DNA from: Blastomonas sp. AAP53
Lineage (GTDB): Bacteria; Pseudomonadota; Alphaproteobacteria; Sphingomonadales; Sphingomonadaceae
Direction of reading: 5' to 3'
DNA length: 64,000 nt
Assembly: GCF_000331245.1 (NCBI RefSeq)
Contig: NZ_ANFZ01000009.1
Location: forward strand, 620,001-684,000
This document shows positions 1 to 64,000 of this stretch, piece after piece (positions within the stretch are counted from its first letter, which is position 1; each line of letters starts with the position of its first letter). Both the position numbers and the translations under genes were made by a program. Below the pieces are notes generated by a model, which made no database searches, had not been told where the DNA came from, and was given only the letters and a program-made list of their open reading frames with translations.

Positions 1-310
1 CAAGCGGCGTCACAGAGCCGGGGGTGATCCCCAACAGCGCCACCATCTCGTCGGCCGACCCGAAGCTGAAGCGGCCTGCGCCGACCATATGGCGCAGCGC
101 GCCCAGGTCGACCTGCTTTTCGGCCAGCACGGTCACGAGATAGAACTGGCCACTGGCGTCCTTGAGAAACAGGTTCTTGGTGTGGGCGCCGGGAACCGCA
201 CGTTCCAGCGCACCACTTTCCAGCACGGTGAACACCGCCTCATGCTCGACCTGATCGAAGCGGATACTGGCGGCGACCAGCTCGGCATGAAGGCGGGTAT
301 CATCGGTCAT
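1..310 (-). CDS. Prolyl-tRNA deacylase (YbaK/ProX family), C-terminus cut by window edge
   Basis: Trans-editing enzyme that hydrolyses mischarged aminoacyl-tRNAPro in the cytoplasm. The start is the ATG at 310-308 and 103 codons are visible. Family signatures seen in order are HEAVFTV near residue 29, HTKNLFLKD near residue 46, an FYLVT strand, FSFGSADEM, and LLGITPGSVTPL running off the edge. The last is the substrate-pocket loop typical of ProX/PrdX-type deacylases. The stand-alone family is about 160-170 residues, so roughly a third is missing. It lies 10 bp upstream of the next gene's stop on the same strand, so the reading direction continues out of the window. The family is clear; substrate preference (Ala versus Cys) cannot be decided from this part. 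Confidence 0.85.
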   Translation of the reverse strand, partial: MTDDTRLHAELVAASIRFDQVEHEAVFTVLESGALERAVPGAHTKNLFLKDASGQFYLVTVLAEKQVDLGALRHMVGAGRFSFGSADEMVALLGITPGSVTPL

Positions 311-320
311 TCAGGGTCCT

Positions 321-1511
321 TCAATCCGCCGCCATCGCCAGCTTCTGGAAGAACTGCAGCTGCGGCACGCGCAGGTCTGCCCCGCTCGCCTTGGGCCAGT
401 TGCTGACCACGGCGACCACAAGGTTCTTCTGCGGCACGATCAGGATTGCCTGACCGAATATCCCCTGGCCGCCCCAGGCACCGCCCGGATAGGTCCACCA
501 CTGATAGCCATAGCCAAAGCCCGGCAGGCCAACCGAGGCCTGTTCCTTGCCGGCATCGGCAAACCAGCCCTCGGGCACCTGCCCCTTGCCGCCTTCCAGC
601 GCGAACAGCCCCATGCGGGCATAGTCGGCCAGCCGGATCGACAGGCAGCAGCCGCCGACATTCTGGCCGGCAGAATCGACCATCCAGAAAAGGTCGCCTT
701 CAAAGCCCGCAGGCTTGACGATCTTCTCTTCGGCATAGGCGCTCAAGGTCTTGCCGGTGGCGCGCTGGACGATGACACCGATCAGGTTGGTCTCGCCGGT
801 CTTGTACACCCATTTGCTACCCGGTTCCGCTTCGCGCGGCAGGGTCTTGAGATAGGCCGTATTGGGGTCTTCGCCCGGTCCGACCGGCACCGAGAGCATC
901 TTCACGACATCGCTGTTGGGGTCGGTATAATCCTCGTTCCACTTGACGCCCGAGGTCATGGTGAGGATCTGCTTGACGCTGACCCCGTCATAGCCGCTGC
1001 CCTTCAGTTCGGGAACGTACTTGGTTACCGGATCGTCGATCGACGCAATGAAACCGTCCTTCACGGCCGCTCCGACCAGGGTCGAGGTGAACGACTTGGC
1101 GACCGAGAAGCTGGTCCAGCGGTCTTCGGGCTTCAGGCCCAGGCCATAGCGTTCCAGCCGCACCTTGCCGTCCTGGATCACCATCAGCCCGGCCACGTTC
1201 TGCGCGGCCATGAAGGCATCGATATCGGCATCACTGACCGCCAGCGGCTCGCCCTTGGCCAGTGCACGCGGAGTGCCGGCCTTGGCCGAGGTTCCGGGGA
1301 ACTGTGCTTCCATCGCGCGGAAATTGGCGGTGCGCTGCGCATCCGACCAGAACAGGATCTGCGCACCCGCCGTGCGAACCTTCTCCAGCTCCGCCGGGCT
1401 CATCTGGGTGATCGCCTTGACCGCCTGTGCATCCGCTTCCTTGGCTGCAACCATCCCGCCGCTGCCGATGGCAAGCGCGCACGCCGCCGCAAATGTTGTC
1501 CAGACCCGCAT
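321..1511 (-). CDS. Exported serine hydrolase of the class C beta-lactamase fold
   Basis: A 396-residue protein with an N-terminal signal peptide (hydrophobic stretch about residues 5-22, Ala-rich end). The nucleophile motif SxxK is S136-V-A-K139, in the context TSFSVAKSFTS. The second motif has Y236 in YKTGETN, and a C-terminal GGQGIFGQ replaces the usual K/HxG box. This set is typical of periplasmic serine hydrolases related to 6-aminohexanoate-dimer hydrolase and esterase EstB, not of true AmpC enzymes. The likely role is ester or amide hydrolysis in the periplasm; the substrate is unknown. It is transcribed in the same direction as the photolyase upstream, with a 14-bp gap. Confidence 0.85.
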   Translation of the reverse strand: MRVWTTFAAACALAIGSGGMVAAKEADAQAVKAITQMSPAELEKVRTAGAQILFWSDAQRTANFRAMEAQFPGTSAKAGTPRALAKGEPLAVSDADIDAFMAAQNVAGLMVIQDGKVRLERYGLGLKPEDRWTSFSVAKSFTSTLVGAAVKDGFIASIDDPVTKYVPELKGSGYDGVSVKQILTMTSGVKWNEDYTDPNSDVVKMLSVPVGPGEDPNTAYLKTLPREAEPGSKWVYKTGETNLIGVIVQRATGKTLSAYAEEKIVKPAGFEGDLFWMVDSAGQNVGGCCLSIRLADYARMGLFALEGGKGQVPEGWFADAGKEQASVGLPGFGYGYQWWTYPGGAWGGQGIFGQAILIVPQKNLVVAVVSNWPKASGADLRVPQLQFFQKLAMAAD

Positions 1512-1525
1512 TACCCTGTCTCCTC

Positions 1526-2920
1526 TTACGCTTTTGTTTTCGCGTGCGCGGCCAGCGCCCGCTCTCGTGCTTCCTTATGCCCGATGACTTTCTTCGGATA
1601 GCCCTTCACGTACTTGCCCGCCGCTTCGGGGTCGTGAATCGCAGTGTCGGAAAGTCCCGCGAGTTCGGGCACCCAATGCCGGATATAGCCCGCCGCGTCG
1701 AACTTGTCCGACTGGGTGAGCGGCGCCATGATGCGCACGAACATGTTCGAATCCACCCCGGTGCCCGATGTCCACTGCCAGTTGGTGGCGTTCGACCCGT
1801 AATCGGCATCGACCAGCGTATCCCAGAACCATGTCTCGCCCACGCGCCAGTCGATCAGCAGATGCTTGATGAGGAACGAGGCCGCGACCATCCGTACCCG
1901 GTTGTGCATCCATCCGGTCGCCCAGAGCTGGCGCATCCCGGCATCGACCAGAGGATAGCCGGTACGCCCCTGCTGCCAGGCGGCCAGATCGCGTGCGACC
2001 TCGGGGTCGGACGGGTCACGCCAGGGGAAGGCATCGAAACCCTCGCGGGCATTGGCTTTGCCGTAATCGGGGAACTGCGCGATCACGTTCTGCGCATAAT
2101 CGCGCCAGACCAGCTCCTTCAGGAACGTCTCGACCGAACCACCGGCATCCATCGTCGCATGCCAGACGGTGGCAGGGGAAATCTCGCCGAAGTGCAGGTG
2201 CGGTGACAGCCGTGACGTGCCTTCGACCGAGGGCAGGTTGCGCTGTTCCTCGTACAGCCGGGCGCAGCGATCGAACGCCTCCAGCCTGACAGCAGCCCCT
2301 GCCTCTCCGGGCGTCCATTCCTCGCCAAAGCCCGTCGCCCAATCGGGCTTTGTGGGAAGCAGCGCCCAATCTGACAGCGGATCGCTGTGCGGCCAGGCAT
2401 CGGGCGCATCGAGGCGTTCCGGCGCGGGGAGCGGCTTGGCTGGCGGCATGTGCTGCGCTAGCGCGCGCCAGAACGGGGTGTAGATCTTGTACGGCTGGCC
2501 ACTGCCGGTCGTGACCGATCCGGGCGGCATCAGATAATTCCCATCGTGCCGCTCCAGCGTGCAATCATCGGGCAGCGCCGCCTTCAGCGCCTTTTCCGCA
2601 TTGCGCCACCATGGCTCATAATGGCGCAGGCAGTGGACCGCGCTGGCGCCGGTTTCACGTGCCAACTCGGCGATCACATCTGGCGCCACACCGCGCCTGA
2701 GGATCAGCTTCGAGCCGAACTTTTCGAGATCAGCAGCCAGGGATGCGAGGCTGTGATGCAGCCACCAGCGCGATGCTCCGCCCATCCTGCGATGCTTGGG
2801 CGTTTCGTCATCCAGTACGAAGACCGAGATCACCGGCCCTGCCTGCACGGCGGCAGCAAAGGCAGGCTGGTCGGCCAGCCGCAAGTCGCGGCGCAGCCAG
2901 ACGATAACGGGGCGGGTCAT
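1526..2920 (-). CDS. phrB: Deoxyribodipyrimidine photo-lyase, class I CPD type
   Basis: Light-dependent repair of cyclobutane pyrimidine dimers. The 464 residues match the usual length. The N-terminal alpha/beta antenna domain begins with VIVWLRRDLRLADQPA. The C-terminal FAD domain contains TSRLSPHLHFGEISP, WATGWMHNRVRMV and the DADYGSNATNWQW segment that lines the flavin and lesion pocket. These features separate it from cryptochrome-DASH and 6-4 photolyases. Its ATG overlaps the stop of the DUF457 gene by four bases (2917-2920), so the two are probably translationally coupled. Confidence 0.95.
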   Translation of the reverse strand: MTRPVIVWLRRDLRLADQPAFAAAVQAGPVISVFVLDDETPKHRRMGGASRWWLHHSLASLAADLEKFGSKLILRRGVAPDVIAELARETGASAVHCLRHYEPWWRNAEKALKAALPDDCTLERHDGNYLMPPGSVTTGSGQPYKIYTPFWRALAQHMPPAKPLPAPERLDAPDAWPHSDPLSDWALLPTKPDWATGFGEEWTPGEAGAAVRLEAFDRCARLYEEQRNLPSVEGTSRLSPHLHFGEISPATVWHATMDAGGSVETFLKELVWRDYAQNVIAQFPDYGKANAREGFDAFPWRDPSDPEVARDLAAWQQGRTGYPLVDAGMRQLWATGWMHNRVRMVAASFLIKHLLIDWRVGETWFWDTLVDADYGSNATNWQWTSGTGVDSNMFVRIMAPLTQSDKFDAAGYIRHWVPELAGLSDTAIHDPEAAGKYVKGYPKKVIGHKEARERALAAHAKTKA

Positions 2921-3879
2921 TCAGGATCCTTCACATCGACGATCACGGTAAACCGGTCGGCGATGGGCGAACTGTCGAACCGCGCATCGCGCAATGTCAC
3001 CCTCTTGCCCCCCGGAATGTCGCTCAGCCGTGCATATGGCATCCGCGCCCAGAACAAAAAGGCCTGCGCATCCAAACTTTGTGCCTTGGCGCGCGCGATC
3101 CATGGGCTCGCCATGTTGGTCGCCTCGGCTCCCGCAGCAAGCGCCGGGGCCATCCCGCCCAGCGCATTCACGCTGCCGCGCCCGATCAGGCTGTCGCCGC
3201 GCCACAGCATATCGCGATGCCAGAAGCGCACCGGCACCGCGTTGGCAATCACCAGATCAGGCGTGATGCCCCGCTGCGCGCGAACGGCGATGGCGGTGTC
3301 CCGCTCGGCCTTGACGGAAAAGGCGAAGTTGCCCCCGATATAGACCAATGCCAGAACCAATGCTGCCTGTGCCGGACGCTCCCAGCCCGCCCTGCCCGCC
3401 GCCTCCCTGCGCCGCGAGGCCCAGATGCCCAGCGGCAGGATCGTCCACAGCACCGCATCGACGATGAACAGCGTGTCGCCGTAGAACCAGCGCGGCGAAA
3501 ATGGTTCGAGTAGCCGGATGCCGTAGTTGTTCATGTAATCGAGCGCGGGGTGCGACAGCGTGCCGACATAGGCGAGAAACAGCAGTGGCGCCGGACGCAC
3601 CGGCAGCCGGTCACGCGGACGTTTCCTGCGTCGCACCTGCCAGCGTTCATAGGCGATCATTGCCGCCGTGAGCAGGATCGGCAGGATCAGCAGCGCGATC
3701 GGCCCGTGCGTCAGCCCGCGCCGCAGCGCGAGCGACTGCGTGCCCAGCACGCTGAGCACCGCATCGATATCGGGCAGGTTCGCGCCGATGATCAGCGTCG
3801 GCACGGCGAGGCCGGTCATCCGCTTGAGACCTGCACGGCCGAGCGCCCATCCGGCGAGGCTATGGGTGAAATTGTCCAT
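2917..3879 (-). CDS. Membrane-bound metal-dependent hydrolase (DUF457/YdjM-like)
   Basis: A 320-residue membrane protein. It opens with the family signature MDNFTHSLAGWALGRAG, followed by a NLPDIDAV acidic motif and RRGLTHGP. The His and Asp residues of these motifs are the presumed metal ligands. Several hydrophobic segments follow, with a HPALDYMNNYG motif in the middle and a soluble C-terminal part. The family (inner-membrane metal-dependent hydrolases, LexA-regulated YdjM in E. coli) has no well-defined substrate. Coupling by ATGA overlap to phrB would fit a damage-associated pairing, but I see no LexA box here. It is probably cotranscribed with phrB. Confidence 0.8.
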   Translation of the reverse strand: MDNFTHSLAGWALGRAGLKRMTGLAVPTLIIGANLPDIDAVLSVLGTQSLALRRGLTHGPIALLILPILLTAAMIAYERWQVRRRKRPRDRLPVRPAPLLFLAYVGTLSHPALDYMNNYGIRLLEPFSPRWFYGDTLFIVDAVLWTILPLGIWASRRREAAGRAGWERPAQAALVLALVYIGGNFAFSVKAERDTAIAVRAQRGITPDLVIANAVPVRFWHRDMLWRGDSLIGRGSVNALGGMAPALAAGAEATNMASPWIARAKAQSLDAQAFLFWARMPYARLSDIPGGKRVTLRDARFDSSPIADRFTVIVDVKDPE

Positions 3880-3894
3880 GGGTTCAGTCTTGCC

Positions 3895-4551
3895 TCAACT
3901 CGGCCAATCGTCGGCGTAGCCCAGCAGCGCGCGCAGATCGGTCAGAGCCTGAGCCTCGCTTGTCACCTTGATCGCCGCCATACCCATGGCGGCGGCAGGT
4001 TTGCAGTTCACGCCCAGATCGTCGAGATAGATGCACGCCGAAGGCGCGACATTAAGCACCTCGCACATCATCGCGTAGATGCGCGGATCGGGCTTGCGCA
4101 CGCCGGCCTTGCTGCTTTCGATGACATGATCGAAGCGTGCCATGATCGCGGCGATCTCGCCAACGCGCGCATCGTCGAACACCATCGCCGAACCCTTGCC
4201 GGCGCGCACGTTATTGGTGATGCAGCCAATCGTGAAACCCGCCGCCTTGAGTGCATCGAGCGCGGCGACCATGCGCGGTCGGACATCGCCCGCCAGGCAG
4301 GAGATGACGTCGCTTCCGCTGATGTTCAGCCCCAGCGCGCCGGCCTCTTCGGCGAACGCGCTGTCGAACGCGGCAGCATCGATCTCTGCCCGCTCGAACC
4401 GTGCCCAGGCGTTGGTATCAGGGTTGGCAGCATTGATCTGCCGGATGCAGTCGCGCGGCCAGCCCCGCTCGGCCTCGAGCCGGTTGAACGCCTCGAACGG
4501 CGACGAGGTGATCACCCCGCCGAAATCGAAAATCACCGCCGAAAAGCTCAT
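3895..4551 (-). CDS. HAD-superfamily (subfamily IA) phosphatase
   Basis: A 218-residue HAD hydrolase. Motif I is VIFDFGGVITS, motif II CITNNVRAG, motif III the K of AGVRKPDPRIY, and motif IV IYLDDLGVN. In motif I the second aspartate of the usual DxD is Gly (DFG). This is characteristic of the N-terminal domains of soluble epoxide hydrolase and ACAD10-like proteins rather than of classical phosphoglycolate phosphatases, so activity may be weak or unusual. The ATG overlaps the stop of the DUF2855 gene (4548-4551), suggesting an operon. The substrate is not predictable. Confidence 0.82.
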   Translation of the reverse strand: MSFSAVIFDFGGVITSSPFEAFNRLEAERGWPRDCIRQINAANPDTNAWARFERAEIDAAAFDSAFAEEAGALGLNISGSDVISCLAGDVRPRMVAALDALKAAGFTIGCITNNVRAGKGSAMVFDDARVGEIAAIMARFDHVIESSKAGVRKPDPRIYAMMCEVLNVAPSACIYLDDLGVNCKPAAAMGMAAIKVTSEAQALTDLRALLGYADDWPS

Positions 4552-5666
4552 GGAGCGATGACCAGCCCTGTCTTTGCATCGGCCTTGCCCGCGACGGTTT
4601 CCTGATAGGCGGCCAGCGCGGCTTGTGCTCCTTCACGTTTTTCGATGCCCAGCAGCCTTGGCGCGAGATCGGCAAAGCCCAGCCAGGCCGCTTCCAGCTT
4701 CTGGCGGAAACCGTCAGGCCCCCATTCACCAATCCGCTTTTCGCTGCGACCCGGCGCGAAGAACATCGCCCGCGGCGGACCTGCCATCGGCCCGCTGTCG
4801 TCATTGGCATCCCAATGCGATTTGCCAACGACGATCGAGGCCTTGAGCGCATCGCCAAAATGGTTGTGCACGCTGGCGGCGACCTGCGGGTTGCCCGCCA
4901 TGTCGACCATCGCGCTGGCGACGCTCGCGTCGATCGCGCCGACCGCGTCATAGGTCACCACCTTGTCGTACAGCCCCAGCTGCTCGACATAGGCGGCGTT
5001 GCCAGCACTGGTGAGACCGATGATCTGCGGGCGTGTTTCGCGTTGCTGCAACGCATGCGCAAGGCCGATTGCCGTCTTGCTCGACGCGCTGGCGATCAGG
5101 ATTTGCTGCGCAGCATAATCGCCATCATCCTCCAGCTGATCGGCGATCAGCCAGCCGGTCAGGAACAGCGGGCGGAACACCGGCCAATAGTCATGATCGG
5201 GCGCGCGATAATCGCCCAAAGCATCGACTCGCTGATACTGGTTGTAGATGATCGGCAGTGTCGCGCGGCGCGGGGTCGTGTCGGTGAAGCCGTGCGCACT
5301 GACCCGGCCCGGATGCAGTACCGCGTGGCTCGCCATCGGGTAATAGCCATACAGCTGCGTCCCCACCGGCACCCCCTCGTGCGCGCTGCGGCTGACGGTG
5401 GCAAACCCCCAGACCGGCAGACGGCCCGGCGCATCGCGCTCGGCAAAGAAATCCCAATAGCCCTGGTCATTGCCGAACAAACCCAAGGGCTTGCCGAACA
5501 CGGCATAGGTGACGTTGTTGGCAGTCATCGCATACAGGTCGATGGCCACTTCAATCGCGCCTTCGGCCAGTTCGGTTTCCGGCACATCGACGATCTGCGC
5601 ATTCGCGATGGCATCGCGGTCGATATCAATGGCCCAGCGTTGTTTGGTCACGTGGTTATTCCTCAT
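4548..5666 (-). CDS. DUF2855 family protein (MDR-like fold)
   Basis: A 372-residue protein recognisable as DUF2855 by the segments LYAMTANNVTYAVFGKPLG, YWDFFAE, WGFATVS, GYYPMA and a TLPIIYNQYQRV stretch. The middle part (ASSKTAIGLAHAL) looks like the nucleotide-binding half of medium-chain dehydrogenase/reductases. No biochemical function is established for the family. Two starts are possible: the ATG at 5666, used here, or the GTG at 5651, which has GAGGAA about seven bases upstream and would remove five residues. Translational coupling to the HAD phosphatase downstream suggests a shared small-molecule pathway. Confidence 0.8.
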   Translation of the reverse strand: MRNNHVTKQRWAIDIDRDAIANAQIVDVPETELAEGAIEVAIDLYAMTANNVTYAVFGKPLGLFGNDQGYWDFFAERDAPGRLPVWGFATVSRSAHEGVPVGTQLYGYYPMASHAVLHPGRVSAHGFTDTTPRRATLPIIYNQYQRVDALGDYRAPDHDYWPVFRPLFLTGWLIADQLEDDGDYAAQQILIASASSKTAIGLAHALQQRETRPQIIGLTSAGNAAYVEQLGLYDKVVTYDAVGAIDASVASAMVDMAGNPQVAASVHNHFGDALKASIVVGKSHWDANDDSGPMAGPPRAMFFAPGRSEKRIGEWGPDGFRQKLEAAWLGFADLAPRLLGIEKREGAQAALAAYQETVAGKADAKTGLVIAP

Positions 5667-5709
5667 CAGACAGGTACCTGCCGCCCCTTGGAATGCAGGG
5701 TTGCGACCC

Positions 5710-6627
5710 TCAGGTGTTCAGATAGTTCAGCTTCGCTCCGCCGCGCGGCCAGTCCATCTTCACCAGCCGCCCGGTCCCCGACAGCGTGATGTACGCCGTT
5801 GTCAGATCCGGCCCACCGAAACAGATGTTGGTGGTAAAGGGATCATCGGTGGCGACGAATTCGACCAGTTCGCCTTGAGGCGACACGACCGAAATGCCGC
5901 TCTGCCCGATGGTGGCCACGCAGACATTGCCTGCCCCATCCACCGCCAGCGAATCGAAGAAGGTGTAGCCCGAAGGGCTGTAGAGGAACGTGCCGCCCGG
6001 CCCCAGTAGCCCCTGGCTGAAGGCGATCTCGCCGGGGCTCTCGATATCGTACGCCCACAGTTTGCAGGTGTACGTTTCTGCGACATAAAGCCTCTTGCCG
6101 TCGGGGGAGAGGCCGATGCCGTTGGGGTTTTCCATCGGGAAGATGACTTCCTTGAGCAGCGAGCCGTCTGCCCTGGCGTAGAACACCCCGGTCACATCCC
6201 GCTCGCGCCGACGGGTCTTGCCATGGTCGGTGAACCAGAAGCCGCCGGCGTTATCGAACACGATATCATTGGGTCCGCGCAAAATGCAGCCAAAGTCGCC
6301 GCTCTTGTAAAGCGTCTCGACAGCGCCAGTCTCCAGGTCGACGCGTTCGATGCGCCCGCCGGAATAATCATCGGGCTCGCCGTGCGGGATCAGCAGGCCT
6401 GCGCGCTCAACATAATGAAAGCCGCCATTGTTGCAGACGTACAGCTTGCCATCGGGACCGACCGCAGCGCCGTTGGGGCCGCCGCCCAGTTCCGCCACGA
6501 CCTGCTGCGAGCCATCGGGCAACACGCGCGTAACGCATCCGCGTTCGATTTCGACCAGAACCACGCTGCCATCGGGCATCGCCACCGGCCCCTCGGGAAA
6601 GCGCAAACCGTCGGTTACCACGTCCAT
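5710..6627 (-). CDS. SMP-30/gluconolactonase/LRE family beta-propeller protein
   Basis: A 305-residue six-bladed beta-propeller. The FPEGPVAM motif near the N-terminus supplies the metal-binding Glu. Further repeats include NGAAVGPDGKLYVCNNGG, GPNDIVFDNAGGFWFTDHGK, NPNGIGLSPDGKRLYVAET and DSLAVDGAGNVCVA. The conserved Asn and Asp in the NGIG and DSLA repeats are the other metal ligands of the family. Members hydrolyse lactones such as gluconolactone in the cytoplasm or periplasm; the substrate here is unknown. There is no signal peptide. Confidence 0.88.
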   Translation of the reverse strand: MDVVTDGLRFPEGPVAMPDGSVVLVEIERGCVTRVLPDGSQQVVAELGGGPNGAAVGPDGKLYVCNNGGFHYVERAGLLIPHGEPDDYSGGRIERVDLETGAVETLYKSGDFGCILRGPNDIVFDNAGGFWFTDHGKTRRRERDVTGVFYARADGSLLKEVIFPMENPNGIGLSPDGKRLYVAETYTCKLWAYDIESPGEIAFSQGLLGPGGTFLYSPSGYTFFDSLAVDGAGNVCVATIGQSGISVVSPQGELVEFVATDDPFTTNICFGGPDLTTAYITLSGTGRLVKMDWPRGGAKLNYLNT

Positions 6628-6768
6628 CCAGAATCCCTCTCGCTGACATTCTTGTTAGTCGGCATCATTGCGAGTGTCGCCGCGACTGTCCAGCCTGCAA
6701 ACGGCAGGCAGGCCAGATGAAAACGTGGCTTGAGCCAAAGCCGATTCGCTCCTAGACGCTCGCCTTTA

Positions 6769-7773
6769 ATGACATTGTCCGCAACGCCCCCTCACCGCCG
6801 TCCCGCAAGCGACTATCCGCCGGGCGGCATGGCCTTTCCGCACCGGCATCTGCTGGGCATCGCCGGTTTGCAGCCGTGGGAGATCGAGTTCCTGCTCGAC
6901 GAGGCCGAACAATGGGTCGACCTGAACCGCCAGCCGAGCAAGCACGATGACCGGCTTGCGGGGCTCACGCTGATCAACGCCTTTTTCGAGAACTCGACGC
7001 GCACGTTGCTGTCGTTCGAGATCGCAGGCAAGCGCCTGGGTGCCGATGTCGTGAACATGCACGCGGCGCAGTCGAGCGTCAAAAAGGGCGAGACGCTGAT
7101 CGACACGGCGGTGACGCTCAACTCCATGCGCGCCGATGCCATCGTCATCCGCCACGGCAGCTCAGGCGCGGTGCAACTGATCGCAGACAAGGTGGGCTGC
7201 CCGGTCTTGAACGCCGGCGACGGCACGCACGAGCACCCCACCCAGGCTTTGCTCGATGCTTTGACGATCCGGCGGCGCAAGGGGCGGATCGCCGGGCTGC
7301 GGGTCGCCATCTGCGGCGATATCCTGCATAGCCGGGTGGCGCGGTCGAACATGATCTGCCTGTCCACGCTGGGTGCCGATGTCCGCGTCGCAGGTCCGCC
7401 CGCGCTGATGCCGCCTGCGGTCGAATCGATGGGTGGCACCCCATGCCGCAGCTTTGCAGAGGCGCTCGACGGCGCGGATGTCGTGATGATGCTGCGCCTT
7501 CAGAACGAGCGGATGCAGGGGCAGTTCATTCCCTCGCCGCGCGAGTTCCGCCACCTTTATGGGCTGACCGATACCAAGCTGGCGCTCGCGCAGCCGGACG
7601 CGCTGGTGATGCACCCCGGCCCGATGAACCGGGGCGTCGAAATCGACAGCCATATCGCCGACAATGCCGAGCGCTCCGCAATCACCGATCAGGTCGAAAT
7701 GGGCGTGGCAATGCGGATGGCGTGCCTCGATGTGCTGACCCGCAGACGGCGCGGCGTGGAGGGCTGGTCATGA
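6769..7773 (+). CDS. pyrB: Aspartate carbamoyltransferase catalytic subunit
   Basis: Catalyses carbamoyl phosphate plus aspartate to N-carbamoyl-aspartate in pyrimidine synthesis. Of the possible starts, the ATG at 6769 is preferred; a TTG at 6730 in the same frame lacks support. The carbamoyl-phosphate site is [13 protein letters not shown], followed by [14 protein letters not shown] and [18 protein letters not shown]. The aspartate side has [12 protein letters not shown] and MLRLQNERM. The [11 protein letters not shown] motif near the C-terminus is diagnostic of ATCase against ornithine carbamoyltransferase. The stop overlaps the ATG of the dihydroorotase-like gene (ATGA, 7770-7773), the arrangement expected for a PyrB-PyrC' holoenzyme. 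Confidence 0.95.
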
Positions 7774-9023
7774 GCAAGGTTCCCGCAACTCCGCTGAGCA
7801 TCGTCAACGGCAGACTGGTGCTGCCGGGCGAACCCGAACCCGTTCCTGGCGGCATCCGCATTCTGGGTGATCGCATCGCCGAGATCGGCTCGGTCACGCC
7901 GGGCGCGGACGACCGGGTCCATGATGCCAGGGGCGCGGTCATTGCGCCGGGCCTCGTCGACCTGGGCGTATTCGCGATTGATCGGCCCGCCTTTCATTTC
8001 GGCGGGATCAGCCGGGCGGCCCTGATGCCCGATCAGAACCCTCCGCTCGATCATCCGACGCGTGTCCGCTTTGCCGCCTATTCGGGCAAGCCGGACTTCT
8101 GGGTTCACCCGCTCGCCGCTGCTACTCGCGATCTTGCGGGCACCGAAATGGCCGAGATTGCCTTGATGCAGGAGGCCGGCGCGCGCGCAGTCGCCACCGG
8201 TCGCCGCTGGATCACCGATACCGGCGTGATGCACCGGCTGATGCAATATTGCGCGATGCTCGACCTTCCACTGATCGTCCACAGCCAGGACCATGGCCTG
8301 TCGGGCAACGCGGTGGCAACCGCAGGCGAGATGGCGACGCGGCTGGGCCTGCCGCAGGCGCCGGCAGAAGCCGAGAGCATTGCGATCGCTCGCGACCTGG
8401 CGTTGGTCCGGATGACGCGCGCGCGCGTTCACTTCCGCCAGGTCACGACCCGTGCTGGCCTTGCACTGATCCGCGCCGCAAAGGCTGAGGGGCTGACGAT
8501 CACCGCCGGGATCACGCCGGCGCACCTGTTCCTGTCCGATGTCGCGCTGGGCGGCTTTCGCACCTTCGCGCGGCTCTCGCCGCCGCTCCGATCCGAAGAC
8601 GACCGTCAGGCGGCGCTGGATGCGGTGGCAGACGGCACCATCGATATTATCGCTTCGGGTCACGATCCGCGCGGGCCAGAAGACAAGCGACTGCCGTTTG
8701 CCGATGCCGCGCCCGGCATGGCGGGCGCAGAGACGCTGCTGCCCCTGTCATTGGGCCTGGTGCGCGATGGCCTGATTTCCACCGAACGGCTGTTCGACCT
8801 GATCGCCGCCAACCCCGCCCGCCTGCTCGGCGTGCAGGCCGGCGCATTGCGGGCGGGCTATGAGGCGGACATCGTGCTGATCGATCCCGACCGGCCCTGG
8901 CAGGTGGACTCGGGCAAGATGGCGGCCAGCGCAGGCAACACCCCGTTCGACCGGCTCCCGGTGCAGGGACGGTGCCTGGCGCTGTTCAAGGGCGGACGGC
9001 TGGTCGATCAGATCAAGGGCTGA
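7770..9023 (+). CDS. Dihydroorotase-like protein, probably non-catalytic (PyrC'/PyrX type)
   Basis: A 417-residue amidohydrolase-fold protein starting at the ATG that overlaps the pyrB stop. Active dihydroorotases carry an HxH metal motif in GLVDLHVH; here the same place reads [11 protein letters not shown], so both histidines are gone. Other ligand regions are also altered: VHFRQVTT replaces the usual HxSx strand, and IIASGHDP replaces the TDHAP box with its catalytic Asp. [11 protein letters not shown] keeps one His. This matches the inactive PyrC' of pseudomonads, which is a structural partner of PyrB. A true pyrC should be elsewhere in the genome. Confidence 0.9.
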
Positions 9024-9039
9024 CCGCCGCCCGTCGGTA

Positions 9040-10353
9040 TCAGTGCAGCTTGAGCTTGGGCCGGACGATCTGGTTCACATGGCCGATGACGATCAGCGAA
9101 ATGCCACGCACCCAGCCGTGAATGGCAATCAGGTGCATCCGGTAGAGCGACTGGTACGCCCAGCGCGCCAGCCGTCCTTCCACCGCCATGCGCCCGCCGA
9201 CGAGGTTGCCCATCAGGCTGCCCACCGTCGAAAAACGGCTGAGCGAGACCAGCGACCCATGGTCCTTGTAGACGAAGTCCTTCATCGGCTTGCCTGCCTG
9301 CACCCGGCACAGATTGTCGAAGATGTGGCTGGCCATCTGATGCGCTGACTGGGCGCGCGGCGGGATAGGCCGTTCCTGCCCCGGCAGGATGCACGAGGCG
9401 CAATCGCCCAGCGCAAAAATATGGTCATCCAGCGACGTCTGCAGCGTGGGCCTGACGACAAACTGGCTCAGTCGGTTGAGCTCGAGATCGCTCATCTCGG
9501 TAACCCCGTCAGAGCCTTTGACCCCCGCGGCCCAGACGATGAGGTCGGCGGGAATGACCTCGCCCTGCTTGGTTTCGACGGCGTGTTCGGCCACGCTGAC
9601 GACCTGGGTGTTCTCGCGCACGCTGACGCCCAGCTGCTCAAGCTCATGCCGCGCGACGGCGGCCAGTTCGGCATCGATCTGCGGCAGGATGCGCGGGCCT
9701 GCCTCGACCAGAGTCACTTCCAGCTTGGATTCGTCGAACACTTCGAGCCCGTAGTTCCGCAGCGCCTTGGCCGCGTTGTAGAGCTCGGCAGACAGCTCCA
9801 CCCCGGTCGCGCCGCCGCCGATGATGCAGATGCGCACGCTGGCATCGGGGTTGCCGGTATTATGCTCATGGTTGGCGCGCAGGCAGGCGTTGAGCAGGCG
9901 CTGACGGAAACTGTCGGCCTGCGCACGGTGTTCCAGAAACTGCGCATGCTCGCGCACGCCCGGTGTGCCGAAATCGTTCGATACACCGCCGAAGGCCAGA
10001 ACCAGATAATCATAGCGGATCTGGTGCCGCCCGATCACCTCGCGGCCCTGATCGTCGATCAGCGGCGCGGTGGTGATGTGCTTGGTCGCCCGGTCGATGC
10101 TCTCGAGCGCGCCGTTGAAAAAGCGATAGCCCCAGCGCACGGCGTGGCCGCCATAGCCGACCTCGTCGAGATTGGCGTCGAGCGATCCGGCGGCGACCTC
10201 ATGCAGCAGCGGCTTCCAGATATGCGTCAGGTTGCGGTCGACCAGGATGATATCGTGCTTGTCGCGGCCATATTTGCTGCCCAGCCGGCGAACCAGCTCA
10301 AGCCCGCCCGCTCCGCCGCCGACAACCACGATCTGCGTCTTCTGATCGGTCAC
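9040..10353 (-). CDS. ndh: Type II NADH:quinone oxidoreductase (Ndh family)
   Basis: Single-subunit, non-proton-pumping NADH dehydrogenase passing electrons to quinone at the membrane. The N-terminal FAD Rossmann motif is VVVGGGAGG (residues 9-17). The second nucleotide-binding motif ICIIGGGATGVELSAEL binds NADH. A VWAAGVKGS segment and IFALGDCASC, with the FAD-contacting Asp, follow. The C-terminal part has basic and amphipathic stretches for membrane attachment. I chose the GTG at 10353 with a purine-rich GGGGG run just upstream; an in-frame GTG at 10389 would add 12 unlikely residues. It converges with pyrC', 16 bp away. Confidence 0.9.
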   Translation of the reverse strand: MTDQKTQIVVVGGGAGGLELVRRLGSKYGRDKHDIILVDRNLTHIWKPLLHEVAAGSLDANLDEVGYGGHAVRWGYRFFNGALESIDRATKHITTAPLIDDQGREVIGRHQIRYDYLVLAFGGVSNDFGTPGVREHAQFLEHRAQADSFRQRLLNACLRANHEHNTGNPDASVRICIIGGGATGVELSAELYNAAKALRNYGLEVFDESKLEVTLVEAGPRILPQIDAELAAVARHELEQLGVSVRENTQVVSVAEHAVETKQGEVIPADLIVWAAGVKGSDGVTEMSDLELNRLSQFVVRPTLQTSLDDHIFALGDCASCILPGQERPIPPRAQSAHQMASHIFDNLCRVQAGKPMKDFVYKDHGSLVSLSRFSTVGSLMGNLVGGRMAVEGRLARWAYQSLYRMHLIAIHGWVRGISLIVIGHVNQIVRPKLKLH

Positions 10354-10396
10354 GTTACCCCCTAGAAAAGTGTCAAGCAAAGTTAACACACTTTAT

Positions 10397-10416
10397 CCAA
10401 AGGCAAAGCCCTTTGG
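10397..10416. terminator. Short GC/A-rich inverted repeat between tspO and ndh
   Basis: A perfect 7-bp stem, CCAAAGG with CCTTTGG and a six-base loop. It lies between the tspO stop (10432) and the ndh start, both on the minus strand. There is no long T-run after it on the minus strand, so it may be a weak terminator, an mRNA-stability hairpin or part of the ndh 5' untranslated region. Confidence 0.35.
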
Positions 10417-10431
10417 CCGTTTTGCCTCAAA

Positions 10432-10920
10432 TCAGGAGGACGATGCCTTGCCGAACGGACGGTTGAGCTGAACGATCTTGGCGTTGAGGATCGCAGCAAA
10501 GCTGACCCAGACCAGATAAGGCACGATCAGCCAGCTTGCGAGCACCGAGTAAGGCCGCAGCCAGATGCACATGGCAAACACCGAGGACCACAGGAACATC
10601 ACCTCCACCTGCGCCCAATCGGGGCGGTGCCATTTGAAGAACAGCGGCGACCACAGCAGGTGGAAGACGAAATTGGCGGCGTACAGCGCAATGATGATGC
10701 CGCGATCAGCATCGGCTGTCGCACCGTTCCAGGCCAGCACCAGCGCCCAGGCGGCTGCGCCCAGAATGATCGTCCAGGCCGGACCGAACAGCCAGTCGGG
10801 CGGCTGCCACGACGGCTTCTTGAGGTTCTTGTACCAGCTGCCAATCTCGGTGAGCAGGCCACCTGCCCCGCCCAGAATGACGGCCCAGGCGATCGCGGCG
10901 ATGACGGGGGGGCTGAACAT
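10432..10920 (-). CDS. tspO: TspO/MBR family tryptophan-rich sensory protein
   Basis: A 162-residue inner- or outer-membrane protein with five hydrophobic helices. The hallmark is KKPSWQPPDWLFGPAWT, about residues 34-50, the first loop and second helix of the family. Trp residues recur later (LLWSPLFF, WSSVF). TspO binds tetrapyrroles and in alphaproteobacteria tunes photosynthesis or stress genes. I chose the ATG at 10920; a longer frame to 11004 adds 28 residues without a credible signal and is rejected. Confidence 0.92.
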   Translation of the reverse strand: MFSPPVIAAIAWAVILGGAGGLLTEIGSWYKNLKKPSWQPPDWLFGPAWTIILGAAAWALVLAWNGATADADRGIIIALYAANFVFHLLWSPLFFKWHRPDWAQVEVMFLWSSVFAMCIWLRPYSVLASWLIVPYLVWVSFAAILNAKIVQLNRPFGKASSS

Positions 10921-11055
10921 GAACTGACAATGGGGGGCTGGGCCAGCAATGGCAATGCCACATGTTAAATCAGCGGCCATCCGGGCTTGCCGCGTCGCCT
11001 CCAAGCTGCTGATATGGTTGCCATAGTTACGATCTGCAAAAAAGGGGTTCCCACC

Positions 11056-12669
11056 ATGCGCACCACTCGCCTGTTGCTTGCCAGCAGCCTTGCCGCCATC
11101 GCCATGCTGTCACCGGGGCTCGCCCTGGCGCAGGCGCGCGAGGCGGTGGAACCTTCGTTGACGGTAAAGGCGGCCAAGGCGCAGTTCCGTGCCGTCGGCT
11201 TTGCCTCCACCATGCCCGCCGCAGCGGGGACGCTCGTTCTTCTGCTGGGCAGCGAGGGCGATCTGGCCAGTCGCGCCAGCGCGCTGAGCGAAACCGAGCG
11301 CGCCGCCATCGCCCGCGCGCTTGCGTCTGCCGAGTTCGATTACACCGGCACGGCCACGCTCAGCCTGCGCGGCATCGGCAGCTGGGACCGAATTCACGTT
11401 CTGGCGACCGGGAAGGATCTCAGCCCCGCAGCGGTGCAGAAGCTGGGTGTCGCCGCGGGACGGGCGCTGATGAAGGACAAGGGTCCGCTCGTCGTGCTGG
11501 CAGACGGGCTTCCTGCCGAAGCGGCGGCCGAACTCGCGACCGGCATGGGCATCGGTGAATATCGCTCCGACCTCTATCAGGCCAAGGCGCGCGAAGCGGG
11601 CACGATGGCCGGCACCACGATGGTCAATGGTTCGCCCGATGCAGTCCGTGCGCTGTATGAGGAACGCGGGCGTCCGCTGGTCGACGCGATGGCCTTTGCC
11701 CGCGACCTTTCCAACGAGCCCGCCAACGTCATCTATCCCGAAAGCTTTGTCGAACGCACGCGCGCTGCGTTCGCAGGCGTGCAGGGCGTCACCATCGAGG
11801 CGCTCGATGTGCCTGCGATGGAAAAACTGGGTATGGGCTCGATCCTCGGCTCCGGCCGGGGATCAGCGCGCCCGCCGCGGATGCTGATCGTGCGCTACAC
11901 CGGACGCGGCGCGCCGTCCTCCGGCCCGGTTGTCCTCGCAGGCAAGGGCATCACCTTCGATAGCGGCGGCATCTCGCTGAAGAACGGCAGCGGCATGGGC
12001 GACATGAAGTTCGACATGTCGGGGGCGGCCAGCGTCGTCGGCGCGGTGCTTGCCCTGTCGAAGTCGCGCGCGCCGGTCGATGTGGTGGCCATCGCCGCCT
12101 TGTCCGAGAACATGCCCGATGGTGATGCAGCGCGACCGGCAGACGTGCTGCAGGCGATGAACGGCAAGACGATCGAGATCATCTCCACCGACGCCGAGGG
12201 CCGCCTCGTCCTTGCCGATGCGGTCGCCTATGCCGATGCCAAGCTCAATCCGGCAGCGATCGTCGATGTCGCAACGCTCACCGGATCGATCATGACCGCG
12301 CTGGGGGATGATTATGCCGGGCTGTTCAGTCGCCATGATCCGCTCGCCAAGCAGCTATTGAAGGCGGGCGATACCAGCGGTGACGCGCTGTGGCGGATGC
12401 CGCTGCATCCCAGCTATGCCGAGGATACAAAGTCGACAATCGCGGACATCAAGAACTCGGGTGTCAGCGGTGCCGGGGCGGGCGCGGGCGCGCATTTCAT
12501 CGGTGCATTCGTGAAGCCCGAAACGCCATGGGCGCACATCGATATCGCAGGGATGGCCTGGGGTGGCGCTAGCGACCTCAAGCCCGCAGGCTCCACCGGC
12601 TATGGCGTGCGCCTGCTTGAACGCTTCGTCCGCGATTTCCAGCCCGTGCCCAAGGTGGCCGGGGAGTAA
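11056..12669 (+). CDS. Exported M17 leucyl aminopeptidase
   Basis: A zinc-dependent aminopeptidase that removes N-terminal residues. The 537 residues begin with a clear signal peptide (MRTTRLLLASSLAAIAML, then LALAQA), so unlike cytoplasmic PepA it should act in the periplasm. The N-terminal M17 domain is divergent. The catalytic domain has GKGITFDSGGISLK near residue 296, MKFDMSGAA next, and STDAEGRLVLADAV near residues 377-390, together giving the metal-binding Lys, Asp and Glu and the catalytic Arg. The ATG at 11056 is preferred to an upstream in-frame start because it gives the signal peptide. A strong hairpin follows the stop. Confidence 0.92.
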   Translation: MRTTRLLLASSLAAIAMLSPGLALAQAREAVEPSLTVKAAKAQFRAVGFASTMPAAAGTLVLLLGSEGDLASRASALSETERAAIARALASAEFDYTGTATLSLRGIGSWDRIHVLATGKDLSPAAVQKLGVAAGRALMKDKGPLVVLADGLPAEAAAELATGMGIGEYRSDLYQAKAREAGTMAGTTMVNGSPDAVRALYEERGRPLVDAMAFARDLSNEPANVIYPESFVERTRAAFAGVQGVTIEALDVPAMEKLGMGSILGSGRGSARPPRMLIVRYTGRGAPSSGPVVLAGKGITFDSGGISLKNGSGMGDMKFDMSGAASVVGAVLALSKSRAPVDVVAIAALSENMPDGDAARPADVLQAMNGKTIEIISTDAEGRLVLADAVAYADAKLNPAAIVDVATLTGSIMTALGDDYAGLFSRHDPLAKQLLKAGDTSGDALWRMPLHPSYAEDTKSTIADIKNSGVSGAGAGAGAHFIGAFVKPETPWAHIDIAGMAWGGASDLKPAGSTGYGVRLLERFVRDFQPVPKVAGE

Positions 12670-12681
12670 CCGCTTTCAACG

Positions 12682-12719
12682 CCGCCCCGCTCTCTGGCGA
12701 AAGCCGAAGAGCGGGGCGG
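12682..12719. terminator. Bidirectional terminator hairpin between convergent genes
   Basis: A perfect 12-bp stem (CCGCCCCGCTCT at 12682-12693, AGAGCGGGGCGG at 12708-12719) with a 14-base loop that itself contains a small GGC/GCC hairpin. It sits between the aminopeptidase stop and the thiolase stop, two bases before the latter, and can serve both. No long T-run is present, which is common in GC-rich genomes. Confidence 0.75.
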
Positions 12720-12720
12720 A

Positions 12721-13923
12721 TCAGATCCGCTCGATCAGCATCGCGATGCCCTGCCCCACGCCGATGCACATCGTTGCAACGGCATAGCGCCCGCCGGTGC
12801 GGCCAAGTTCCTCGGTGGCGGTGAGCGCCAGCCGCGCACCGGACATGCCCAGCGGATGGCCCAGTGCGATCGCGCCGCCATTGGGGTTCACATGCGCTGC
12901 GTCGTCGGGCAGGCCCAGCTGGCGCAACACCGCCAGCCCCTGCGCCGCGAACGCCTCGTTCAGTTCGATCACATCGATTTCGCTCAGCCGGACGCGCGCC
13001 CGCGCCAGCAGCTTCTGCACCGCAGGCGCAGGGCCGATCCCCATGATCCGTGGCGGCACACCCGCCACCGCCGTGGCCACGATCCGTGCGCGCGGGGTCA
13101 GCCCGTTGCGCACTGCCGCCTCTTCAGAGGCGACGATCAGTGCCGCCGCACCATCGTTGACGCCGCTGGCATTGCCTGCCGTGACCGTACCGCCAGCGCG
13201 GACGATTGGCTTCAATGCCGCCAGCGCCTCAATCGAGGTCATGCGCGGATGCTCGTCTGCATCGATCACCAGCGGATCGCCCTTGCGCTGCGGAATGGTG
13301 ACAGGGAAGATTTCCGCCGCCAGCCGCCCGGACGCTTGCGCAGCCGCAGCGCGCTGCTGACTGCGCAGTGCAAACGCATCCTGATCGGCGCGCGCGATGC
13401 CGAAATCCTCGGCGACATTCTCCGCCGTTTCGGGCATCGAATCCACGCCGTGCACCGCCTTCATCAGCGGGTTGACGAAGCGCCAGCCGATCGTCGTATC
13501 ATACACCGCATTGTCGCGAGCAAACGCGCTGCCCGCCTTGGGCATCACGAAAGGCGCGCGGGTCATGCTCTCGACGCCGCCTGCGATCATCATGTCCGCA
13601 TCGCCGCTGCGGATAGCACGTGCGGCAGAGCCCACCGCGTCGAGGCCCGAGCCGCACAGCCGATTGATCGTCGCCCCGCCGACCGTCTCGGGCAGTCCGG
13701 CGAGCAACGCCGCCATGCGAGCGACGTTGCGATTGTCCTCACCCGCCTGGTTGGCGCATCCCATCAGCACATCATCGATCTGCGCGGCGTCCAGCCCCGG
13801 ATTGCGCGCAACCAGCGCGCGCAGCACCACGGCAGCCAGATCATCGGGCCGCACGCCTGCCAGGCCGCCGCCATAGCGGCCAATCGGCGTGCGAATGGCG
13901 TCGCAGATAAAGGCTTCGGTCAT
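12721..13923 (-). CDS. Acetyl-CoA acyltransferase, 3-oxoadipyl-CoA thiolase-like
   Basis: A 400-residue thiolase that cleaves 3-oxoacyl-CoA or condenses acyl-CoA. The acyl-accepting cysteine is C90 in [10 protein letters not shown]. The catalytic His is H356 in GHPLGMSG and the second Cys is C386 in MCIGVGQG. The opening [16 protein letters not shown] and the [16 protein letters not shown] stretch are most like PcaF/PaaJ 3-oxoadipyl-CoA thiolases of aromatic catabolism. No other pca or paa gene is nearby, so a broader beta-ketothiolase role is equally possible. It is followed by gloB on the same strand, read in the opposite order. Confidence 0.88.
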
Positions 13924-13945
13924 GGCAAAACGGTCCTTTCAGGCT

Positions 13946-14674
13946 TCAACCCCGGAAATTGTCCTTGGCGACGCGCCGTTCCGCCAGCTCGGCAGCCGAG
14001 CGCGCGCGCATGAAGGGGTTTGTCGCGCGCTCGAGCGCAATGGTCGTCGGCACGGTCGCCTCGCCCCGCGCGCGCAGAGCGAGCACCTGTGCCATGCGAT
14101 CGGCGATCGCCTTATTGTCAGGCTCTGCGACCAGCGCATAGCGTCCGTTCGATTCGGTATATTCGTGCGCACAATAGACCTGCGTCTCTCCGGGCAACTC
14201 GGCCAGACGCGTCATGTTGTCGAACATCTGCTCGGCGGTGCCTTCGAACAGCCGCCCGCAGCCCATGGCGAACAGGGTATCGCCCACAAAGACGGTCGAT
14301 TCGCTGGGCAGATAATAGGCAATGTGCCCGCTGGTGTGCGCGGGCACGTCGATCACCTCTGCACGGATCGACCCCAGAGACACGCTGTCACCACCGGCGA
14401 CCGTGGCATCCAGCGTCGCGATCCGATCCTGCTCGGCGGAAGGACCCGTGATGGTGCAGCCGGTTGCTGCCTTGATCGCTGCATTCCCGCCGACATGATC
14501 GGGATGCCAATGGGTGTTCCAGATCTGGGTGATCGTCCATCCGCGCGCTGCCGCCTCGGCCAGCACCGGCTCGGCTTCAGCCGGGTCGATGACGACAGTC
14601 TCGCCGCTGGCTGGCTCATGCACCAGCCAGATGTAATTGTCGGAAAGCGCGGGGATGCGGACGGTTTCAATCAT
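13946..14674 (-). CDS. gloB: Hydroxyacylglutathione hydrolase (glyoxalase II)
   Basis: Hydrolyses S-D-lactoylglutathione in methylglyoxal detoxification. The 242-residue frame starts at the ATG at 14674 (MIETVRIPALSDNYIWL), the standard glyoxalase II opening. Metal ligands are in THWHPDH (H55, H57, D59, H60), PAHTSGH, VGDTLFAMGCGRLFEGT (bridging Asp) and YCAHEYT. The C-terminal helical substrate-binding domain with the NPFMR motif is present. A longer frame up to 14746 is not supported. It lies upstream of the thiolase on the same strand with a 22-bp gap. Confidence 0.93.
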   Translation of the reverse strand: MIETVRIPALSDNYIWLVHEPASGETVVIDPAEAEPVLAEAAARGWTITQIWNTHWHPDHVGGNAAIKAATGCTITGPSAEQDRIATLDATVAGGDSVSLGSIRAEVIDVPAHTSGHIAYYLPSESTVFVGDTLFAMGCGRLFEGTAEQMFDNMTRLAELPGETQVYCAHEYTESNGRYALVAEPDNKAIADRMAQVLALRARGEATVPTTIALERATNPFMRARSAAELAERRVAKDNFRG

Positions 14675-15166
14675 GCCCCTGTTGTGCCCAATCGCACCGG
14701 CAATGCCAAGCGCCCAATCGGCAGGGCGGCCGCTATCACGTATCAAAAGAATATTGGGCGGTGGCAGAGCTCGTATCCAGCCTTGTAGCTATCCCATTGC
14801 AATGGCGTGCATTTCAAGGACGGGAAAGCGCCTGTTCCCGCACTTCCCCCATCTACGTTAGCTGCTGACAGAAGCTGTCGATCAGACCAAAGCCACTGGG
14901 CGACCGGCAACGCGCCAAGGTGATGGCCGTCATACCGCTCAATGGATGCCCCTAATGCCGAAAACGGTCCCGGAACGAGGCTTTGTCTGATTTCGCAGAT
15001 GACTTCGCGAGCGAACGCGCTCCTGGCACGGGCAGGTCACGTTTGCCGACGAACACGAAGGCGGTGAAATCACGCAAATTTAACGTTTTCTAATCATCGC
15101 GCGCGTAATTCATGCTTCGGGCTGGGCGTTTCGGAAGGAACGACTGGAGGAACGGGAGGGGGCTGC
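14675..15166. other. Intergenic region with a diverged repeat and the H-NOX promoter region
   Basis: No credible gene. The left half carries a 98-bp repeat shared with 29673-29772. The right end, about 15062-15110, is AT-rich (TTTAACGTTTTCTAATC) just before the H-NOX gene and is the likely promoter area, though I cannot assign a clear -35/-10 pair. Confidence 0.5.
14757..14854. repeat. Diverged intergenic repeat, copy 1
   Basis: The sequence from GGCGGTGGCAG to CACTTCCCCCATCT aligns by eye with 29673-29772. The blocks GGTGGCAG, GCT-GTATC, AGCTATC-CATTG-AAT, TTT-AA and a C-rich end are kept in the same order and spacing over about 100 bp. Identity looks like two thirds. The reading GCCCTGCCACC on the other strand resembles a tRNA acceptor end, hinting at a relic integration site, but no tRNA fold is present. 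Confidence 0.5.
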
Positions 15167-15703
15167 GTGAAAGGCGTCATTTTCAATCTGCTCGAAGAGG
15201 TGGTCGTCGATCATCATGGCGATTCCGTTTGGGATGCCCTGCTCACGTCTGCGGAAAGCTCGGGCGTGTACACGTCGCTTGGCAGCTATCCCGATGCAGA
15301 GCTCTATGCGCTGGTAGAGGCGGCCTCGCAGCTCACCGGAACTCCAGTGCGCCAGCTGCTGCACTGGTTCGGGATCCATGCCCTGCCCAAGCTGGCAGAG
15401 CGCTATCCCAGCTTTTTCGAAAGCGCCCCCGATGCGCGCAGTTTCATTCTGTCGGTCAATACCATCATCCATCCGGAAGTGCGCAAGCTCTATTCGGGCG
15501 CATCCTGCCCGCATTTCCATTTCACCGAGACCGCCAACACCCTAATCCTGGGCTATCGATCGCAGCGCAAGCTGTGCGATCTGGCGCACGGCTTTGTCGA
15601 GGGCGTTGCCGCGTACTACAATGAAACCATCGTCTTTGCGCAGCCCACCTGCATGCACGATGGTGCTCCGGGCTGCCAGTTGCAACTGACCTGGCCGCAA
15701 TGA
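15167..15703 (+). CDS. H-NOX heme nitric-oxide/oxygen binding sensor
   Basis: A 178-residue soluble gas sensor. It starts MKGVIFNLLEEVV as in the family. The proximal heme ligand is H102 in IIHPEVRKLY, and the heme-propionate motif YxSxR is Y130-R-S132-Q-R134; both agree with well-studied H-NOX proteins. No distal-pocket Tyr is obvious, which would favour NO over O2 binding, but this needs a model. The stop overlaps the ATG of the GGDEF-EAL gene (15700-15703), the classic arrangement in which H-NOX controls a cyclic-di-GMP enzyme in response to NO. Confidence 0.95.
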   Translation: MKGVIFNLLEEVVVDHHGDSVWDALLTSAESSGVYTSLGSYPDAELYALVEAASQLTGTPVRQLLHWFGIHALPKLAERYPSFFESAPDARSFILSVNTIIHPEVRKLYSGASCPHFHFTETANTLILGYRSQRKLCDLAHGFVEGVAAYYNETIVFAQPTCMHDGAPGCQLQLTWPQ

Positions 15704-17739
15704 GCGTTCGGCCCGACCCTGCTGCTTTCAATGTCTCGCTGGAGGCGCGCTGCGCGCAGCTCGAGCGGCAGCTCAAGCGCGAGCGGCAGATCCGGTTGGA
15801 AGCGGAATCGATCGCCGAACGCGGGCTGCGCGAAGCCTATCTGACCAACCAGCGCTTTGAGCTGCTGTGCAATGTCACCAATGCCGCCAACCAGAGTGTC
15901 GATCCGCTGGACACACTGCGCTATGCCATTGCCGAAATCTGCGCGGTCAATGACTGGGCCTTTGCCAATGTGCTGTTGCGAAAGGGCCATGGCGGCGATG
16001 CCAGGCTGGAAGGGTGCGGGCTGTGGCATGCGCGCCATCCCGATCAGATGTTCGCCTTTATCGACCTGTCCAGTCGCTTGATCGCCTGGCCGTGCGCAAT
16101 CGCACCTGGACGGTTGCTGATCCACCCGGCGGCAGTATGGACGCGCGACATCCAGGCATCCGGCGATCAGGGCCGGAGCGGATTGGCGCGCCAGTGCAAC
16201 CTGCGCGCCAGCATATCGGTGCCGGTGATGCTGGGGCAGGATCTGTTTGCCGTGATGGAGTTCTTCACGCAAAGCGCGGTCGAGCCGGACCCGCAGCAGC
16301 TTGAAGTGCTCACCCAGATCGGCACGCAAATTGGCCGGGTGTTCCGCCGCACCGCTAACGAGAAGCTGCTGATCGAGAACGCGCTGCGCGATCCGCTGAC
16401 CCAGCTTCCCAACCGGGCCCAGTTCGAGAACCGGCTAGAGGCGATCTTTCAGCGCAACACCGGGGCTGCCAGCTTGCGCACCTCGCTGATCTACATCGAT
16501 CTCGACGGCTTCAAGCTGGTCAACGACGCACTGGGCCATCAGGCTGGTGACCGGCTGCTGGTCGAGATGGCGGGACGCCTGCGTCAGGTCGCCGATGCCT
16601 ACGCCACCACCCCCTATCCCGGAGCGCCAGAAAGCGTGCTGATCGCGCGGATCGGCGGCGATGAATTCATCATCCTGGTCGAGGGTGAACAGCATTGGGA
16701 AGACGCGGCGGACATCGCCAAGGATATCCATTCCATTCTGCGGCCGTCCTTTGTGATCGACAGGCATGAGGCGCGCTGCGCTGCCAGCATCGGCATCGCG
16801 CACGATGACGGCAGCTATACCGTCGCAGCCGATCTGATGCGCGATGCGGACGTCGCGATGTATGATGCCAAGTCGCGCGGGCCGGGCCGGACGGTGACGT
16901 TCGATCTGGGCATGCGCGAAAAGGCCGTCAGCCGGCTGAAGCTGGAGGCCGAACTTCGCACGGCGGTACAGCTGGACGAATTCCGCCTGCACTATCAGCC
17001 GATCATCGATATCGGATCGGGCAAGATCGTCGGGTTCGAGGCGCTGCTGCGCTGGCAGCGCGGCGATAGCCTGGTGTATCCCAGCGAATTCCTGCAGGTC
17101 GCCGAGGATAGCGGGCTGATGAATGTGCTGGGTGCATGGGTGCTGCGGGAAGCCGCGACCGTTGCTGCCGGCTGGCGCCGCCAGTGCGCCGATCTGCCGC
17201 CATTCTACATGAGCATCAACGTGGCACCGTGCCAGTTCCTCCAGCCCAATTTCGTTGATCAGGTCCGCGATATCATCGCTGCGACCAATGTCGACCCGCG
17301 GGTGCTGGTGATCGAACTGACCGAGAACGCAGCGATAACCAACCGCGAGCATACCCGAGTGGTGCTGGAAGCGCTGCGCGCGATGGGTATCCGCCTCAGC
17401 CTCGACGATTTCGGCACGGGCTATTCCTCGTTCACCCATCTGCAGACATTGCCGTTCGACAATATCAAGATCGACCGGTCGTTCGTGACCGATGGGCAAT
17501 CCAATGTGTCCTGGGACATCATCGATGCGATGCTGGGAATCGCACGTGCACTCAACATCGGCGTCATCGCCGAGGGCATCGAAACGCACAGCCAGCTTGA
17601 TCGCCTCGCTGCCGTCGGCTGCACATTCGGCCAGGGGTTTCTGTACGACAAGGCTATTACCTCTCAAGTGGCGCTCGAGAAACTCTGCGCAACGGCGGGC
17701 TATGCGACCCCGAATCCAGTTTCACCCTTCAGTTCGTGA
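15700..17739 (+). CDS. GAF-GGDEF-EAL cyclic-di-GMP enzyme, H-NOX partner
   Basis: A 679-residue bifunctional protein. Residues about 15-45 form a coiled coil (LERQLKRERQIRLEAE), 55-215 a GAF-like sensor domain, about 230-405 a GGDEF domain with intact GGDEF at 319-323, and about 415-670 an EAL domain with EAL at 447-449. ELTENA, DDFGTGYSS, KIDRSFV and AEGIET, which hold metal and catalytic residues, follow, so both cyclase and phosphodiesterase activities are possible. There is no signal peptide or membrane segment. Translational coupling to the H-NOX gene predicts direct regulation by NO-bound H-NOX, as in Shewanella and Legionella pairs, affecting biofilm or motility. Confidence 0.93.
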   Translation: MSVRPDPAAFNVSLEARCAQLERQLKRERQIRLEAESIAERGLREAYLTNQRFELLCNVTNAANQSVDPLDTLRYAIAEICAVNDWAFANVLLRKGHGGDARLEGCGLWHARHPDQMFAFIDLSSRLIAWPCAIAPGRLLIHPAAVWTRDIQASGDQGRSGLARQCNLRASISVPVMLGQDLFAVMEFFTQSAVEPDPQQLEVLTQIGTQIGRVFRRTANEKLLIENALRDPLTQLPNRAQFENRLEAIFQRNTGAASLRTSLIYIDLDGFKLVNDALGHQAGDRLLVEMAGRLRQVADAYATTPYPGAPESVLIARIGGDEFIILVEGEQHWEDAADIAKDIHSILRPSFVIDRHEARCAASIGIAHDDGSYTVAADLMRDADVAMYDAKSRGPGRTVTFDLGMREKAVSRLKLEAELRTAVQLDEFRLHYQPIIDIGSGKIVGFEALLRWQRGDSLVYPSEFLQVAEDSGLMNVLGAWVLREAATVAAGWRRQCADLPPFYMSINVAPCQFLQPNFVDQVRDIIAATNVDPRVLVIELTENAAITNREHTRVVLEALRAMGIRLSLDDFGTGYSSFTHLQTLPFDNIKIDRSFVTDGQSNVSWDIIDAMLGIARALNIGVIAEGIETHSQLDRLAAVGCTFGQGFLYDKAITSQVALEKLCATAGYATPNPVSPFSS

Positions 17740-18027
17740 CGCTGGCTGCCAGGTTCGGACAGGCCGTGAAACCTACCTCGCCCCCTCGTTGAGGCTCCTG
17801 CCAGGAGCAGGCACTGTACTGGACCTGAAAGCCCCTCCCGAAGAGCCTTGCCCATGTGTTCAGCCAGGGACGCAACCACCGCGATACTCCGCTAACGGCG
17901 ACTGGTTGACGTACCAGTCCGCTGTCCTGCAGCTTTGTCACACGGGCAGCTGCAAAAAACTGTCCCTCGACCTTCGGTCACTATCGTTCCGGGACCGCTC
18001 GAGCTCATCAATCTGCAATCCGGACAG
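17740..18027. terminator. Convergent intergenic gap with several hairpins
   Basis: No gene. Three inverted repeats lie between convergent genes: GCTCCT/AGGAGC at 17794-17808, GACTGGT/ACCAGTC at 17900-17919, and TGCAGCT/AGCTGCA at 17928-17954 followed by an A-run. They are probably transcription terminators for the two flanking operons; which hairpin serves which strand is not clear. Confidence 0.45.
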
Positions 18028-21000
18028 TCAATTGATCCGCGCCCGTAACTGGACCGAAAATTGATTTTCCGGCGCGCCGTGCGGAAGCGAGCCCTTGGGA
18101 TTGAGACAGACATATCGAACCATCGGGTCATAGCCAGCCTCAGGAGTATAGGTACACTGCGCAAATTCGGTGGGAGCTGTTGCAGCGTTTGAAAACCGCA
18201 TGTCTGTGCCGGGGGTGAAGGTGAGCATGGGCGACGCGCTGGTGAAACGCACGATGCCCCCAAAAGCAGGCGTTTCTGCGTTGAAGAAGCTGCTGGCAGC
18301 GTTGATCGAGATCACCGTGAAAATGGAGTTGCTCTGCGTGCTGCCCGAGCCGGTATTCGTGACCGTCGCGGTCAGCGACACATCCGATCCTGGCGTACTG
18401 AAACCAGCGCCGCTGCCTTGGTCATAGGGCTCGGTCGTCAGGGCGACATTCAGTTGGGCAACGCCTTGCGCCGTGGCTGTCGCGGAAAATTCCGATGTGA
18501 TGTCCCATGCCCCACCAGCCGTCTTGCGAGTGGCGGTCGCGCTGATGATATTGCCTATGCCGACAGGAACCAGAGAGGTTATGGTGCCGGAATAGGATTG
18601 AGATCCACCATTATGGGCGATGTCGACATGGCCCAGAAGAGTCTCGCCTTCGCCGTAGCCGCTGCCGTCTGCCGCGCTGTTTGCAAAGAATTCAATGCGG
18701 TAACCATTGCCGTCGGCGGGGGCATCAAGGGTAAAATCATAGATCAGCTGATTGGAACCCACGACGCTGACAGATGTGATTTCGGGAAAATTCAGCAGAT
18801 CGTTCGGTCCGCTATCGCTGTCGCCCGCGTCATTGGTGGTCACGCCGTTTTCGGCCAGATCGATGCCGATCAGGCCATTGTCATAGACACGGTTGCTGAT
18901 GACCGCTGCCTTGGTGTTCTGGAGAACATTGATGCCATTGCGTGCGTTGTTACGGACCGTATTGCCGATCACTTGAATATTGCTGCCCGTCGAATCTACA
19001 TGGATGCCTGATTGGCTGCCGAAGGCGACGATATTGCCCTGTCCCGGCGCCGTGCCACCGATCAGCACATTGTCATGTGCCCGGGGATTGCCCCCAATCC
19101 AGATCAGGTCTTCGTTGTTGCCGAACACGATGCGCGACGTGCCATCGGCCCCGACGCCGATATTGTTACCCTGGATCGTGATGCCGACCGAACTGATGTG
19201 AAAAAACTCAACCAGAGCCGAGGCGTATCCCCCGATTACATTGTTCAGCACAGAAACATTCGAGACGGCCCCCGAATCGAACGCAACCGCATCTTTCTGA
19301 CTTGGCCCCGAAAGATCGCCATTGGCCACCGCGACATTGCCCGTAGCGTCCGTGCCGATATAGTTGCCGTTGATCGTGATGGCGGAATTGGTCCCGCTCC
19401 CCTGAATGCCACGCATGCCATTGCCGCTGATGATGTTGCGTCCGCTGGCCGTGCCATCGCCGATGACCACGTTGCTGGCACCATCAATCGCGATACCATG
19501 TTCGCCATTGGCATAGGTTCCGCCGGTTATCGCAACAGGCTGGATCAGATTGCCCAGAATAGTGATGCCGGTAGAGCCGGCCAGCAAGCGAATGCCGTCG
19601 CTGGCATTGCCGCCAATGCGGTTTCCTTCGGTTCCGGCGATCCCTCCGATGGTGATGTTGCTGCCATTCTCGACCCAGATACCCCGCGATCCACTGCGCG
19701 CGATGGTGTTGCCCCTGATCCGGATGTTCGACACCCCCTGAAGCACAATCCCGTCGCGGCTTCCGGCAATCTCGTTGCCCTCGCTCGAAGCCAGCCCGCC
19801 GATCAGCACGTTCGTGATGCTGCCGGGCGCAAACCAGATACCGCCAGTGTTTGTGCCATTTAGCAGGAGAGCGCTGAGATCGCGGTTGAAGCCGATGCGG
19901 TTGCGCTGAATCCGGATCTGGTCGGTCGAGGCCGAGATTGCATCGTCACTCTCGAGTACGATGCCAGCGTTATTCCCGGAAATGAGATTGCGGGTGATGT
20001 CGCGCCAGGTTGCTGTTCCAAAAAAATTGTTGATGCCGGTCCCGTTGGGCCGGGCGGTCATGCCAGTCGCATCCGTGCCGATGAAATTGCCGCGGATAGC
20101 AGTGTCCGTACTCCCCTGTTCGGTCACCACGCCGGCGATGGTATTTGCCGAGATCACGTTGCCCTGGCCGGCATCCAGACCGCCGATGCGTGGGCTTCCT
20201 CCCAGCGACCGAACGCCTCTGGCGTTACCGCTGCTGGTTCCATTGGCGAGTAGGCCGAGATAATTGCACTGGATCGTGGCATTGCTGTTGCCGGGCAACG
20301 GCCGAATGGCATTTTGAAATCCCGTAAGAGACAGACCCTTGATCGTCTGATTGGCACCTGCCAACCTGAAGCCGTCAAAGCCCGAACTACCCCGCACATT
20401 GATGCGCAGGTCGTGGCCATTTCCAGCCCACAGATCGCGGCACTGGGTGCCGGACTGCGTGGTGCCATCGATGGTCACGCCGTTGGCGGTGATGTTCGGC
20501 AATGCCGAGGCCAGTGTGATCGTATGCGGGCCTGCGCCAGGGATGGCGAAAATGACGGTTACCGGTCCGGGTTGCAAATTGGCCCATGTAACAACCTCCC
20601 GCAGCGATCCAGCGCCGCTGTCGTTCGTGTTGGTGACGATCCAGGGTGCCGGACTTGGGCGGATCGAAAAGGCGCCCATCGCCCATGCTTGGGGACTTTG
20701 AAGCAGGTAGCGCATTGTGGTTGTGGAAGAACCGCCGGTAGTGCTGCCAGCACCGATGACATCGGCAGCGTTCAACACGTTCCACCGGCTGGTCTGTCCA
20801 GCCATTGGTGTGACGCTATCGACGGCATCGTTTGCCGCGATCGCTGATAGAACGAGTTGATCCGTTGCACTGGCGACGCTGACCGAGGCATCGGAGGCGC
20901 CTGTTCCACTGGCGAATTGCGATGCGGCAATCGGATTGGCTTGATCGACATTTGCAAACGATATGGCGGCGACGACCACCGAGGCCGAACTGTTGAAGGT

Positions 21001-21417
21001 AACAGATACGGTGTTGGTCCCGGTCGCAGGGGCGATGAGGCGCCAGACCTCCAAGCGGGCCGTGTTGGTCGGATCGACTCTTGTCCCGAAGAAGGTCAAC
21101 GGCTGGCCCGCATAAGTGATTGCGGTCACGCGATCAGAGTCCCGCTCGATCGCCACGGTGACAATCAGGAAGCGGTTGGAACCGCTACCTACCGTGTGGT
21201 TCATGCTGACGGACGAGCTGGCCGCCTGCACTGCTGTGGCAGGGTCGACAGTGATGGTCTGGGCAGTGGCTTGCCCTATTCCCGCAGCAGCCAAAAGCGC
21301 CGCAGCAAGGTACATGGCGGCAGTACGGACAAGAGCAGGCAAGGTATCCGCGCGCCGCAGACCTGCCCATTCCGATTTGGGCCATATGGACAGCCACGAG
21401 GAGAATAGGTGCGTCAT
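18028..21417 (-). CDS. Very large exported right-handed beta-helix protein
   Basis: About 1129 residues. A hydrophobic export segment (MYLAAALLAAAGIGQATA) lies about 35 residues in, so the signal is either long or the start is the ATG at 21315. Residues about 50-250 form a beta-sandwich-like region; then WIVTNTNDSGAGSLREVV opens a CSLREAI-type segment. Many parallel beta-helix coils follow with repeated N-x-I-x-G-N motifs (GNVISANTIAGV, IRGNFIGTDATG, GNYIGTDATG). The C-terminal about 100 residues look like a DUF11-type domain. It is the last gene of the operon; the stop of the 1691-residue protein overlaps a GTG start option at 21423. A surface or adhesin role is likely; no enzymatic motif was recognised. 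Confidence 0.8.
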   Translation of the reverse strand: MTHLFSSWLSIWPKSEWAGLRRADTLPALVRTAAMYLAAALLAAAGIGQATAQTITVDPATAVQAASSSVSMNHTVGSGSNRFLIVTVAIERDSDRVTAITYAGQPLTFFGTRVDPTNTARLEVWRLIAPATGTNTVSVTFNSSASVVVAAISFANVDQANPIAASQFASGTGASDASVSVASATDQLVLSAIAANDAVDSVTPMAGQTSRWNVLNAADVIGAGSTTGGSSTTTMRYLLQSPQAWAMGAFSIRPSPAPWIVTNTNDSGAGSLREVVTWANLQPGPVTVIFAIPGAGPHTITLASALPNITANGVTIDGTTQSGTQCRDLWAGNGHDLRINVRGSSGFDGFRLAGANQTIKGLSLTGFQNAIRPLPGNSNATIQCNYLGLLANGTSSGNARGVRSLGGSPRIGGLDAGQGNVISANTIAGVVTEQGSTDTAIRGNFIGTDATGMTARPNGTGINNFFGTATWRDITRNLISGNNAGIVLESDDAISASTDQIRIQRNRIGFNRDLSALLLNGTNTGGIWFAPGSITNVLIGGLASSEGNEIAGSRDGIVLQGVSNIRIRGNTIARSGSRGIWVENGSNITIGGIAGTEGNRIGGNASDGIRLLAGSTGITILGNLIQPVAITGGTYANGEHGIAIDGASNVVIGDGTASGRNIISGNGMRGIQGSGTNSAITINGNYIGTDATGNVAVANGDLSGPSQKDAVAFDSGAVSNVSVLNNVIGGYASALVEFFHISSVGITIQGNNIGVGADGTSRIVFGNNEDLIWIGGNPRAHDNVLIGGTAPGQGNIVAFGSQSGIHVDSTGSNIQVIGNTVRNNARNGINVLQNTKAAVISNRVYDNGLIGIDLAENGVTTNDAGDSDSGPNDLLNFPEITSVSVVGSNQLIYDFTLDAPADGNGYRIEFFANSAADGSGYGEGETLLGHVDIAHNGGSQSYSGTITSLVPVGIGNIISATATRKTAGGAWDITSEFSATATAQGVAQLNVALTTEPYDQGSGAGFSTPGSDVSLTATVTNTGSGSTQSNSIFTVISINAASSFFNAETPAFGGIVRFTSASPMLTFTPGTDMRFSNAATAPTEFAQCTYTPEAGYDPMVRYVCLNPKGSLPHGAPENQFSVQLRARIN

Positions 21418-21419
21418 GA

Positions 21420-24400
21420 TCACGTGCCGTTCCGCCTGAGAAAGGCAAAGCTGTCCTGATCGATCTTGGCGCGCACGACCAGGAAGAGGCCCTTGCGGCT
21501 GGGGCGGACGTCGTCAAAATCCGGGTCGTCAAAACCGCTGACGTTGTAGCCGACCGTCACCACGGTGCCCCTTGCCGGAGAGAAGCCGATGCTTGGCCCA
21601 TAGGCATGGGAAGCGTCGCCATCGGTCAGGCTGCGGCGCACGGTTGCGCTGAAGCCGAGCTCGACACGCTTGCCCAGCCCCTTGCGCAAATCAAACCCGG
21701 CCACGACGCTCGTACCGGTCAGATCGTAACCCTCGACAGCTTCCAGCGAGTGGCGCGCAGCGATGAAAAAGCCGAATTCGCTCTCGCCGGTGGCCCCTTT
21801 GGCATTGTGCGGCGACCAGTTGCCGGACAGGCTGCCAATGAAGCGCCGGGAACGCCCATCGCCAGAGATGGTCAGCGCGCTGCGGCCCACTGGTCCCACG
21901 TCACCTCCCGTCGCCCCCTTCACCATATCCGATCGATATTCCAGCTTGCCCAGCAAAGCCACCGATGACTCGGCCGGGCGGAATGCCATCGCCAGCGACG
22001 CATCAATGACTTCGCTCCGGGTTCCTTCTGCCAGTCCTTCGCCTGACGCCTGGGTCCAGACGAAGCCGGAGCCCACAACACTGCCCTCGCCGAGTTGGCG
22101 GATCATCCCGAAGGTCATGCCCCTGCGATCCGCCAGTTCCCCGTCCCGCCATTCGCCCCGGCTGGTTGCAGACCAGCGATCCTTGCGCCAGTTGACCCCG
22201 AAGGTGATCGCCGTGAAATCTTCGAACAGGCCTGCGCCGTCGCCCAGCTGGCCACCGCTCGACAGCGGCTGTGCAGGATTGATCGGCAGGACGGCCCGTC
22301 CGCCCAGCTTGCGGTTTCCATCGACCGAAACATCCAGGCCAAGCTCGGGCGTGATCTGGAAATTCTGAGCGAGGCCCGCAGCTGCATAGGTGCGCTTGCC
22401 CTGCTCTGAAATGTCGGACTGGCCAAGCGTCGAGGTAATCCTGGCCCCATTCCATGGCGTCAGTTCGATCCCACCACTGAAGGTTCGCGCGGCAAGCCCT
22501 GCTCCTTCGGCGATTTCGTAATTGGCGAGCAGCCTCGTGCTTGAATTGAGCGCATAGCGTGCGCCGACACGGTAGCGTTCAGGAAGGTCAACCGAACCCG
22601 CCCTGCCTAGCGCCACGCTGGACGACAGTTCCAGCTCCAGCCGGTCGCCAAACAGCCGCCGTGTGACGGCACCTTCTGCGACCGAAGACTCCTGGCGGGT
22701 CCCGTCGCTGAGACGATCCGAGAAATGGGCAAAACCCAGCCGCCAGTCGCTCTTCTGGGTGCGGTAGACGGCGTTCACCTGGGCAGCATAGCGCTGGCTT
22801 TGATCGACCAGGCTCTGGTCCAGCCAGGTGCTGGCAGTGATCGATGCAGCAGCATCGATCGCAAAACGAGTATCAACCCCAAATTTGCGCCGCCCCTTTT
22901 CGGCAAGGTTCTGCTGACCGATACCAAATTGCGGCGCGATCGATCGGGCATAGGCGAGCACATCCAGCCTGCCCGAATGATGCTCGGCCTCGGCCTGCCA
23001 GCTCAGTCCACGGTCTGGCCCCAGATCGCTGGCAGCAACTTCGCCGCGCAGTTCGGTAGCCGTCCCCAACTGGGCGCGGACGTCCATCGCCACCAGCGTG
23101 CTGCGCAGTTCATTGGTGCTGTCGGACACCGCAGTCGCGCCCACGACCAGCGCCCCGCCGAACGCCGTATAGTCGGCCCGCATTCCCGCGTTCATCGCAG
23201 AGCGCCCCCGCCCCTCGTCTACCTCATAGTCAATCACGATGAAGCGAGGGTTGAGGTCTGCATCACGGCTGAGGACGGGCTGGCGGAAGCGGATGGTCGC
23301 CGATAACATATCCAGATCGTAATCTATGAACCGAACCATCTCCTGTTGTGAAACAATGACTTCTGACCGAAATCTGTCACGGACTTGCAATACGATACGC
23401 TCGCTGTTCGGGACGATTGCGCGCGTGGACAGACGATAGGGGCCAGTCAGGCCATTGCCTTGCAGCTCATCGCGGCGCTGGGTGCTGGCCGTCTTGGCTG
23501 CAAAGGCCTCTGCATGCCACCGTCCATCGCGAACCTCGACCCTGGCACCCGTCAGTGTGCGGCGATAAGCGGCCAGATCGGTCTGGTCGAAACCTGTAAC
23601 AAAATCACCATAAAGGGCGTTAAACCCTTCACTTTCAATCCTTACGTAAAGTCGCTCTCGGCTGACAGCATCAAAGCGGCGATCTGAGCCATCGCCGAAG
23701 ACGGTGTAATAGCTGTTGGGATCGATGACCCCCAGCAACCGCTGCTCGGCCCGTTCCTTGGCCGAATCATAGGCTGCGGTCAGGAGAAACTTACCCAGAA
23801 CCTTGCCCTTGGTATAAAACGCAAACCGGGCATCCCTGCCAATGCTGCGACCTTCCGGTCCGATCTGCTCCATAAGCCCGGCGATATTCGCCGCGCCCGC
23901 TGCCCCTTCGGCCAGAGCGATCAATGTCCAGGGCTGATCGCCTGGGGCCATCCATGTGTCGATGCGCTGTTCGCGGCGCACGTCGCCGTCCTGGAAAACA
24001 AATCCCAGACGCAGCGCGCCACTGACCATGGTCGGGGCCAGTTCGATCAGCGCGACCCCATCGTCACCCTCGATCATCCAGCGGGGGGCAACGGCACCTG
24101 CCCCGCTCAACTGGCTGAGTTGCAGGGACTCAAGCGCGGCTGCGCTTTCATAAGGGGCGTTGATCGACAACTGACCGGCAAGCCCGCTGCGTGCTGGTCG
24201 TCCCATCCGGTCAGTTAGCCGAACGGCTATGACCGGACGTTTGCGGCCATCGGCGATCAACGACGAGCGTTCCTTGATCAGCTCGGCGCGGATGGGGGCG
24301 CCGCTATAGTTTACCACCCGCTCCAGGCGTCGCACCTCGACACCCTGGGCATCGACCAGCCTTGCCACCAGCAGGTTGGCGCCATCGACCAAGGGAACGC

Positions 24401-26495
24401 CACGCCAGATGCTGACCGCATAGCGTCTGTCTGCAGACACGGTCGCTCCATCGAACGCCAGATCCCCCAGCGGCTTGCCCTGCACGCTGAGTTGCACCTT
24501 CTGACCCGGGCGGTGGCGGATCACCACCCGTACAGCGGGCGCCGAAGGATTGTGTGTATCGAGCGGAAACAGAAAATCATCTGGCCCGTCGCCAATCGCC
24601 ATCCAGTCGGTATCGGCACCAGCCGCCCTGCGGGCACGCGCTTCGGCATCCTCCTCCTGAACCGGCAGGACCGGACCGGGCATGCTGGGCGATGCTGGAG
24701 CATTCGCTCCGATGGCAGGTGCCGCACTGGAGGGTTGCAGCGTCACAGGACTGGCTGGCCGGATGACAAAGTCGGCCACGGCAAGGCTGCCGCCCTGGCC
24801 GATGACGAAGCGCGAGATCGCACTGCCCGCCGCGCGCACGGATGATGCACATTGCTGGGGCACCGCACCGCTCGGCAGCGAATGCCTGGCGAGCTGCACG
24901 ACATGCGTGCCGGGAATCACCCCTTCGAAATGGTAACGGCCATCCGCATCGGTGATGGCAAAGCTGCCGTCTTCCATCATCACCTGAACACCCGCCAGGC
25001 CCGGGCGCGCGGGGTTTCCGCACTCGCCCTGGGTGATGCGACCGATGACCGTCATGCGGCTGGCGATGACGTCGCGCTCAACCCGCACCGAAGAGCTGGC
25101 TCTGACAAACATCTCGCGAGAGTCGGTCAAGGTGACGACATTTTCTGCATAGCCGGCCGCCGCCTCTTCGCGCACGCGCATCGCATAGGTGATCTTGCGT
25201 GCTTCGCCCGGTGCCATTCGTCCCAGACGAAGGGTAAAGCCCCTTCCATCCGGGTCCAGAAAAAGAGCTGCGGCGGGCGGGGTCACGCCATTCACCCGAA
25301 CACTGCCAGGACGGAGCCGCAGGCCCGACCGGGCGCGATCGCGAACTACAACATCGCGCATGGCGCTGCTGGGGTCCGGATTGCTGGCGAGCACGGTGTA
25401 GACCACCATCTCGCCGGGATGGACCAGAGACTTGCTGGCTGATTTGCTCAGCATGGGTTGGGTTGCGGCGCGGTCGATGGGTATGTCGATCCGGACAGGT
25501 TCGACACCCGCAACCTCGAATGCCCTGCCAAACGATCCTTCCGTCAGGACCAGCGGCTGGCCACCAATCAGGCGCAGTCCGGCCAGGTGATTGCGTGCCA
25601 TCGTCGAGGGGGCGGAAAATGGCGCAGGGGGCTGGACGACAAGCCTGTAGCTGCCGGGAGCGACCAGGGGGAAACGATATTCGCCCTCCTGCATCGCGTA
25701 GCTCGCGCCTGAGCCATCCGTGACAGGCTGGCCGCTGACCATATCCGAAGGCCAGGGCGTAATGCCATCGGGTGCATAGACCACTGCGGGTCGGCCGCTG
25801 GCATCCACCAGCGAAACACGGGCACCAGAAATCGGGCGGCCATCCTGCGAGTCGACAACAAGCCCGAACGGATCCACAAGAATGCGCACCGTGCCCACCG
25901 GAACCTGCCGACCGGCAACATCCAATATGTTCAGTTGTACCAATTGCCCAGCATCGACAGTGAGTTGGCAATCGCTGCGGGTAAAGTCCAGATTGCCACG
26001 CTGCGTTGAGACGACGCCAGCAAACACCCCACTGGAATTGCCGGTTTCCCTGAACCCGAACCTCTCCGAATCCTTTCCATCCGCCTGCATTTCCAACCAG
26101 ACCGTCTCGATACTGGCCGGGTCGCGGTTCAATTGCGGGGCAGAGATCTGGAGAACCAGTCGCTCGCCAGCAGATATTGCGTCGGTTGCAGCCAAGGGGA
26201 TGGACTGGTCGTCCTCACGCGACGCGATTGAAGATGCAGCGCCGGCGCATTGACCTGATGGCACCCGCATGGCGACGCCAGAGGATGCGGGGCGAAATGT
26301 CCGCACGGCGATGGGTGGCTGGCTGACGCTTATGCTGACCGTGTTGGAGCTGTTGGAAAAGTCACGCCCCAGCGCAGACCAGCGCGCCTGGGCGGTAGAC
26401 ACGACATCGCGCGCTGCAGCTTCGGCGACCGGAAGCGCCAAAAGCAGCAGAAACAGCGTTGCAAGAACGCCAAATGGTCGGCGGAGAGATACCAC
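21420..26495 (-). CDS. Giant exported protein: DUF11 and carboxypeptidase-regulatory-like domains plus a predicted outer-membrane barrel
   Basis: 1691 residues with a signal peptide (RRPFGVLATLFLLLLALPVAEA). The N-terminal third contains immunoglobulin-like domains, a DUF11/conserved-repeat domain (MLSKSASKSLVHPGEMVVYTVLASN) and a carboxypeptidase-regulatory-like fold (GSFAITDADGRYHFEGVIPG). The middle has IDPNSYYTVFGDGSDRRFDA and LYVRIESEGFNALYGDFVTGFD, segments found in large surface proteins of several phyla. The last about 600 residues alternate short amphipathic strands (RLLANYEIAEG, WSATSRGEWRDG, VVTVGYNVSGFDD), as in an outer-membrane beta-barrel. I infer a barrel-anchored surface protein or export platform for its operon partners; this is not demonstrated for the family. 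Confidence 0.75.
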   Translation of the reverse strand: MVSLRRPFGVLATLFLLLLALPVAEAAARDVVSTAQARWSALGRDFSNSSNTVSISVSQPPIAVRTFRPASSGVAMRVPSGQCAGAASSIASREDDQSIPLAATDAISAGERLVLQISAPQLNRDPASIETVWLEMQADGKDSERFGFRETGNSSGVFAGVVSTQRGNLDFTRSDCQLTVDAGQLVQLNILDVAGRQVPVGTVRILVDPFGLVVDSQDGRPISGARVSLVDASGRPAVVYAPDGITPWPSDMVSGQPVTDGSGASYAMQEGEYRFPLVAPGSYRLVVQPPAPFSAPSTMARNHLAGLRLIGGQPLVLTEGSFGRAFEVAGVEPVRIDIPIDRAATQPMLSKSASKSLVHPGEMVVYTVLASNPDPSSAMRDVVVRDRARSGLRLRPGSVRVNGVTPPAAALFLDPDGRGFTLRLGRMAPGEARKITYAMRVREEAAAGYAENVVTLTDSREMFVRASSSVRVERDVIASRMTVIGRITQGECGNPARPGLAGVQVMMEDGSFAITDADGRYHFEGVIPGTHVVQLARHSLPSGAVPQQCASSVRAAGSAISRFVIGQGGSLAVADFVIRPASPVTLQPSSAAPAIGANAPASPSMPGPVLPVQEEDAEARARRAAGADTDWMAIGDGPDDFLFPLDTHNPSAPAVRVVIRHRPGQKVQLSVQGKPLGDLAFDGATVSADRRYAVSIWRGVPLVDGANLLVARLVDAQGVEVRRLERVVNYSGAPIRAELIKERSSLIADGRKRPVIAVRLTDRMGRPARSGLAGQLSINAPYESAAALESLQLSQLSGAGAVAPRWMIEGDDGVALIELAPTMVSGALRLGFVFQDGDVRREQRIDTWMAPGDQPWTLIALAEGAAGAANIAGLMEQIGPEGRSIGRDARFAFYTKGKVLGKFLLTAAYDSAKERAEQRLLGVIDPNSYYTVFGDGSDRRFDAVSRERLYVRIESEGFNALYGDFVTGFDQTDLAAYRRTLTGARVEVRDGRWHAEAFAAKTASTQRRDELQGNGLTGPYRLSTRAIVPNSERIVLQVRDRFRSEVIVSQQEMVRFIDYDLDMLSATIRFRQPVLSRDADLNPRFIVIDYEVDEGRGRSAMNAGMRADYTAFGGALVVGATAVSDSTNELRSTLVAMDVRAQLGTATELRGEVAASDLGPDRGLSWQAEAEHHSGRLDVLAYARSIAPQFGIGQQNLAEKGRRKFGVDTRFAIDAAASITASTWLDQSLVDQSQRYAAQVNAVYRTQKSDWRLGFAHFSDRLSDGTRQESSVAEGAVTRRLFGDRLELELSSSVALGRAGSVDLPERYRVGARYALNSSTRLLANYEIAEGAGLAARTFSGGIELTPWNGARITSTLGQSDISEQGKRTYAAAGLAQNFQITPELGLDVSVDGNRKLGGRAVLPINPAQPLSSGGQLGDGAGLFEDFTAITFGVNWRKDRWSATSRGEWRDGELADRRGMTFGMIRQLGEGSVVGSGFVWTQASGEGLAEGTRSEVIDASLAMAFRPAESSVALLGKLEYRSDMVKGATGGDVGPVGRSALTISGDGRSRRFIGSLSGNWSPHNAKGATGESEFGFFIAARHSLEAVEGYDLTGTSVVAGFDLRKGLGKRVELGFSATVRRSLTDGDASHAYGPSIGFSPARGTVVTVGYNVSGFDDPDFDDVRPSRKGLFLVVRAKIDQDSFAFLRRNGT

Positions 26496-26516
26496 CTGCC
26501 TGCCATCGTTCTCTGG

Positions 26517-27605
26517 TTACTTGACCTCGGCCTGATAGACGAGCGTCAAGGTGCTTCCCGCCGTCAGGTCATTGAGCGTGCCACTGGCGACACCGGCATT
26601 GAAGGTGCCGCCTGCCGTGCCATCATCCTGGCAGACACCGCTCACGACCGTTCCATTGAGGCGGATGGAGTTTGCGACATAGGTCATGTCCGATGCGACC
26701 TGAGCGCTGACCGTCAATCCGCTGGCCGTTGCTCCGCCCGCAGCATTGCTGACTGCCACGCAGAACTGGACGATCGCGCCAGGGATGATCTTGGGATTGG
26801 TGGTCGTGTTCACAGGATCGCTGACGACCGTGCTGGTCTTGCTGACTGTCAACGCTGCCGCGCTGACACGATAGTCATTGATGACCCCGAACTGGCCATC
26901 ATTGGCTGAATCGCCCGAACCTGCACCATCGGCAAAAACGGTATCCACGCCAGCAGTATTGGCCCCCGCCGTCTGCGTGAGCACGGCCCCCTGGGTGTTC
27001 GCAGCGCCGCCCGCAGCGGCCGTCGCAGTCAGACGCACAGTGGCGATATCCCCCGTGACCCGGCCGTCGGGAATGTTGGCCACCACGAACAGCACGCGGT
27101 TTGCGTCTGCGGCAACCTCATCCAGATAGGTCACCTGGGCATCGGTGCCATCGTCATAGGTCCCGTTGCCATTGTCGAGAAAGATACCAACGATCGTCGC
27201 ATCGAAACTGTCGGTTCCAGGGCCAAAGGCCGACGTTGCCCCGTTGCCCAGCTGCGTGGCAGAGAGCGCAAAATCGAGCGTGTCGTTGCTCAGATTGTCC
27301 AGCCTGAATGTCGTGACCGCGCGCTGTTGCAGCGGCGCCACCACGACAGAAGCAGTGTCTGTCCGCGTCACCGTCATGTTGACCTTCCGGTCAACTGTCA
27401 CGGTCGCCGATGCTGTTGCAGCCGTCTGCTGCACACTGCCCACGCTGTAACCCACGGTCACCTGATTGGTGATGTCGGTACCAGCGGGCGTGCCTGCAGC
27501 AAATGCGGGTGTGCTGACCATCGCCAGCAGACACAATGTGCCGAAAGCTGGTTCGCGCCAGCGCCGGGGCGCTGTCTGGCAGATGGTGTAGCTCTTGATA
27601 GACAT
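26517..27605 (-). CDS. Exported DUF11-like surface protein, paralogue of the 28146-29105 protein
   Basis: 362 residues with a signal peptide ending near STPAFAAG. GTDITNQVTVGYSVGS begins a beta-sandwich domain. A DNGNGTYDDGTD segment looks like a short Asp/Asn calcium-binding loop, and a C-terminal DUF11-like domain begins ALTVSKTSTVVSDPVN. The same architecture, with DSNGNGVFDEGVD and ATVSIAKSASISDP, is seen in the first gene of the operon, so the two are diverged paralogues. Only one possible disulfide pair (FCVAV and VCQDD) is visible. It lies 21 bp upstream of the giant barrel gene. The role is probably structural at the cell surface. Confidence 0.78.
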   Translation of the reverse strand: MSIKSYTICQTAPRRWREPAFGTLCLLAMVSTPAFAAGTPAGTDITNQVTVGYSVGSVQQTAATASATVTVDRKVNMTVTRTDTASVVVAPLQQRAVTTFRLDNLSNDTLDFALSATQLGNGATSAFGPGTDSFDATIVGIFLDNGNGTYDDGTDAQVTYLDEVAADANRVLFVVANIPDGRVTGDIATVRLTATAAAGGAANTQGAVLTQTAGANTAGVDTVFADGAGSGDSANDGQFGVINDYRVSAAALTVSKTSTVVSDPVNTTTNPKIIPGAIVQFCVAVSNAAGGATASGLTVSAQVASDMTYVANSIRLNGTVVSGVCQDDGTAGGTFNAGVASGTLNDLTAGSTLTLVYQAEVK

Positions 27606-27640
27606 GTCGGTTTCCTAGGTTCTGGATCGTGCGTGCAAGG

Positions 27641-28114
27641 TCAGTTGACGGTCCCGAGATAATGAATGCTGCCCTTGGCCCCGATATCGATCTGAGGGAT
27701 GATCCAGCGCAGGTTGGTGATGTCTTCGAGTGTCGCAGCCCGGGGTTGGCCCTCCGGTCCGGCCACGGTCAGCCGGTCGAGCCGGTCGAACGTCTTGCCG
27801 CCATCGACCGAAACGAGCTGATCGGGGTCAATCGCCTTGGCCTTGACCGAGGGCGGGACCATGCAGGTGATGACGAAGTTGGTCAGCGCCACGTTGTTCT
27901 GGTTCTGATAATCGAAAACCAGCTTGAGCGTGTCGCCCGGCACCACTGTTTCGGCTGCAAGCCATTCGGCCCGGCTGTTGCCATTCTCAGTGATCTGCCG
28001 TTCGACCAGAATGCCGCTGGAGATCGCAACTTCCTCAGCCATGACCGGGCTGGCGAAAACCAGTCCCAAACAGGCCAGCATAATAGTTAACGATTTTTTT
28101 CCGTGATAGTTCAT
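27641..28114 (-). CDS. Small exported DUF11-like protein
   Basis: 157 residues from the ATG at 28114. A signal peptide (KKSLTIMLACLGLVFASPVMA) precedes one beta-sandwich domain with VVPGDTLKLVFDYQNQNNVALTNFVIT, typical of DUF11-like modules describing differences between neighbouring chains. It ends IDIGAKGSIHYLGTVN. It sits between the two larger paralogues with gaps of about 31 and 35 bp, so it is cotranscribed. No enzymatic motif is visible; a subunit or assembly role in the surface structure is inferred. Confidence 0.75.
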   Translation of the reverse strand: MNYHGKKSLTIMLACLGLVFASPVMAEEVAISSGILVERQITENGNSRAEWLAAETVVPGDTLKLVFDYQNQNNVALTNFVITCMVPPSVKAKAIDPDQLVSVDGGKTFDRLDRLTVAGPEGQPRAATLEDITNLRWIIPQIDIGAKGSIHYLGTVN

Positions 28115-28145
28115 AGCTTTACCGACCACTCATGAGTGTATGTAT

Positions 28146-29105
28146 TCACTGTATCTGAAGACGATAGACGATCGCACGACTGGCCCCGCCTGCGAGATTG
28201 CCCAATCGAACCTCGACAAGATCCTTGTTCACTGAACCGCTGTCGGTATCGGCGATGTCGCTGAGGGCAACGCCATCCAGCGTCAGGCTGGATTCAACAT
28301 AGCGCGTGCCCACCGGGACCGGGCTCGTCACCACCAGATCGGTGACCGTGCCCGAGCCGGAGACCTGCGTGTTCAATGTCATGGTGACAAAGGCTCCGGG
28401 AACCGGCTCGCTACCCCCGAAAGGATCGCTGATCGAAGCCGATTTTGCGATCGAGACCGTGGCACTCTGGATCACCAGGGTGCCATTGGCTTGCGCCCGC
28501 CCCCCGCTGCTGCCGATCACGGCGTCAACGCCTGCGCTACCCTGCCCCGCCAGTGAGACCCCAGGACTTCCAGTTCCCGTCACGGCTTCTGCCAGCAATG
28601 TGACGCGGCCCTGCTGGCCATCCGCGGCAGCACCACTGGCTTCCGCGATGACAAACACCCGCAAGCTGCCATCCGGCGCGATCTCTGGCGTCGCTGCACC
28701 GGGCTGGATCAGCTGGTCCACCCCTTCGTCGAACACGCCGTTGCCATTGCTGTCGATCGCAATTGCTTGCACCACAGGTTCAAAGTCGCTGCCGGCGACG
28801 GCGCGGGTGGAAAGGCGCATGGCTTCGGGGCCATTGCCGGTATTGACCAAAGAAAAGGCCAGCACAGCCGTGCTACCGGAAAGTCCGACAGGCCCGGAAT
28901 CCAGCGATGTCACGGCAAGATCGATAACCTCGTCGACCTTCAAGGCAATGCGGTTGGATGACACGGTGCCGCGTCCGCCAGCACTGTCGTAGCTGGCGGT
29001 TGCCGTGCTCTCGATCAGGCTTCCCGCCGTAACACCTGCCGCATGGCAAGGTGTCGCAATCGCGAAACTCAATCCGGCCAATATCAAGCCAATCCTGTCA
29101 TTCAT
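28146..29105 (-). CDS. Exported DUF11-like surface protein, first gene of the surface operon
   Basis: 319 residues. The signal peptide is MNDRIGLILAGLSFAIATPCHAAG. The next segment, ESTATASYDSAGGRGTVSSN, resembles the IESTATATY openings of surface repeat proteins. DSNGNGVFDEGVD is a likely calcium loop and SATVSIAKSASISDPFGG opens a C-terminal DUF11-like domain. It is paralogous to the 362-residue protein downstream. The AT-rich stretch just before the ATG (AAATTT-N5-AAATTT at about 29130-29146) is the likely promoter or operator of the whole operon. No enzymatic motif was found. Confidence 0.78.
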   Translation of the reverse strand: MNDRIGLILAGLSFAIATPCHAAGVTAGSLIESTATASYDSAGGRGTVSSNRIALKVDEVIDLAVTSLDSGPVGLSGSTAVLAFSLVNTGNGPEAMRLSTRAVAGSDFEPVVQAIAIDSNGNGVFDEGVDQLIQPGAATPEIAPDGSLRVFVIAEASGAAADGQQGRVTLLAEAVTGTGSPGVSLAGQGSAGVDAVIGSSGGRAQANGTLVIQSATVSIAKSASISDPFGGSEPVPGAFVTMTLNTQVSGSGTVTDLVVTSPVPVGTRYVESSLTLDGVALSDIADTDSGSVNKDLVEVRLGNLAGGASRAIVYRLQIQ

Positions 29106-30296
29106 GATGACGATTTATCGAGAAAGCCTCAAATTTGTGTTAAATTTGGGGAGCGAAAAATTAACCACTTTTCGAAACGAATTCAGGCAGGTGGTGATTC
29201 GGACAGGGACCGGTGACGACCGTCTTCGTCCCGCTGGGCGTTGGCTTTCCCGAAGGATTCACTGTCAGGCGCGGCCATTCTGAAGACGGCCAATCCCCGT
29301 CTTCATCGCAACCACTTGCGCCTCATCGTGCATGGCTGACCGCAACGAGACCGATCATTGCCAACTGCAGTGGCCACGACGGATTTGCTCCAACCCGGTC
29401 ATCAGTCGGTCGTTGCGAGCCTCGGTATCCGGGGACGTTTCGCTGACGGTCAAGTGAGGGCGATGACGCGAACCCATCCCCATACAGATTTGGAGCTGCG
29501 CCACTGCCGGATCGGCAAGGGCTGAATGTTTTGCTCCGGCAGAAGCTCGATGCCCTTCGCGCGCGCAATCGGCTGCGGCTAATCAGCGAAAAACCGGCCC
29601 AGCGGTTCTAACGATGACACACTGGGATCTTCCCGATCGCCGGCGATTGCGGCAGTCCCTCTCAACAGGGAGGGTGGTGGCAGGGCTTGTATCGAACCAT
29701 TAAGCTATCGCATTGTAATATTATGTGTTTTAAAATGGTGAGAAATCTACCCCCTCACTTTCTCCCACATTTTTGAGCGGATAGGGCAGTGAATGCTCCG
29801 ATCGTGCCCTACCCTGCCTTGGTTAGTTGACGTCTCAGACCATAAATAGGCGGGTCGATGAATCACCTTCCCGATTAGCTGAGTAGGTTGTCTTCTTTCG
29901 ACCCAAACCCGGTCGTTCAGGACAGGCGCCATCAATGTCCGTCCCTGCTAAAAGCTGCCTATATGGCAAAGCGACGCGGACATTTTGAAACGCGCCTTCG
30001 ATCACTCACTTTAGGCCAATCACAGGCTGCCTGGTAAGCGGCGTTGGAGTTCGTGCAGGTAGGCTAGGGGGAGGCCTGCAGGCGTCCGAATCCCTATGAG
30101 TCACGCACATGACACCGCGCATCGTTTTCGGTGGCAACAAACTTTAGGATAACTGCCCTGAAGAGGGCGGTGCCGATGCCAGCTACAGATTCTGTGGAAG
30201 ACGAGTGTCACATCCCAGCGCTCCCACCGCATTTCGCTCGAGCCGCAGTTGGAGGCGGTCAACGAAAGGGATCACGCCTCCAATCTGGGTTAGCTT
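29106..30296. other. 1.2-kb region without a credible gene
   Basis: Short open frames here lack ribosome sites and recognisable domains. It contains the promoter area of the surface operon (about 29106-29175), copy 2 of the 98-bp repeat (29673-29772), and at 29899-29918 a 20-base sequence nearly identical to part of the inverted repeat at 39272-39290. It looks like decayed mobile or repeat DNA separating the surface operon from the ECF regulon. Confidence 0.55.
29673..29772. repeat. Diverged intergenic repeat, copy 2
   Basis: Partner of 14757-14854 (GGTGGTGGCAGGGCTTGTATC to CACTTTCTCCCACAT). This copy is more AT-rich. The minus strand reads GGTTCGATAC-AAGCCCTGCCACC, like a tRNA T-arm and acceptor end, but without the rest of a tRNA. 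It may be the relic of an integration site. Confidence 0.5.
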
Positions 30297-30905
30297 TTAA
30301 TAGTGACTTTGTGTCCCCTTAATATCTACGGAACAGACGCCAGATGATGCCTGAGCTTGCCCGAAATTTTCCCGGGGAAGCAGGTCGAAGATCAGGTGAA
30401 TTCTGTCTTCATTGCCGTCGTTGCAGGCTTCGTGTATCTGGTTGTTATCAAACCACCATAGCTCACCAGTCTGCATCCGCACTTCCTCATCCCCTGCGCG
30501 CATCCAAGAGCCGGCAGATTTCAGCACCAGGTGATAGCGGTTGCGCAGACGATAATATTCACCTCGGTCAATATGCGGATACACCTTGTGCCCCGGCGGC
30601 AGGCAAACGAGTTTTGCGCGGGAGAGCAAGCCCCCTTGCTGTTCTCCAGCTTGCTCCAGAAATGTCCGGGCCAGCGGGAAGCGCTGTGATCCAGTGGTCC
30701 AGCGACTTTCATGGACATCGCGGCGCTCTCTGCCCCCAATCGCCGATGCACGCAGACCGCGCAGCGGGATTGAAAGGGCTTCGCGCTGAACCGCGATTTT
30801 CTCCTGACGACCGCAATTGGACATGAATGCGTTATCTACCGCAGCAATTTCGGCAAGCAGTGGACCTGGGTCTATATGGGATTGCAATAGCCGGAAATAC
30901 CTCAC
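30297..30905 (-). CDS. Aspartyl/asparaginyl beta-hydroxylase family dioxygenase
   Basis: A Fe(II)/2-oxoglutarate oxygenase that in characterised members hydroxylates Asp or Asn side chains. In the longer numbering (start 30926) the iron ligands are H118 in YPHID and H165 in NNQIHEA, with R175 in DRIHLIFD as the 2-oxoglutarate anchor; GELWWFDNN is typical. There is no signal peptide, so it acts in the cytoplasm. The GTG at 30905 has AAGGAG six bases upstream and is preferred; the ATG at 30926 has no ribosome site and would add seven residues. A promoter with the ECF signature lies upstream (30944-30970), linking it to the neighbouring sigma factor. The substrate is unknown. Confidence 0.85.
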   Translation of the reverse strand: MRYFRLLQSHIDPGPLLAEIAAVDNAFMSNCGRQEKIAVQREALSIPLRGLRASAIGGRERRDVHESRWTTGSQRFPLARTFLEQAGEQQGGLLSRAKLVCLPPGHKVYPHIDRGEYYRLRNRYHLVLKSAGSWMRAGDEEVRMQTGELWWFDNNQIHEACNDGNEDRIHLIFDLLPRENFGQAQASSGVCSVDIKGTQSHY

Positions 30906-30943
30906 CTCATTCTCCTTATCTAGCATTGTGAAGGGTCAGCCAG

Positions 30944-30970
30944 AGACGAGTGAGGGCGGGGGTTTATTCC
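30944..30970 (-). promoter_or_regulatory. ECF-type promoter upstream of the beta-hydroxylase
   Basis: On the minus strand GGAATAAA (30970-30963), 14 bases, then CGTCT (30948-30944). This is one of four sites with the same halves and spacing in a 6-kb stretch. The -10 lies about 39 bases before the preferred GTG start. Confidence 0.78.
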
Positions 30971-31132
30971 CGGTGTAAGTGTCAGGGCCTCATGGACACC
31001 GGTCGCGCAGATAAGCTGTGACCCTGCAGGCCATTAGACCGATCTTGGCCACCGGAGACGTCACGCCACAACAGGCCGGGCATGTGGCGGTCGGATAAAA
31101 ATACCCTCGGATCGACTTTTTTCCGTCGGTCG

Positions 31133-31159
31133 GGAATAATTCTGCGCGCTGCCCCGTCA
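31133..31159 (+). promoter_or_regulatory. ECF-type promoter of the P-loop/ABC/hydrolase/porin operon
   Basis: GGAATAAT (31133-31140), 14 bases, CGTCA (31155-31159), then 31 bases to the ATG at 31191 with AGGAG in between. It matches the sigma-factor promoter except for the last base of each half. Confidence 0.75.
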
Positions 31160-31190
31160 CCTGAACGAACCGAACAACAGGAGCGTTCAG

Positions 31191-32288
31191 ATGCAGCACG
31201 ATACCTTGAACCACAAGCCCAGCAAATTGCGTGAGGCTCGTCTTCCCCAGCGCCTTGCCAGGACCAAGCGGGCATTCACCACTCGCCGCGTCGACCTTGA
31301 TCAGGCCACCCGGATTATTCGTTCTGGCGTTGCGCCTAAGCCGGGCGATCTGGTTCTGGCGCGGGTGACGGCGATTGGCCAGCACCGGCGGATCGAAAAT
31401 CTCCATGGCCGCCGCGGCGACCTGTTTGTCGGTGACGAAATCATCGTTGCCTATGGCAACCGCTATGCCCCGGACCAATTCGAGGCATTCGTGCCCGATG
31501 ACTTGAGCGAGTGCCACCTGGTTGCAGGCGGCGGCGTCGCCTCGAAGATGACCGTCAAGCATGTCTCGATGAAGCTGCCCACCCGGATCGAACCGATTGG
31601 TCTGTTGGGTAATGCCGCTGGCGAGGTGATGAATCTGCGCAATCACGCCTTGTCGCATCCCGCCAACCCATTCCGCCGCTCGCCGGTCCGCATTGTGGTT
31701 GCCGGAAGCTCGATGAATGCGGGCAAGACGACCACCGTCGCATCGCTAGTCCGCGGCCTGACACTGGCTGGCTTTCGCGTCGGGGCAGCAAAGCTCACCG
31801 GCACCGGTTCGGGAGGTGACCTCTGGTCGATGATCGACTCCGGCGCTGCTGCAGCGCTCGATTTTACCGACGCTGGCCATGCGTCGACCTTCGGGCTTGA
31901 TACTGCGGCCCTCACGGGCATCGCGGAAAACCTGCTTGCCGCGCTGGATGACCGCAATTGCGATGTCGTTATCTGCGAGATCGCCGATGGACTGCTGCAG
32001 CAAGAGACGGCAGCATTGCTGGAGGTCGCAAGGCAGAAGGGCTGGTTCGACGGTCTGATCTTTGCTGCAGGTGACGCCATGGGCGCGGCTTATGGTGCCA
32101 ATTGGCTGCTGGAGCGGCAGCATGATCTGCTGGCTATCTCTGGTCTGCTGACTGCCTCGCCTCTGGCCAGTCGTGAAGCCGCAGCTGCGACCGGACTGCC
32201 GATCGTGGGCATCCCTCAGCTGACCGACCCTATTGAGGTCGCCAAGCTTATCTTCTCCAAACCGCCGGTCCTGAAGCGGGTCGCATGA
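31191..32288 (+). CDS. P-loop NTPase of unknown function (MobB/dethiobiotin-synthetase-like, perhaps DUF1611)
   Basis: 365 residues, cytoplasmic. The first about 160 residues form a basic N-terminal domain without a recognised motif. The P-loop is AGSSMNAGKTT (residues 171-181), followed by GFRVGAAKLTGTGSGGD, which resembles the GLxVGxxKxT strand of MobB and dethiobiotin synthetases. DVVICEIADGLLQQE is a likely Walker B region. DUF1611-type enzymes (D-Glu N-acetyltransferase DgcN) share this fold, but I am not sure of the assignment. It is the first gene of a four-gene operon behind an ECF-type promoter, and its stop overlaps the next ATG. It may be an ATP-dependent ligase or transferase acting on a small molecule or peptide. 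Confidence 0.65.
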   Translation: MQHDTLNHKPSKLREARLPQRLARTKRAFTTRRVDLDQATRIIRSGVAPKPGDLVLARVTAIGQHRRIENLHGRRGDLFVGDEIIVAYGNRYAPDQFEAFVPDDLSECHLVAGGGVASKMTVKHVSMKLPTRIEPIGLLGNAAGEVMNLRNHALSHPANPFRRSPVRIVVAGSSMNAGKTTTVASLVRGLTLAGFRVGAAKLTGTGSGGDLWSMIDSGAAAALDFTDAGHASTFGLDTAALTGIAENLLAALDDRNCDVVICEIADGLLQQETAALLEVARQKGWFDGLIFAAGDAMGAAYGANWLLERQHDLLAISGLLTASPLASREAAAATGLPIVGIPQLTDPIEVAKLIFSKPPVLKRVA

Positions 32289-33205
32289 TGAAGCCGGGAC
32301 TTCTGGCTGGCGGTAGGGGCGTCTGGCTGGTTGCACTGGTACTCAGCGCAATCAGCCAGGCTGCTGCCGCGGCGGCCTTCGCGGAATTTTTTGGCCTTGC
32401 TTTGCAGGATAGCGATACGCCCAGATTGATAGAACTATTGGGGTTGATCGCAGCCTTGCTGGCAGCGGCCAGTTTTGCCGAACGCCTGGTGGGAGAGATT
32501 GTCGCCCAATCCTATATCCATTCTGTCCGGCTGGAACTGTTTGAGGCGCTGATTGCGCACAAGGGAACAACCAGCGAGGCGCAATGGCTGAACCCGTTGG
32601 TCAATGATCTGGGAGCTTTGCGGAACTGGGCAGCGCGGGGGCCGGTGCGGCTACTTACCTCAGCAATTGCCCTGATTGTTGCGATAGCCTTTTTCGTGGT
32701 GCGCTACCCTCAGTTGGCTTGGGCCGCGTTGCCCTTTCCGGTGTGCGTCGGCCTCATCTGGTTTGCTGCTCCCCGGCTTCGCGAAACGATCCGTCAGCAA
32801 CGCCGGACGCGGGGCGGCCTCACCAGGTTCATTGTCCGCCGCGCAAGAGTTGAGGCATCGGGTCTCAACAAGAAGAACAGGCACGGCCGGATTTCCATGA
32901 CAGATCGTTCCAAACAGCTTGGTCAGCTTACCGTTGCGCGGGCCCGCATTTTTGCATTGCTGGAAGGTGCAGCAACAGCTGCCCCCGCATCCGCGCTCAT
33001 AATTGTTGCCCTTGTCTCAATTGGGCAAGGAATGGACTCCTCCATGACCGTGGCTGCCATCACATTGCTTGGCTTTGCCGGGGCTCGCCAAATAGAAATC
33101 GTGCGTGCCGTACACGCATCAATAGGGGGCAATGTTGCCCATCGACGTATTGAGCACGTGCTTAGCAATGCTCAGAAAGCAAGGGACTTCTCCAATGCCG
33201 GTTGA
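32285..33205 (+). CDS. ABC transporter type-1 membrane domain without ATPase domain
   Basis: 306 residues with about five to six membrane helices (LVALVLSAISQAAAAAAFAEF, LLGLIAALLAAASF, LLTSAIALIVAIAFFVV, WAALPFPVCVGLIWF, ASALIIVALVSIGQG). Between them are long cytoplasmic loops and an arginine-rich intracellular section. It looks like the transmembrane half of an ABC exporter, ending where the nucleotide-binding domain would begin. No Walker A, LSGGQ or Walker B motif is present. It might pair with an ATPase elsewhere or with the P-loop protein upstream. It overlaps the upstream gene by 4 bp and the hydrolase by 11 bp, so it is tightly coupled. Confidence 0.65.
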   Translation: MMKPGLLAGGRGVWLVALVLSAISQAAAAAAFAEFFGLALQDSDTPRLIELLGLIAALLAAASFAERLVGEIVAQSYIHSVRLELFEALIAHKGTTSEAQWLNPLVNDLGALRNWAARGPVRLLTSAIALIVAIAFFVVRYPQLAWAALPFPVCVGLIWFAAPRLRETIRQQRRTRGGLTRFIVRRARVEASGLNKKNRHGRISMTDRSKQLGQLTVARARIFALLEGAATAAPASALIIVALVSIGQGMDSSMTVAAITLLGFAGARQIEIVRAVHASIGGNVAHRRIEHVLSNAQKARDFSNAG

Positions 33206-34031
33206 TCTTTCAAGACTTGCCAACAACAGGTCGGACCGCAAGGTCACCTGCGTGCGATCAAATTCAGACCTTATCCCTGACTATTATATCCGTCGCGGCA
33301 CAAAGGCGCTTCCTGGGCGGACCCTTGTTTTGCTGCATGGTATCTCGCGCAATGCCGCCGAGCTTGCGCTGCGCTTTGCCGAATCCGGGTACTGGGATGA
33401 ATGGACATTGATTGCTCCGGTGTTTGAGCGGCAAAGGTTCGGCCAGTTCCAGCAGATGATGGCAAAGCAAAGCCAGATTCCGTCCGATCAGGCGCTGAGC
33501 GCATTGCTGAAACGGATATTCGATGAAGCAGGCATCGATGAGCATCCCGTCCACCTGTTTGGTTTCTCGGGCGGAGCGCAGCTTGCGCACCGGTTTGCCA
33601 TGCTTAACCCGCACAAGGCTGCAGGTGTGTTTGCTATGGCGGCAGGCTGGTATTTGATGCCCGATGACAATATTGCCTATCCTTATGGGCTGGGTGATCT
33701 GGGGCCGCTACGCTCATGCGACCTTGTCCGGGCGCTGACTATACCGATGGTGGTTGCTGTCGGGGCGCTGGATACCCGGTGCGACGACGTTGTGCGGCAG
33801 GACCGCATCATCAATAGGACACAAGGACGAAATCGCTACATTCGTGCCCGAAAATGGCACAAAGCGGTCAACCGCATCGCACTCGAACAGGGTATTTTGC
33901 ACACGATTGCGCTACAAGTGATCGCAAACGGAACCCATAATTTCGGCCAGTGTGTCGAGGAAACAGACCTGATGGATCGCGTGCACACGGCATTCGCCGG
34001 TGGCACCTTCATGTTCAACAATGCACTTTAG
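33195..34031 (+). CDS. Alpha/beta hydrolase
   Basis: 278 residues starting at the ATG at 33195, which overlaps the end of the membrane-domain gene. The core has LVLLHGISRNAAELA (oxyanion strand), WTLIAPVFERQRFG, HLFGFSGGAQLAHRFA with the nucleophile Ser in GFSGG, and a late GTHNFGQC giving the catalytic His. GALDTRCDDV carries the likely acidic residue. There is no signal peptide. Within the operon it may hydrolyse a peptide or ester intermediate; no substrate can be named. The start at 33132 in the same frame is rejected because it lies deep inside the previous gene. Confidence 0.8.
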   Translation: MPVDLSRLANNRSDRKVTCVRSNSDLIPDYYIRRGTKALPGRTLVLLHGISRNAAELALRFAESGYWDEWTLIAPVFERQRFGQFQQMMAKQSQIPSDQALSALLKRIFDEAGIDEHPVHLFGFSGGAQLAHRFAMLNPHKAAGVFAMAAGWYLMPDDNIAYPYGLGDLGPLRSCDLVRALTIPMVVAVGALDTRCDDVVRQDRIINRTQGRNRYIRARKWHKAVNRIALEQGILHTIALQVIANGTHNFGQCVEETDLMDRVHTAFAGGTFMFNNAL

Positions 34032-34047
34032 GCGAGGGGGCCTTAGG

Positions 34048-35097
34048 ATGAAGAACTTTTGCAAGATTGCCGCTGCATTGCTGTGCACCGCCAGCGTGCC
34101 CGCCATGGCAGAACCCGTCCTGCCGGAGCTACGCCTGCAATATGAGGGTCTCGACCTGCATCTTCAGGTTGGTGTTTCGGGCCAGGGTGCGATTGTCGAT
34201 GATGACGATCGCCGCACAAAGGATGAAGATGCCCAAGCTGACCTATTTGCCCGGCTGAACGCCGATTACACTACAGCCGGAGGTGTGCTGCTGGGCGCCA
34301 ATATCGAATTCAACAACCGCAACCGCGAGACGGAATCGCTGGAAAACGGTGAAATCTATGCGTTCGCTGCGACCGAATATGGCCGTATTGAAATCGGCAA
34401 GCAGGATGGTCCAGCCGACGTTCTCGCATTTCATGCGCCGGTTGCGGCACTCGGGCAAGTGCGCGGCGACTTTGCCCGCTACGCAGGATCGCAGGCGCTG
34501 CTTTCGGCCGTGGATACCCGCGACGCTTTCAAAATCATCTATCTGACGCCACCGATCAGCGGCCTTCGCGGCGGTGTGTCCTATTCGCCCAAGGCAACCG
34601 TCAATGGCGATGCACCAGATCCGCGCGACCGGATTGTACTGCGCGATGCGGTCGAGTTCGGGCTGCAATATGTCCAGCCGATCGGTGAATGGATCGTCGG
34701 CTTCAGCGGTGGCTATGCCTCCGGCGAGGCTGACGTGATCACGCAGCGGGCCGATCTCAGTTCCTGGAGCGTCGGCACCGAAGTCAGGCGCGGCCCGCTG
34801 CGCATTGGCGCAGCCTATGTCGATCGCGGGAACAGCAACCGCCGAGAACGCAACTTCGACCAATGGGAGATCAACGGCGGGATCGGCTGGTTCGAACCGC
34901 GATGGGGCGTGTCTGCCAGCACGGCTTATTCGGAAGCCACAACCCAGTCCAACCGGTTGCTGGGCATTGGCGGCTATTATTCGATCACGCGCAACATCCA
35001 GATCCGATCTGACATCGTGCAGTTCCGCGAAGGCAGACTGGGTCGGCGTGACGAAGATGGTGTTGTGGCGCTGATTGAACTCGCTCTCATCATCTGA
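34048..35097 (+). CDS. Outer-membrane porin
   Basis: 349 residues: signal peptide MKNFCKIAAALLCTASVPAMA, then alternating beta strands (ADYTTAGGVLLGANIEF, YGRIEIGKQDG, IGAAYVDRGNS, WGVSASTAYSE) and a C-terminal strand ending ALIELALII. EIGKQDGPADVLA is the typical trimeric Gram-negative porin loop. It lies 16 bp downstream of the hydrolase, with a GGCGAGGGGG ribosome region, and is the last gene of the ECF-driven operon before the strong terminator. It suggests that a product of this system, or its precursor, crosses the outer membrane. Confidence 0.87.
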   Translation: MKNFCKIAAALLCTASVPAMAEPVLPELRLQYEGLDLHLQVGVSGQGAIVDDDDRRTKDEDAQADLFARLNADYTTAGGVLLGANIEFNNRNRETESLENGEIYAFAATEYGRIEIGKQDGPADVLAFHAPVAALGQVRGDFARYAGSQALLSAVDTRDAFKIIYLTPPISGLRGGVSYSPKATVNGDAPDPRDRIVLRDAVEFGLQYVQPIGEWIVGFSGGYASGEADVITQRADLSSWSVGTEVRRGPLRIGAAYVDRGNSNRRERNFDQWEINGGIGWFEPRWGVSASTAYSEATTQSNRLLGIGGYYSITRNIQIRSDIVQFREGRLGRRDEDGVVALIELALII

Positions 35098-35125
35098 CCG
35101 GCGCTGCCTGATTGCTTCAGAAATT

Positions 35126-35163
35126 AAAAAAGGGGCTGCTCCATGGAAGGGCAGCCCCTTTTT
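35126..35163. terminator. Strong bidirectional intrinsic terminator
   Basis: A stem of AAAAAAGGGGCTGC with GCAGCCCCTTTTT around an 11-base loop, with T-runs on both strands. It separates the porin operon (plus) from the anti-sigma/sigma operon (minus) and can end both. Confidence 0.9.
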
Positions 35164-35247
35164 CTTGTTCTCGCAGCGGGGTTAGCGGCCAGGCTCCAGG
35201 CACCGAAGTGGAGCCTGAACCATCGGCAACCGATTATCAGCGAACGT

Positions 35248-36018
35248 TCAATGGGCCTCCTTGAGCGCCTTGGCTTCAGCAGCCGCATCGAGCGGCTCTC
35301 CTGCGATCAAGTCATCGACCGCCGCCAAAACAGGCTCTGCGGCATCGCCACTGGCCGTGCGGATATCACCTGCCTCAATAGCTCGCGTGCCGACCGCCTC
35401 AATGCGCCACTGCTGGGCTTTCCAGCAGGCAGCGCCATCCGTCGCTGCGGTGTCACCTTCGACAGAAAACTGTCGGCAAAGTCGTCCATCGCCATCGCGA
35501 AAGCTGATGCTCATCCGGGCCCGCCCTGCGCCTTCAAGCATTTTGACTTCGCCGCCAGGAAGCTGGGACAGCACCCGCGCAAGGTCCTTCGACGCAATTG
35601 GACCATCGGCAGACGCCAGGACCAGTGTCTCGCCGCTGCCGGAATCACCACCTGAGCCGGTCATGAATTGGCTGCCCACGACAAGGCCCAGAGCCAGCGA
35701 GGCTGCCATCGACAATCCTGTCGCCCAATATCTGCGCGGCCGGCTGGCGGACTGTTTTGCCTGCGCAAAACTGACGACATTGGTGATCATGGGTGGCGGA
35801 ACGACACTGTCCAGCAGCGACCTTGGCACCGGTTGCTCCAGAACCCCGGCAAAGGCAGCACGCAGGCCGTCATCGTTTTCCAGATGATCCATCAGCGTCT
35901 CGAGCCGTGCATTGAGGCTCGTGTCGGCTTCCAGCAGCAAAGCGATTTCTTCGCAACGCTCTTCCGGCAAATCGCCAGTCGCAAACGCCTTCAACTCTTC
36001 GTCGGTCACGTGCTTCAC
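35248..36018 (-). CDS. Anti-sigma factor, single-pass membrane protein
   Basis: 256 residues. The N-terminal about 95 residues are a cytoplasmic helical domain (TDEELKAFATGDLPEERCEEIALLLEAD), a layout common to anti-sigma factors, though the zinc-binding HxxxCxxC motif is absent. One membrane helix lies at about 98-119 (ATGLSMAASLALGLVVGSQFM). The outer domain has Cys residues in GRLCRQF and ACWKAQQ that could form a periplasmic disulfide. Its start overlaps the sigma-factor stop (36015-36018), the standard coupling. It most likely holds the ECF sigma factor inactive until an envelope signal, perhaps cleavage, releases it. Confidence 0.85.
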   Translation of the reverse strand: MKHVTDEELKAFATGDLPEERCEEIALLLEADTSLNARLETLMDHLENDDGLRAAFAGVLEQPVPRSLLDSVVPPPMITNVVSFAQAKQSASRPRRYWATGLSMAASLALGLVVGSQFMTGSGGDSGSGETLVLASADGPIASKDLARVLSQLPGGEVKMLEGAGRARMSISFRDGDGRLCRQFSVEGDTAATDGAACWKAQQWRIEAVGTRAIEAGDIRTASGDAAEPVLAAVDDLIAGEPLDAAAEAKALKEAH

Positions 36019-36521
36019 TGCACCAAGCCTCCCGCCAGGGTTTGGGCGATGGCACCGCGCGCGCGCGATAGCCGGCTCATGACGGTGCCGATCGGCACAT
36101 TGAGCAGCTCGGCCGCTTCGCGATATGCCAAGCCTTCGAGTATGACGGCGGAGACGACTTCGCGCTGTTCCAGCGGCAACATATCTACCGCGCGCCTGAG
36201 TCCGGCCATTTCGCTGCGGCGGTCCGTCGTTTCGCGGCCATCTTCGCCAACCAGATCGATCATCTCGCTGACGTCATCGTGCGGCGACTTGACCCTCGCG
36301 CTGCGACGATCATCACGCCATGCGTTTCGGACGATGGCAAACATCCACCGATCGAGCAGCACGTCTTCTCTCAACTGGTCCATTCGCTGAAAAGCCTTTT
36401 CACAGGCCGATTGCACAAGATCGTCGGCATCGGCCATATTTCCTGTCAGAGCGCGCGCGAATCGGCGCAGGCGGGGCAGCAGTTTCACGATTTCCTGTGC
36501 GTAGCCGTCGCGGTCGTTCAT
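36015..36521 (-). CDS. ECF-family RNA polymerase sigma factor
   Basis: 168 residues. Region 2 (about 15-75) contains DADDLVQSACEKAF and the WMFAIVRNAWRD promoter-melting part. Region 4 (about 112-160) is LPLEQREVVSAVILEGLAYREAAELLNVPIGTVMSRLSRARG, with the helix-turn-helix that reads the -35. The DNA just upstream holds a site, GGAATAAA-N14-CGTCT, that fits autoregulation; the -10 is only about 14 bases before the ATG. The same motif lies before the protease, the P-loop operon and the beta-hydroxylase, so this sigma factor is the best candidate to drive all four units. Confidence 0.92.
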   Translation of the reverse strand: MNDRDGYAQEIVKLLPRLRRFARALTGNMADADDLVQSACEKAFQRMDQLREDVLLDRWMFAIVRNAWRDDRRSARVKSPHDDVSEMIDLVGEDGRETTDRRSEMAGLRRAVDMLPLEQREVVSAVILEGLAYREAAELLNVPIGTVMSRLSRARGAIAQTLAGGLVQ

Positions 36522-36535
36522 GGCGTTCTCAGGTT

Positions 36536-36562
36536 AGACGAAGCATGATGCAGCTTTATTCC
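36536..36562 (-). promoter_or_regulatory. ECF-type autoregulatory promoter of the sigma/anti-sigma operon
   Basis: Minus strand GGAATAAA (36562-36555), 14 bases, CGTCT (36540-36536). It has the same halves and spacing as the divergent promoter at 36578-36604. The very short distance to the sigma ATG implies an almost leaderless transcript. Confidence 0.82.
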
Positions 36563-36577
36563 GTCGATAGGGGATGT

Positions 36578-36604
36578 GGAATAAACCGTATAGGTCGTTC
36601 GTCT
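36578..36604 (+). promoter_or_regulatory. ECF-type promoter of the subtilase operon
   Basis: GGAATAAA (36578-36585), 14 bases, CGTCT (36600-36604), followed by GGGGG at 36622-36626 and the GTG start at 36632. It is divergent to the sigma promoter with 15 bp between the two -35 boxes. Confidence 0.82.
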
Positions 36605-36631
36605 GGCTTATGATCGAATCTGGGGGATGCC

Positions 36632-38419
36632 GTGGCCAAGTTAACGCAATGCTGGCTTTTTTCGCTGCTGATGCTGGCCATTGCCGGAGCGCATATCGCG
36701 CCCGTGGATGGCGCAGTAGCCCAGTCGAATTCTGGCGACCCCGATGACGATGACGACGAGGATGGCGGCGGCGACGATGACGACGACGTTCCTGATCCAG
36801 ATGATCCGGAAGATCCAGGTGACGGCGGCGATCCCGATGAAGGTGGCGACCCTGGCGACGGCGGCGGTGGCGATGACGACGGTGGCGATGCTGCCGGGGA
36901 TGATGACGGGGGCATGGGGGACGACGACGGTGGTGATGGCGCCGGAGATGACGATGGCGGCGAATCCACCGGAGATGACGATGACGATGACGGTGGCGTT
37001 GGCGGGCAGGACGATGATGACTCTGCCGGTGGTTCCGATGACGATGACGATGACGACGGTCAGGCAGGATCAGCAGCCGGCGGCGATGACGACGATGATG
37101 ATGGCAGTGATGACGACAGTGCAGCCGGCAGCGGAGTAGCTGCGGCCGCTGGCGATGATGATGACGACGCTGGCGAAGATGACAACGATGATCGCGCCTC
37201 CTCCGGCAGCGCGACGCAGGATCGCGACGATAGTGATGACGATGATGATCGCGGCGAAGCGGCCAGCGGGCCTGAACTCAATGACCGCGACGATGACAGC
37301 GACGATCTCGGGCCGACCCAATATTTGGGCGGTGGCGAGGAAGCGGAAACCGAACGGATAGCAGCCGACCGGCGCGACGCCATCGACGTGGACCGCGACG
37401 GCTTCCGCTATCGCCGGAACGAGTTTGTGGCAGTGGACCTCGACGCCGCCGATGTTGCCAAGCTCAAGTCCAATGGCTTCCAGGTGATCGAGACGGCCAA
37501 TCTTGCCGCTGTCGGTGGTTCGGTCAGTCTCGTGCGCGGGCCCGCCACGATGAACGATGAAGCCGCTTCGGCCGCCATTGATCGGATCGCTGATCCGACG
37601 GCCCTTAGCTTCAACTATCTGTTCGATTCATCTTTTTCGCGGGTTTCCAAGGCCCCGAAACGCAAGCTGAATCCAGCGCCAGCCTGCGGCTGCCAGATCG
37701 GATTGATCGATACCGGCGTCGCAGCAACGTTGCCGGCCTTCAGGCACGTGAAGATTCAGCAGCGTGCGTTCAATGGACCGCAGGCTGCGCCCAAGGCCCA
37801 TGGAACGGCCGTAGCGCACATGTTTGCAGGAACTGGTCCAGCACCAGGCCGTAAAGCGACGACGATCTTTGTTGCCGACATCTTTGCTGGGCCGCGAGCC
37901 AGCTCAGGCTCGACCTTCGCTCTGGTCAAGGCCATCAACTGGATGGCGGAGCAAAAGGTTCCAGTGGTGAACATCAGCCTGGCGGGGCCATCGAGCGTCG
38001 TCGTAGGTAAGGCGGTTGAACGGCTATCCGCGAAGGGACAAATCATTGTCGCGGCCGTTGGTAACGACGGTCCAGCCGCGCCCCCGGTATTCCCCGCCGC
38101 CTATCCCAACGTTGTCGGAGTAACGGCCGTCGATAAGTCAGGCTCAATCTATCGCTATGCCAACCGCGGCAGCTATGTAGATTTTGCAGCCTATGGAGTC
38201 GATGTCACTTCGCTCGATGCAGGCGGCAATGTGATTGCAGCCACCGGAACATCATTTGCAGCCCCGCGAGTCGCCCGTGCACTCGCCAGGGGATTGCCGG
38301 TGGCGGATGGCACCAAGGCCGCTCAGGCGCTCAAGCTGCTGGAAAGCAAAACGCGAGATCTTGGGCGACCGGGCAAGGACCCTGCCTTTGGCCTTGGCAT
38401 TGTGGAGATAGACGAATGA
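36632..38419 (+). CDS. Exported S8 subtilisin-like protease with a long aspartate-rich tract
   Basis: 595 residues from the GTG at 36632. Signal peptide: about residues 1-30 (CWLFSLLMLAIAGAHIAPVDGAVA). Residues about 35-226 are an extremely acidic Gly/Asp low-complexity tract with runs of four to seven Asp. Residues 235-345 may act as a pro-domain, and the S8 domain spans about 350-595. Catalytic residues are D360 (LIDTG), H390 (AHGTAV), oxyanion N478 (VGNDG) and S541 (GTSFAAP), all intact. No C-terminal barrel or secretion repeat is present. The acidic tract may bind calcium, act as an inhibitory propeptide, or be a substrate of the neighbouring Asp hydroxylase (speculative). It is driven by an ECF-type promoter. 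Confidence 0.9.
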   Translation: MAKLTQCWLFSLLMLAIAGAHIAPVDGAVAQSNSGDPDDDDDEDGGGDDDDDVPDPDDPEDPGDGGDPDEGGDPGDGGGGDDDGGDAAGDDDGGMGDDDGGDGAGDDDGGESTGDDDDDDGGVGGQDDDDSAGGSDDDDDDDGQAGSAAGGDDDDDDGSDDDSAAGSGVAAAAGDDDDDAGEDDNDDRASSGSATQDRDDSDDDDDRGEAASGPELNDRDDDSDDLGPTQYLGGGEEAETERIAADRRDAIDVDRDGFRYRRNEFVAVDLDAADVAKLKSNGFQVIETANLAAVGGSVSLVRGPATMNDEAASAAIDRIADPTALSFNYLFDSSFSRVSKAPKRKLNPAPACGCQIGLIDTGVAATLPAFRHVKIQQRAFNGPQAAPKAHGTAVAHMFAGTGPAPGRKATTIFVADIFAGPRASSGSTFALVKAINWMAEQKVPVVNISLAGPSSVVVGKAVERLSAKGQIIVAAVGNDGPAAPPVFPAAYPNVVGVTAVDKSGSIYRYANRGSYVDFAAYGVDVTSLDAGGNVIAATGTSFAAPRVARALARGLPVADGTKAAQALKLLESKTRDLGRPGKDPAFGLGIVEIDE

Positions 38420-39057
38420 TCGGATCTGCCCTTATCGCTGCCGCGCTTGCCGCAGCCATGCCTACCATGCCGCTGCCACAGTATGAGGTAAACGATGCGT
38501 TCGTTTACACCGACGGACGGGTGGAACGCGTTCGCTCAGTCAAAGGCACCACGGTGGTCTGGAGCGGCCTAAACAACCAGCGCTACACGCGAAGTCGAAA
38601 TTTCATCGTGCCGGTGCTGAAGTGGCGCGCAGGCAGGGGATCTGGCGAACGCAGGATCGTTGGCAATCCCGACAAGCTTTGGCCGCTCGACGGATCAAAA
38701 AGGGCGAGGTTCCGCGCCATTGCAGAAACCAAACTCAAGGCTCAATCGCGGCCCAGGCGGGCGATGACCTTCTGGACTTGCGGCTCCGATGACGTTCGGC
38801 AGAGCACGGTTCCAGCTGGCACGTTTTCTGTCATTCCGGTTCGGTGTGAACGATATTCGGCAACGACGATGCGCTTGATTGAGCGGATCGAATGGGAGTT
38901 CGCACCCGAGCTTGGCCACTATGTGCAACGATCCGACACAGACTATCTGCGGGGCACAAAGCGCAATATCAGCCTTTATGCGGCGCTGCGCGGACCGGCC
39001 GCCGAGAAACGCAGGCTGGCGGCTTTGTCGAAGGCTGCGCGGCAGTCGAAGATTTGA
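38416..39057 (+). CDS. Exported hypothetical protein coupled to the subtilase
   Basis: 213 residues with a probable signal peptide (MIGSALIAAALAAAMPTMP). Its ATG overlaps the protease stop (ATGA at 38416-38419). One domain is visible, with VYTDGRVERVRSVKGTTVVW and two Cys residues (WTCGSDDV, VRCERYS) that could form a disulfide. The C-terminal tail is basic (KRNISLYAAL, EKRRLAALSKAARQSKI). I do not recognise the family. Translational coupling suggests a chaperone, inhibitor or substrate of the protease. Its basic tail could contact the acidic tract of the protease (inference). Confidence 0.7.
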   Translation: MIGSALIAAALAAAMPTMPLPQYEVNDAFVYTDGRVERVRSVKGTTVVWSGLNNQRYTRSRNFIVPVLKWRAGRGSGERRIVGNPDKLWPLDGSKRARFRAIAETKLKAQSRPRRAMTFWTCGSDDVRQSTVPAGTFSVIPVRCERYSATTMRLIERIEWEFAPELGHYVQRSDTDYLRGTKRNISLYAALRGPAAEKRRLAALSKAARQSKI

Positions 39058-39439
39058 ACTAAAAGGCTGGTATGCTTGACCTCCAATGACGTGGAAGGGC
39101 TAGGCTCTCGCCTGATGACGCCGCTCAGAACACGAGCCATTTGCAGCAGCTATTTGTGAGGGATTAGCCGGTCATCGTTCGTCTGCTAGTGGAGAAACCT
39201 GCCGCTTTCCACACTGCGAGGGAACGACCGGAAAGTCCCACGATCCGGCGTTCGTGGTTCGAGGCGGTAATCGACCACACCCGGTCGTTCCGATGTGGCC
39301 GCAGGAATGTCGGCCTACGCCGTAACCGGTCACTCGATCGTTTGACAGCTACCAAGTGGGGAGATTTGGTCGGCACCCTCGCCATCTATATGGTTCACCG
39401 ATTGTCCAGTGAGGGTGTGGCGGACGCGCCGTTCCAACC
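39058..39439. repeat. Intergenic gap with a nested inverted repeat
   Basis: No gene. GGAACGACCGG at 39221-39231 and CCGGTCGTTCC at 39281-39291 are perfect 11-bp inverted arms. Inside them are GTGGTTCGA and TCGACCAC. The right arm extended leftwards (39272-39290) recurs almost exactly at 29899-29918, so it is a dispersed intergenic repeat in this genome. It may also end transcription from the subtilase operon. Confidence 0.55.
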
Positions 39440-40255
39440 TCATGCGCAGACACGGACTTTGGGAGCCGAGGCCATATCGATCGGCAAGTCGAACCATTCT
39501 GAACTCAAATCAGCCGTTTCTGCATGGGCATGGGTCACGTCACCCACCAGCAGCAACGCGGGGTCCCTGTCACCGACCGCTGCCATCAGCAAAGCCAGGC
39601 TATCCAGGCGGCCATGGATAAGTCGCTCGTGGGGCGATGAGACGTTGACCGCGATCAGGATCGGTGTACTCGGCTTCAACCCGTTGACGATGAGCTGTTC
39701 TGCGATATGCGGTGCGGCGGCACGGCCCATATAAATCGCCAGTGTCTGCTCTCCGGCAATGGCTGACCACTCGATGTCATTTTGCCCATTTCCGCAGCCC
39801 TGCGCCGTGATGAAGGTCAGCGCCCTTGTGCTGCCGCGTCTGGTCAGTGAGAATACGCCCGAAGCTGCCGCTGCGCTGGCGGCGGTGATTCCGGGGCACA
39901 CCTGTACACGAATACCCTTGGCGTGCAGCGCATCGACCTCTTCGGTCATCCGCCCGAACACCGCAGGATCGCCACCCTTCAGGCGCACCACGCGGTGTCC
40001 GTTTTGCGCGGATTTCACCAGCAGGCTGTTGATCGCGCCCTGGGCCATCGAGTGCCGCCCTGCCCTTTTGCCCACAGGCACCTGCATCACATAGCTGGGA
40101 ATCAGATCGAGGATCGCCTGACTCACCAGTGCATCGTGGAACACGATTGAGGCCATGGCCAGCAACCGTTCGGCTTTGCGGGTCAGCAGATCGGGATCGC
40201 CCGGGCCTGCGCCCACCAGCCAGACATCGCCGGAGCCAAAACTGATGTCAGCCAT
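39440..40255 (-). CDS. cobA: Uroporphyrinogen-III C-methyltransferase (siroheme branch)
   Basis: 271 residues of the SUMT/CysG-C type: adds two methyl groups from SAM to uroporphyrinogen III to make precorrin-2, the siroheme precursor. VWLVGAGPGDPDLLTRKA is the N-terminal signature; VVRLKGGDPAVFGRMTEE and CPGITAASAAAA follow, both part of the SAM and substrate sites. It overlaps the end of nasA by eight bases and closes the nas operon, supplying cofactor for NirB. The N-terminal dehydrogenase/ferrochelatase half of CysG is absent, so those steps are encoded elsewhere. Confidence 0.94.
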   Translation of the reverse strand: MADISFGSGDVWLVGAGPGDPDLLTRKAERLLAMASIVFHDALVSQAILDLIPSYVMQVPVGKRAGRHSMAQGAINSLLVKSAQNGHRVVRLKGGDPAVFGRMTEEVDALHAKGIRVQVCPGITAASAAAASGVFSLTRRGSTRALTFITAQGCGNGQNDIEWSAIAGEQTLAIYMGRAAAPHIAEQLIVNGLKPSTPILIAVNVSSPHERLIHGRLDSLALLMAAVGDRDPALLLVGDVTHAHAETADLSSEWFDLPIDMASAPKVRVCA

Positions 40256-42851
40256 GGGCTGCCTCCTTATGTTGCATGATCAAACGCTGGATTGCGGGTT
40301 TGCATGAGCCGCAGTTGGTGCCTGCAGACAGCGCTGCCCCGACCGCCTCGGTCGTCATCAACTGCTGGTTGGCGATGGCCTTGGTCAGCGTGATCGTGCC
40401 AATGTCGAAGCAGCTGCACACAATTGCGCCGCGATCCGGCGCGGGTGTGGCGGAGCGCCCGGCGAGCAGTTCGGTCGCGCTGGCTTCAGAGCCTCCAAGC
40501 TGGGCAATCAACCATTCGCGCCTGGGAAGCCGCTTCTGCGGTCCGATATACAGAGCTGCCACGACCATGCCGTCGCGCAGGATGGCAAACCGGTGCTGGC
40601 CGTGCGCGCTGTCATGGCTTTCGATGCGCTCACCGCGCGGAAGAACCCGCTTGGCGAACGTCAGCGGATCGCCATCGCCTGCCAGCTCGACCAGCCACCC
40701 GGCCTTGGTTCGTATTTTGGTGGCATAGCTGGCTGGCAGTGTATCAGGCAGCACCGACGCGATCAGGAACCCGTGCCAATCGGCGGCGAATGGAATAATG
40801 CGTGCCGGTGCGTTTTTGAAGCCGGGCTGGCCCGAATGCGGATCGGTGAGCGCACGCGCAAGCGCCCCGGTGCGTCCGCCGGTGGACTGTTGATCGGTCC
40901 AGTGGATGGGGACGAACAGCTCGCCGCGTCGCTGGCCCTCGCTGATGCTGACCCGGTAGATGCTGCTGCCTTGCGGTGTCGCCACCAAAGCGAGGCCGCC
41001 ATCGGACAAACCCTGCGCCAGCGCATCTTCCGCGTGGATTTCGACCAGCGGTTCCTGCCGGTGCTGGCCAAGCCGCGCGCTCAGGCCGGTGCGGGTCATG
41101 GTATGCCACTGGTCGCGGTAGCGCCCGGTGTTGAGCGTCAAAGGCCAGTCCTTGAGCGGTTCGCCAAGCTCCCTCTGCGCAACCGGCACCAAGCGCGCCT
41201 TGCCGTCGGGTGTCGAGAAGCGCCCATCGGCGAAGGCATCGCCGCCCCAACGCCAGGGTTGCATGGCGTCATAGCCGGGGTTGGAGATCGCGGCATGGCA
41301 GCCGATGTCGAACAGCCTGCTACCGCCATTCTGGTAGGTCGATAGCCGCGCGTGCTCGCGGTAGATGTCGGCAGGCCGGTCATAGGCAAAGGCTTCGCGC
41401 CAGCCCATCGCGCGCGCGACCTCCTTGATGATCCACCAGTCTGGCCGTGCCTCGCCCGCAGGAGGCAGGAACGCGCGCTGGCGGCTGATCACCCGTTCAG
41501 AGTTGGTGACCGTGCCATCCTTCTCGCCCCATCCGGTCGCGGGCAGCTTCACATGCGCAAAAGCGCTGGTGTCCGTATCGGCGATGCAATCGGAGACGAC
41601 CACGAACGGGCATGCTGCCAATGCTTCGCGCACGCTTCCTGCATCGGGGAGCGATACAGCTGGGTTGGTGGCCATCACCCACAGCGCCTTGATGCGGCCC
41701 TCACCTATCGAACGGAACAGATCGACCGCTTTCAGGCCAGGTTTTGCCGCTATCGCTGGCGAGGCCCAGAAGCGGCGGAGGCGGTCGCGATTCTCAGGCG
41801 CAAAGTCCATGTGCGCCGCCAGCGTCGTCGCCAGTCCTCCGACCTCGCGCCCGCCCATCGCATTGGGCTGGCCGGTGATCGAAAACGGCGCCGCGCCCGG
41901 CTTGCCGATGCGGCCTGTCGCCAGATGCAGGTTCAGGATAGCGTTGACCTGATCGGTGCCGCGGATCGACTGGTTGATGCCCTGGCTGAACATCGTGACG
42001 GTGCGGGGGTGCGCGGCGAACAGGTCGAAGAACGCCTGCACATCTGCCGGGGCAAGATCGCAAGCGCGCGCGACCGACCAAAGGTCGTGGTCATGCTCAA
42101 GGCTTTCCCAGAAGCCTTCGGGCACAAAAACACTTCGATCGATGTAATCGCGATCAAGCAAGCCCTCGCGCATCGCAAATGCCAACAGTCCGTTCATAAG
42201 CGCAACATCGCTGCCGGGGCGCAACGCCAGGTGCAGATCGGCATCCGCGCAGGTTTCTGTGCGGCGCGGATCGATGACCACCAGCTTGGTGCCGCGTGCC
42301 GCCCGCGCTGCCATGATCCGCTGATAGACCACCGGATGGCACCAGGCGGTGTTCGATCCGACCAGCACGATCAGGTCCGCAGCGTCCAGATCGTCATAGC
42401 TGGCAGGCACGACATCTTCACCAAAGGCGCGCATGTGCCCGGCGACCGCGCTCGACATGCACAGCCGCGAATTGGTGTCGATATTGGCCGATCCGATAAA
42501 GCCCTTCATCAGCTTGTTGGCGACGTAATAGTCCTCGGTCAGAAGCTGGCCTGATACATAGAATGCGACGCTATCCGGGCCGTATTGCTCGATCGTGCGG
42601 CGGAACTGGCGCGCCACATGCGCTATGGCCTTGTCCCAGCTCGCGCGTTTCCCACCGATCTCCGGGTGGAGCAGACGGCCTTCGTAACTGAGCGTCTCGC
42701 CCAGATGGGTGCCTTTGGAGCACAGCCGTCCGGCGTTTGCGGGATGTTCTGGATCACCCACAATCGCTGCGCTCTGGCCATCGGCAGCAGGCGTGGCGAT
42801 GACGCCGCAACCGACGCCGCAATAGGCACAGGTTGTGCGCGTTGCGTTCAC
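40248..42851 (-). CDS. nasA: Assimilatory nitrate reductase catalytic subunit with fused BFD-like domain
   Basis: 867 residues, cytoplasmic, no Tat signal. It reduces nitrate to nitrite with a Mo-bis-MGD cofactor. The N-terminal [4Fe-4S] site is C8, C11, C15 and C44 (CAYCGVGCG, LCSKG). Molybdopterin motifs include LVGSNTAWCHPV, FSQGINQSIRGTD and WVMATNPAVSLPD, and a dinucleotide-binding domain follows (LTLNTGRYRDQWHTMTR). The C-terminus has a BFD-like [2Fe-2S] domain (CSCFDIG, GTNCGSCKPAI), typical of NADH-linked assimilatory enzymes and likely the electron entry. It overlaps nirD by four bases. Confidence 0.95.
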   Translation of the reverse strand: MNATRTTCAYCGVGCGVIATPAADGQSAAIVGDPEHPANAGRLCSKGTHLGETLSYEGRLLHPEIGGKRASWDKAIAHVARQFRRTIEQYGPDSVAFYVSGQLLTEDYYVANKLMKGFIGSANIDTNSRLCMSSAVAGHMRAFGEDVVPASYDDLDAADLIVLVGSNTAWCHPVVYQRIMAARAARGTKLVVIDPRRTETCADADLHLALRPGSDVALMNGLLAFAMREGLLDRDYIDRSVFVPEGFWESLEHDHDLWSVARACDLAPADVQAFFDLFAAHPRTVTMFSQGINQSIRGTDQVNAILNLHLATGRIGKPGAAPFSITGQPNAMGGREVGGLATTLAAHMDFAPENRDRLRRFWASPAIAAKPGLKAVDLFRSIGEGRIKALWVMATNPAVSLPDAGSVREALAACPFVVVSDCIADTDTSAFAHVKLPATGWGEKDGTVTNSERVISRQRAFLPPAGEARPDWWIIKEVARAMGWREAFAYDRPADIYREHARLSTYQNGGSRLFDIGCHAAISNPGYDAMQPWRWGGDAFADGRFSTPDGKARLVPVAQRELGEPLKDWPLTLNTGRYRDQWHTMTRTGLSARLGQHRQEPLVEIHAEDALAQGLSDGGLALVATPQGSSIYRVSISEGQRRGELFVPIHWTDQQSTGGRTGALARALTDPHSGQPGFKNAPARIIPFAADWHGFLIASVLPDTLPASYATKIRTKAGWLVELAGDGDPLTFAKRVLPRGERIESHDSAHGQHRFAILRDGMVVAALYIGPQKRLPRREWLIAQLGGSEASATELLAGRSATPAPDRGAIVCSCFDIGTITLTKAIANQQLMTTEAVGAALSAGTNCGSCKPAIQRLIMQHKEAAHG

Positions 42852-43186
42852 GCCGCCAACCGCAGCGCAGCGGCCCGCTCGATCATGATACGCCCGCTGT
42901 GAACCTCCACCGGGATCGTTGGCGTGCAGCCTTTGTCTGTTCCCTGCGCCTCACCAGTGACCAGACTGATCACCCAGCTGTGCAGCGGACACGTCACGCT
43001 GTCGCCATGGACAATGCCCTGGCTCAGCGGGCCGTTTTTGTGCGGACAGCGGTTGATCAGCGCGTAGATCTGGCCAGAGCCGGTGCGGAAGACCGCAATT
43101 TCCTCGCCGCCCGCCACCTTGATGGCGCGCGAACCGCGCAATGGCACCTCTTCTACTGCGCCAACATCAATCCATTGCGGCATCAT
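42848..43186 (-). CDS. nirD: Nitrite reductase small subunit (Rieske-type)
   Basis: 112 residues from the ATG at 43186, which overlaps the nirB stop. The Rieske [2Fe-2S] ligands are in CPHKNGP (C-x-H) and CPLHSW (C-x2-H), with the spacing seen in NirD. NirD assists NADH-dependent nitrite reduction by NirB. A longer frame to 43276 is rejected because it would run back into nirB. It lies between nirB and nasA in a tightly overlapped operon. Confidence 0.94.
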   Translation of the reverse strand: MMPQWIDVGAVEEVPLRGSRAIKVAGGEEIAVFRTGSGQIYALINRCPHKNGPLSQGIVHGDSVTCPLHSWVISLVTGEAQGTDKGCTPTIPVEVHSGRIMIERAAALRLAA

Positions 43187-45648
43187 GGTGCAACCCCTTC
43201 CAATTGTGTGATGGGTCGGAACTCGGCCATCGGACGGTGCAGGTTGCGGTCCTGACCGGCGGCACGCTCTGCCCATGGATCGTCTTGGCTGAACGATTGG
43301 GCCACCCAGAAGCGCGCGGCCAGCGCATCGCGCCCAGCGATGTCATCGATCAGCAGCGCGCGCAGCCAGTCCATCCCCATCCGCTCGATCCACGGCGCGG
43401 TGCGCTCCAGATAGCGGGCATGTTCGCGGTAGAGCTGGACGAAAGCGGCGGCCATGTGGATCGCCTCGTCCTCGGTCGCCACCTTGCAGAGCAGATCGGT
43501 GCCGCGCAGGTGGATACCGCCATTGCCGCCCACATGCAGTTCATAACCGCTGTCGACGCAGATCACGCCGAAGTCCTTGATCGTCGCCTCGGCGCAATTG
43601 CGCGGGCAGCCGCTGACCGCCATCTTGAACTTGTGCGGCATCCAGCTGCCCCAGAACTTGCGTTCCAGCTTGACGCCCAACCCGGTGGAATCCTGCGTGC
43701 CGAAACGGCACCACTCGCTGCCGACGCATGTTTTCACGGTGCGCAGCGCCTTGCCATAGGCATGGCCGGAGACCATTCCCGCGGCGTTGAGATCTGCCCA
43801 GACGGCGGGCAGATCCTCCTTCTTGATGCCGAAAATGTCGAGCCGTTGTCCGCCGGTCACCTTGACCATCGGCGCGTCGTATTTCTCAACGACATCGGCA
43901 ATGGCGCGCAACTCTTTCGGGTTGGTGAGCCCGCCCCACATGCGAGGCACCACCGAATAGGTACCGTCCTTCTGGATATTGGCGTGCATCCGTTCGTTGA
44001 CGAAGCGGCTCTGCTGGTCGTCGACATATTCGCCGGGCCACGCACACAGCAGGTAATAATTGAGTGCCGGGCGGCAGGACGCGCAGCCATCGGGCGTGGA
44101 CCAATGCAGTTCCTGCATCACCTGCGGGATGTGGCGAAAGCCACGCTCGACGATCAGCGCGCGCACTTCGTCATGGGTGAAGGTGGTGCATTTGCACATC
44201 GGCTTGGCGGTACGTTCGCCCGCGTATTCGTCACCCAGGCTGATTGCGAGCAGCGTCTCGACCAGCCCGGTGCAAGATCCGCAACTCGCCGATGCCTTGC
44301 AGGTGGCGCGCACGGCATCAAGCGTGCCTGCACCGTCTGCTATGCATGCTGCGACCTGACCCTTGCTGACGCCGTTGCAGCCGCACACTTCCGCATCATC
44401 GGGAAGCGCCGCAACGGCGGCCTTAGGGTCCGCTTGCCCCCCTCCAGAGGCAAAGGCTTGGCCAAAAATCAGCGCATCGCGGATCTCGGTTACGTCTTCG
44501 GATCGCTTGAGCAGATCGAAATACCAGTTGCCGTCGGCGGTATCGCCATAGAGCACCGCGCCTACCAAGCGGTCGTCTTTCACGACCACACGCTTGTAGA
44601 CCCCGCGCGCGGCATCGCGCAGCACGATGTCTTCCGCGCCATCGCCGCCGGCAAAATCGCCGGCAGAAAACACGTCGATGCCGGAGACCTTGAGCTTGGT
44701 CGCGGTGACCGATCCTTCGTAGCTGCTGCGCTTGCCGGTCAGCCCATCGGCGAGCGCACGGCACATCTCCCAGATCGGTGCGACCAGGCCGTAGACCTGT
44801 CCGCGATGCTCGACGCATTCGCCGACCGCGAGGATTGCCGGGTCGCTGGTCACCATCTGGTCATCGACCAATATCGCGCGATGAACGGCGAGCCCTGCCT
44901 CTTTTGCAAGCCTCACATTCGGACGGATGCCCGCCGCCATCACTACCAGGCTGGCCGGAATGGTGCGCCCGTCGGTCAGACGCACGCCCTCGACCTTGCC
45001 CTCTCCAAAGATTTCCGCTGTGTTCGCGCCTGTCAGGATGGTCTGACCGCGACCCTCCAACGCCGCTTGCAGCAGCCAGCCCGCCGCTTCGTCCAGCTGA
45101 CGCTCCATCAGCGTATCCATCAGGTGAATGACGGTGACCTGCATGCCCCGCAAGGCAAGCCCATGAGCTGCCTCCAGGCCAAGCAGGCCACCGCCGATCA
45201 CCACGGCATCCCCCCCCAGGGCGGCCGTGTGAACCATCATGTCGACGTCCGCCATGTCGCGGAACGAGACGACGCCGGGCAGATCCTTGCCCGGCACGGG
45301 AATGATAAACGGATCCGATCCGGTGGCGATCAGCAGCCGGTCATATTGCGCGACCCGGCCCGATTGCGCGGTGACCGTCTGCGTGTCGCGGTCGATCGCG
45401 ATGACGGGGTCGCTGACCACCAGATCGATGCCATGGTCGGCATACCAGCTGCGGTCGTTGATCACGATCTCGTCGAAGGTCTTCTCGCCTGCCAGCAGCG
45501 GCGAGAGCATGATACGGTTGTAGTTCACATGCGGCTCGGCACCGAAAATGGTGATGCGGAAACGGTGCGGATCGCGCGCCAGCACCTCTTCCACCGCGCG
45601 GCAACCGGCCATGCCGTTGCCGATAACGACCAGATGTTCGCGGTCCAT
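43183..45648 (-). CDS. nirB: NADH-dependent nitrite reductase large subunit
   Basis: 821 residues from the ATG at 45648. It reduces nitrite to ammonium with six electrons from NADH. The FAD motif is LVVIGNGMAGCRAVEE and the NADH motif VVIGGGLLGLEAAHGL. The BFD-type [2Fe-2S] domain is CGCNGVSKG with CKASASCGSCTGL, and a second Cys set is CKCTTFTHDE with CASCRPALNYY. The siroheme-[4Fe-4S] half carries TCVGSEWCRFGTQDS and SGCPRNCAEA. A GGAGAG ribosome site precedes the ATG. The length and order of domains match enterobacterial NirB. Confidence 0.95.
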   Translation of the reverse strand: MDREHLVVIGNGMAGCRAVEEVLARDPHRFRITIFGAEPHVNYNRIMLSPLLAGEKTFDEIVINDRSWYADHGIDLVVSDPVIAIDRDTQTVTAQSGRVAQYDRLLIATGSDPFIIPVPGKDLPGVVSFRDMADVDMMVHTAALGGDAVVIGGGLLGLEAAHGLALRGMQVTVIHLMDTLMERQLDEAAGWLLQAALEGRGQTILTGANTAEIFGEGKVEGVRLTDGRTIPASLVVMAAGIRPNVRLAKEAGLAVHRAILVDDQMVTSDPAILAVGECVEHRGQVYGLVAPIWEMCRALADGLTGKRSSYEGSVTATKLKVSGIDVFSAGDFAGGDGAEDIVLRDAARGVYKRVVVKDDRLVGAVLYGDTADGNWYFDLLKRSEDVTEIRDALIFGQAFASGGGQADPKAAVAALPDDAEVCGCNGVSKGQVAACIADGAGTLDAVRATCKASASCGSCTGLVETLLAISLGDEYAGERTAKPMCKCTTFTHDEVRALIVERGFRHIPQVMQELHWSTPDGCASCRPALNYYLLCAWPGEYVDDQQSRFVNERMHANIQKDGTYSVVPRMWGGLTNPKELRAIADVVEKYDAPMVKVTGGQRLDIFGIKKEDLPAVWADLNAAGMVSGHAYGKALRTVKTCVGSEWCRFGTQDSTGLGVKLERKFWGSWMPHKFKMAVSGCPRNCAEATIKDFGVICVDSGYELHVGGNGGIHLRGTDLLCKVATEDEAIHMAAAFVQLYREHARYLERTAPWIERMGMDWLRALLIDDIAGRDALAARFWVAQSFSQDDPWAERAAGQDRNLHRPMAEFRPITQLEGVAP

Positions 45649-45662
45649 GCGTGTCTCTCCTG

Positions 45663-46868
45663 TCACAGCAGATAATCCATTTGCAGCCACAGCCTGCGGG
45701 TGTCGGTGCCAAACTGTTTGGCGCGGTAGTCGGCATATTTGACCAGCAGACCGATGTTTTTGGACAGCTTGAAGGTCGCTTGCGCATTCCATTCATCGCC
45801 ATAATCCTGGCTCAGCCGGTCGCTGTCGAAACGGTGATAGATGACCGACAGGTTCACCGGTCCGCGCGATGTCGGCAGCGCATAGCCAAGCCCGGCATAG
45901 GCATCGCGCAGGCCGTTGGCGGGTGTGGTCAGGAACAGGTCGGCCCAGCCGTTGAACTTGTGCGCGGTGGCCAATGGCGTCTGAAAGCTGGTGAACGGCA
46001 GGCCCGACGATGCGCCGAGAACCTCGTATCCCCCTGTCAGCGTAAAGCCATGCGCGGCCAGTTGCGCCTCACCCAGCCAGTAATCGGCCGAATAGGAGTT
46101 GGCGTTCCCCTTGTAGTCGCTCTGCCGGGCGTAGCTGGCGATGATGCCGAGCTTCAGCTTGGGCGACAGCGCGAACGACGCGTTGGCGCGCGCGCCATAG
46201 GTCTGGCTGGAAAACTGCCGTCGTCCCGACTGGTCCTGATCGACCAGATAGGCAAAGCCCTTGATCGCGACCGGTCCCGCCTTGCCGCCCAATTGGGCCA
46301 GCAGGTTGTCACCGCCGATGGATTGCAGCGGGCTGTCGATGCCAAAGATGCTGCGCACCGACCAGCTGTAGGTGATATCGGCGGTGAGCGGGCCGAGTGC
46401 TGAACTTTCCAGCCGCACCGCATCATAGGTCTGCTCGTTCTGTCGCCACAACACCGTGCCGACAAAGCGCTGGTCGTCGAGGTTGATGCGCTGGCGGCCC
46501 AGCGTCACCACCGTTTTGGGCAGACCGCGATACTGGACCTGCAGACGATTCAGCTCGATCGTTTCCGGATCGGCCACCACCGGAAATGCGGTGCGGCCAT
46601 TGACCGTGCTGTTATAATCGCCGTTGATCGCCAGCGTTGCCTCGGCCTCGGCGAGCACCGACCACGGCCCGCTCTTCGCCTCAAGGCCGCTGCGCATCCT
46701 GAACGTCAGTGCATCGGCCTGTTCGGCCTTGCCCTGCTGATCCACACCCTCATAGCGCAGCCGGGCATCGATCAACGGCGTGAGCTTGAGCGGTTCAGCC
46801 AGCGCCGGACTGGCGGCCGAGGCGGCGGCAACCGCCCCGGCGAGGATCCCTGCTAGCCGCGCGGTCAT
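45663..46868 (-). CDS. Outer-membrane porin, alginate-export-like, of the nas operon
   Basis: 401 residues starting at the ATG that overlaps the narK stop (46865-46868). Signal peptide: MTARLAGILAGAVAAASAASPALA. LKLTPLIDARLRYEGVDQ begins an AlgE-type 18-strand barrel. Strands such as VVTLGRQRINLDDQRFVG and LGLLVKY-type ends follow, closing with LWLQMDYLL. Similar porins sit in nas operons of other sphingomonads, so it probably lets nitrate or nitrite cross the outer membrane. Family assignment by the RYEGVDQ and GRQRINLDDQRF motifs. Confidence 0.82.
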   Translation of the reverse strand: MTARLAGILAGAVAAASAASPALAEPLKLTPLIDARLRYEGVDQQGKAEQADALTFRMRSGLEAKSGPWSVLAEAEATLAINGDYNSTVNGRTAFPVVADPETIELNRLQVQYRGLPKTVVTLGRQRINLDDQRFVGTVLWRQNEQTYDAVRLESSALGPLTADITYSWSVRSIFGIDSPLQSIGGDNLLAQLGGKAGPVAIKGFAYLVDQDQSGRRQFSSQTYGARANASFALSPKLKLGIIASYARQSDYKGNANSYSADYWLGEAQLAAHGFTLTGGYEVLGASSGLPFTSFQTPLATAHKFNGWADLFLTTPANGLRDAYAGLGYALPTSRGPVNLSVIYHRFDSDRLSQDYGDEWNAQATFKLSKNIGLLVKYADYRAKQFGTDTRRLWLQMDYLL

Positions 46869-48073
46869 ATGCGTGCACCTTCGAGCGCGGTCGGCCACGT
46901 GGCGCGCCAGCGGGTCTTGACGCTGACCAGGCTGGCAAAGGCCACCAGTGCTAGCCCGGCGAAGATCAGGAAGCCCCATTGCGGGCTGCCGGTCAGCTGC
47001 TTGGCCAGACCCAGCGACGAGGCGAGGTAGAAGCCGCCGACGCCGCCGGCAAAGCCGACCAGTCCGGTCATCACGCCGATCTCGTCCTTGAACCGCTGCG
47101 GCACCAGCTGGAAAACAGCTCCATTGCCTGCCCCCAGTGCCAGCATCGCGCAGACGAACAGGCCGAGTGCCAGACCTACGGTCGAAGGGCCGAAGCTAAT
47201 CGCGATCAGCACCGCAGCAGCAATCAGATACACCGCCATCAGCGTCTTGGTCCCGCCGATGCGGTCGGCGAGCGCACCGCCCATCGGACGGACGAGCGAA
47301 CCGGCAAACACGCACGCTGCCGTGCAATAGCCTGCCACCACCGGGGTCAGCGCGAACTGGTCGACGAAGTAGATCGAAAGCGACGCGGCAAGGCCAACGA
47401 AGCCGCCGAAGGTGACGCCGTAGAACAGCATGAACCACCATGCATCGGCTTTCTTCAATGGCTCAAGATAGGCGAAGATCGACTTGGGTGCGGGCGGATT
47501 CGGCGCATCCTTGGCCAGCACCATGTAGATGACGAAGGTGATCGCCAGCGGGATGCAGGCAAGGCCCAGCACCGCGTTCCAGCCGAACGCCTTGGCCAGC
47601 AGCGGCGCAAACAACGCGGCCAGCACCGTGCCCGAATTGCCCATGCCCGCAATCCCCAGTGCAGTCCCCTGATGCTCGGCGGGGTACCAGCGGCTCGCCA
47701 GCGGCAACGCGACGGCAAAGCTGGCACCCGCAAAGCCGAGTATCACGCCCAGTGCCACGGTACCGCCAAAGCTGCTGACCCCCAGCATCCAGGCCGTCGC
47801 CAGTCCGCCGATGACGATCAGCTGGCCGATGGCGCCGGTGGACTTGGGGCCGATCTTGTCGACCAGCACGCCGTTGACCAACCGCAGCACCGCGCCTGCC
47901 AGCGTTGGTATGGCGACCATCAGGCCCTTCTGGGCGTCGTTCAACCCCAGATCGGTGGCGATCATCGGGGCGAGTGGACCGAGCAGCACCCAGACCATGA
48001 ACGCCAGATCGAAATATAAGAATGCCGCAAACAGCGTCGGGCGGTGTCCCGCCGACCAGAAACCCTTGTTCAT
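46865..48073 (-). CDS. narK: Nitrate/nitrite transporter of the NarK/NasA (NNP) MFS family
   Basis: 402 residues with 12 hydrophobic segments. It takes up nitrate or exchanges it for nitrite at the inner membrane. MFS motif features include LGPLAPMIATDLGLNDAQKGLMVAIPTLAGAVLRLVNGVLVDKIGPK, whose Arg-Asp loop is typical. The NNP signature is seen in GFAGASFAVALPLASRWYPAEHQGTALGIAGMGNSG and in a later GAGNGAVFQLVPQRF. The start chosen is the ATG at 48073 (MNKGFWSAG). It is the first gene after the nas leader and leads the operon. Confidence 0.93.
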   Translation of the reverse strand: MNKGFWSAGHRPTLFAAFLYFDLAFMVWVLLGPLAPMIATDLGLNDAQKGLMVAIPTLAGAVLRLVNGVLVDKIGPKSTGAIGQLIVIGGLATAWMLGVSSFGGTVALGVILGFAGASFAVALPLASRWYPAEHQGTALGIAGMGNSGTVLAALFAPLLAKAFGWNAVLGLACIPLAITFVIYMVLAKDAPNPPAPKSIFAYLEPLKKADAWWFMLFYGVTFGGFVGLAASLSIYFVDQFALTPVVAGYCTAACVFAGSLVRPMGGALADRIGGTKTLMAVYLIAAAVLIAISFGPSTVGLALGLFVCAMLALGAGNGAVFQLVPQRFKDEIGVMTGLVGFAGGVGGFYLASSLGLAKQLTGSPQWGFLIFAGLALVAFASLVSVKTRWRATWPTALEGARI

Positions 48074-48313
48074 GATAAACCCCTTGGATGGTGCCGCGCG
48101 GAAGACCCGTCCGGCTGGTGGAACCGAGCGCATACGCCTGGGCTATTTGGCCGAGGCGCAGGGGGGAGCACGCGGTGATGATGGAGAAGCGGCGAGACAA
48201 TGCTCGCGAAGGCAACGACAGGCCAGCTGACGATGGCCGCGCCCGAGAGCTGGACAATTTTGTCTGTCAATCTGGCGGAATGAACCGTCAAAGCCATGCT
48301 CCTTTCAGACACG

Positions 48314-48359
48314 AAAAAAGCCGCCTCGAAGCGCGGTCATAAGGACCGGTTCGGGCGGC
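48314..48359 (-). terminator. Leader terminator of the nas operon
   Basis: Minus strand: a GCCGCC-CGAA stem pairing with TTCG-A-GGCGGC, an inner CGGTC/GACCG hairpin, and a TTTTTT run at 48319-48314. It lies about 240 bases upstream of the narK ATG, in the untranslated leader. Its 5' arm shares bases with the second ANTAR hairpin. Confidence 0.8.
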
Positions 48360-48421
48360 GTCATTGCCATGCTTCGGATGAACCGAAGCGGCCAGTTCAG
48401 CCCTTCATTGGACCGACCTGG
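48357..48421 (-). promoter_or_regulatory. ANTAR-type two-hairpin antiterminator leader RNA for NasT
   Basis: On the minus strand, hairpin P1 (48421-48392) has an outer CCAG/CTGG and inner GTCC/GGGC stem round the hexaloop AATGAA. Hairpin P2 (48368-48357) is GGC/GCC round the hexaloop AATGAC. Both loops have A at position 1 and G at position 4, the ANTAR consensus. Between them is a GCTTCGG/CCGAAGC hairpin. P2 uses GCC at 48359-48357, which is also the base of the terminator, so P2 and terminator are mutually exclusive. NasT binding should favour read-through into narK-nirBD-nasA. Confidence 0.75.
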
Positions 48422-48535
48422 TTATGATAGACCACGCGTCATTGCCTGATCTTGTTATAAGTTGTCAGCGAATCGACTATAGCGCAAGCGAATTTTTGTG
48501 CGTTGCAGCATTTGCAATTGTACAGGCTAGAATGC

Positions 48536-49762
48536 TCATATCATGGGCTTTGTGCGCTGGTGCTCCAGGTAGTCCATCGCCCGGTCTGGATCGAACTGCA
48601 CGCGATCGAAGAATTGGTCTTCACCCAGAATCAGTCTGCCCGTCTGGCTGGAAGCACCACGCGGCACGCTGTTGGCACCTTCCACCTTGGCACTGGCGCC
48701 GGGCAGTATCGCATCAGTCCCAGCAAGCGCGGACCTGTAGATGTCAGGACGGAACACCTGCGCTGCTCCGGCAAAACCCGCCTCGCTCGCTTCGGCATGG
48801 CCCCAGCGGGCCATCTGCGAATACAGCCACATGGCCTGACTGCGCCAGGGGAAGTTGGCGGCCTCGCGATGCTGAAACATGAAGTCGGGATAATGAATGG
48901 CATCGGCCCCCTGCGTGAGCCGGATCCGGTCCGTGGTCGCCCGCAAGATCGTTTCGCGGGGTGCGTCCAGATATTCAGACCGCGACAATATGGCCGCATT
49001 TGCCTCTGTATTGGCAGGCTGGACGAAATGTGCAGCCGCTCTGTGCAGCGCTCGCACCAGCCGCTCGGTTGCGTCGGTGTCGGCCTGCGGACCATCGATC
49101 CGCACCGCCAGCACTTTTTCCACACCGCGCCGCCATATCTGCGCGGTGGCCAGCATGATCCGCCCGACACCGCGATCCACCGCGATGCTGTTCCACGGTT
49201 CGCCAACGCAGATGCCGTCAACATCGCCGCAGGCCAGTGCATCGGCGGCGAAGGGCGGGCTGGTGACGGTGATCTCGACATCGCGGTCAGGCTGAATACC
49301 TACGCCAGCCAGCCAGTAGCGCAGCATATAGTTGTGGCTGGAATAGCGATGGACCACCCCGAAACGCAGCGGCTTGCCGATGGCGACACGGCGTTCCGCC
49401 TCCTGCTTCAACCTTGCGCCGATCTCGAATGGCTCACCCAGCGTGTTGTCCAGCGAAAGGGCATCGGCCAGCGCCGTTGATACAGTAAGTGCGTTGCCAT
49501 TGAGACCGAGCACGAACGGCACCGCGAGCGGCACAGCCGGTCTGTCGCAGCCCAATGCGGTGGCTATGGCCAGCGGTGCAACCATGTGTGCCGCATCCGT
49601 CTGCCCATACATCAGACGGTCGCGTACCGCCGCCCAGGTGATGTCGCGGACCAGTTGCAGGTCCAACCCTTCCTCCTCGGCAAAGCCCAGTTCATGCGCC
49701 AGGACAGGCAGCGCCGCATCGACCAGCGGCAGGAAGCCGATCCTCATGAGGCTGTTGCTCAC
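48536..49762 (-). CDS. nasS: NasS-type nitrate sensor (NrtA/CmpA-like)
   Basis: 408 residues without a signal peptide, so a cytoplasmic version of the nitrate-binding proteins NrtA and CmpA. The opening MRIGFLPLVDAALPVLAHELGF, the AAHMVAPLAIATALG segment, LRFGVVHRYSSHNYMLRYWL and CGDVDGICVGEPWN are typical. In Paracoccus, Azotobacter and Pseudomonas NasS binds nitrate and sequesters NasT in its absence. It overlaps nasT by four bases (49759-49762) and lies directly before the nas leader, so this gene pair is the nitrate switch of the operon. Confidence 0.9.
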   Translation of the reverse strand: MSNSLMRIGFLPLVDAALPVLAHELGFAEEEGLDLQLVRDITWAAVRDRLMYGQTDAAHMVAPLAIATALGCDRPAVPLAVPFVLGLNGNALTVSTALADALSLDNTLGEPFEIGARLKQEAERRVAIGKPLRFGVVHRYSSHNYMLRYWLAGVGIQPDRDVEITVTSPPFAADALACGDVDGICVGEPWNSIAVDRGVGRIMLATAQIWRRGVEKVLAVRIDGPQADTDATERLVRALHRAAAHFVQPANTEANAAILSRSEYLDAPRETILRATTDRIRLTQGADAIHYPDFMFQHREAANFPWRSQAMWLYSQMARWGHAEASEAGFAGAAQVFRPDIYRSALAGTDAILPGASAKVEGANSVPRGASSQTGRLILGEDQFFDRVQFDPDRAMDYLEHQRTKPMI

Positions 49763-50340
49763 GGCATATCTCCCATCAGGGCTTCGCTGGTCACGATCGC
49801 CTCGGCGACCTCGGCAATGCGGCGGTTGGATCGCATCGCATGGTTGCGCAGCAGGGCATAAGCAGCAGGCTCGTCCAGCCCCTTGCGCTTCATCAGGATC
49901 GCCTTGGCGCGATCGATTGCCTGCCGGTCTGCAAGCGCGGTCCGTGCTTCCGCCAACTCGGCCTGCAGCCGTGAAAATGCTTGAAAGCGGCGAATGGCGA
50001 GGTCCAGCACCGGCTTGATGCGCTGTTTGGCCAGGCCATCGACAACATAGGCCGATACGCCCGCATCCACCGCTGCACTTGTCGACTCGGCATCGCTCTG
50101 GTCCACGAACATCGCGATCGGCCGCGCAAGGGCACGTGACATCGCGAAAAAATCCTCCAGCATATCCCGGCTTGGGTTCTCAAGATTGATCAGCACGACT
50201 TCGGGTGCAGCACGCTCGATCTGCGCGGCCAGTCCTGCTGCATGGTCGATGATCACCAGATCGGTGAGGCCAGCCTCGCGCAAGCCGTCCGAGATGATCG
50301 CTGCGCGCGTGGTGCTGGTGTCGATGATCGCGATGCGCAT
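49759..50340 (-). CDS. nasT: NasT-type ANTAR antiterminator
   Basis: 193 residues. The N-terminal about 120 residues are a receiver-like fold (MRIAIIDTSTTRAAII), but the usual phospho-acceptor Asp position reads VVLINLENPS, with Asn, so phosphorylation is unlikely. The C-terminal ANTAR domain (AIDRAKAILMKRKGLDEPAAYALLRNHAMRSNRRIAEVAEAI) is the RNA-binding part. It should bind the two hexaloop hairpins in the nas leader and prevent termination when nitrate releases it from NasS. It lies 8 bp downstream of the nsrR-like gene on the same strand. Confidence 0.92.
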   Translation of the reverse strand: MRIAIIDTSTTRAAIISDGLREAGLTDLVIIDHAAGLAAQIERAAPEVVLINLENPSRDMLEDFFAMSRALARPIAMFVDQSDAESTSAAVDAGVSAYVVDGLAKQRIKPVLDLAIRRFQAFSRLQAELAEARTALADRQAIDRAKAILMKRKGLDEPAAYALLRNHAMRSNRRIAEVAEAIVTSEALMGDMP

Positions 50341-50348
50341 GATAATGG

Positions 50349-50795
50349 CTAGTAGCGGCCAATGTCCGATGGCAGCAAGCTTTCGCGTACAGCTGTGGGG
50401 TTTTTGGTAATATCCGCGAGGCTATAGCGATCGAGATGCCTGAAAAATGCCTCAAGCGCGCCGGCCAAGGCATTACGCAGTTGGCATGCTGGCGTAATCA
50501 CGCAGGTATTGGTCGAAGGGTCGAAACACTCCACAAAGCTGCCTGTTTCTTCCATCGTCCGCACGACTCCGCCGACATTGATCTGGTCCGCGGCCTGCGC
50601 CAGCCGAAGGCCACCGGATCGGCCTCGCACTGCCTCAAGAAAGCCTTCTGCCACCAGGCGTTGCGCCACCTTCATCAGGTGATTCTTGGAAATGCCATAG
50701 GCGCGAGCGATCTCGCCGATCGACCTGTGGCCATCATGGACAGCCAAATACATCAAGGTGCGTAGGGCGTAATCGGAGTGGAACGACAATCTCAT
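50349..50795 (-). CDS. nsrR: Rrf2-family regulator, NsrR type
   Basis: 148 residues from the ATG at 50795 (MRLSFHSDYALRTLMYLA). Winged-helix DNA-binding domain: SIGEIARAYGISKNHLMKVAQRL. Iron-sulfur ligand Cys residues are C90, C98 and C104 (ECFDPSTNTCVITPACQL), a spacing like NsrR; D8 in HSDYAL matches the non-Cys ligand of characterised NsrR. It binds a [4Fe-4S] or [2Fe-2S] cluster that reacts with NO and releases repression. It is divergent from the globin genes, with two palindromes in between. Confidence 0.9.
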   Translation of the reverse strand: MRLSFHSDYALRTLMYLAVHDGHRSIGEIARAYGISKNHLMKVAQRLVAEGFLEAVRGRSGGLRLAQAADQINVGGVVRTMEETGSFVECFDPSTNTCVITPACQLRNALAGALEAFFRHLDRYSLADITKNPTAVRESLLPSDIGRY

Positions 50796-50797
50796 TA

Positions 50798-50862
50798 AAC
50801 ATGCATATGTTATATTGCTATTCGGTTCCAGCCGGATTAAACCATGCAAATGATATGCATCT
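50798..50862. promoter_or_regulatory. Putative NsrR operators in the nsrR/globin divergent region
   Basis: Two palindromes: AACAT-N4-ATGTT at 50798-50810, next to the nsrR start, and ATGCA-N7-TGCAT at 50844-50860, 19 bases before the globin ATG. Read on the minus strand the second is AAGATGCATAT followed by CATTTGCAT, close to the published NsrR half-site AAGATGCATTT. Placement suits repression of both directions. Confidence 0.6.
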
Positions 50863-50878
50863 TATCCGACTCAGCGCG

Positions 50879-51358
50879 ATGACCGCGACAGCCCATGCCG
50901 AGCGCATGCGTGCCGACAAGCGCGCGCAGGCCGCCGAGGTCGGTATCGACGACTCCCTGATCGGCGAGTTGGTCGATCGCTTTTATGCCCGCATCCAGGC
51001 CGACGAGCTGCTGGGGCCGATCTTTGCGCAGCATATTGCCGACTGGTCGCAGCATCTGCTGCGGATGAAGCAATTCTGGGCGTCGATCATGATCGAACCG
51101 GGCCGTTTCAGTGGCAGTCCGATGCAGAAGCATATTGCGCTGGGCATTCTGACCGAGACCCATTTCGACCGCTGGCTGGCGCTGTGGGATGAGACCGTTG
51201 CGCTGAACGTTGCGAGCCCTGCAGCGGCTGAAAGATTTCGCAATTCGGCGCACCGGATTGCCGACAGCCTGCTGACCGGGGTTCTGACGCAGCGCGGCGG
51301 ACTGGCAGCCTTGCGCACCCGGGCTCCAACGCCTGCACCCCTGGAGACAAAGCCATGA
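50879..51358 (+). CDS. Group III truncated hemoglobin
   Basis: 159 residues from the ATG at 50879. The globin core includes ELVDRFYARIQADELLGPIFAQHI, DWSQHLLRMKQFWASIM, and MQKHIALGILTETHFDRWLALWDETV; the His of the last segment is the likely proximal ligand. Group III globins detoxify or sense NO and are often NsrR-controlled. The stop overlaps the ATG of the DUF1971 gene (51355-51358). An upstream in-frame start at 50801 would cross the operator region and is rejected. Confidence 0.88.
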   Translation: MTATAHAERMRADKRAQAAEVGIDDSLIGELVDRFYARIQADELLGPIFAQHIADWSQHLLRMKQFWASIMIEPGRFSGSPMQKHIALGILTETHFDRWLALWDETVALNVASPAAAERFRNSAHRIADSLLTGVLTQRGGLAALRTRAPTPAPLETKP

Positions 51359-51660
51359 CGCTCACCCCCTATGCATCCTCGCCCGTGTTCGACGAGCAGT
51401 CGCTGCCCGATGCGCTGCGCAACGACCATCGCACCAAGGACGGGACCTGGGGGCTTTTGCGGGTGATTGAAGGCGAGGTGCGGCTGATCTTCACCGATCC
51501 GCGTCGCGAGGTGCTGGTCACGCCGGACGCGCCCGCACCGATTGCGCCGCTGGCGACGCATTACGTGGTCCCGCTGGGCAAGATGTCGATGCAGGTCGAG
51601 TTCTACCGGACAGAGCCGGTGCTCAACGATGCCACGGCGCCCGAGCCGTCCGGTGGATGA
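51355..51660 (+). CDS. DUF1971/YeaR-like small protein
   Basis: 101 residues, cupin-like TehB/YeaR family. The segments LPDALRNDHRTKDGTWGLLRVIEGEVRLIF and THYVVPLGKMSMQVEFYR are typical; the late His and Glu could bind metal. In E. coli yeaR is repressed by NsrR and induced by nitrate and NO, consistent with this position. The function is unknown. It overlaps both neighbours, so it is translationally coupled within the NO-response operon. Confidence 0.85.
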   Translation: MTLTPYASSPVFDEQSLPDALRNDHRTKDGTWGLLRVIEGEVRLIFTDPRREVLVTPDAPAPIAPLATHYVVPLGKMSMQVEFYRTEPVLNDATAPEPSGG

Positions 51661-52117
51661 CTTCGCAATCGCTCGCGTCGTCCATGTCGTGGCGGTGCTG
51701 TTCTGGATCGGCGGCGTCGGCTTTGTCACATGGGTGGTGATGCCCGCCATCCGGCACAGCGAAAGCGCTGCCGACCGGCTGGGCAAATTCCACGCAATCG
51801 AGGGGCGCTTTGCCGGGCAGGCAAAGATCTGGGTCCTGCTCGCAGGCGCCAGCGGCTTTTGGATGGTGCACCGCGCCGAGATGTGGAGCCGCTTTGCCGA
51901 TCCGGGCTTCTGGTGGATGCACGCGATGGTTGCGCTCTGGGCAGTGTTCACGCTGATGCTGTTCGTCATCGAACCAGTATTCCTGCACCGCCGCCTTGCA
52001 ACCTCGCAGACCCCGCAGGCCGATTTCGAGCGGATGGAGCGCGTCCATCACGTCCTGATCGCGCTGGCTTTGATCACGCTGGCGGGCGCCGTCGGCGGCA
52101 GCCACGGCCTGTTCTGA
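51629..52117 (+). CDS. Integral membrane protein, CopD-like
   Basis: 162 residues from an ATG at 51629 (GTG at 51653 is an alternative) inside the end of the DUF1971 gene. Four hydrophobic helices: ARVVHVVAVLFWIGGVGFVTWVVM, IWVLLAGASGFWMV, WMHAMVALWAVFTLMLFVIEP and HHVLIALALITLAGAVGG. Histidines sit at helix ends (VVHVV, FHAIEG, WMHAM, RVHHV), as in heme- or copper-binding membrane proteins. Related proteins are found beside NsrR and globins; a role in NO reduction or electron transfer is possible but not proven. Confidence 0.72.
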   Translation: MPRRPSRPVDDFAIARVVHVVAVLFWIGGVGFVTWVVMPAIRHSESAADRLGKFHAIEGRFAGQAKIWVLLAGASGFWMVHRAEMWSRFADPGFWWMHAMVALWAVFTLMLFVIEPVFLHRRLATSQTPQADFERMERVHHVLIALALITLAGAVGGSHGLF

Positions 52118-52157
52118 CACGCGGCTTCGACATCAAATACCCACAAGGAGGACATAA

Positions 52158-52607
52158 ATGAGCAGAATATTGAGCGCCGAGACCAAGGCCATCGTCAATT
52201 CGACCGCGCCTGCGCTGCAGCAGCATGGCGTCGCGATCACCCAGCGGATGTACGAACGCCTGTTCGTCGATCCTGCGGTCAAGGCGATGTTCGATGAAGC
52301 CGCGCAGGAAAGTGGCGAACAGCCGCGCCGTCTCGCCGCCGCCATTCTCGCTTATGCGCAGAACATCGACAAGCTAGAAGCCTTGACCGCGCCGGTGATG
52401 CGCATGGCGGCGCGGCATGTCGAGACAGGCGTCAAGCCCGAGCATTACCCAATGGTTGCCGATGCCCTGCTGCCCGCGATCCGCGACATTCTGGGCGATG
52501 CAGCAACCGACGAGGTCCTGTCGGCCTGGGGCGAGGCCTATTGGGCGCTGGCCGAAATCCTGATCGGCAAGGAAGCGGCGCTTTACGCACAAGGACCAAG
52601 CGATTGA
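52158..52607 (+). CDS. Single-domain globin (flavohemoglobin-like heme domain)
   Basis: 149 residues with an excellent ribosome site (AAGGAGG eight bases upstream). Globin features: QHGVAITQRMYERLFVDPAVKAMF, and ARHVETGVKPEHYPMVADALLPAIRDIL, where the His of ARHV is the likely proximal ligand. This is the heme domain of a flavohemoglobin without the FAD/NAD reductase part, as in Vitreoscilla hemoglobin. With the truncated globin upstream it probably oxidises NO to nitrate, using a separate reductase. Confidence 0.9.
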   Translation: MSRILSAETKAIVNSTAPALQQHGVAITQRMYERLFVDPAVKAMFDEAAQESGEQPRRLAAAILAYAQNIDKLEALTAPVMRMAARHVETGVKPEHYPMVADALLPAIRDILGDAATDEVLSAWGEAYWALAEILIGKEAALYAQGPSD

Positions 52608-52807
52608 AACCGTAGGCAGCCTGTTGAACTGGCAGGTACTCTTTGCCTAGAACCCCCATGAATCCTTGCTCAGACACCCTTGACGCCCATGCACCGTTGT
52701 GGGAGCAGACACGCATCGGGATTGAAGCAACCTCCCGATCAGGCTGTTCAGGCCCAAGCGTTGCCTCTGGTCTGCCTCGTGATGCGGGGCGGCAATATGG
52801 GGACCGT

Positions 52808-54124
52808 GTGGCAGTGAACGAAACAACTGAAATTCCTGATTTCCGCCAGCTCGTGCGCGTCTTCGCGCGCATTGGATGTCTGAGCTTTGGCGGCCCTGCC
52901 GGGCAGATCGCGCTTATGCATGGCGAGATCGTCGAGAAGCACAAATGGGTCGATGAAGAGCAGTATCTTCACGCGCTCAATTTCTGCCATCTTTTGCCCG
53001 GCCCCGAGGCGCAGCAGCTTGCCACATGGATCGGATGGCGACTGCACGGATTGAAGGGCGGGCTTGCGGCCGGATTGCTGTTCGTGGCCCCTGGCGCTTT
53101 GGTCATGCTGGCGCTGTCTTCGCTCTATGCGCTGGCGGCCAACCTCGACTGGTTTGCAGCGCTGTTTCTGGGGATCAAGGCTGCGGTGCTCGCGATTGTT
53201 GTGCAAGCGCTGATCCGCATCGGTGGCCGCGCGCTCAACACGCGGTTCAAACAGGCGCTGGCGGTTGCGGCCTTCCTGGCGCTGTTCCTGTTCAACCTGC
53301 CGTTCCCGCTGGTGGTGCTGGGTGCAGGAGCGATCGGCATGATCGTTGCGGCCTATCGTCCCGACTGGCTGGCGCTGAAACCGGCATCAGGCACAGATGC
53401 CTCACCTCGGCCGTCGTTCGCCGTCATGTCGCGCACGGTGCTGCTATGGCTCGCAATCTGGGCGGTGCCGATGGTGCTGGTGCTGATCATCCTCGGTCAG
53501 GACCATGTGTTGTGGGATGTCGGCCTATTCTTCTCGCAGCTGGCGATCGTCACCTTTGGCGGCGCTTATGCCGTGCTCGCCTATATGGCGCAGGAGGCTG
53601 TGCAGACCTACGGCTGGTTGCAGGCTGGCGAGATGGCCGACGGGCTGGGCCTTGCCGAGACGACGCCGGGTCCTCTGATCCTGGTAACGCAACATGTCGG
53701 GTTCCTCGCCGCGTTCCGGTCACCGGAGCCGTTCTCGCCGATCGTCGCGGGTATCATCGGGGCTGGCCTCACCACCTGGGTAACGTTCGCGCCGTGCTTC
53801 CTGTGGATCTTCACCTTCGCGCCTTGGATCGAACGGTTGCAGCACGCGACACGCCTCAAGGGTGGCCTTGCCGCGCTGACAGCAGCTGTGGTCGGCGTGA
53901 TCGCCAACCTCTCGGTCTGGTTTGCGCTGCACGTGCTGTTCGCTCGCGTGACCATAGCGGACTTCGGACCGATGCAGCTCAACCTGCCCAACTGGGCGTC
54001 ATTCGACTGGCGTGCAGGCGTGCTGTCCGTGCTGGCTGCTGTCATATTGTTTGCGCTGAAGTGGAGCATCTTTCGCATGCTCGCCGTTCTTGCCGTAGCC
54101 GGCCTCGCTCTGGGTAGTTTTTGA
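52808..54124 (+). CDS. chrA: Chromate transporter ChrA, long-chain type
   Basis: 438 residues. The GTG at 52808 has GGGG five bases upstream; a longer frame to 52643 adds a non-conserved leader. Two homologous CHR halves: the first with FARIGCLSFGGPAGQIALMHGEIV, FCHLLPGPEAQQLATWIGW and GGLAAGLLFVAPG, the second with FFSQLAIVTFGGAYAVLAYM, LAETTPGPLILVTQHVGF and a similar gate. The family effluxes chromate from the cytoplasm. It is followed by an exported SOD 16 bp on, as in chrA-chrC clusters. No chrB regulator is visible. Confidence 0.92.
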   Translation: MAVNETTEIPDFRQLVRVFARIGCLSFGGPAGQIALMHGEIVEKHKWVDEEQYLHALNFCHLLPGPEAQQLATWIGWRLHGLKGGLAAGLLFVAPGALVMLALSSLYALAANLDWFAALFLGIKAAVLAIVVQALIRIGGRALNTRFKQALAVAAFLALFLFNLPFPLVVLGAGAIGMIVAAYRPDWLALKPASGTDASPRPSFAVMSRTVLLWLAIWAVPMVLVLIILGQDHVLWDVGLFFSQLAIVTFGGAYAVLAYMAQEAVQTYGWLQAGEMADGLGLAETTPGPLILVTQHVGFLAAFRSPEPFSPIVAGIIGAGLTTWVTFAPCFLWIFTFAPWIERLQHATRLKGGLAALTAAVVGVIANLSVWFALHVLFARVTIADFGPMQLNLPNWASFDWRAGVLSVLAAVILFALKWSIFRMLAVLAVAGLALGSF

Positions 54125-54140
54125 TCAAGGAGAATAAAAC

Positions 54141-54854
54141 ATGACCGAAGTTGACCGCCGCAGCGCTATGGGCATCGTAGGTGTTGGAATAGCGGCAGCC
54201 GCCGCAGGTGCACCCGCATCAGCGCAAACGCCCACCCTTTCGCCTGCCTTCGCGGGCAACCACAAGCCCGTACCGCTGGGGTTCGATCCCGCCAAGCTCA
54301 CTGGCCTCTCCGAAAAGCTCATCCGCTCGCACTACGACAACAACTACATCGGATCGGTGCGCACGCTGAACATGATCGAGGGTCGTTTAGCGGCAGCGCT
54401 GGCGGACAAGGACCTTCCCGCAATCGTCTATGGCGGGCTCAAACGTGAGGAACTGCACCGCACCGGGTCGGTCATCCTGCACGAGCTGTATTTCGGTGCG
54501 CTTGGCGGCGATGGCGCGGCGGCGGGAGAAGTGCAGAAGGCTATCGCAGCGGCCTTCGGATCGTTCGCGGCGTGGGATACGGAGTTCAGGCAAACCGCGA
54601 TGTCGCTGGCTGGCGGTTCAGGGTGGTGCGTCCTGGCGTGGAATATCCACACCGACAGTCTGCACAATTACTGGGCCTGGGATCACATGCACCAGCCGGT
54701 CGCCAGCGTGCCGCTGATCGCGCTCGACATGTATGAACACGCCTATCACATAGATTACGGCACAGCGGCCGCGAAATATGTTGATGCGTTCATGGCCAAC
54801 CTGAATTGGGAGGAGATCGATCGCAGGTACCACCGCATGGCGCGGCAAGCTTAA
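54141..54854 (+). CDS. Exported Fe/Mn superoxide dismutase, ChrC-like
   Basis: 237 residues. Metal ligands are H64 (RSHYDNNY), H114 (ILHELYF), D196 and H200 ([11 protein letters not shown]). The N-terminus has twin arginines ([19 protein letters not shown]), so export by Tat is likely, unlike cytoplasmic SodB. AAGGAG lies nine bases before the ATG. Downstream of chrA this matches ChrC of the chrBACF resistance cluster, which removes superoxide made during chromate reduction. Fe versus Mn specificity is undecided. Confidence 0.88.
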
Positions 54855-54985
54855 CCAGTTCTGCTTGTCGATCGCCTTTCGAATTGCCGAGCAGGTCATC
54901 CGAACGCGGATGGTCGGCTTCTGGTAAAATCGGTCGGTTGGCATGCCGCTGGGATACGGCGGCTCTGTCCCAAATGCCGCAGAAC

Positions 54986-55012
54986 CAGCTCCCCGTCAGA
55001 GACGAGGAGCTG
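54986..55012. terminator. Hairpin downstream of the recombinase gene
   Basis: CAGCTCC and GGAGCTG, with inner CGTC/GACG and a three-base loop (one mismatch). It lies six bases past the recombinase stop on the minus strand and about 130 bp past the chrC-like stop. No T-run follows. It may be a terminator or mark the left edge of the mobile region. Confidence 0.45.
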
Positions 55013-55017
55013 ATAGG

Positions 55018-55650
55018 TCAAATTTCGGTATTTTCAGCGAGGGCCAGTGCGTCTTCCACGTCGATCCCAAGGTAGCGTACTGTGTTCTCGATCTTGCTGT
55101 GGCCGAGAAGGATCTGGACAGCGCGCAGGTTGCCTGTTGCCCGATAAATTATTGACGCCTTCGTTCGCCTAAGCGAATGGGTGCCATACTCGCTTCGCAT
55201 CAGGCCGACCGCCGTAACCCAATCATCCACAAGCCGGGCATACTGGCGCGTGCTGAGATGCTCAGCATGATTGACGCGGCTCGGAAAGACAAAGTCGTCG
55301 ACCGTACCGCCTCGGCGTTCGAGCCATGTCAGCAAACTCGCTCGTGCGTCCGCAAGCAATTCGAACTGAACCGGGCGACTTGTTTTCTGCTGCATCACGA
55401 TTGCGCGCGTCCGGATCTGTCCTCCGCTGACAATGTCTCCAATTTTCATCCGCACCAAGTCGCAGCCGCGAAGCTTGCTATCGATCGCGAGATCGAACAG
55501 CGCGCGATCCCGCAGACGACGGTTCTGGTTGAGGTAGAACCGGATCTGCCATATTTGCTTTGGCTTCAGTGCACGCTTTGCGCCGACGGTTCTTCCCGCA
55601 TTCCAGGCCTGACGCTTGGTTGCAACGATTTCAGATTCAGTCATTTCCAT
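55018..55650 (-). CDS. Tyrosine recombinase, FimB/FimE-sized
   Basis: 210 residues, only the catalytic domain of a tyrosine integrase. The catalytic set is intact: R61 (SKLRGCDL), K89 (MQQKTSRP), H158 and R161 (GTHSLRRTK), H184 (LLGHSKIENT) and Y193 (VRYLGI). The start chosen is the ATG at 55650; upstream codons to 55758 are non-conserved. The small size resembles FimB/FimE and short integrases of integrative elements. It sits at the left edge of the conjugative block, so it may be the integrase of this element, but no attachment repeats could be identified. Confidence 0.85.
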   Translation of the reverse strand: MEMTESEIVATKRQAWNAGRTVGAKRALKPKQIWQIRFYLNQNRRLRDRALFDLAIDSKLRGCDLVRMKIGDIVSGGQIRTRAIVMQQKTSRPVQFELLADARASLLTWLERRGGTVDDFVFPSRVNHAEHLSTRQYARLVDDWVTAVGLMRSEYGTHSLRRTKASIIYRATGNLRAVQILLGHSKIENTVRYLGIDVEDALALAENTEI

Positions 55651-55839
55651 GTTCGTTCTCCTATTGCCAGATTGGCGCTTTGAAGAACGGTTCGCAGACT
55701 CGCGGATGTGAATCACTTCAAGCTGATCGATTACAGAGTAAGTAATCAGGCTGAACACCTTGCCAATCGAAGAACGTCGGCTTCTGCGAATTCCTTGTGT
55801 TTCCTGAGATGTTTAGAGTTATTGGGCAACGCTGCCACT

Positions 55840-56538
55840 TCAATTCGGCTCCCCCCGCACCTCAACCGAGCATCCGACGCTCCGGAGCTTCCGCTCCCTC
55901 GCCCGCTTCGCACATTTCTCGATCGCTTCGGCATTATTGAGCACGAGTTGATTGGCCGCGAGGATATCACGCCACTGACCGGGGTCCGAGACAGCCATCA
56001 GCCGCTGCCCGGCTTGCCATCCGTCACGATGCAGCGCCGATATCGCCCTGCGCTCAGGCCAGTACCAGGCCTCAGGCACCATCCAGTCGAACGCTGGCGG
56101 GATGGTGCACCCGCCTATCGATCCCAGCACAAGCGCAAGGCCCGCCGCGCCTGCCAGCCACTGGTTCTGCTCCCGCGCCGTTCGTGCCGAGGCGGTCATG
56201 GTGGCGAGGTTGCTTGCTGCCTTCTGCATATCCTGCCGGGCGGTGACCAAAGCCGCATGGTCTTCCTTGCGACTGTCACGCCCCGCCATTGTGATCTGGT
56301 TGGATATGTCGTTCGGGGTCAGCACCAGCGCAGGCTTGTTCGACAGCGTGATGATGGCCTCGCGCATGCGCTGCGTTATGTCATGGATCTTCGCCAGCTC
56401 AGTGCTGTAGTCGCGGCTGAGCAGATCCTGCTGCCCCTCGGCAACGCCGTCGACCGAGGTTGTGAGCATTCCGAGCCGCTGCGCGATCATCTCGAGCGCC
56501 TGCTCGATCGGGATATCGTCGGGTTCAGGTTCTGACAT
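55840..56538 (-). CDS. DUF6118 family protein
   Basis: 232 residues from the ATG at 56538. It has an N-terminal coiled region (EQALEMIAQRLGMLTTSVDGVAEGQQDLLSRDYS), one predicted membrane helix (QWLAGAAGLALVLGSIGG) and a C-terminal tail with CAKRARERKLRSVGC. Such proteins are regularly found just downstream of traA on sphingomonad plasmids and islands; their function is unknown. It ends a minus-strand unit with traA, whose stop is 10 bp upstream. Confidence 0.7.
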   Translation of the reverse strand: MSEPEPDDIPIEQALEMIAQRLGMLTTSVDGVAEGQQDLLSRDYSTELAKIHDITQRMREAIITLSNKPALVLTPNDISNQITMAGRDSRKEDHAALVTARQDMQKAASNLATMTASARTAREQNQWLAGAAGLALVLGSIGGCTIPPAFDWMVPEAWYWPERRAISALHRDGWQAGQRLMAVSDPGQWRDILAANQLVLNNAEAIEKCAKRARERKLRSVGCSVEVRGEPN

Positions 56539-56548
56539 GGCATAATGC

Positions 56549-59485
56549 CTACAGCCCCAGGCCACGCGAGCGCGAGGGGTCGATACAGTCTGCAAGGTCC
56601 TGCGACAGTGATCTACCTCTCACTGGGTCCAGCCCCAGTTCCACGCGGCGGTTCCGCAGCAGCGACTCAAGCTGCGGATCACGCTCAAGGCTGTGGGCCA
56701 TTGCACCAAGATGACGTTCGACCTTGTCGGCATTGAGATAGTCCTGATCCTTGAGCATGCGCCGCATCTGCCGCGAGCGTGTCTGCCATTCGTGGACGAA
56801 CTGGTCGGCCCTGGCCTGTTCTGCGAGGCGCGCCGCCTGTCGCTGGTGCATCGCCTCGATGGTCCGGTCCATGTTGCCAGAAAGAGCTTCGGGGATCAGG
56901 GAGCGGTCGTTGACCAGCGCATGCCCAAGGTCCAGCACATATCCACGGCCCATTGCTTCAAGCGCCCGGCCTGCCTTGTCGAGCGCAGCCTGCTGATATT
57001 CGAGCGAGCCCAGTCCCTGGTCGTGCAAGGTCAGGATATCCTGCGCCGCACGCGTGTACTGCTGAACCGCCTTTTCCAGAGGTGTCTGCTCAGGTCCTGG
57101 TTTCAACAGATCGGCGCTCACCCGGATCCCCGGCTGGCGCTCGCGCTGCGGCGTGGCCTCCTTGCCCCCAAGCAGATCAGCGAGCGCGCCGGTGCGGCTG
57201 ACCCTGATCCGGGTCTGCTTATCGCGACCGGGCTGTTTGAGCTCCCTGTCCTGCTGGACCTCGTCAGCCTTATCGGGCTGGCGGGTGTAATCGCTTGCCA
57301 TGTCCTTGGCCCGCTCGCGTGACAGCGTGCGGGTGAGCGCCTTGCGATCGGCAAAGTCATCCTTGCCGTAATGCAGATCGACCTGGGTGCGATGCCGCGA
57401 CAGCGCGACATAGGCCCCGTGCCTGTCCATGCCAGGCGTTGCCAGCACCTGGACTTTATCGACGGTCATGCCCTGCGCCTTGTGCACCGTGGCTGCATAG
57501 CCATGATCGACATGGGCATAGTCTTTCAAGTCGAACGCGATTTGCCGACCATCGTCCAACATCACCGCCATGCGCACCGATGACAGGCTTTGCACGGTAC
57601 CCAGCGATCCGTTCTTTACGCCCAGCTCGCGTTCGTTCTTGAGGAACATGATCCGGTCACCGCTGGCGAAGCTGCGCTGACCGCGCTCTACGTTGATGTC
57701 GATTTCCTGACCCAGCGACCCGCTGGCGCGCATGCGTTCCCGCACCTCTTCGTTGAGCGCCTTCACCTCATCGTTTGTGTGGGTAAGGATGATCCGGCTG
57801 GCTTGCGGATGGGCTTTGCGATCCTGATCCCAGGCATCGACCAGCGCGGTGCGTGCAGCTTCGCGAGTTTCTGCGACATGCACATGTCCAGCTTCCTCGT
57901 ACCGCGCCAGCGCCTCGCCTGTTCTGCCCGTCGCAAGCTCTCGTGTTGCATCGCGCTGCCAGTCGGTCTGTTGGCGTCGGATACCGCTGATTTCGACAGC
58001 GCCATGGCGTTCTGCTGTTGACCTAAACGCAGCTCCCGCTTCGATCGCCTGGAGCTGTTCGGGATCGCCGACGAGCACGACCTTTGCGCCCCGACGTTCG
58101 GCCTCCGACATCACGCGCTCGAGCTGGCGCGTGCCGAGCATTCCGGCTTCGTCGATCACCAGCACATGGCGATCGGTGAGCAGCTCCCTGCCCTGCTCCC
58201 ATTGATACTCAAGGCTAGCGATCGTTCGCGATGCGATGCCTGAGCCGTGCTCCAGGCCTTCGGCCGCAATGCCGGACAGCGCAGCGCCTTGTACCTCGTA
58301 CCCGGCGAGCTCCCAGGCCTCGCGGGCCACTCCGAGCATCGCGCTCTTGCCCGTTCCGGCATAGCCGATGACATTGCTGATACCGCGCGAGCTGGTGACA
58401 TGTTCCAGCGCCCCGCGCTGCTCGGGCGACAGATCGAGCCCGCGCTGTCTGGCGTGGTCCAGCGCGCGTTCCCTTTGCAGGTCCTTCACCGGGTGGTTGC
58501 GCTTCGCATCGAGCTTGGTGGTCGCGAGTTCGAGCCGCCGCTCGGTCTCCAGCATTGATCGGCTGGTGAACCGCTCATTTCCTTTGCCATCTCGTCCCAG
58601 TTCAACAAGTTCGGGCGCGTTCTTCACCGCCGACAACACCTTGTCGAACTGGTCCTTGTCGTCGCTGTTCCTGTGCGCGAACATCGCAAGATCGCGCGTG
58701 GTGAACGTCGCCTGCCCTCGCGTGATCGCATCGAGCGCGATATTCGGATCGGCGATGATCTTTTCGCCGTTCGATCGTGCGATGGCGTGATGCTCTTCGA
58801 GCCGTTCGCTTGTCAGTCCCTCAGCCACCATGCGCGATGCGGCGGGACCGATCTTGTGCTGGGGCTCGAGGTCTATCCCTTGCGCTTCCAGCGACCGGTG
58901 ATCGATGCGTGCATCGATGTCGAGTTCGGCCAGGCGTTCGTTGGCGATGTTGGCCCAGGCTTCGCGCCAGTGGGTCAGCAGATCGGTGCGGTTCCAGTCG
59001 CGCGCCTTTGCACCGAAGCTGACACTACCATCCTCAGCGATGTCGATTTCGCGCGTTGTGAGCATGACATGAGCGTGGGGCTTGGGCTGGCCATCCTCGC
59101 CGATGTCCCAGTGGACATTGAGATCGGCGACCATACCGCGATCGACAAACTCGGCTTGTACGAAGTCACGGGCAAGCTCGATCGCCTGTTCCTTTGTCAG
59201 CTCTCTTGGCAGCGCAAACTCGATCTCGCGCGACAGTTGTGCGTCCTTGCGGAGCTCGGCGGCCTCGACGTCATTCCAGAGCTGCTCGCGGTCTTGCCAG
59301 GCCTCGTCCGCACCATCGGGCAGCATGACCTCGCTGTGCACGACGCCGGGCTTGTTGGTGAAATCGTGATGCCGATCGAGCCGCTGGTCATGCAGTCGCG
59401 AACCCGAGCGATAGGCGGCAGCCGCCAGCGCCGATGCACCAGTGCTGCGCGAGATGACTTTGGCTGAGAGGTGATAGATCGCCAT
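56549..59485 (-). CDS. traA: Ti-type conjugative relaxase/helicase TraA
   Basis: 978 residues from the ATG at 59485 (MAIYHLSAKVISRSTG). The MobA/MobL-type relaxase domain covers about residues 1-230 and has HWDIGEDGQPKPHAHVMLTTRE with the metal HxH. A TraI-like helicase follows: Walker A GYAGTGKSA near residue 375 and Walker B VLVIDEAGML near 440, with DPEQLQAIEAG and a late VHKAQGMTVD motif. It nicks oriT and unwinds the strand for transfer. The oriT-like sequence lies just upstream, in the gap to traC. Confidence 0.93.
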   Translation of the reverse strand: MAIYHLSAKVISRSTGASALAAAAYRSGSRLHDQRLDRHHDFTNKPGVVHSEVMLPDGADEAWQDREQLWNDVEAAELRKDAQLSREIEFALPRELTKEQAIELARDFVQAEFVDRGMVADLNVHWDIGEDGQPKPHAHVMLTTREIDIAEDGSVSFGAKARDWNRTDLLTHWREAWANIANERLAELDIDARIDHRSLEAQGIDLEPQHKIGPAASRMVAEGLTSERLEEHHAIARSNGEKIIADPNIALDAITRGQATFTTRDLAMFAHRNSDDKDQFDKVLSAVKNAPELVELGRDGKGNERFTSRSMLETERRLELATTKLDAKRNHPVKDLQRERALDHARQRGLDLSPEQRGALEHVTSSRGISNVIGYAGTGKSAMLGVAREAWELAGYEVQGAALSGIAAEGLEHGSGIASRTIASLEYQWEQGRELLTDRHVLVIDEAGMLGTRQLERVMSEAERRGAKVVLVGDPEQLQAIEAGAAFRSTAERHGAVEISGIRRQQTDWQRDATRELATGRTGEALARYEEAGHVHVAETREAARTALVDAWDQDRKAHPQASRIILTHTNDEVKALNEEVRERMRASGSLGQEIDINVERGQRSFASGDRIMFLKNERELGVKNGSLGTVQSLSSVRMAVMLDDGRQIAFDLKDYAHVDHGYAATVHKAQGMTVDKVQVLATPGMDRHGAYVALSRHRTQVDLHYGKDDFADRKALTRTLSRERAKDMASDYTRQPDKADEVQQDRELKQPGRDKQTRIRVSRTGALADLLGGKEATPQRERQPGIRVSADLLKPGPEQTPLEKAVQQYTRAAQDILTLHDQGLGSLEYQQAALDKAGRALEAMGRGYVLDLGHALVNDRSLIPEALSGNMDRTIEAMHQRQAARLAEQARADQFVHEWQTRSRQMRRMLKDQDYLNADKVERHLGAMAHSLERDPQLESLLRNRRVELGLDPVRGRSLSQDLADCIDPSRSRGLGL

Positions 59486-59514
59486 GGCGATCGTCCATTT
59501 ACGCCATTCAAGCA

Positions 59515-59543
59515 ACGTCGGCACGACGTATAAGCGCGCCCTC
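59515..59543. other. Origin of transfer (oriT) with RSF1010/Ti-type nic region
   Basis: Stem ACGTCG (59515-59520) with CGACGT (59524-59529), loop GCA, followed at once by TAAGCGCGCCCT (59531-59542). RSF1010 and Ti plasmids have TAAGTGCGCCCT after a similar hairpin, with nicking inside it. It lies between divergent traA and traC, as on Ti plasmids. Confidence 0.85.
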
Positions 59544-59658
59544 AACCGATTTGATCGCTCTCGGGATGACGGGGTCTCACCACGACCCAGCCTGTTGGCG
59601 AATATCCGACATTGGCATAGCTGGTGGGTCCTTCACACACAATGAAGGGACATGACCC

Positions 59659-60012
59659 ATGCGCAGACCTAGGGACTTTGACGCCGAGCTTCAGGCGCTG
59701 AACGACAGGGCAAAGGCACTAAAGGCCGCAAGGCTGACACAGCTGGGAGAGCTTGTCATCGCCACCGGCGCCGACGCGCTCGGCACCGAGGTGCTGGCAG
59801 GCGCACTGCTCGCGGCCGTCGGCAACGAGGATGCCGCCAGGAAGGAGGCGTGGCGCAAGCGAGGCGCTGTGTTTTTTCAACAGCGCCGTGGACGGAAAGC
59901 GACACAGCAAGCAGCTGCAGCAATTGGCGGCAGCGCTGATGGCCAGCCGGGCGGCGCTGCGCAAAACACAGGCGCAGCGCAACCGGCTGATGCTGGCCAA
60001 GGCCCGCAATGA
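59659..60012 (+). CDS. traC: Conjugal transfer protein TraC
   Basis: 117 residues. The N-terminus (RDFDAELQALNDRAKALKAARLTQLGELVIATGADAL) and the WRKRGAVFFQQRRG segment are typical of Ti-type TraC, a small accessory protein of DNA processing. The C-terminal 35 residues are Ala/Gly-rich low complexity. GAAGGGA lies just upstream. It is divergent from traA across oriT and overlaps traD in another frame. Confidence 0.85.
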   Translation: MRRPRDFDAELQALNDRAKALKAARLTQLGELVIATGADALGTEVLAGALLAAVGNEDAARKEAWRKRGAVFFQQRRGRKATQQAAAAIGGSADGQPGGAAQNTGAAQPADAGQGPQ

Positions 60013-60244
60013 CACGCGGGACTGGCGGGTGACGCGGCGCGAAAGGACACGGCGGCTGATCGAGCTTGGCGGGCTTGTCGTGAAGTCTGGGTTCGACCAG
60101 CTTGTCGATGATGACCGGGCGGTGATCTACGGGCTTCTGGTCGAGGCGGCTGCCAAGGTCCGCGATGCCGGTGGGCCGCAGCAGATCACCCGCTGGCGCA
60201 GGCGCGGCGCGAGAGCGTTTGCGCAAAACCAGTTGGCGTCATGA
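59888..60244 (+). CDS. traD: Conjugal transfer protein TraD
   Basis: 118 residues if the GTG at 59888 is used, 101 from the ATG at 59939. Ti-type TraD features: RDWRVTRRERTRRLIELGGLVVKSGFDQL, DDRAVIYGLLVEAAAKV. It resembles TraC in size and fold, and the two are commonly adjacent. It overlaps traC by over 70 bp, a longer overlap than usual, so one of the two starts may be later than shown. Confidence 0.82.
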   Translation: MDGKRHSKQLQQLAAALMASRAALRKTQAQRNRLMLAKARNDTRDWRVTRRERTRRLIELGGLVVKSGFDQLVDDDRAVIYGLLVEAAAKVRDAGGPQQITRWRRRGARAFAQNQLAS

Positions 60245-60269
60245 CGATGATATCGCATAGGTTTGCCTC

Positions 60270-60452
60270 ATGAACGGGGCAATCAACGAACTGGTGCTCG
60301 GCGTGCTTGCTCGCGCGCCGCAATGGGTGAGGCAGGATCTGCTGTCTTCGGATCCTATCGTCCGCGCACGAGCCGAGGAGACGCTGGCAGCGGTGATCAG
60401 CAGCGCACTGGCCGACAGCGAAAACAGTGGGCCGGGAAGCAAGGCAGCCTGA
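60270..60452 (+). CDS. DUF6771 family small protein
   Basis: 60 residues, MNGAINELVLGVLARAPQWVRQDLLS..., ending in an Ala/Ser/Gly-rich tail. Similar proteins follow traD on sphingomonad plasmids; their function is unknown. It lies 25 bp after traD on the same strand and ends eight bases before the convergent HEPN gene. Confidence 0.68.
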   Translation: MNGAINELVLGVLARAPQWVRQDLLSSDPIVRARAEETLAAVISSALADSENSGPGSKAA

Positions 60453-60459
60453 GGCCGGC

Positions 60460-61362
60460 CTAATCGTCCTTCGCTAGGCGACGTTCGCAGGTTTTCCGGA
60501 CCAGATCCTGCAGGATCGCAACGCGCTCGCCGAGCCAGTTCAGCTCTTCGTCACTGACCTTGTAATGCGGCGAGTAGCGCGCGTTGACATAGGCTTGCCG
60601 CAGCAACTCGAAGCAGCGGCGGCTGAACCGGTCGTCGCGCGGCCAGGCCTCGATCAGCTCGGGTGCGATCTCTTCGGCATGGCCGCGCAGAAAGCCGAGC
60701 TTGTGGGACTTCGGGCTGTAGAGAGTGAAGACCAGCATCATACAGTGGTATGCGCGTTCCGAAGCTTGATGCAGCATAAAAGCAGCGTCACGAGCTACGT
60801 CATTGTCCTTGCTGACTTGAGCAAGTTTGAGCGCGTGCTCCGACAACGGGAACCAATGCTCAAAGTGCTTCTGCGCTTCGGCCCGCTCGGCATCCGGCGC
60901 GAGCTTGGTCGGGGTTACGAACGGAAAGCCCTCGGCCTCGTAAAGCGCAATTCCCTGTGCGGCGATGTCGGTGAAAAACGGACGGCCTTGCTCGAGCTGC
61001 TTGTTCACATCCTTGAGGCTGTGCACGATGAAGCTGACCGGTGCGCTCAGCGTCTGCGTGATCGTCATTTCACGCATCAGCCGGTCATCGGCAGTTGCCC
61101 AGTAATCAACGACATCGGTTAGGCGCTCGTCGTTGACCACGACGAGCAAATCGTAGTCCGATTTGTAGCCGCCGACCGGATCATCGACCCAGTCGCCGCG
61201 CGCGTAGCTTCCGTAAAGGATGACCTTGAGGATCCGGCCCTGCTTCTTCCAGGGCGCGGTCGTATTGCCGATCGCGGCCGCAAACTCTTCGAACAGGATG
61301 CGCACGGCGGCCTGCAGCTCCTGCTGCTTCTGGCCAGGCAGATGATCGATATCGGTGCGCAT
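60460..61362 (-). CDS. Nucleotidyltransferase-HEPN fusion protein
   Basis: 300 residues from the ATG at 61362. The N-terminal part is a MNT-type nucleotidyltransferase with LYGSYARGDW and SDYDLLVVV: G51-S52 and D69-x-D71. The C-terminal half is a HEPN domain (AAFMLHQASERAYHCMMLVFT, with ARYSPHYKV supplying an R-x3-H like the HEPN RNase motif). MNT and HEPN usually form two-gene toxin-antitoxin pairs; here they are fused, so the protein may self-regulate through AMPylation. It is convergent with the small traD-side gene. Confidence 0.8.
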   Translation of the reverse strand: MRTDIDHLPGQKQQELQAAVRILFEEFAAAIGNTTAPWKKQGRILKVILYGSYARGDWVDDPVGGYKSDYDLLVVVNDERLTDVVDYWATADDRLMREMTITQTLSAPVSFIVHSLKDVNKQLEQGRPFFTDIAAQGIALYEAEGFPFVTPTKLAPDAERAEAQKHFEHWFPLSEHALKLAQVSKDNDVARDAAFMLHQASERAYHCMMLVFTLYSPKSHKLGFLRGHAEEIAPELIEAWPRDDRFSRRCFELLRQAYVNARYSPHYKVSDEELNWLGERVAILQDLVRKTCERRLAKDD

Positions 61363-61469
61363 GGCTTTTACCCTGTAGCGATGGTGGCAAGTTGGCAAGG
61401 TCGAAGCTTGGATTTGACCGGTACAACTGCCTCCATTTTCGTGGGATTGGGTGGAGGAAAGAGGCGCCA

Positions 61470-62357
61470 TCATGGCGCCTCTCCCGTCAGGCTGAGGAGA
61501 TAGTCTGCAGCCTTGCTGGCAGCGCTCGCGGCGCGGAAGATGGCCTTGTCATCTTCACGAAGGACGGTGAGCCAGGATGCGATGTAATCGCTGTGGCGGA
61601 CGGTTGGCGCGATGCCGAGCGATGCACAGGTGAACGCAGCTGCCATCTCGGCCACGAGCTCTTCGCGGGCATAGGGTTGAGAGCCGAAGCTGCCCTTCTG
61701 ATCACGGTCCAGCCGGCTGGTGTGACCGGTCCAGTGACCGAGCTCATGGAGCGCGGTCCGGTACCAGTTGATAGGTTCATGATATGCGGCTTGCGGCGGC
61801 ACTTGCACGAAGTCGTGGGTAGGACTGTAAAAGGCAGCATCGCCACCGATGTTGAACGTGGCACCGCTGGCGGTGATGATCGCGTCGGCTTCAGCAATGG
61901 CAAGCACCGGATCGGTCGCAACCGGCGCCGCGGTCATGTCCTCGGGCAGGCCTTCGCACTGGTCGATGTTGAACACCGTGAACCGCTTGAGAAAAGCAAC
62001 GGTCCTGGCTTCGCGGTCTTCACCGCGTGCCTGTTCGGCTTCGGCTTTCGGCGTGAACCGGTCGGCATAGCAGACGGTCGTGCCCTTCTCGCCTTTGCGG
62101 ACATTGCCACCTGCTGCCTTCGCCTGGCGATAGGTCAGCCAGCGCTGGGAACCATAACCTCTCATGACCACTTCGGCCCAGAGGATCAGGACGTTGATGC
62201 CCGAGTAGCGCCGGTCGGTTGCTGCGTTATGCGGCATGCTGCAGCCGCAAAGTGCTGTGTCCCAGGGCTGTACCCAAGGAAGCCGTCCCTGCTCGAGCTC
62301 GGCGATGATGCGCTGTGTGACCTCGGTATAGAGGCTGTTGCGGGTAGTGTTTTCCAT
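61470..62357 (-). CDS. ardC: ArdC-type antirestriction protein
   Basis: 295 residues from the ATG at 62357. An N-terminal single-strand DNA-binding domain (LYTEVTQRIIAELEQGRLPWVQPWD, YSGINVLILW) is followed by a zincin-like metallopeptidase domain with the HEXXH motif HELGHWTGH near residue 204 and EELVAEMAAAF. ArdC protects incoming single-stranded DNA from restriction in the recipient after conjugation. A frame running to 62486 adds a non-conserved leader. Confidence 0.92.
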   Translation of the reverse strand: MENTTRNSLYTEVTQRIIAELEQGRLPWVQPWDTALCGCSMPHNAATDRRYSGINVLILWAEVVMRGYGSQRWLTYRQAKAAGGNVRKGEKGTTVCYADRFTPKAEAEQARGEDREARTVAFLKRFTVFNIDQCEGLPEDMTAAPVATDPVLAIAEADAIITASGATFNIGGDAAFYSPTHDFVQVPPQAAYHEPINWYRTALHELGHWTGHTSRLDRDQKGSFGSQPYAREELVAEMAAAFTCASLGIAPTVRHSDYIASWLTVLREDDKAIFRAASAASKAADYLLSLTGEAP

Positions 62358-62789
62358 GGCCTTGTCTCCTTCCATCCGGCCCCGGCCCAGAAGGGGCGCT
62401 GGGGGGCGGCGAAGAAGAGCTGGCAGCCACGCTGCAACGGACAGCGCGCATGCGCCAAGCACCGCAACGAAGTGGAGGACCCGCAACGCGGGTTGCGCGC
62501 TGGCCTGGCGTGGCTAGAGGCGATGGACGACACCCGGTGTCCCGCCCGAGCGGGGCAAACGCCGCAGCTTTGCTGCGACCGCAGATGCGCTGCTGAATGC
62601 CGAAACACCCTGAGATGCCGTGAGCACAAATATTCTGCTTACGCCGCCATTTCCGGCGATCAGCCAGCAGCGCTCCCCTGCCCTATTGCCTGCGATATCG
62701 CCGCAAGTGGCTCGATTGACGCGCAGCGGCACATCGCCAATCTCGTCGCAGGCAGGGGCAGATCACATCACAGGATGGAGACATTGGCC
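62358..62789. other. 432-bp gap between ardC and the AlpA-like gene, rich in small hairpins
   Basis: No gene. Perfect small inverted repeats: ACCCGC-AAC-GCGGGT at 62479-62493, CCCGC-CCGA-GCGGG at 62541-62554 and CGCAGC-TTT-GCTGCG at 62563-62577. A CTGCCC...CCTGCG pair and its reverse at about 62678-62763 could be regulator sites before the AlpA-like gene. Confidence 0.45.
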
Positions 62790-62993
62790 ATGGCATCCCA
62801 TGCACCCGACAGGTTTCTGAGGCTGAATAGCGTGCTCGATCGTACCGGGCTTTCCAGAGCGACGCTTTACCGAAAGATCCAGGCGGGCACGTTTCCAAAG
62901 CAGGTCAAGCTCGCCGAGCGATGCTGCGGGTGGCGAGAATCGGCGATCGAGGAATGGCTGAAAAACCCCATGTTCTATGAGGTGAGCGACTGA
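62790..62993 (+). CDS. AlpA-family transcriptional regulator
   Basis: 67 residues. The winged-helix or excisionase-like fold reads FLRLNSVLDRTGLSRATLYRKIQAGTFPKQVKLAERCCGWRESAIEEWL, typical of AlpA regulators that control integrases or act as excisionase. The start at 62790 is preferred, with an ATG at 62775 an alternative. It lies divergent to ardC, in the position of a regulator for the element. Confidence 0.88.
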   Translation: MASHAPDRFLRLNSVLDRTGLSRATLYRKIQAGTFPKQVKLAERCCGWRESAIEEWLKNPMFYEVSD

Positions 62994-63012
62994 CGATCAG
63001 CAAGCGCGGCGA

Positions 63013-63348
63013 TCAAGCGGCGTGACGGTCAAGATCCGGGAACAGAGGCAAAGGCACCGGCTCTGACCGGTCGATCATCGCGCTGCTGTAGAGGCCGACA
63101 TTGAGCCATTCGACAGACCAATGGAGATCGACGCGTTCACCTTCGATGCGAACAACGGCGGCGCCCTCGCGCACTACTGACCAGGTGCACCGCAGTTGCT
63201 CGTCATAGGTGCCCAGCAACAAAGTGCCATCGCTGATCCCGACCAGAAAGCGATCATCATCGTCGAACGGGACGTGCAGTACGGCCTCGATATCGTCGCT
63301 GACCTGCAGGCGCGGATAACCCAGCACAGGCAAAATCGTGATGCTCAT
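63013..63348 (-). CDS. Hypothetical protein of the mobile element
   Basis: 111 residues from the ATG at 63348 (MSITILPVLGYPRLQVSDD). It is a beta-rich acidic protein with FDDDDRFLVGISDGTLLLGTYDEQLRCTWSVV. No known motif. It is convergent with the AlpA-like gene and divergent from the small membrane ORF. A longer frame to 63474 is rejected since it would overlap the ribosome site of the opposite gene. Confidence 0.6.
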   Translation of the reverse strand: MSITILPVLGYPRLQVSDDIEAVLHVPFDDDDRFLVGISDGTLLLGTYDEQLRCTWSVVREGAAVVRIEGERVDLHWSVEWLNVGLYSSAMIDRSEPVPLPLFPDLDRHAA

Positions 63349-63412
63349 CGCAGAATCGCCTTTCCTACTTGAGAACAAAAATAGAACATGACTCCATAGG
63401 AAGGAGTCTGCA

Positions 63413-63592
63413 ATGATCATTATCGATGGATCGTTTCTGCTGGGGTTAGCTGCCGTGCTGACCAGCTTCGGCACGCTGTGGCGGGCTTGGCGTGGTCGCC
63501 CTGCCCCGTCATACCAATATCTCTATGCTTGCCGCAGGGTGTATTGTGAAACGTGCCTCAACTACAGGAGGACAACGGATGAGCGCGACTAG
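63413..63592 (+). CDS. Small membrane protein, 59 residues
   Basis: MIIIDGSFLLGLAAVLTSFGTLWRAW forms one membrane helix, followed by a basic and Cys-containing tail (ACRRVYCETC). AAGGAG lies six bases before the ATG, which supports translation. Function unknown; the spaced Cys pairs could bind metal. Confidence 0.55.
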   Translation: MIIIDGSFLLGLAAVLTSFGTLWRAWRGRPAPSYQYLYACRRVYCETCLNYRRTTDERD

Positions 63593-63646
63593 GCGGTGTT
63601 GAAACAAGCCGTAGCGCCATGAGATCGGAGGAGATATTCTCCATCA

Positions 63647-63736
63647 ATGCGCGAGCCGGATCGGGATAAAATCGAATTTGCGGTGATTGCACTGACAATG
63701 ATTGCTGCTGCCCTCGTTTTGCTGGCACGGCTTTAG
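63647..63736 (+). CDS. Possible 29-residue membrane peptide
   Basis: MREPDRDKIEFAVIALTMIAAALVLLARL: charged start, one hydrophobic helix. GGAGGAG lies about 13 bases upstream, further than ideal. Could be a holin-like or regulatory peptide, or simply chance. Confidence 0.3.
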   Translation: MREPDRDKIEFAVIALTMIAAALVLLARL

Positions 63737-63884
63737 ATATCGACAATTACAAAACCATCGATCGCTGGACATCGCCCCATTCATCCACAGCTTTTATTGA
63801 AACTTGCAAAAAATTGGTCTCGCCTGTTGATCATGCCCACGATAAGCGTTGGTGACACTAAATAACATTATCGAGGACGCACCC

Positions 63885-64000
63885 ATGACAGAACATTCGC
63901 AAGAGCAGCTGATTACGCTTACCGCAGATATCGTAGCGGCCCATGTTGGAAACAACAGTGTCGCATTAGGCGACATCGCTACGCTGATCACGAATGTTCA
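63885..64000 (+). CDS. MucR/Ros-family zinc-finger regulator, cut by window edge
   Basis: First 38 residues, MTEHSQEQLITLTADIVAAHVGNNSVALGDIATLITNV, match the N-terminal oligomerisation part of MucR-type regulators (consensus LTADIVAAHVSNNSV). The zinc-finger domain is outside the window. GAGGA lies about eight bases before the ATG. Copies of mucR are frequent on sphingomonad elements and repress transferred genes. Confidence 0.85.
   Translation, partial: MTEHSQEQLITLTADIVAAHVGNNSVALGDIATLITNV

Follow-up and report, generated by a model that had tools for sequence, protein, structure and literature searches.

A predicted compact ECF26 sigma factor regulon with a candidate envelope export pathway in Blastomonas sp. 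AAP53

Nine neighbouring genes in the window (the whole 64,000-nt stretch of DNA that was analysed) very probably constitute a single regulon of a predicted envelope-stress sigma factor of group ECF26, as judged from sequence. On balance we also favour a fuller explanation, in which this is a compact ECF26 regulon whose targets form an envelope export pathway. The fuller explanation is held less firmly than the regulon itself, because the function of the pathway is read from protein families and gene neighbours. The genes, the four promoters in front of them and the segment that carries them are as follows.

29177..39271, no strand: accessory segment of ~10.1 kb containing the whole regulon, missing from congeners at these positions
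30297..30926, minus strand: Asp/Asn beta-hydroxylase family protein, 209 aa (PF05118, E 1.3e-16)
30944..30970, minus strand: predicted promoter GGAATAAA-N14-CGTCT, 17 nt 5′ of the hydroxylase start
31133..31159, plus strand: predicted promoter GGAATAAT-N14-CGTCA, 31 nt 5′ of the P-loop gene
31191..32288, plus strand: P-loop protein, 365 aa, with an N-terminal beta-rich domain and a C-terminal DTBS/DUF1611-like NTPase domain
32285..33205, plus strand: ABC exporter transmembrane domain protein, 306 aa (PF00664, E 2.4e-07; no ABC_tran)
33195..34031, plus strand: alpha/beta hydrolase (weak Abhydrolase_2/_1 matches, E 2e-4 to 2e-3)
34048..35097, plus strand: Porin_4 family porin, 349 aa (PF13609, E 3.1e-26)
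35127..35163, no strand: 15-pair hairpin with A and T runs at its flanks, between the convergent porin and anti-sigma genes
35248..36018, minus strand: anti-sigma factor, 256 aa (27% identical to Sinorhizobium meliloti EcfR6)
36015..36521, minus strand: ECF sigma factor of ECF26 type, 168 aa (sigma-70 regions 2 and 4)
36536..36562, minus strand: predicted promoter GGAATAAA-N14-CGTCT, 14 nt 5′ of the sigma factor start
36578..36604, plus strand: predicted promoter GGAATAAA-N14-CGTCT, 27 nt 5′ of the subtilase start
36632..38419, plus strand: S8 family serine protease (subtilase), 595 aa (PF00082, E 1.4e-27)
38416..39057, plus strand: predicted periplasmic protein, 213 aa, with a YmcC/DUF1849/LolA-like predicted fold (Z 8 to 11)

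The initial annotation had described the motif GGAATAAW-N14-CGTCW at these four positions, two of them divergent with 15 bp between them, had counted nine genes behind them and had reported no fifth match in the window. All of this was borne out. An exact search returned the same four sites, on the same strands, and none in 100 shuffles of the window, and no additional site appeared in the 64,000 nt when up to two mismatches were tolerated. In the whole genome (3,616,216 bp) the same four sites were the only matches, even with a spacer of 13–15 allowed, whereas a reversed control pattern had none; from base composition about 0.14 such sites would be expected per genome. At up to two mismatches, 60 matches occur genome-wide, which equals the control count, and the nearest match outside the cluster is a single site with one mismatch. 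All four promoters lie inside 5.7 kb, and each stands directly upstream of the gene start that it faces, at a distance of 14–31 nt, as had been proposed. The S. meliloti promoter table suggests that transcription begins 8–10 nt past CGTC (PMC6180224). If this applies here, the 5′ leaders of the sigma factor and hydroxylase transcripts would measure just ~6–10 nt.

Conservation of the promoter was assessed in related loci (denoted by L numbers). A search with the P-loop protein yielded 80 loci, of which 20 with similar gene content were picked for promoter counts. In these 20 loci (0.4 Mb) the general form GGAATA-N15/16-CGT had 73 matches, against 1–2 for five scrambled forms. It was found 5′ of the P-loop orthologue in 18 of the 20 loci, of all 16 sigma factor orthologues and of all five hydroxylase orthologues, fractions that are somewhat favoured because the loci were picked partly after motif matches had been seen. 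S8 protease genes are under-counted in these 20-locus counts because their N-termini vary; an ORF-based count found the promoter before 11 of them. The gene caller also overlooked some genes in the related loci, so neighbourhood counts are lower bounds. A whole-genome search of 22 genomes detected six hydroxylase orthologues, all six preceded by the promoter, one of them outside the stretch surrounding its sigma factor locus. Several relatives also have the promoter in front of outer-membrane barrel genes that diverge from the P-loop gene. The remaining 60 P-loop loci had the promoter 5′ of the P-loop gene in one case only, which fits the action of other regulators there, and no exact site was present in congeners lacking the P-loop gene. 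Invariance of the 14-nt spacer, another feature of the initial annotation, holds for the four sites of the window but not for the relatives, in which the spacing is GGAATA-N15 or N16-CGT and the −10 element is CGTT in about 80%. Absence of the motif before orthologues in related genomes had been named as evidence that would count against the regulon; the motif is present there. Its conservation supports, as a prediction, the proposal that one ECF sigma factor serves its own operon and the hydroxylase, P-loop and subtilase operons. At L025:8748 (minus strand) the promoter form stands 5′ of a gene for a 537 aa thymidine-phosphorylase-like protein, divergent from a barrel gene, and this gene may be an extra member of the regulon.

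The initial annotation could not match the gene combination to a described system. For the regulator this has to be revised, since group ECF26 is described with just this sigma/anti-sigma/divergent protease arrangement and a GGAATA/CGT promoter (PMC6180224). In S. meliloti this group comprises RpoE1, 3, 4 and 6, with the consensus −35 GGAATA and −10 GT; a membrane anti-sigma factor is encoded downstream, and rpoE6 has a divergent serine protease gene, a layout reportedly widely conserved (PMC6180224). The window shares these features: the sigma and anti-sigma genes overlap, consistent with the cotranscription of ECF26 pairs, the promoters have −35 GGAATA and −10 CGT, and the serine protease gene is divergent, as with RpoE6. 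The anti-sigma factor has a cytoplasmic N-terminus with the anti-sigma domain, one apparent membrane segment (identified by eye) and a periplasmic domain with a Cys pair; the two-Cys pattern is common to its orthologues. The hairpin downstream of the anti-sigma gene is likely to act as a two-way terminator.

The sigma factor is 44.5% identical to S. meliloti RpoE6 over 137 aa, and the anti-sigma factor has its counterpart in EcfR6. The protease is 34% identical to SMa0142; both proteases are encoded divergently from the sigma factor gene, but the Asp run of SMa0142 is shorter. Two mapped RpoE6-dependent promoters on pSymA have the form GGAATA-N15-CGT; RpoE6 promoters combine a spacer of 15 with CGTT, whereas those of the window combine a spacer of 16 (counted from GGAATA) with CGTC. 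The promoter of the RpoE4-EcfR4 pair, also ECF26, is GGAATAAGCGAGGCAGCTCGCTCGTCT, with the spacing and the CGTCT of the window; RpoE4, however, controls sulfite oxidation genes in a sulfite response (PMC3511301), and none of these is in the window regulon. The RpoE6 targets reported as strongest comprise an enzyme of the glyoxalase family, the protease and hypothetical proteins (PMC6180224), and in the 24 kb examined around rpoE6 there was no homologue of the P-loop, porin or hydroxylase genes. Because layout, promoter and similarity match ECF26, the predicted regulator is of a known kind; the assignment is based on layout, promoter and pairwise similarity and not on a tree. As far as we found, it is the set of target genes that has no matching description.

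The four genes of the P-loop operon are tightly packed; the hydrolase probably starts at 33195, not at 33132, and the porin at 34048. The P-loop protein has ~50 residues invariant in 30 sequences, which come from several phyla and are 46–62% identical to the window copy. Its structure was modelled with a pLDDT of 92.5. The C-terminal domain of the model is closest to dethiobiotin synthetase, CTP synthetase, SRP GTPases and the structure 2g0t, which we take to be a DUF1611 protein, with Z of about 15–16. The superposition on dethiobiotin synthetase (Z 16.4, 180 residues, 3.0 Å) speaks for a common fold of the P-loop domain. Plasmid records label relatives as DUF1611 or dethiobiotin synthase. 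Against the DUF1611 profile (PF07755) the protein scored 14.4 bits, under the gathering score of 25, and within the DUF1611/dethiobiotin synthetase superfamily it is set apart by conserved motifs of its own, e.g. GNRYAPDQFEA. A sequence search for related solved structures returned none, and a literature search for DUF1611 together with an ABC transporter gave only an unrelated match.

No ATPase domain and no Walker A motif were found in the exporter protein, which on this count is not a complete ABC exporter, and its nearest relatives also lack the ATPase domain. Active export by this protein alone is doubtful for that reason. Among the related lineages Walker A was unrecognisable or the ATPase domain lost in several (L025, L028, L037, L040, L080, L086); others were intact. 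The Abhydrolase_2/_1 scores of the hydrolase are under the curated cut-offs. The hydroxylase passed the PF05118 gathering score (61.3 bits vs 22.6). It is missing from most genomes that have the P-loop gene and is therefore regarded as optional; no link between an Asp hydroxylase and an ECF sigma factor was found in the literature.

The P-loop core recurs in other phyla. In gammaproteobacteria, cyanobacteria and others the genes that repeatedly adjoin the P-loop gene encode an ABC exporter, an alpha/beta hydrolase and a porin, of OprP type or another. Sometimes the transporter is an MFS protein and not an ABC exporter, and often the sigma factor is replaced by a histidine kinase/response regulator pair. 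A Paracoccus albus plasmid carries the hydrolase, P-loop, ABC, S8 protease and sigma factor genes together with matching promoters, and a Sulfitobacter plasmid carries the hydroxylase, hydrolase, P-loop and ABC genes together without the promoter. Adjoining the Paracoccus cluster (L121:2407-4275) are an HTTM-domain gene, annotated as gamma-carboxylase-like and with an ECF26-type promoter upstream, and a DUF393 gene. In three gammaproteobacterial loci (L048, L054, L091) the P-loop module has next to it genes that look like a second recurrent pair, one of them, in L048, encoding a DUF5666 protein. Beside P-loop genes of Vibrio-type loci and of one Paracoccus plasmid lie genes for small secreted proteins whose tails or repeats are rich in Asp (L037:9333-9764, L076:9182-9691, L080:9429-9827 and L121:4540-4992); the Paracoccus protein also contains a stretch resembling an EF-hand, and a matching promoter is located about 230 nt 5′ of its gene.

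The subtilase has an apparent signal peptide and a long Asp-rich N-terminal tract, which is kept in most orthologues and is longer still in a Chromatiales locus; the S. meliloti and Paracoccus proteases have shorter Asp runs. Its gene overlaps at the end with that of the 213 aa protein. The latter has no Pfam match, and its model (pLDDT 90.9) resembles YmcC (GfcB) and DUF1849 and, at a greater distance, LolA and RseB. Among these periplasmic proteins Z reaches 11 at about 10% sequence identity, and no capsule genes adjoin the window copy. Two other ideas about these genes were discarded. Poly-aspartate was rejected as a tag common to regulon members across the genome: in the loci examined, other genes encoding six-Asp runs in congeners and in 15 genomes had no such promoter, and several looked generic, e.g. 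RpoD-like or RNase E-like. A role in anti-phage defence was dropped after PADLOC yielded nothing beyond a similarity of the subtilase to IetS.

The segment that carries the regulon is accessory. In two congeners the alignment with the window covers just the part to the right, from 39272 onwards, and in a third just the part to the left, up to 29176; none of the three has the cluster genes there. No one congener joins both flanks, so the site cannot be called cleanly empty. The simplest reading would be that the whole block was gained or lost as a unit, and the patchy distribution of the P-loop protein, with relatives in 7 of 149 related genomes (two of the seven weak), fits such gain or loss. 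To the left of the segment, at 21420-29105, lie genes for repeat/surface-type proteins of 1691, 362, 162 and 319 aa; the 319 aa gene is shared with one of eight congeners only, at 85% identity.

In the model that we favour, the membrane-anchored anti-sigma factor would hold the sigma factor, and sensing would probably take place through its periplasmic Cys-pair domain. The freed sigma factor is predicted to activate its own operon and the three others from near-identical promoters, which are conserved across genera. The P-loop enzyme, the alpha/beta hydrolase and the Asp/Asn-hydroxylase-like oxygenase may make or modify a product, which may exit through the exporter half and the porin, and the secreted acidic-tract subtilase and the YmcC-like protein may act in the envelope; for these steps families and neighbours are the guide.

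The subtilase and the YmcC-like protein could instead belong to the sensing apparatus, the protease cutting the anti-sigma factor in the periplasm as a positive feedback and the YmcC-like protein modulating it as RseB and MucB do for RseA and MucA. Where relatives have both genes, the protease gene is nearly always divergent from the sigma factor gene, and the predicted fold of the YmcC-like protein resembles RseB and MucB with a Z of about 7, but these matches are weaker than those to YmcC and DUF1849, and a sigma-controlled protease that frees the same sigma factor would be an atypical site-1 protease. Moreover, relatives of the YmcC-like protein are encoded in the L074 P-loop operon and next to the P-loop and hydrolase genes in L039; in L024-L028, where sigma factor and S8 protease are present, no relative was detected. 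An effector role is favoured over an RseB-like sensor because these relatives accompany the P-loop operon in other lineages, and we regard the sensing arrangement as unlikely. It is far less probable still that nothing beyond its own operon and the divergent protease is under the control of the sigma factor, with the hydroxylase and P-loop sites being coincidental or those of another sigma factor. S. meliloti and Rhizobium do have the sigma-protease pair with no P-loop genes detected nearby, and other ECF members of the group are able to cross-activate promoters of this kind (PMC10880074); against this, P-loop and hydroxylase orthologues of many genera have retained the motif upstream, and the chance expectation per genome given above is low.

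For the P-loop set itself, uptake or envelope maintenance in place of product export is an idea that we doubt, if a little less than the sensing role. The porin could serve uptake, the OprP-type porins of the relatives being anion channels, and an exporter half without an ATPase domain may have been repurposed; however, the intact transporters among the relatives are of the exporter type (PF00664 with PF00005), and elsewhere an MFS protein substitutes. With similar reserve we put forward a wider proposal, in which the P-loop, exporter, hydrolase and porin genes with the hydroxylase and protease would represent an undescribed multi-phylum pathway for the synthesis and export of a hydroxylated product, either acidic or metal-binding. 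Its regulators would be interchangeable, with ECF26 acting in sphingomonads and two-component systems in other groups, and the exporter ATPase domain would have been lost in one clade. The target pathway of the ECF26 regulon as we favour it appears to be undescribed in the literature searched.

ECF26 sigma factors encoded beside a serine protease have been reported to be widely conserved, and microarrays gave no defined role for S. meliloti RpoE6 (PMC6180224). The type of regulator was already known; what is new, as far as we found, is the set of targets, namely the P-loop protein, exporter half, hydrolase, porin, hydroxylase, subtilase and YmcC-like protein. Four promoters genome-wide, all within 6 kb, and the same targets across genera offer a concrete handle on the role of the ECF26-protease type. 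A widespread P-loop family, for which the annotated records consulted gave no label beyond DUF1611 or dethiobiotin synthase, is also connected in this way with a transporter, a hydrolase and an oxygenase, and so with a testable pathway.
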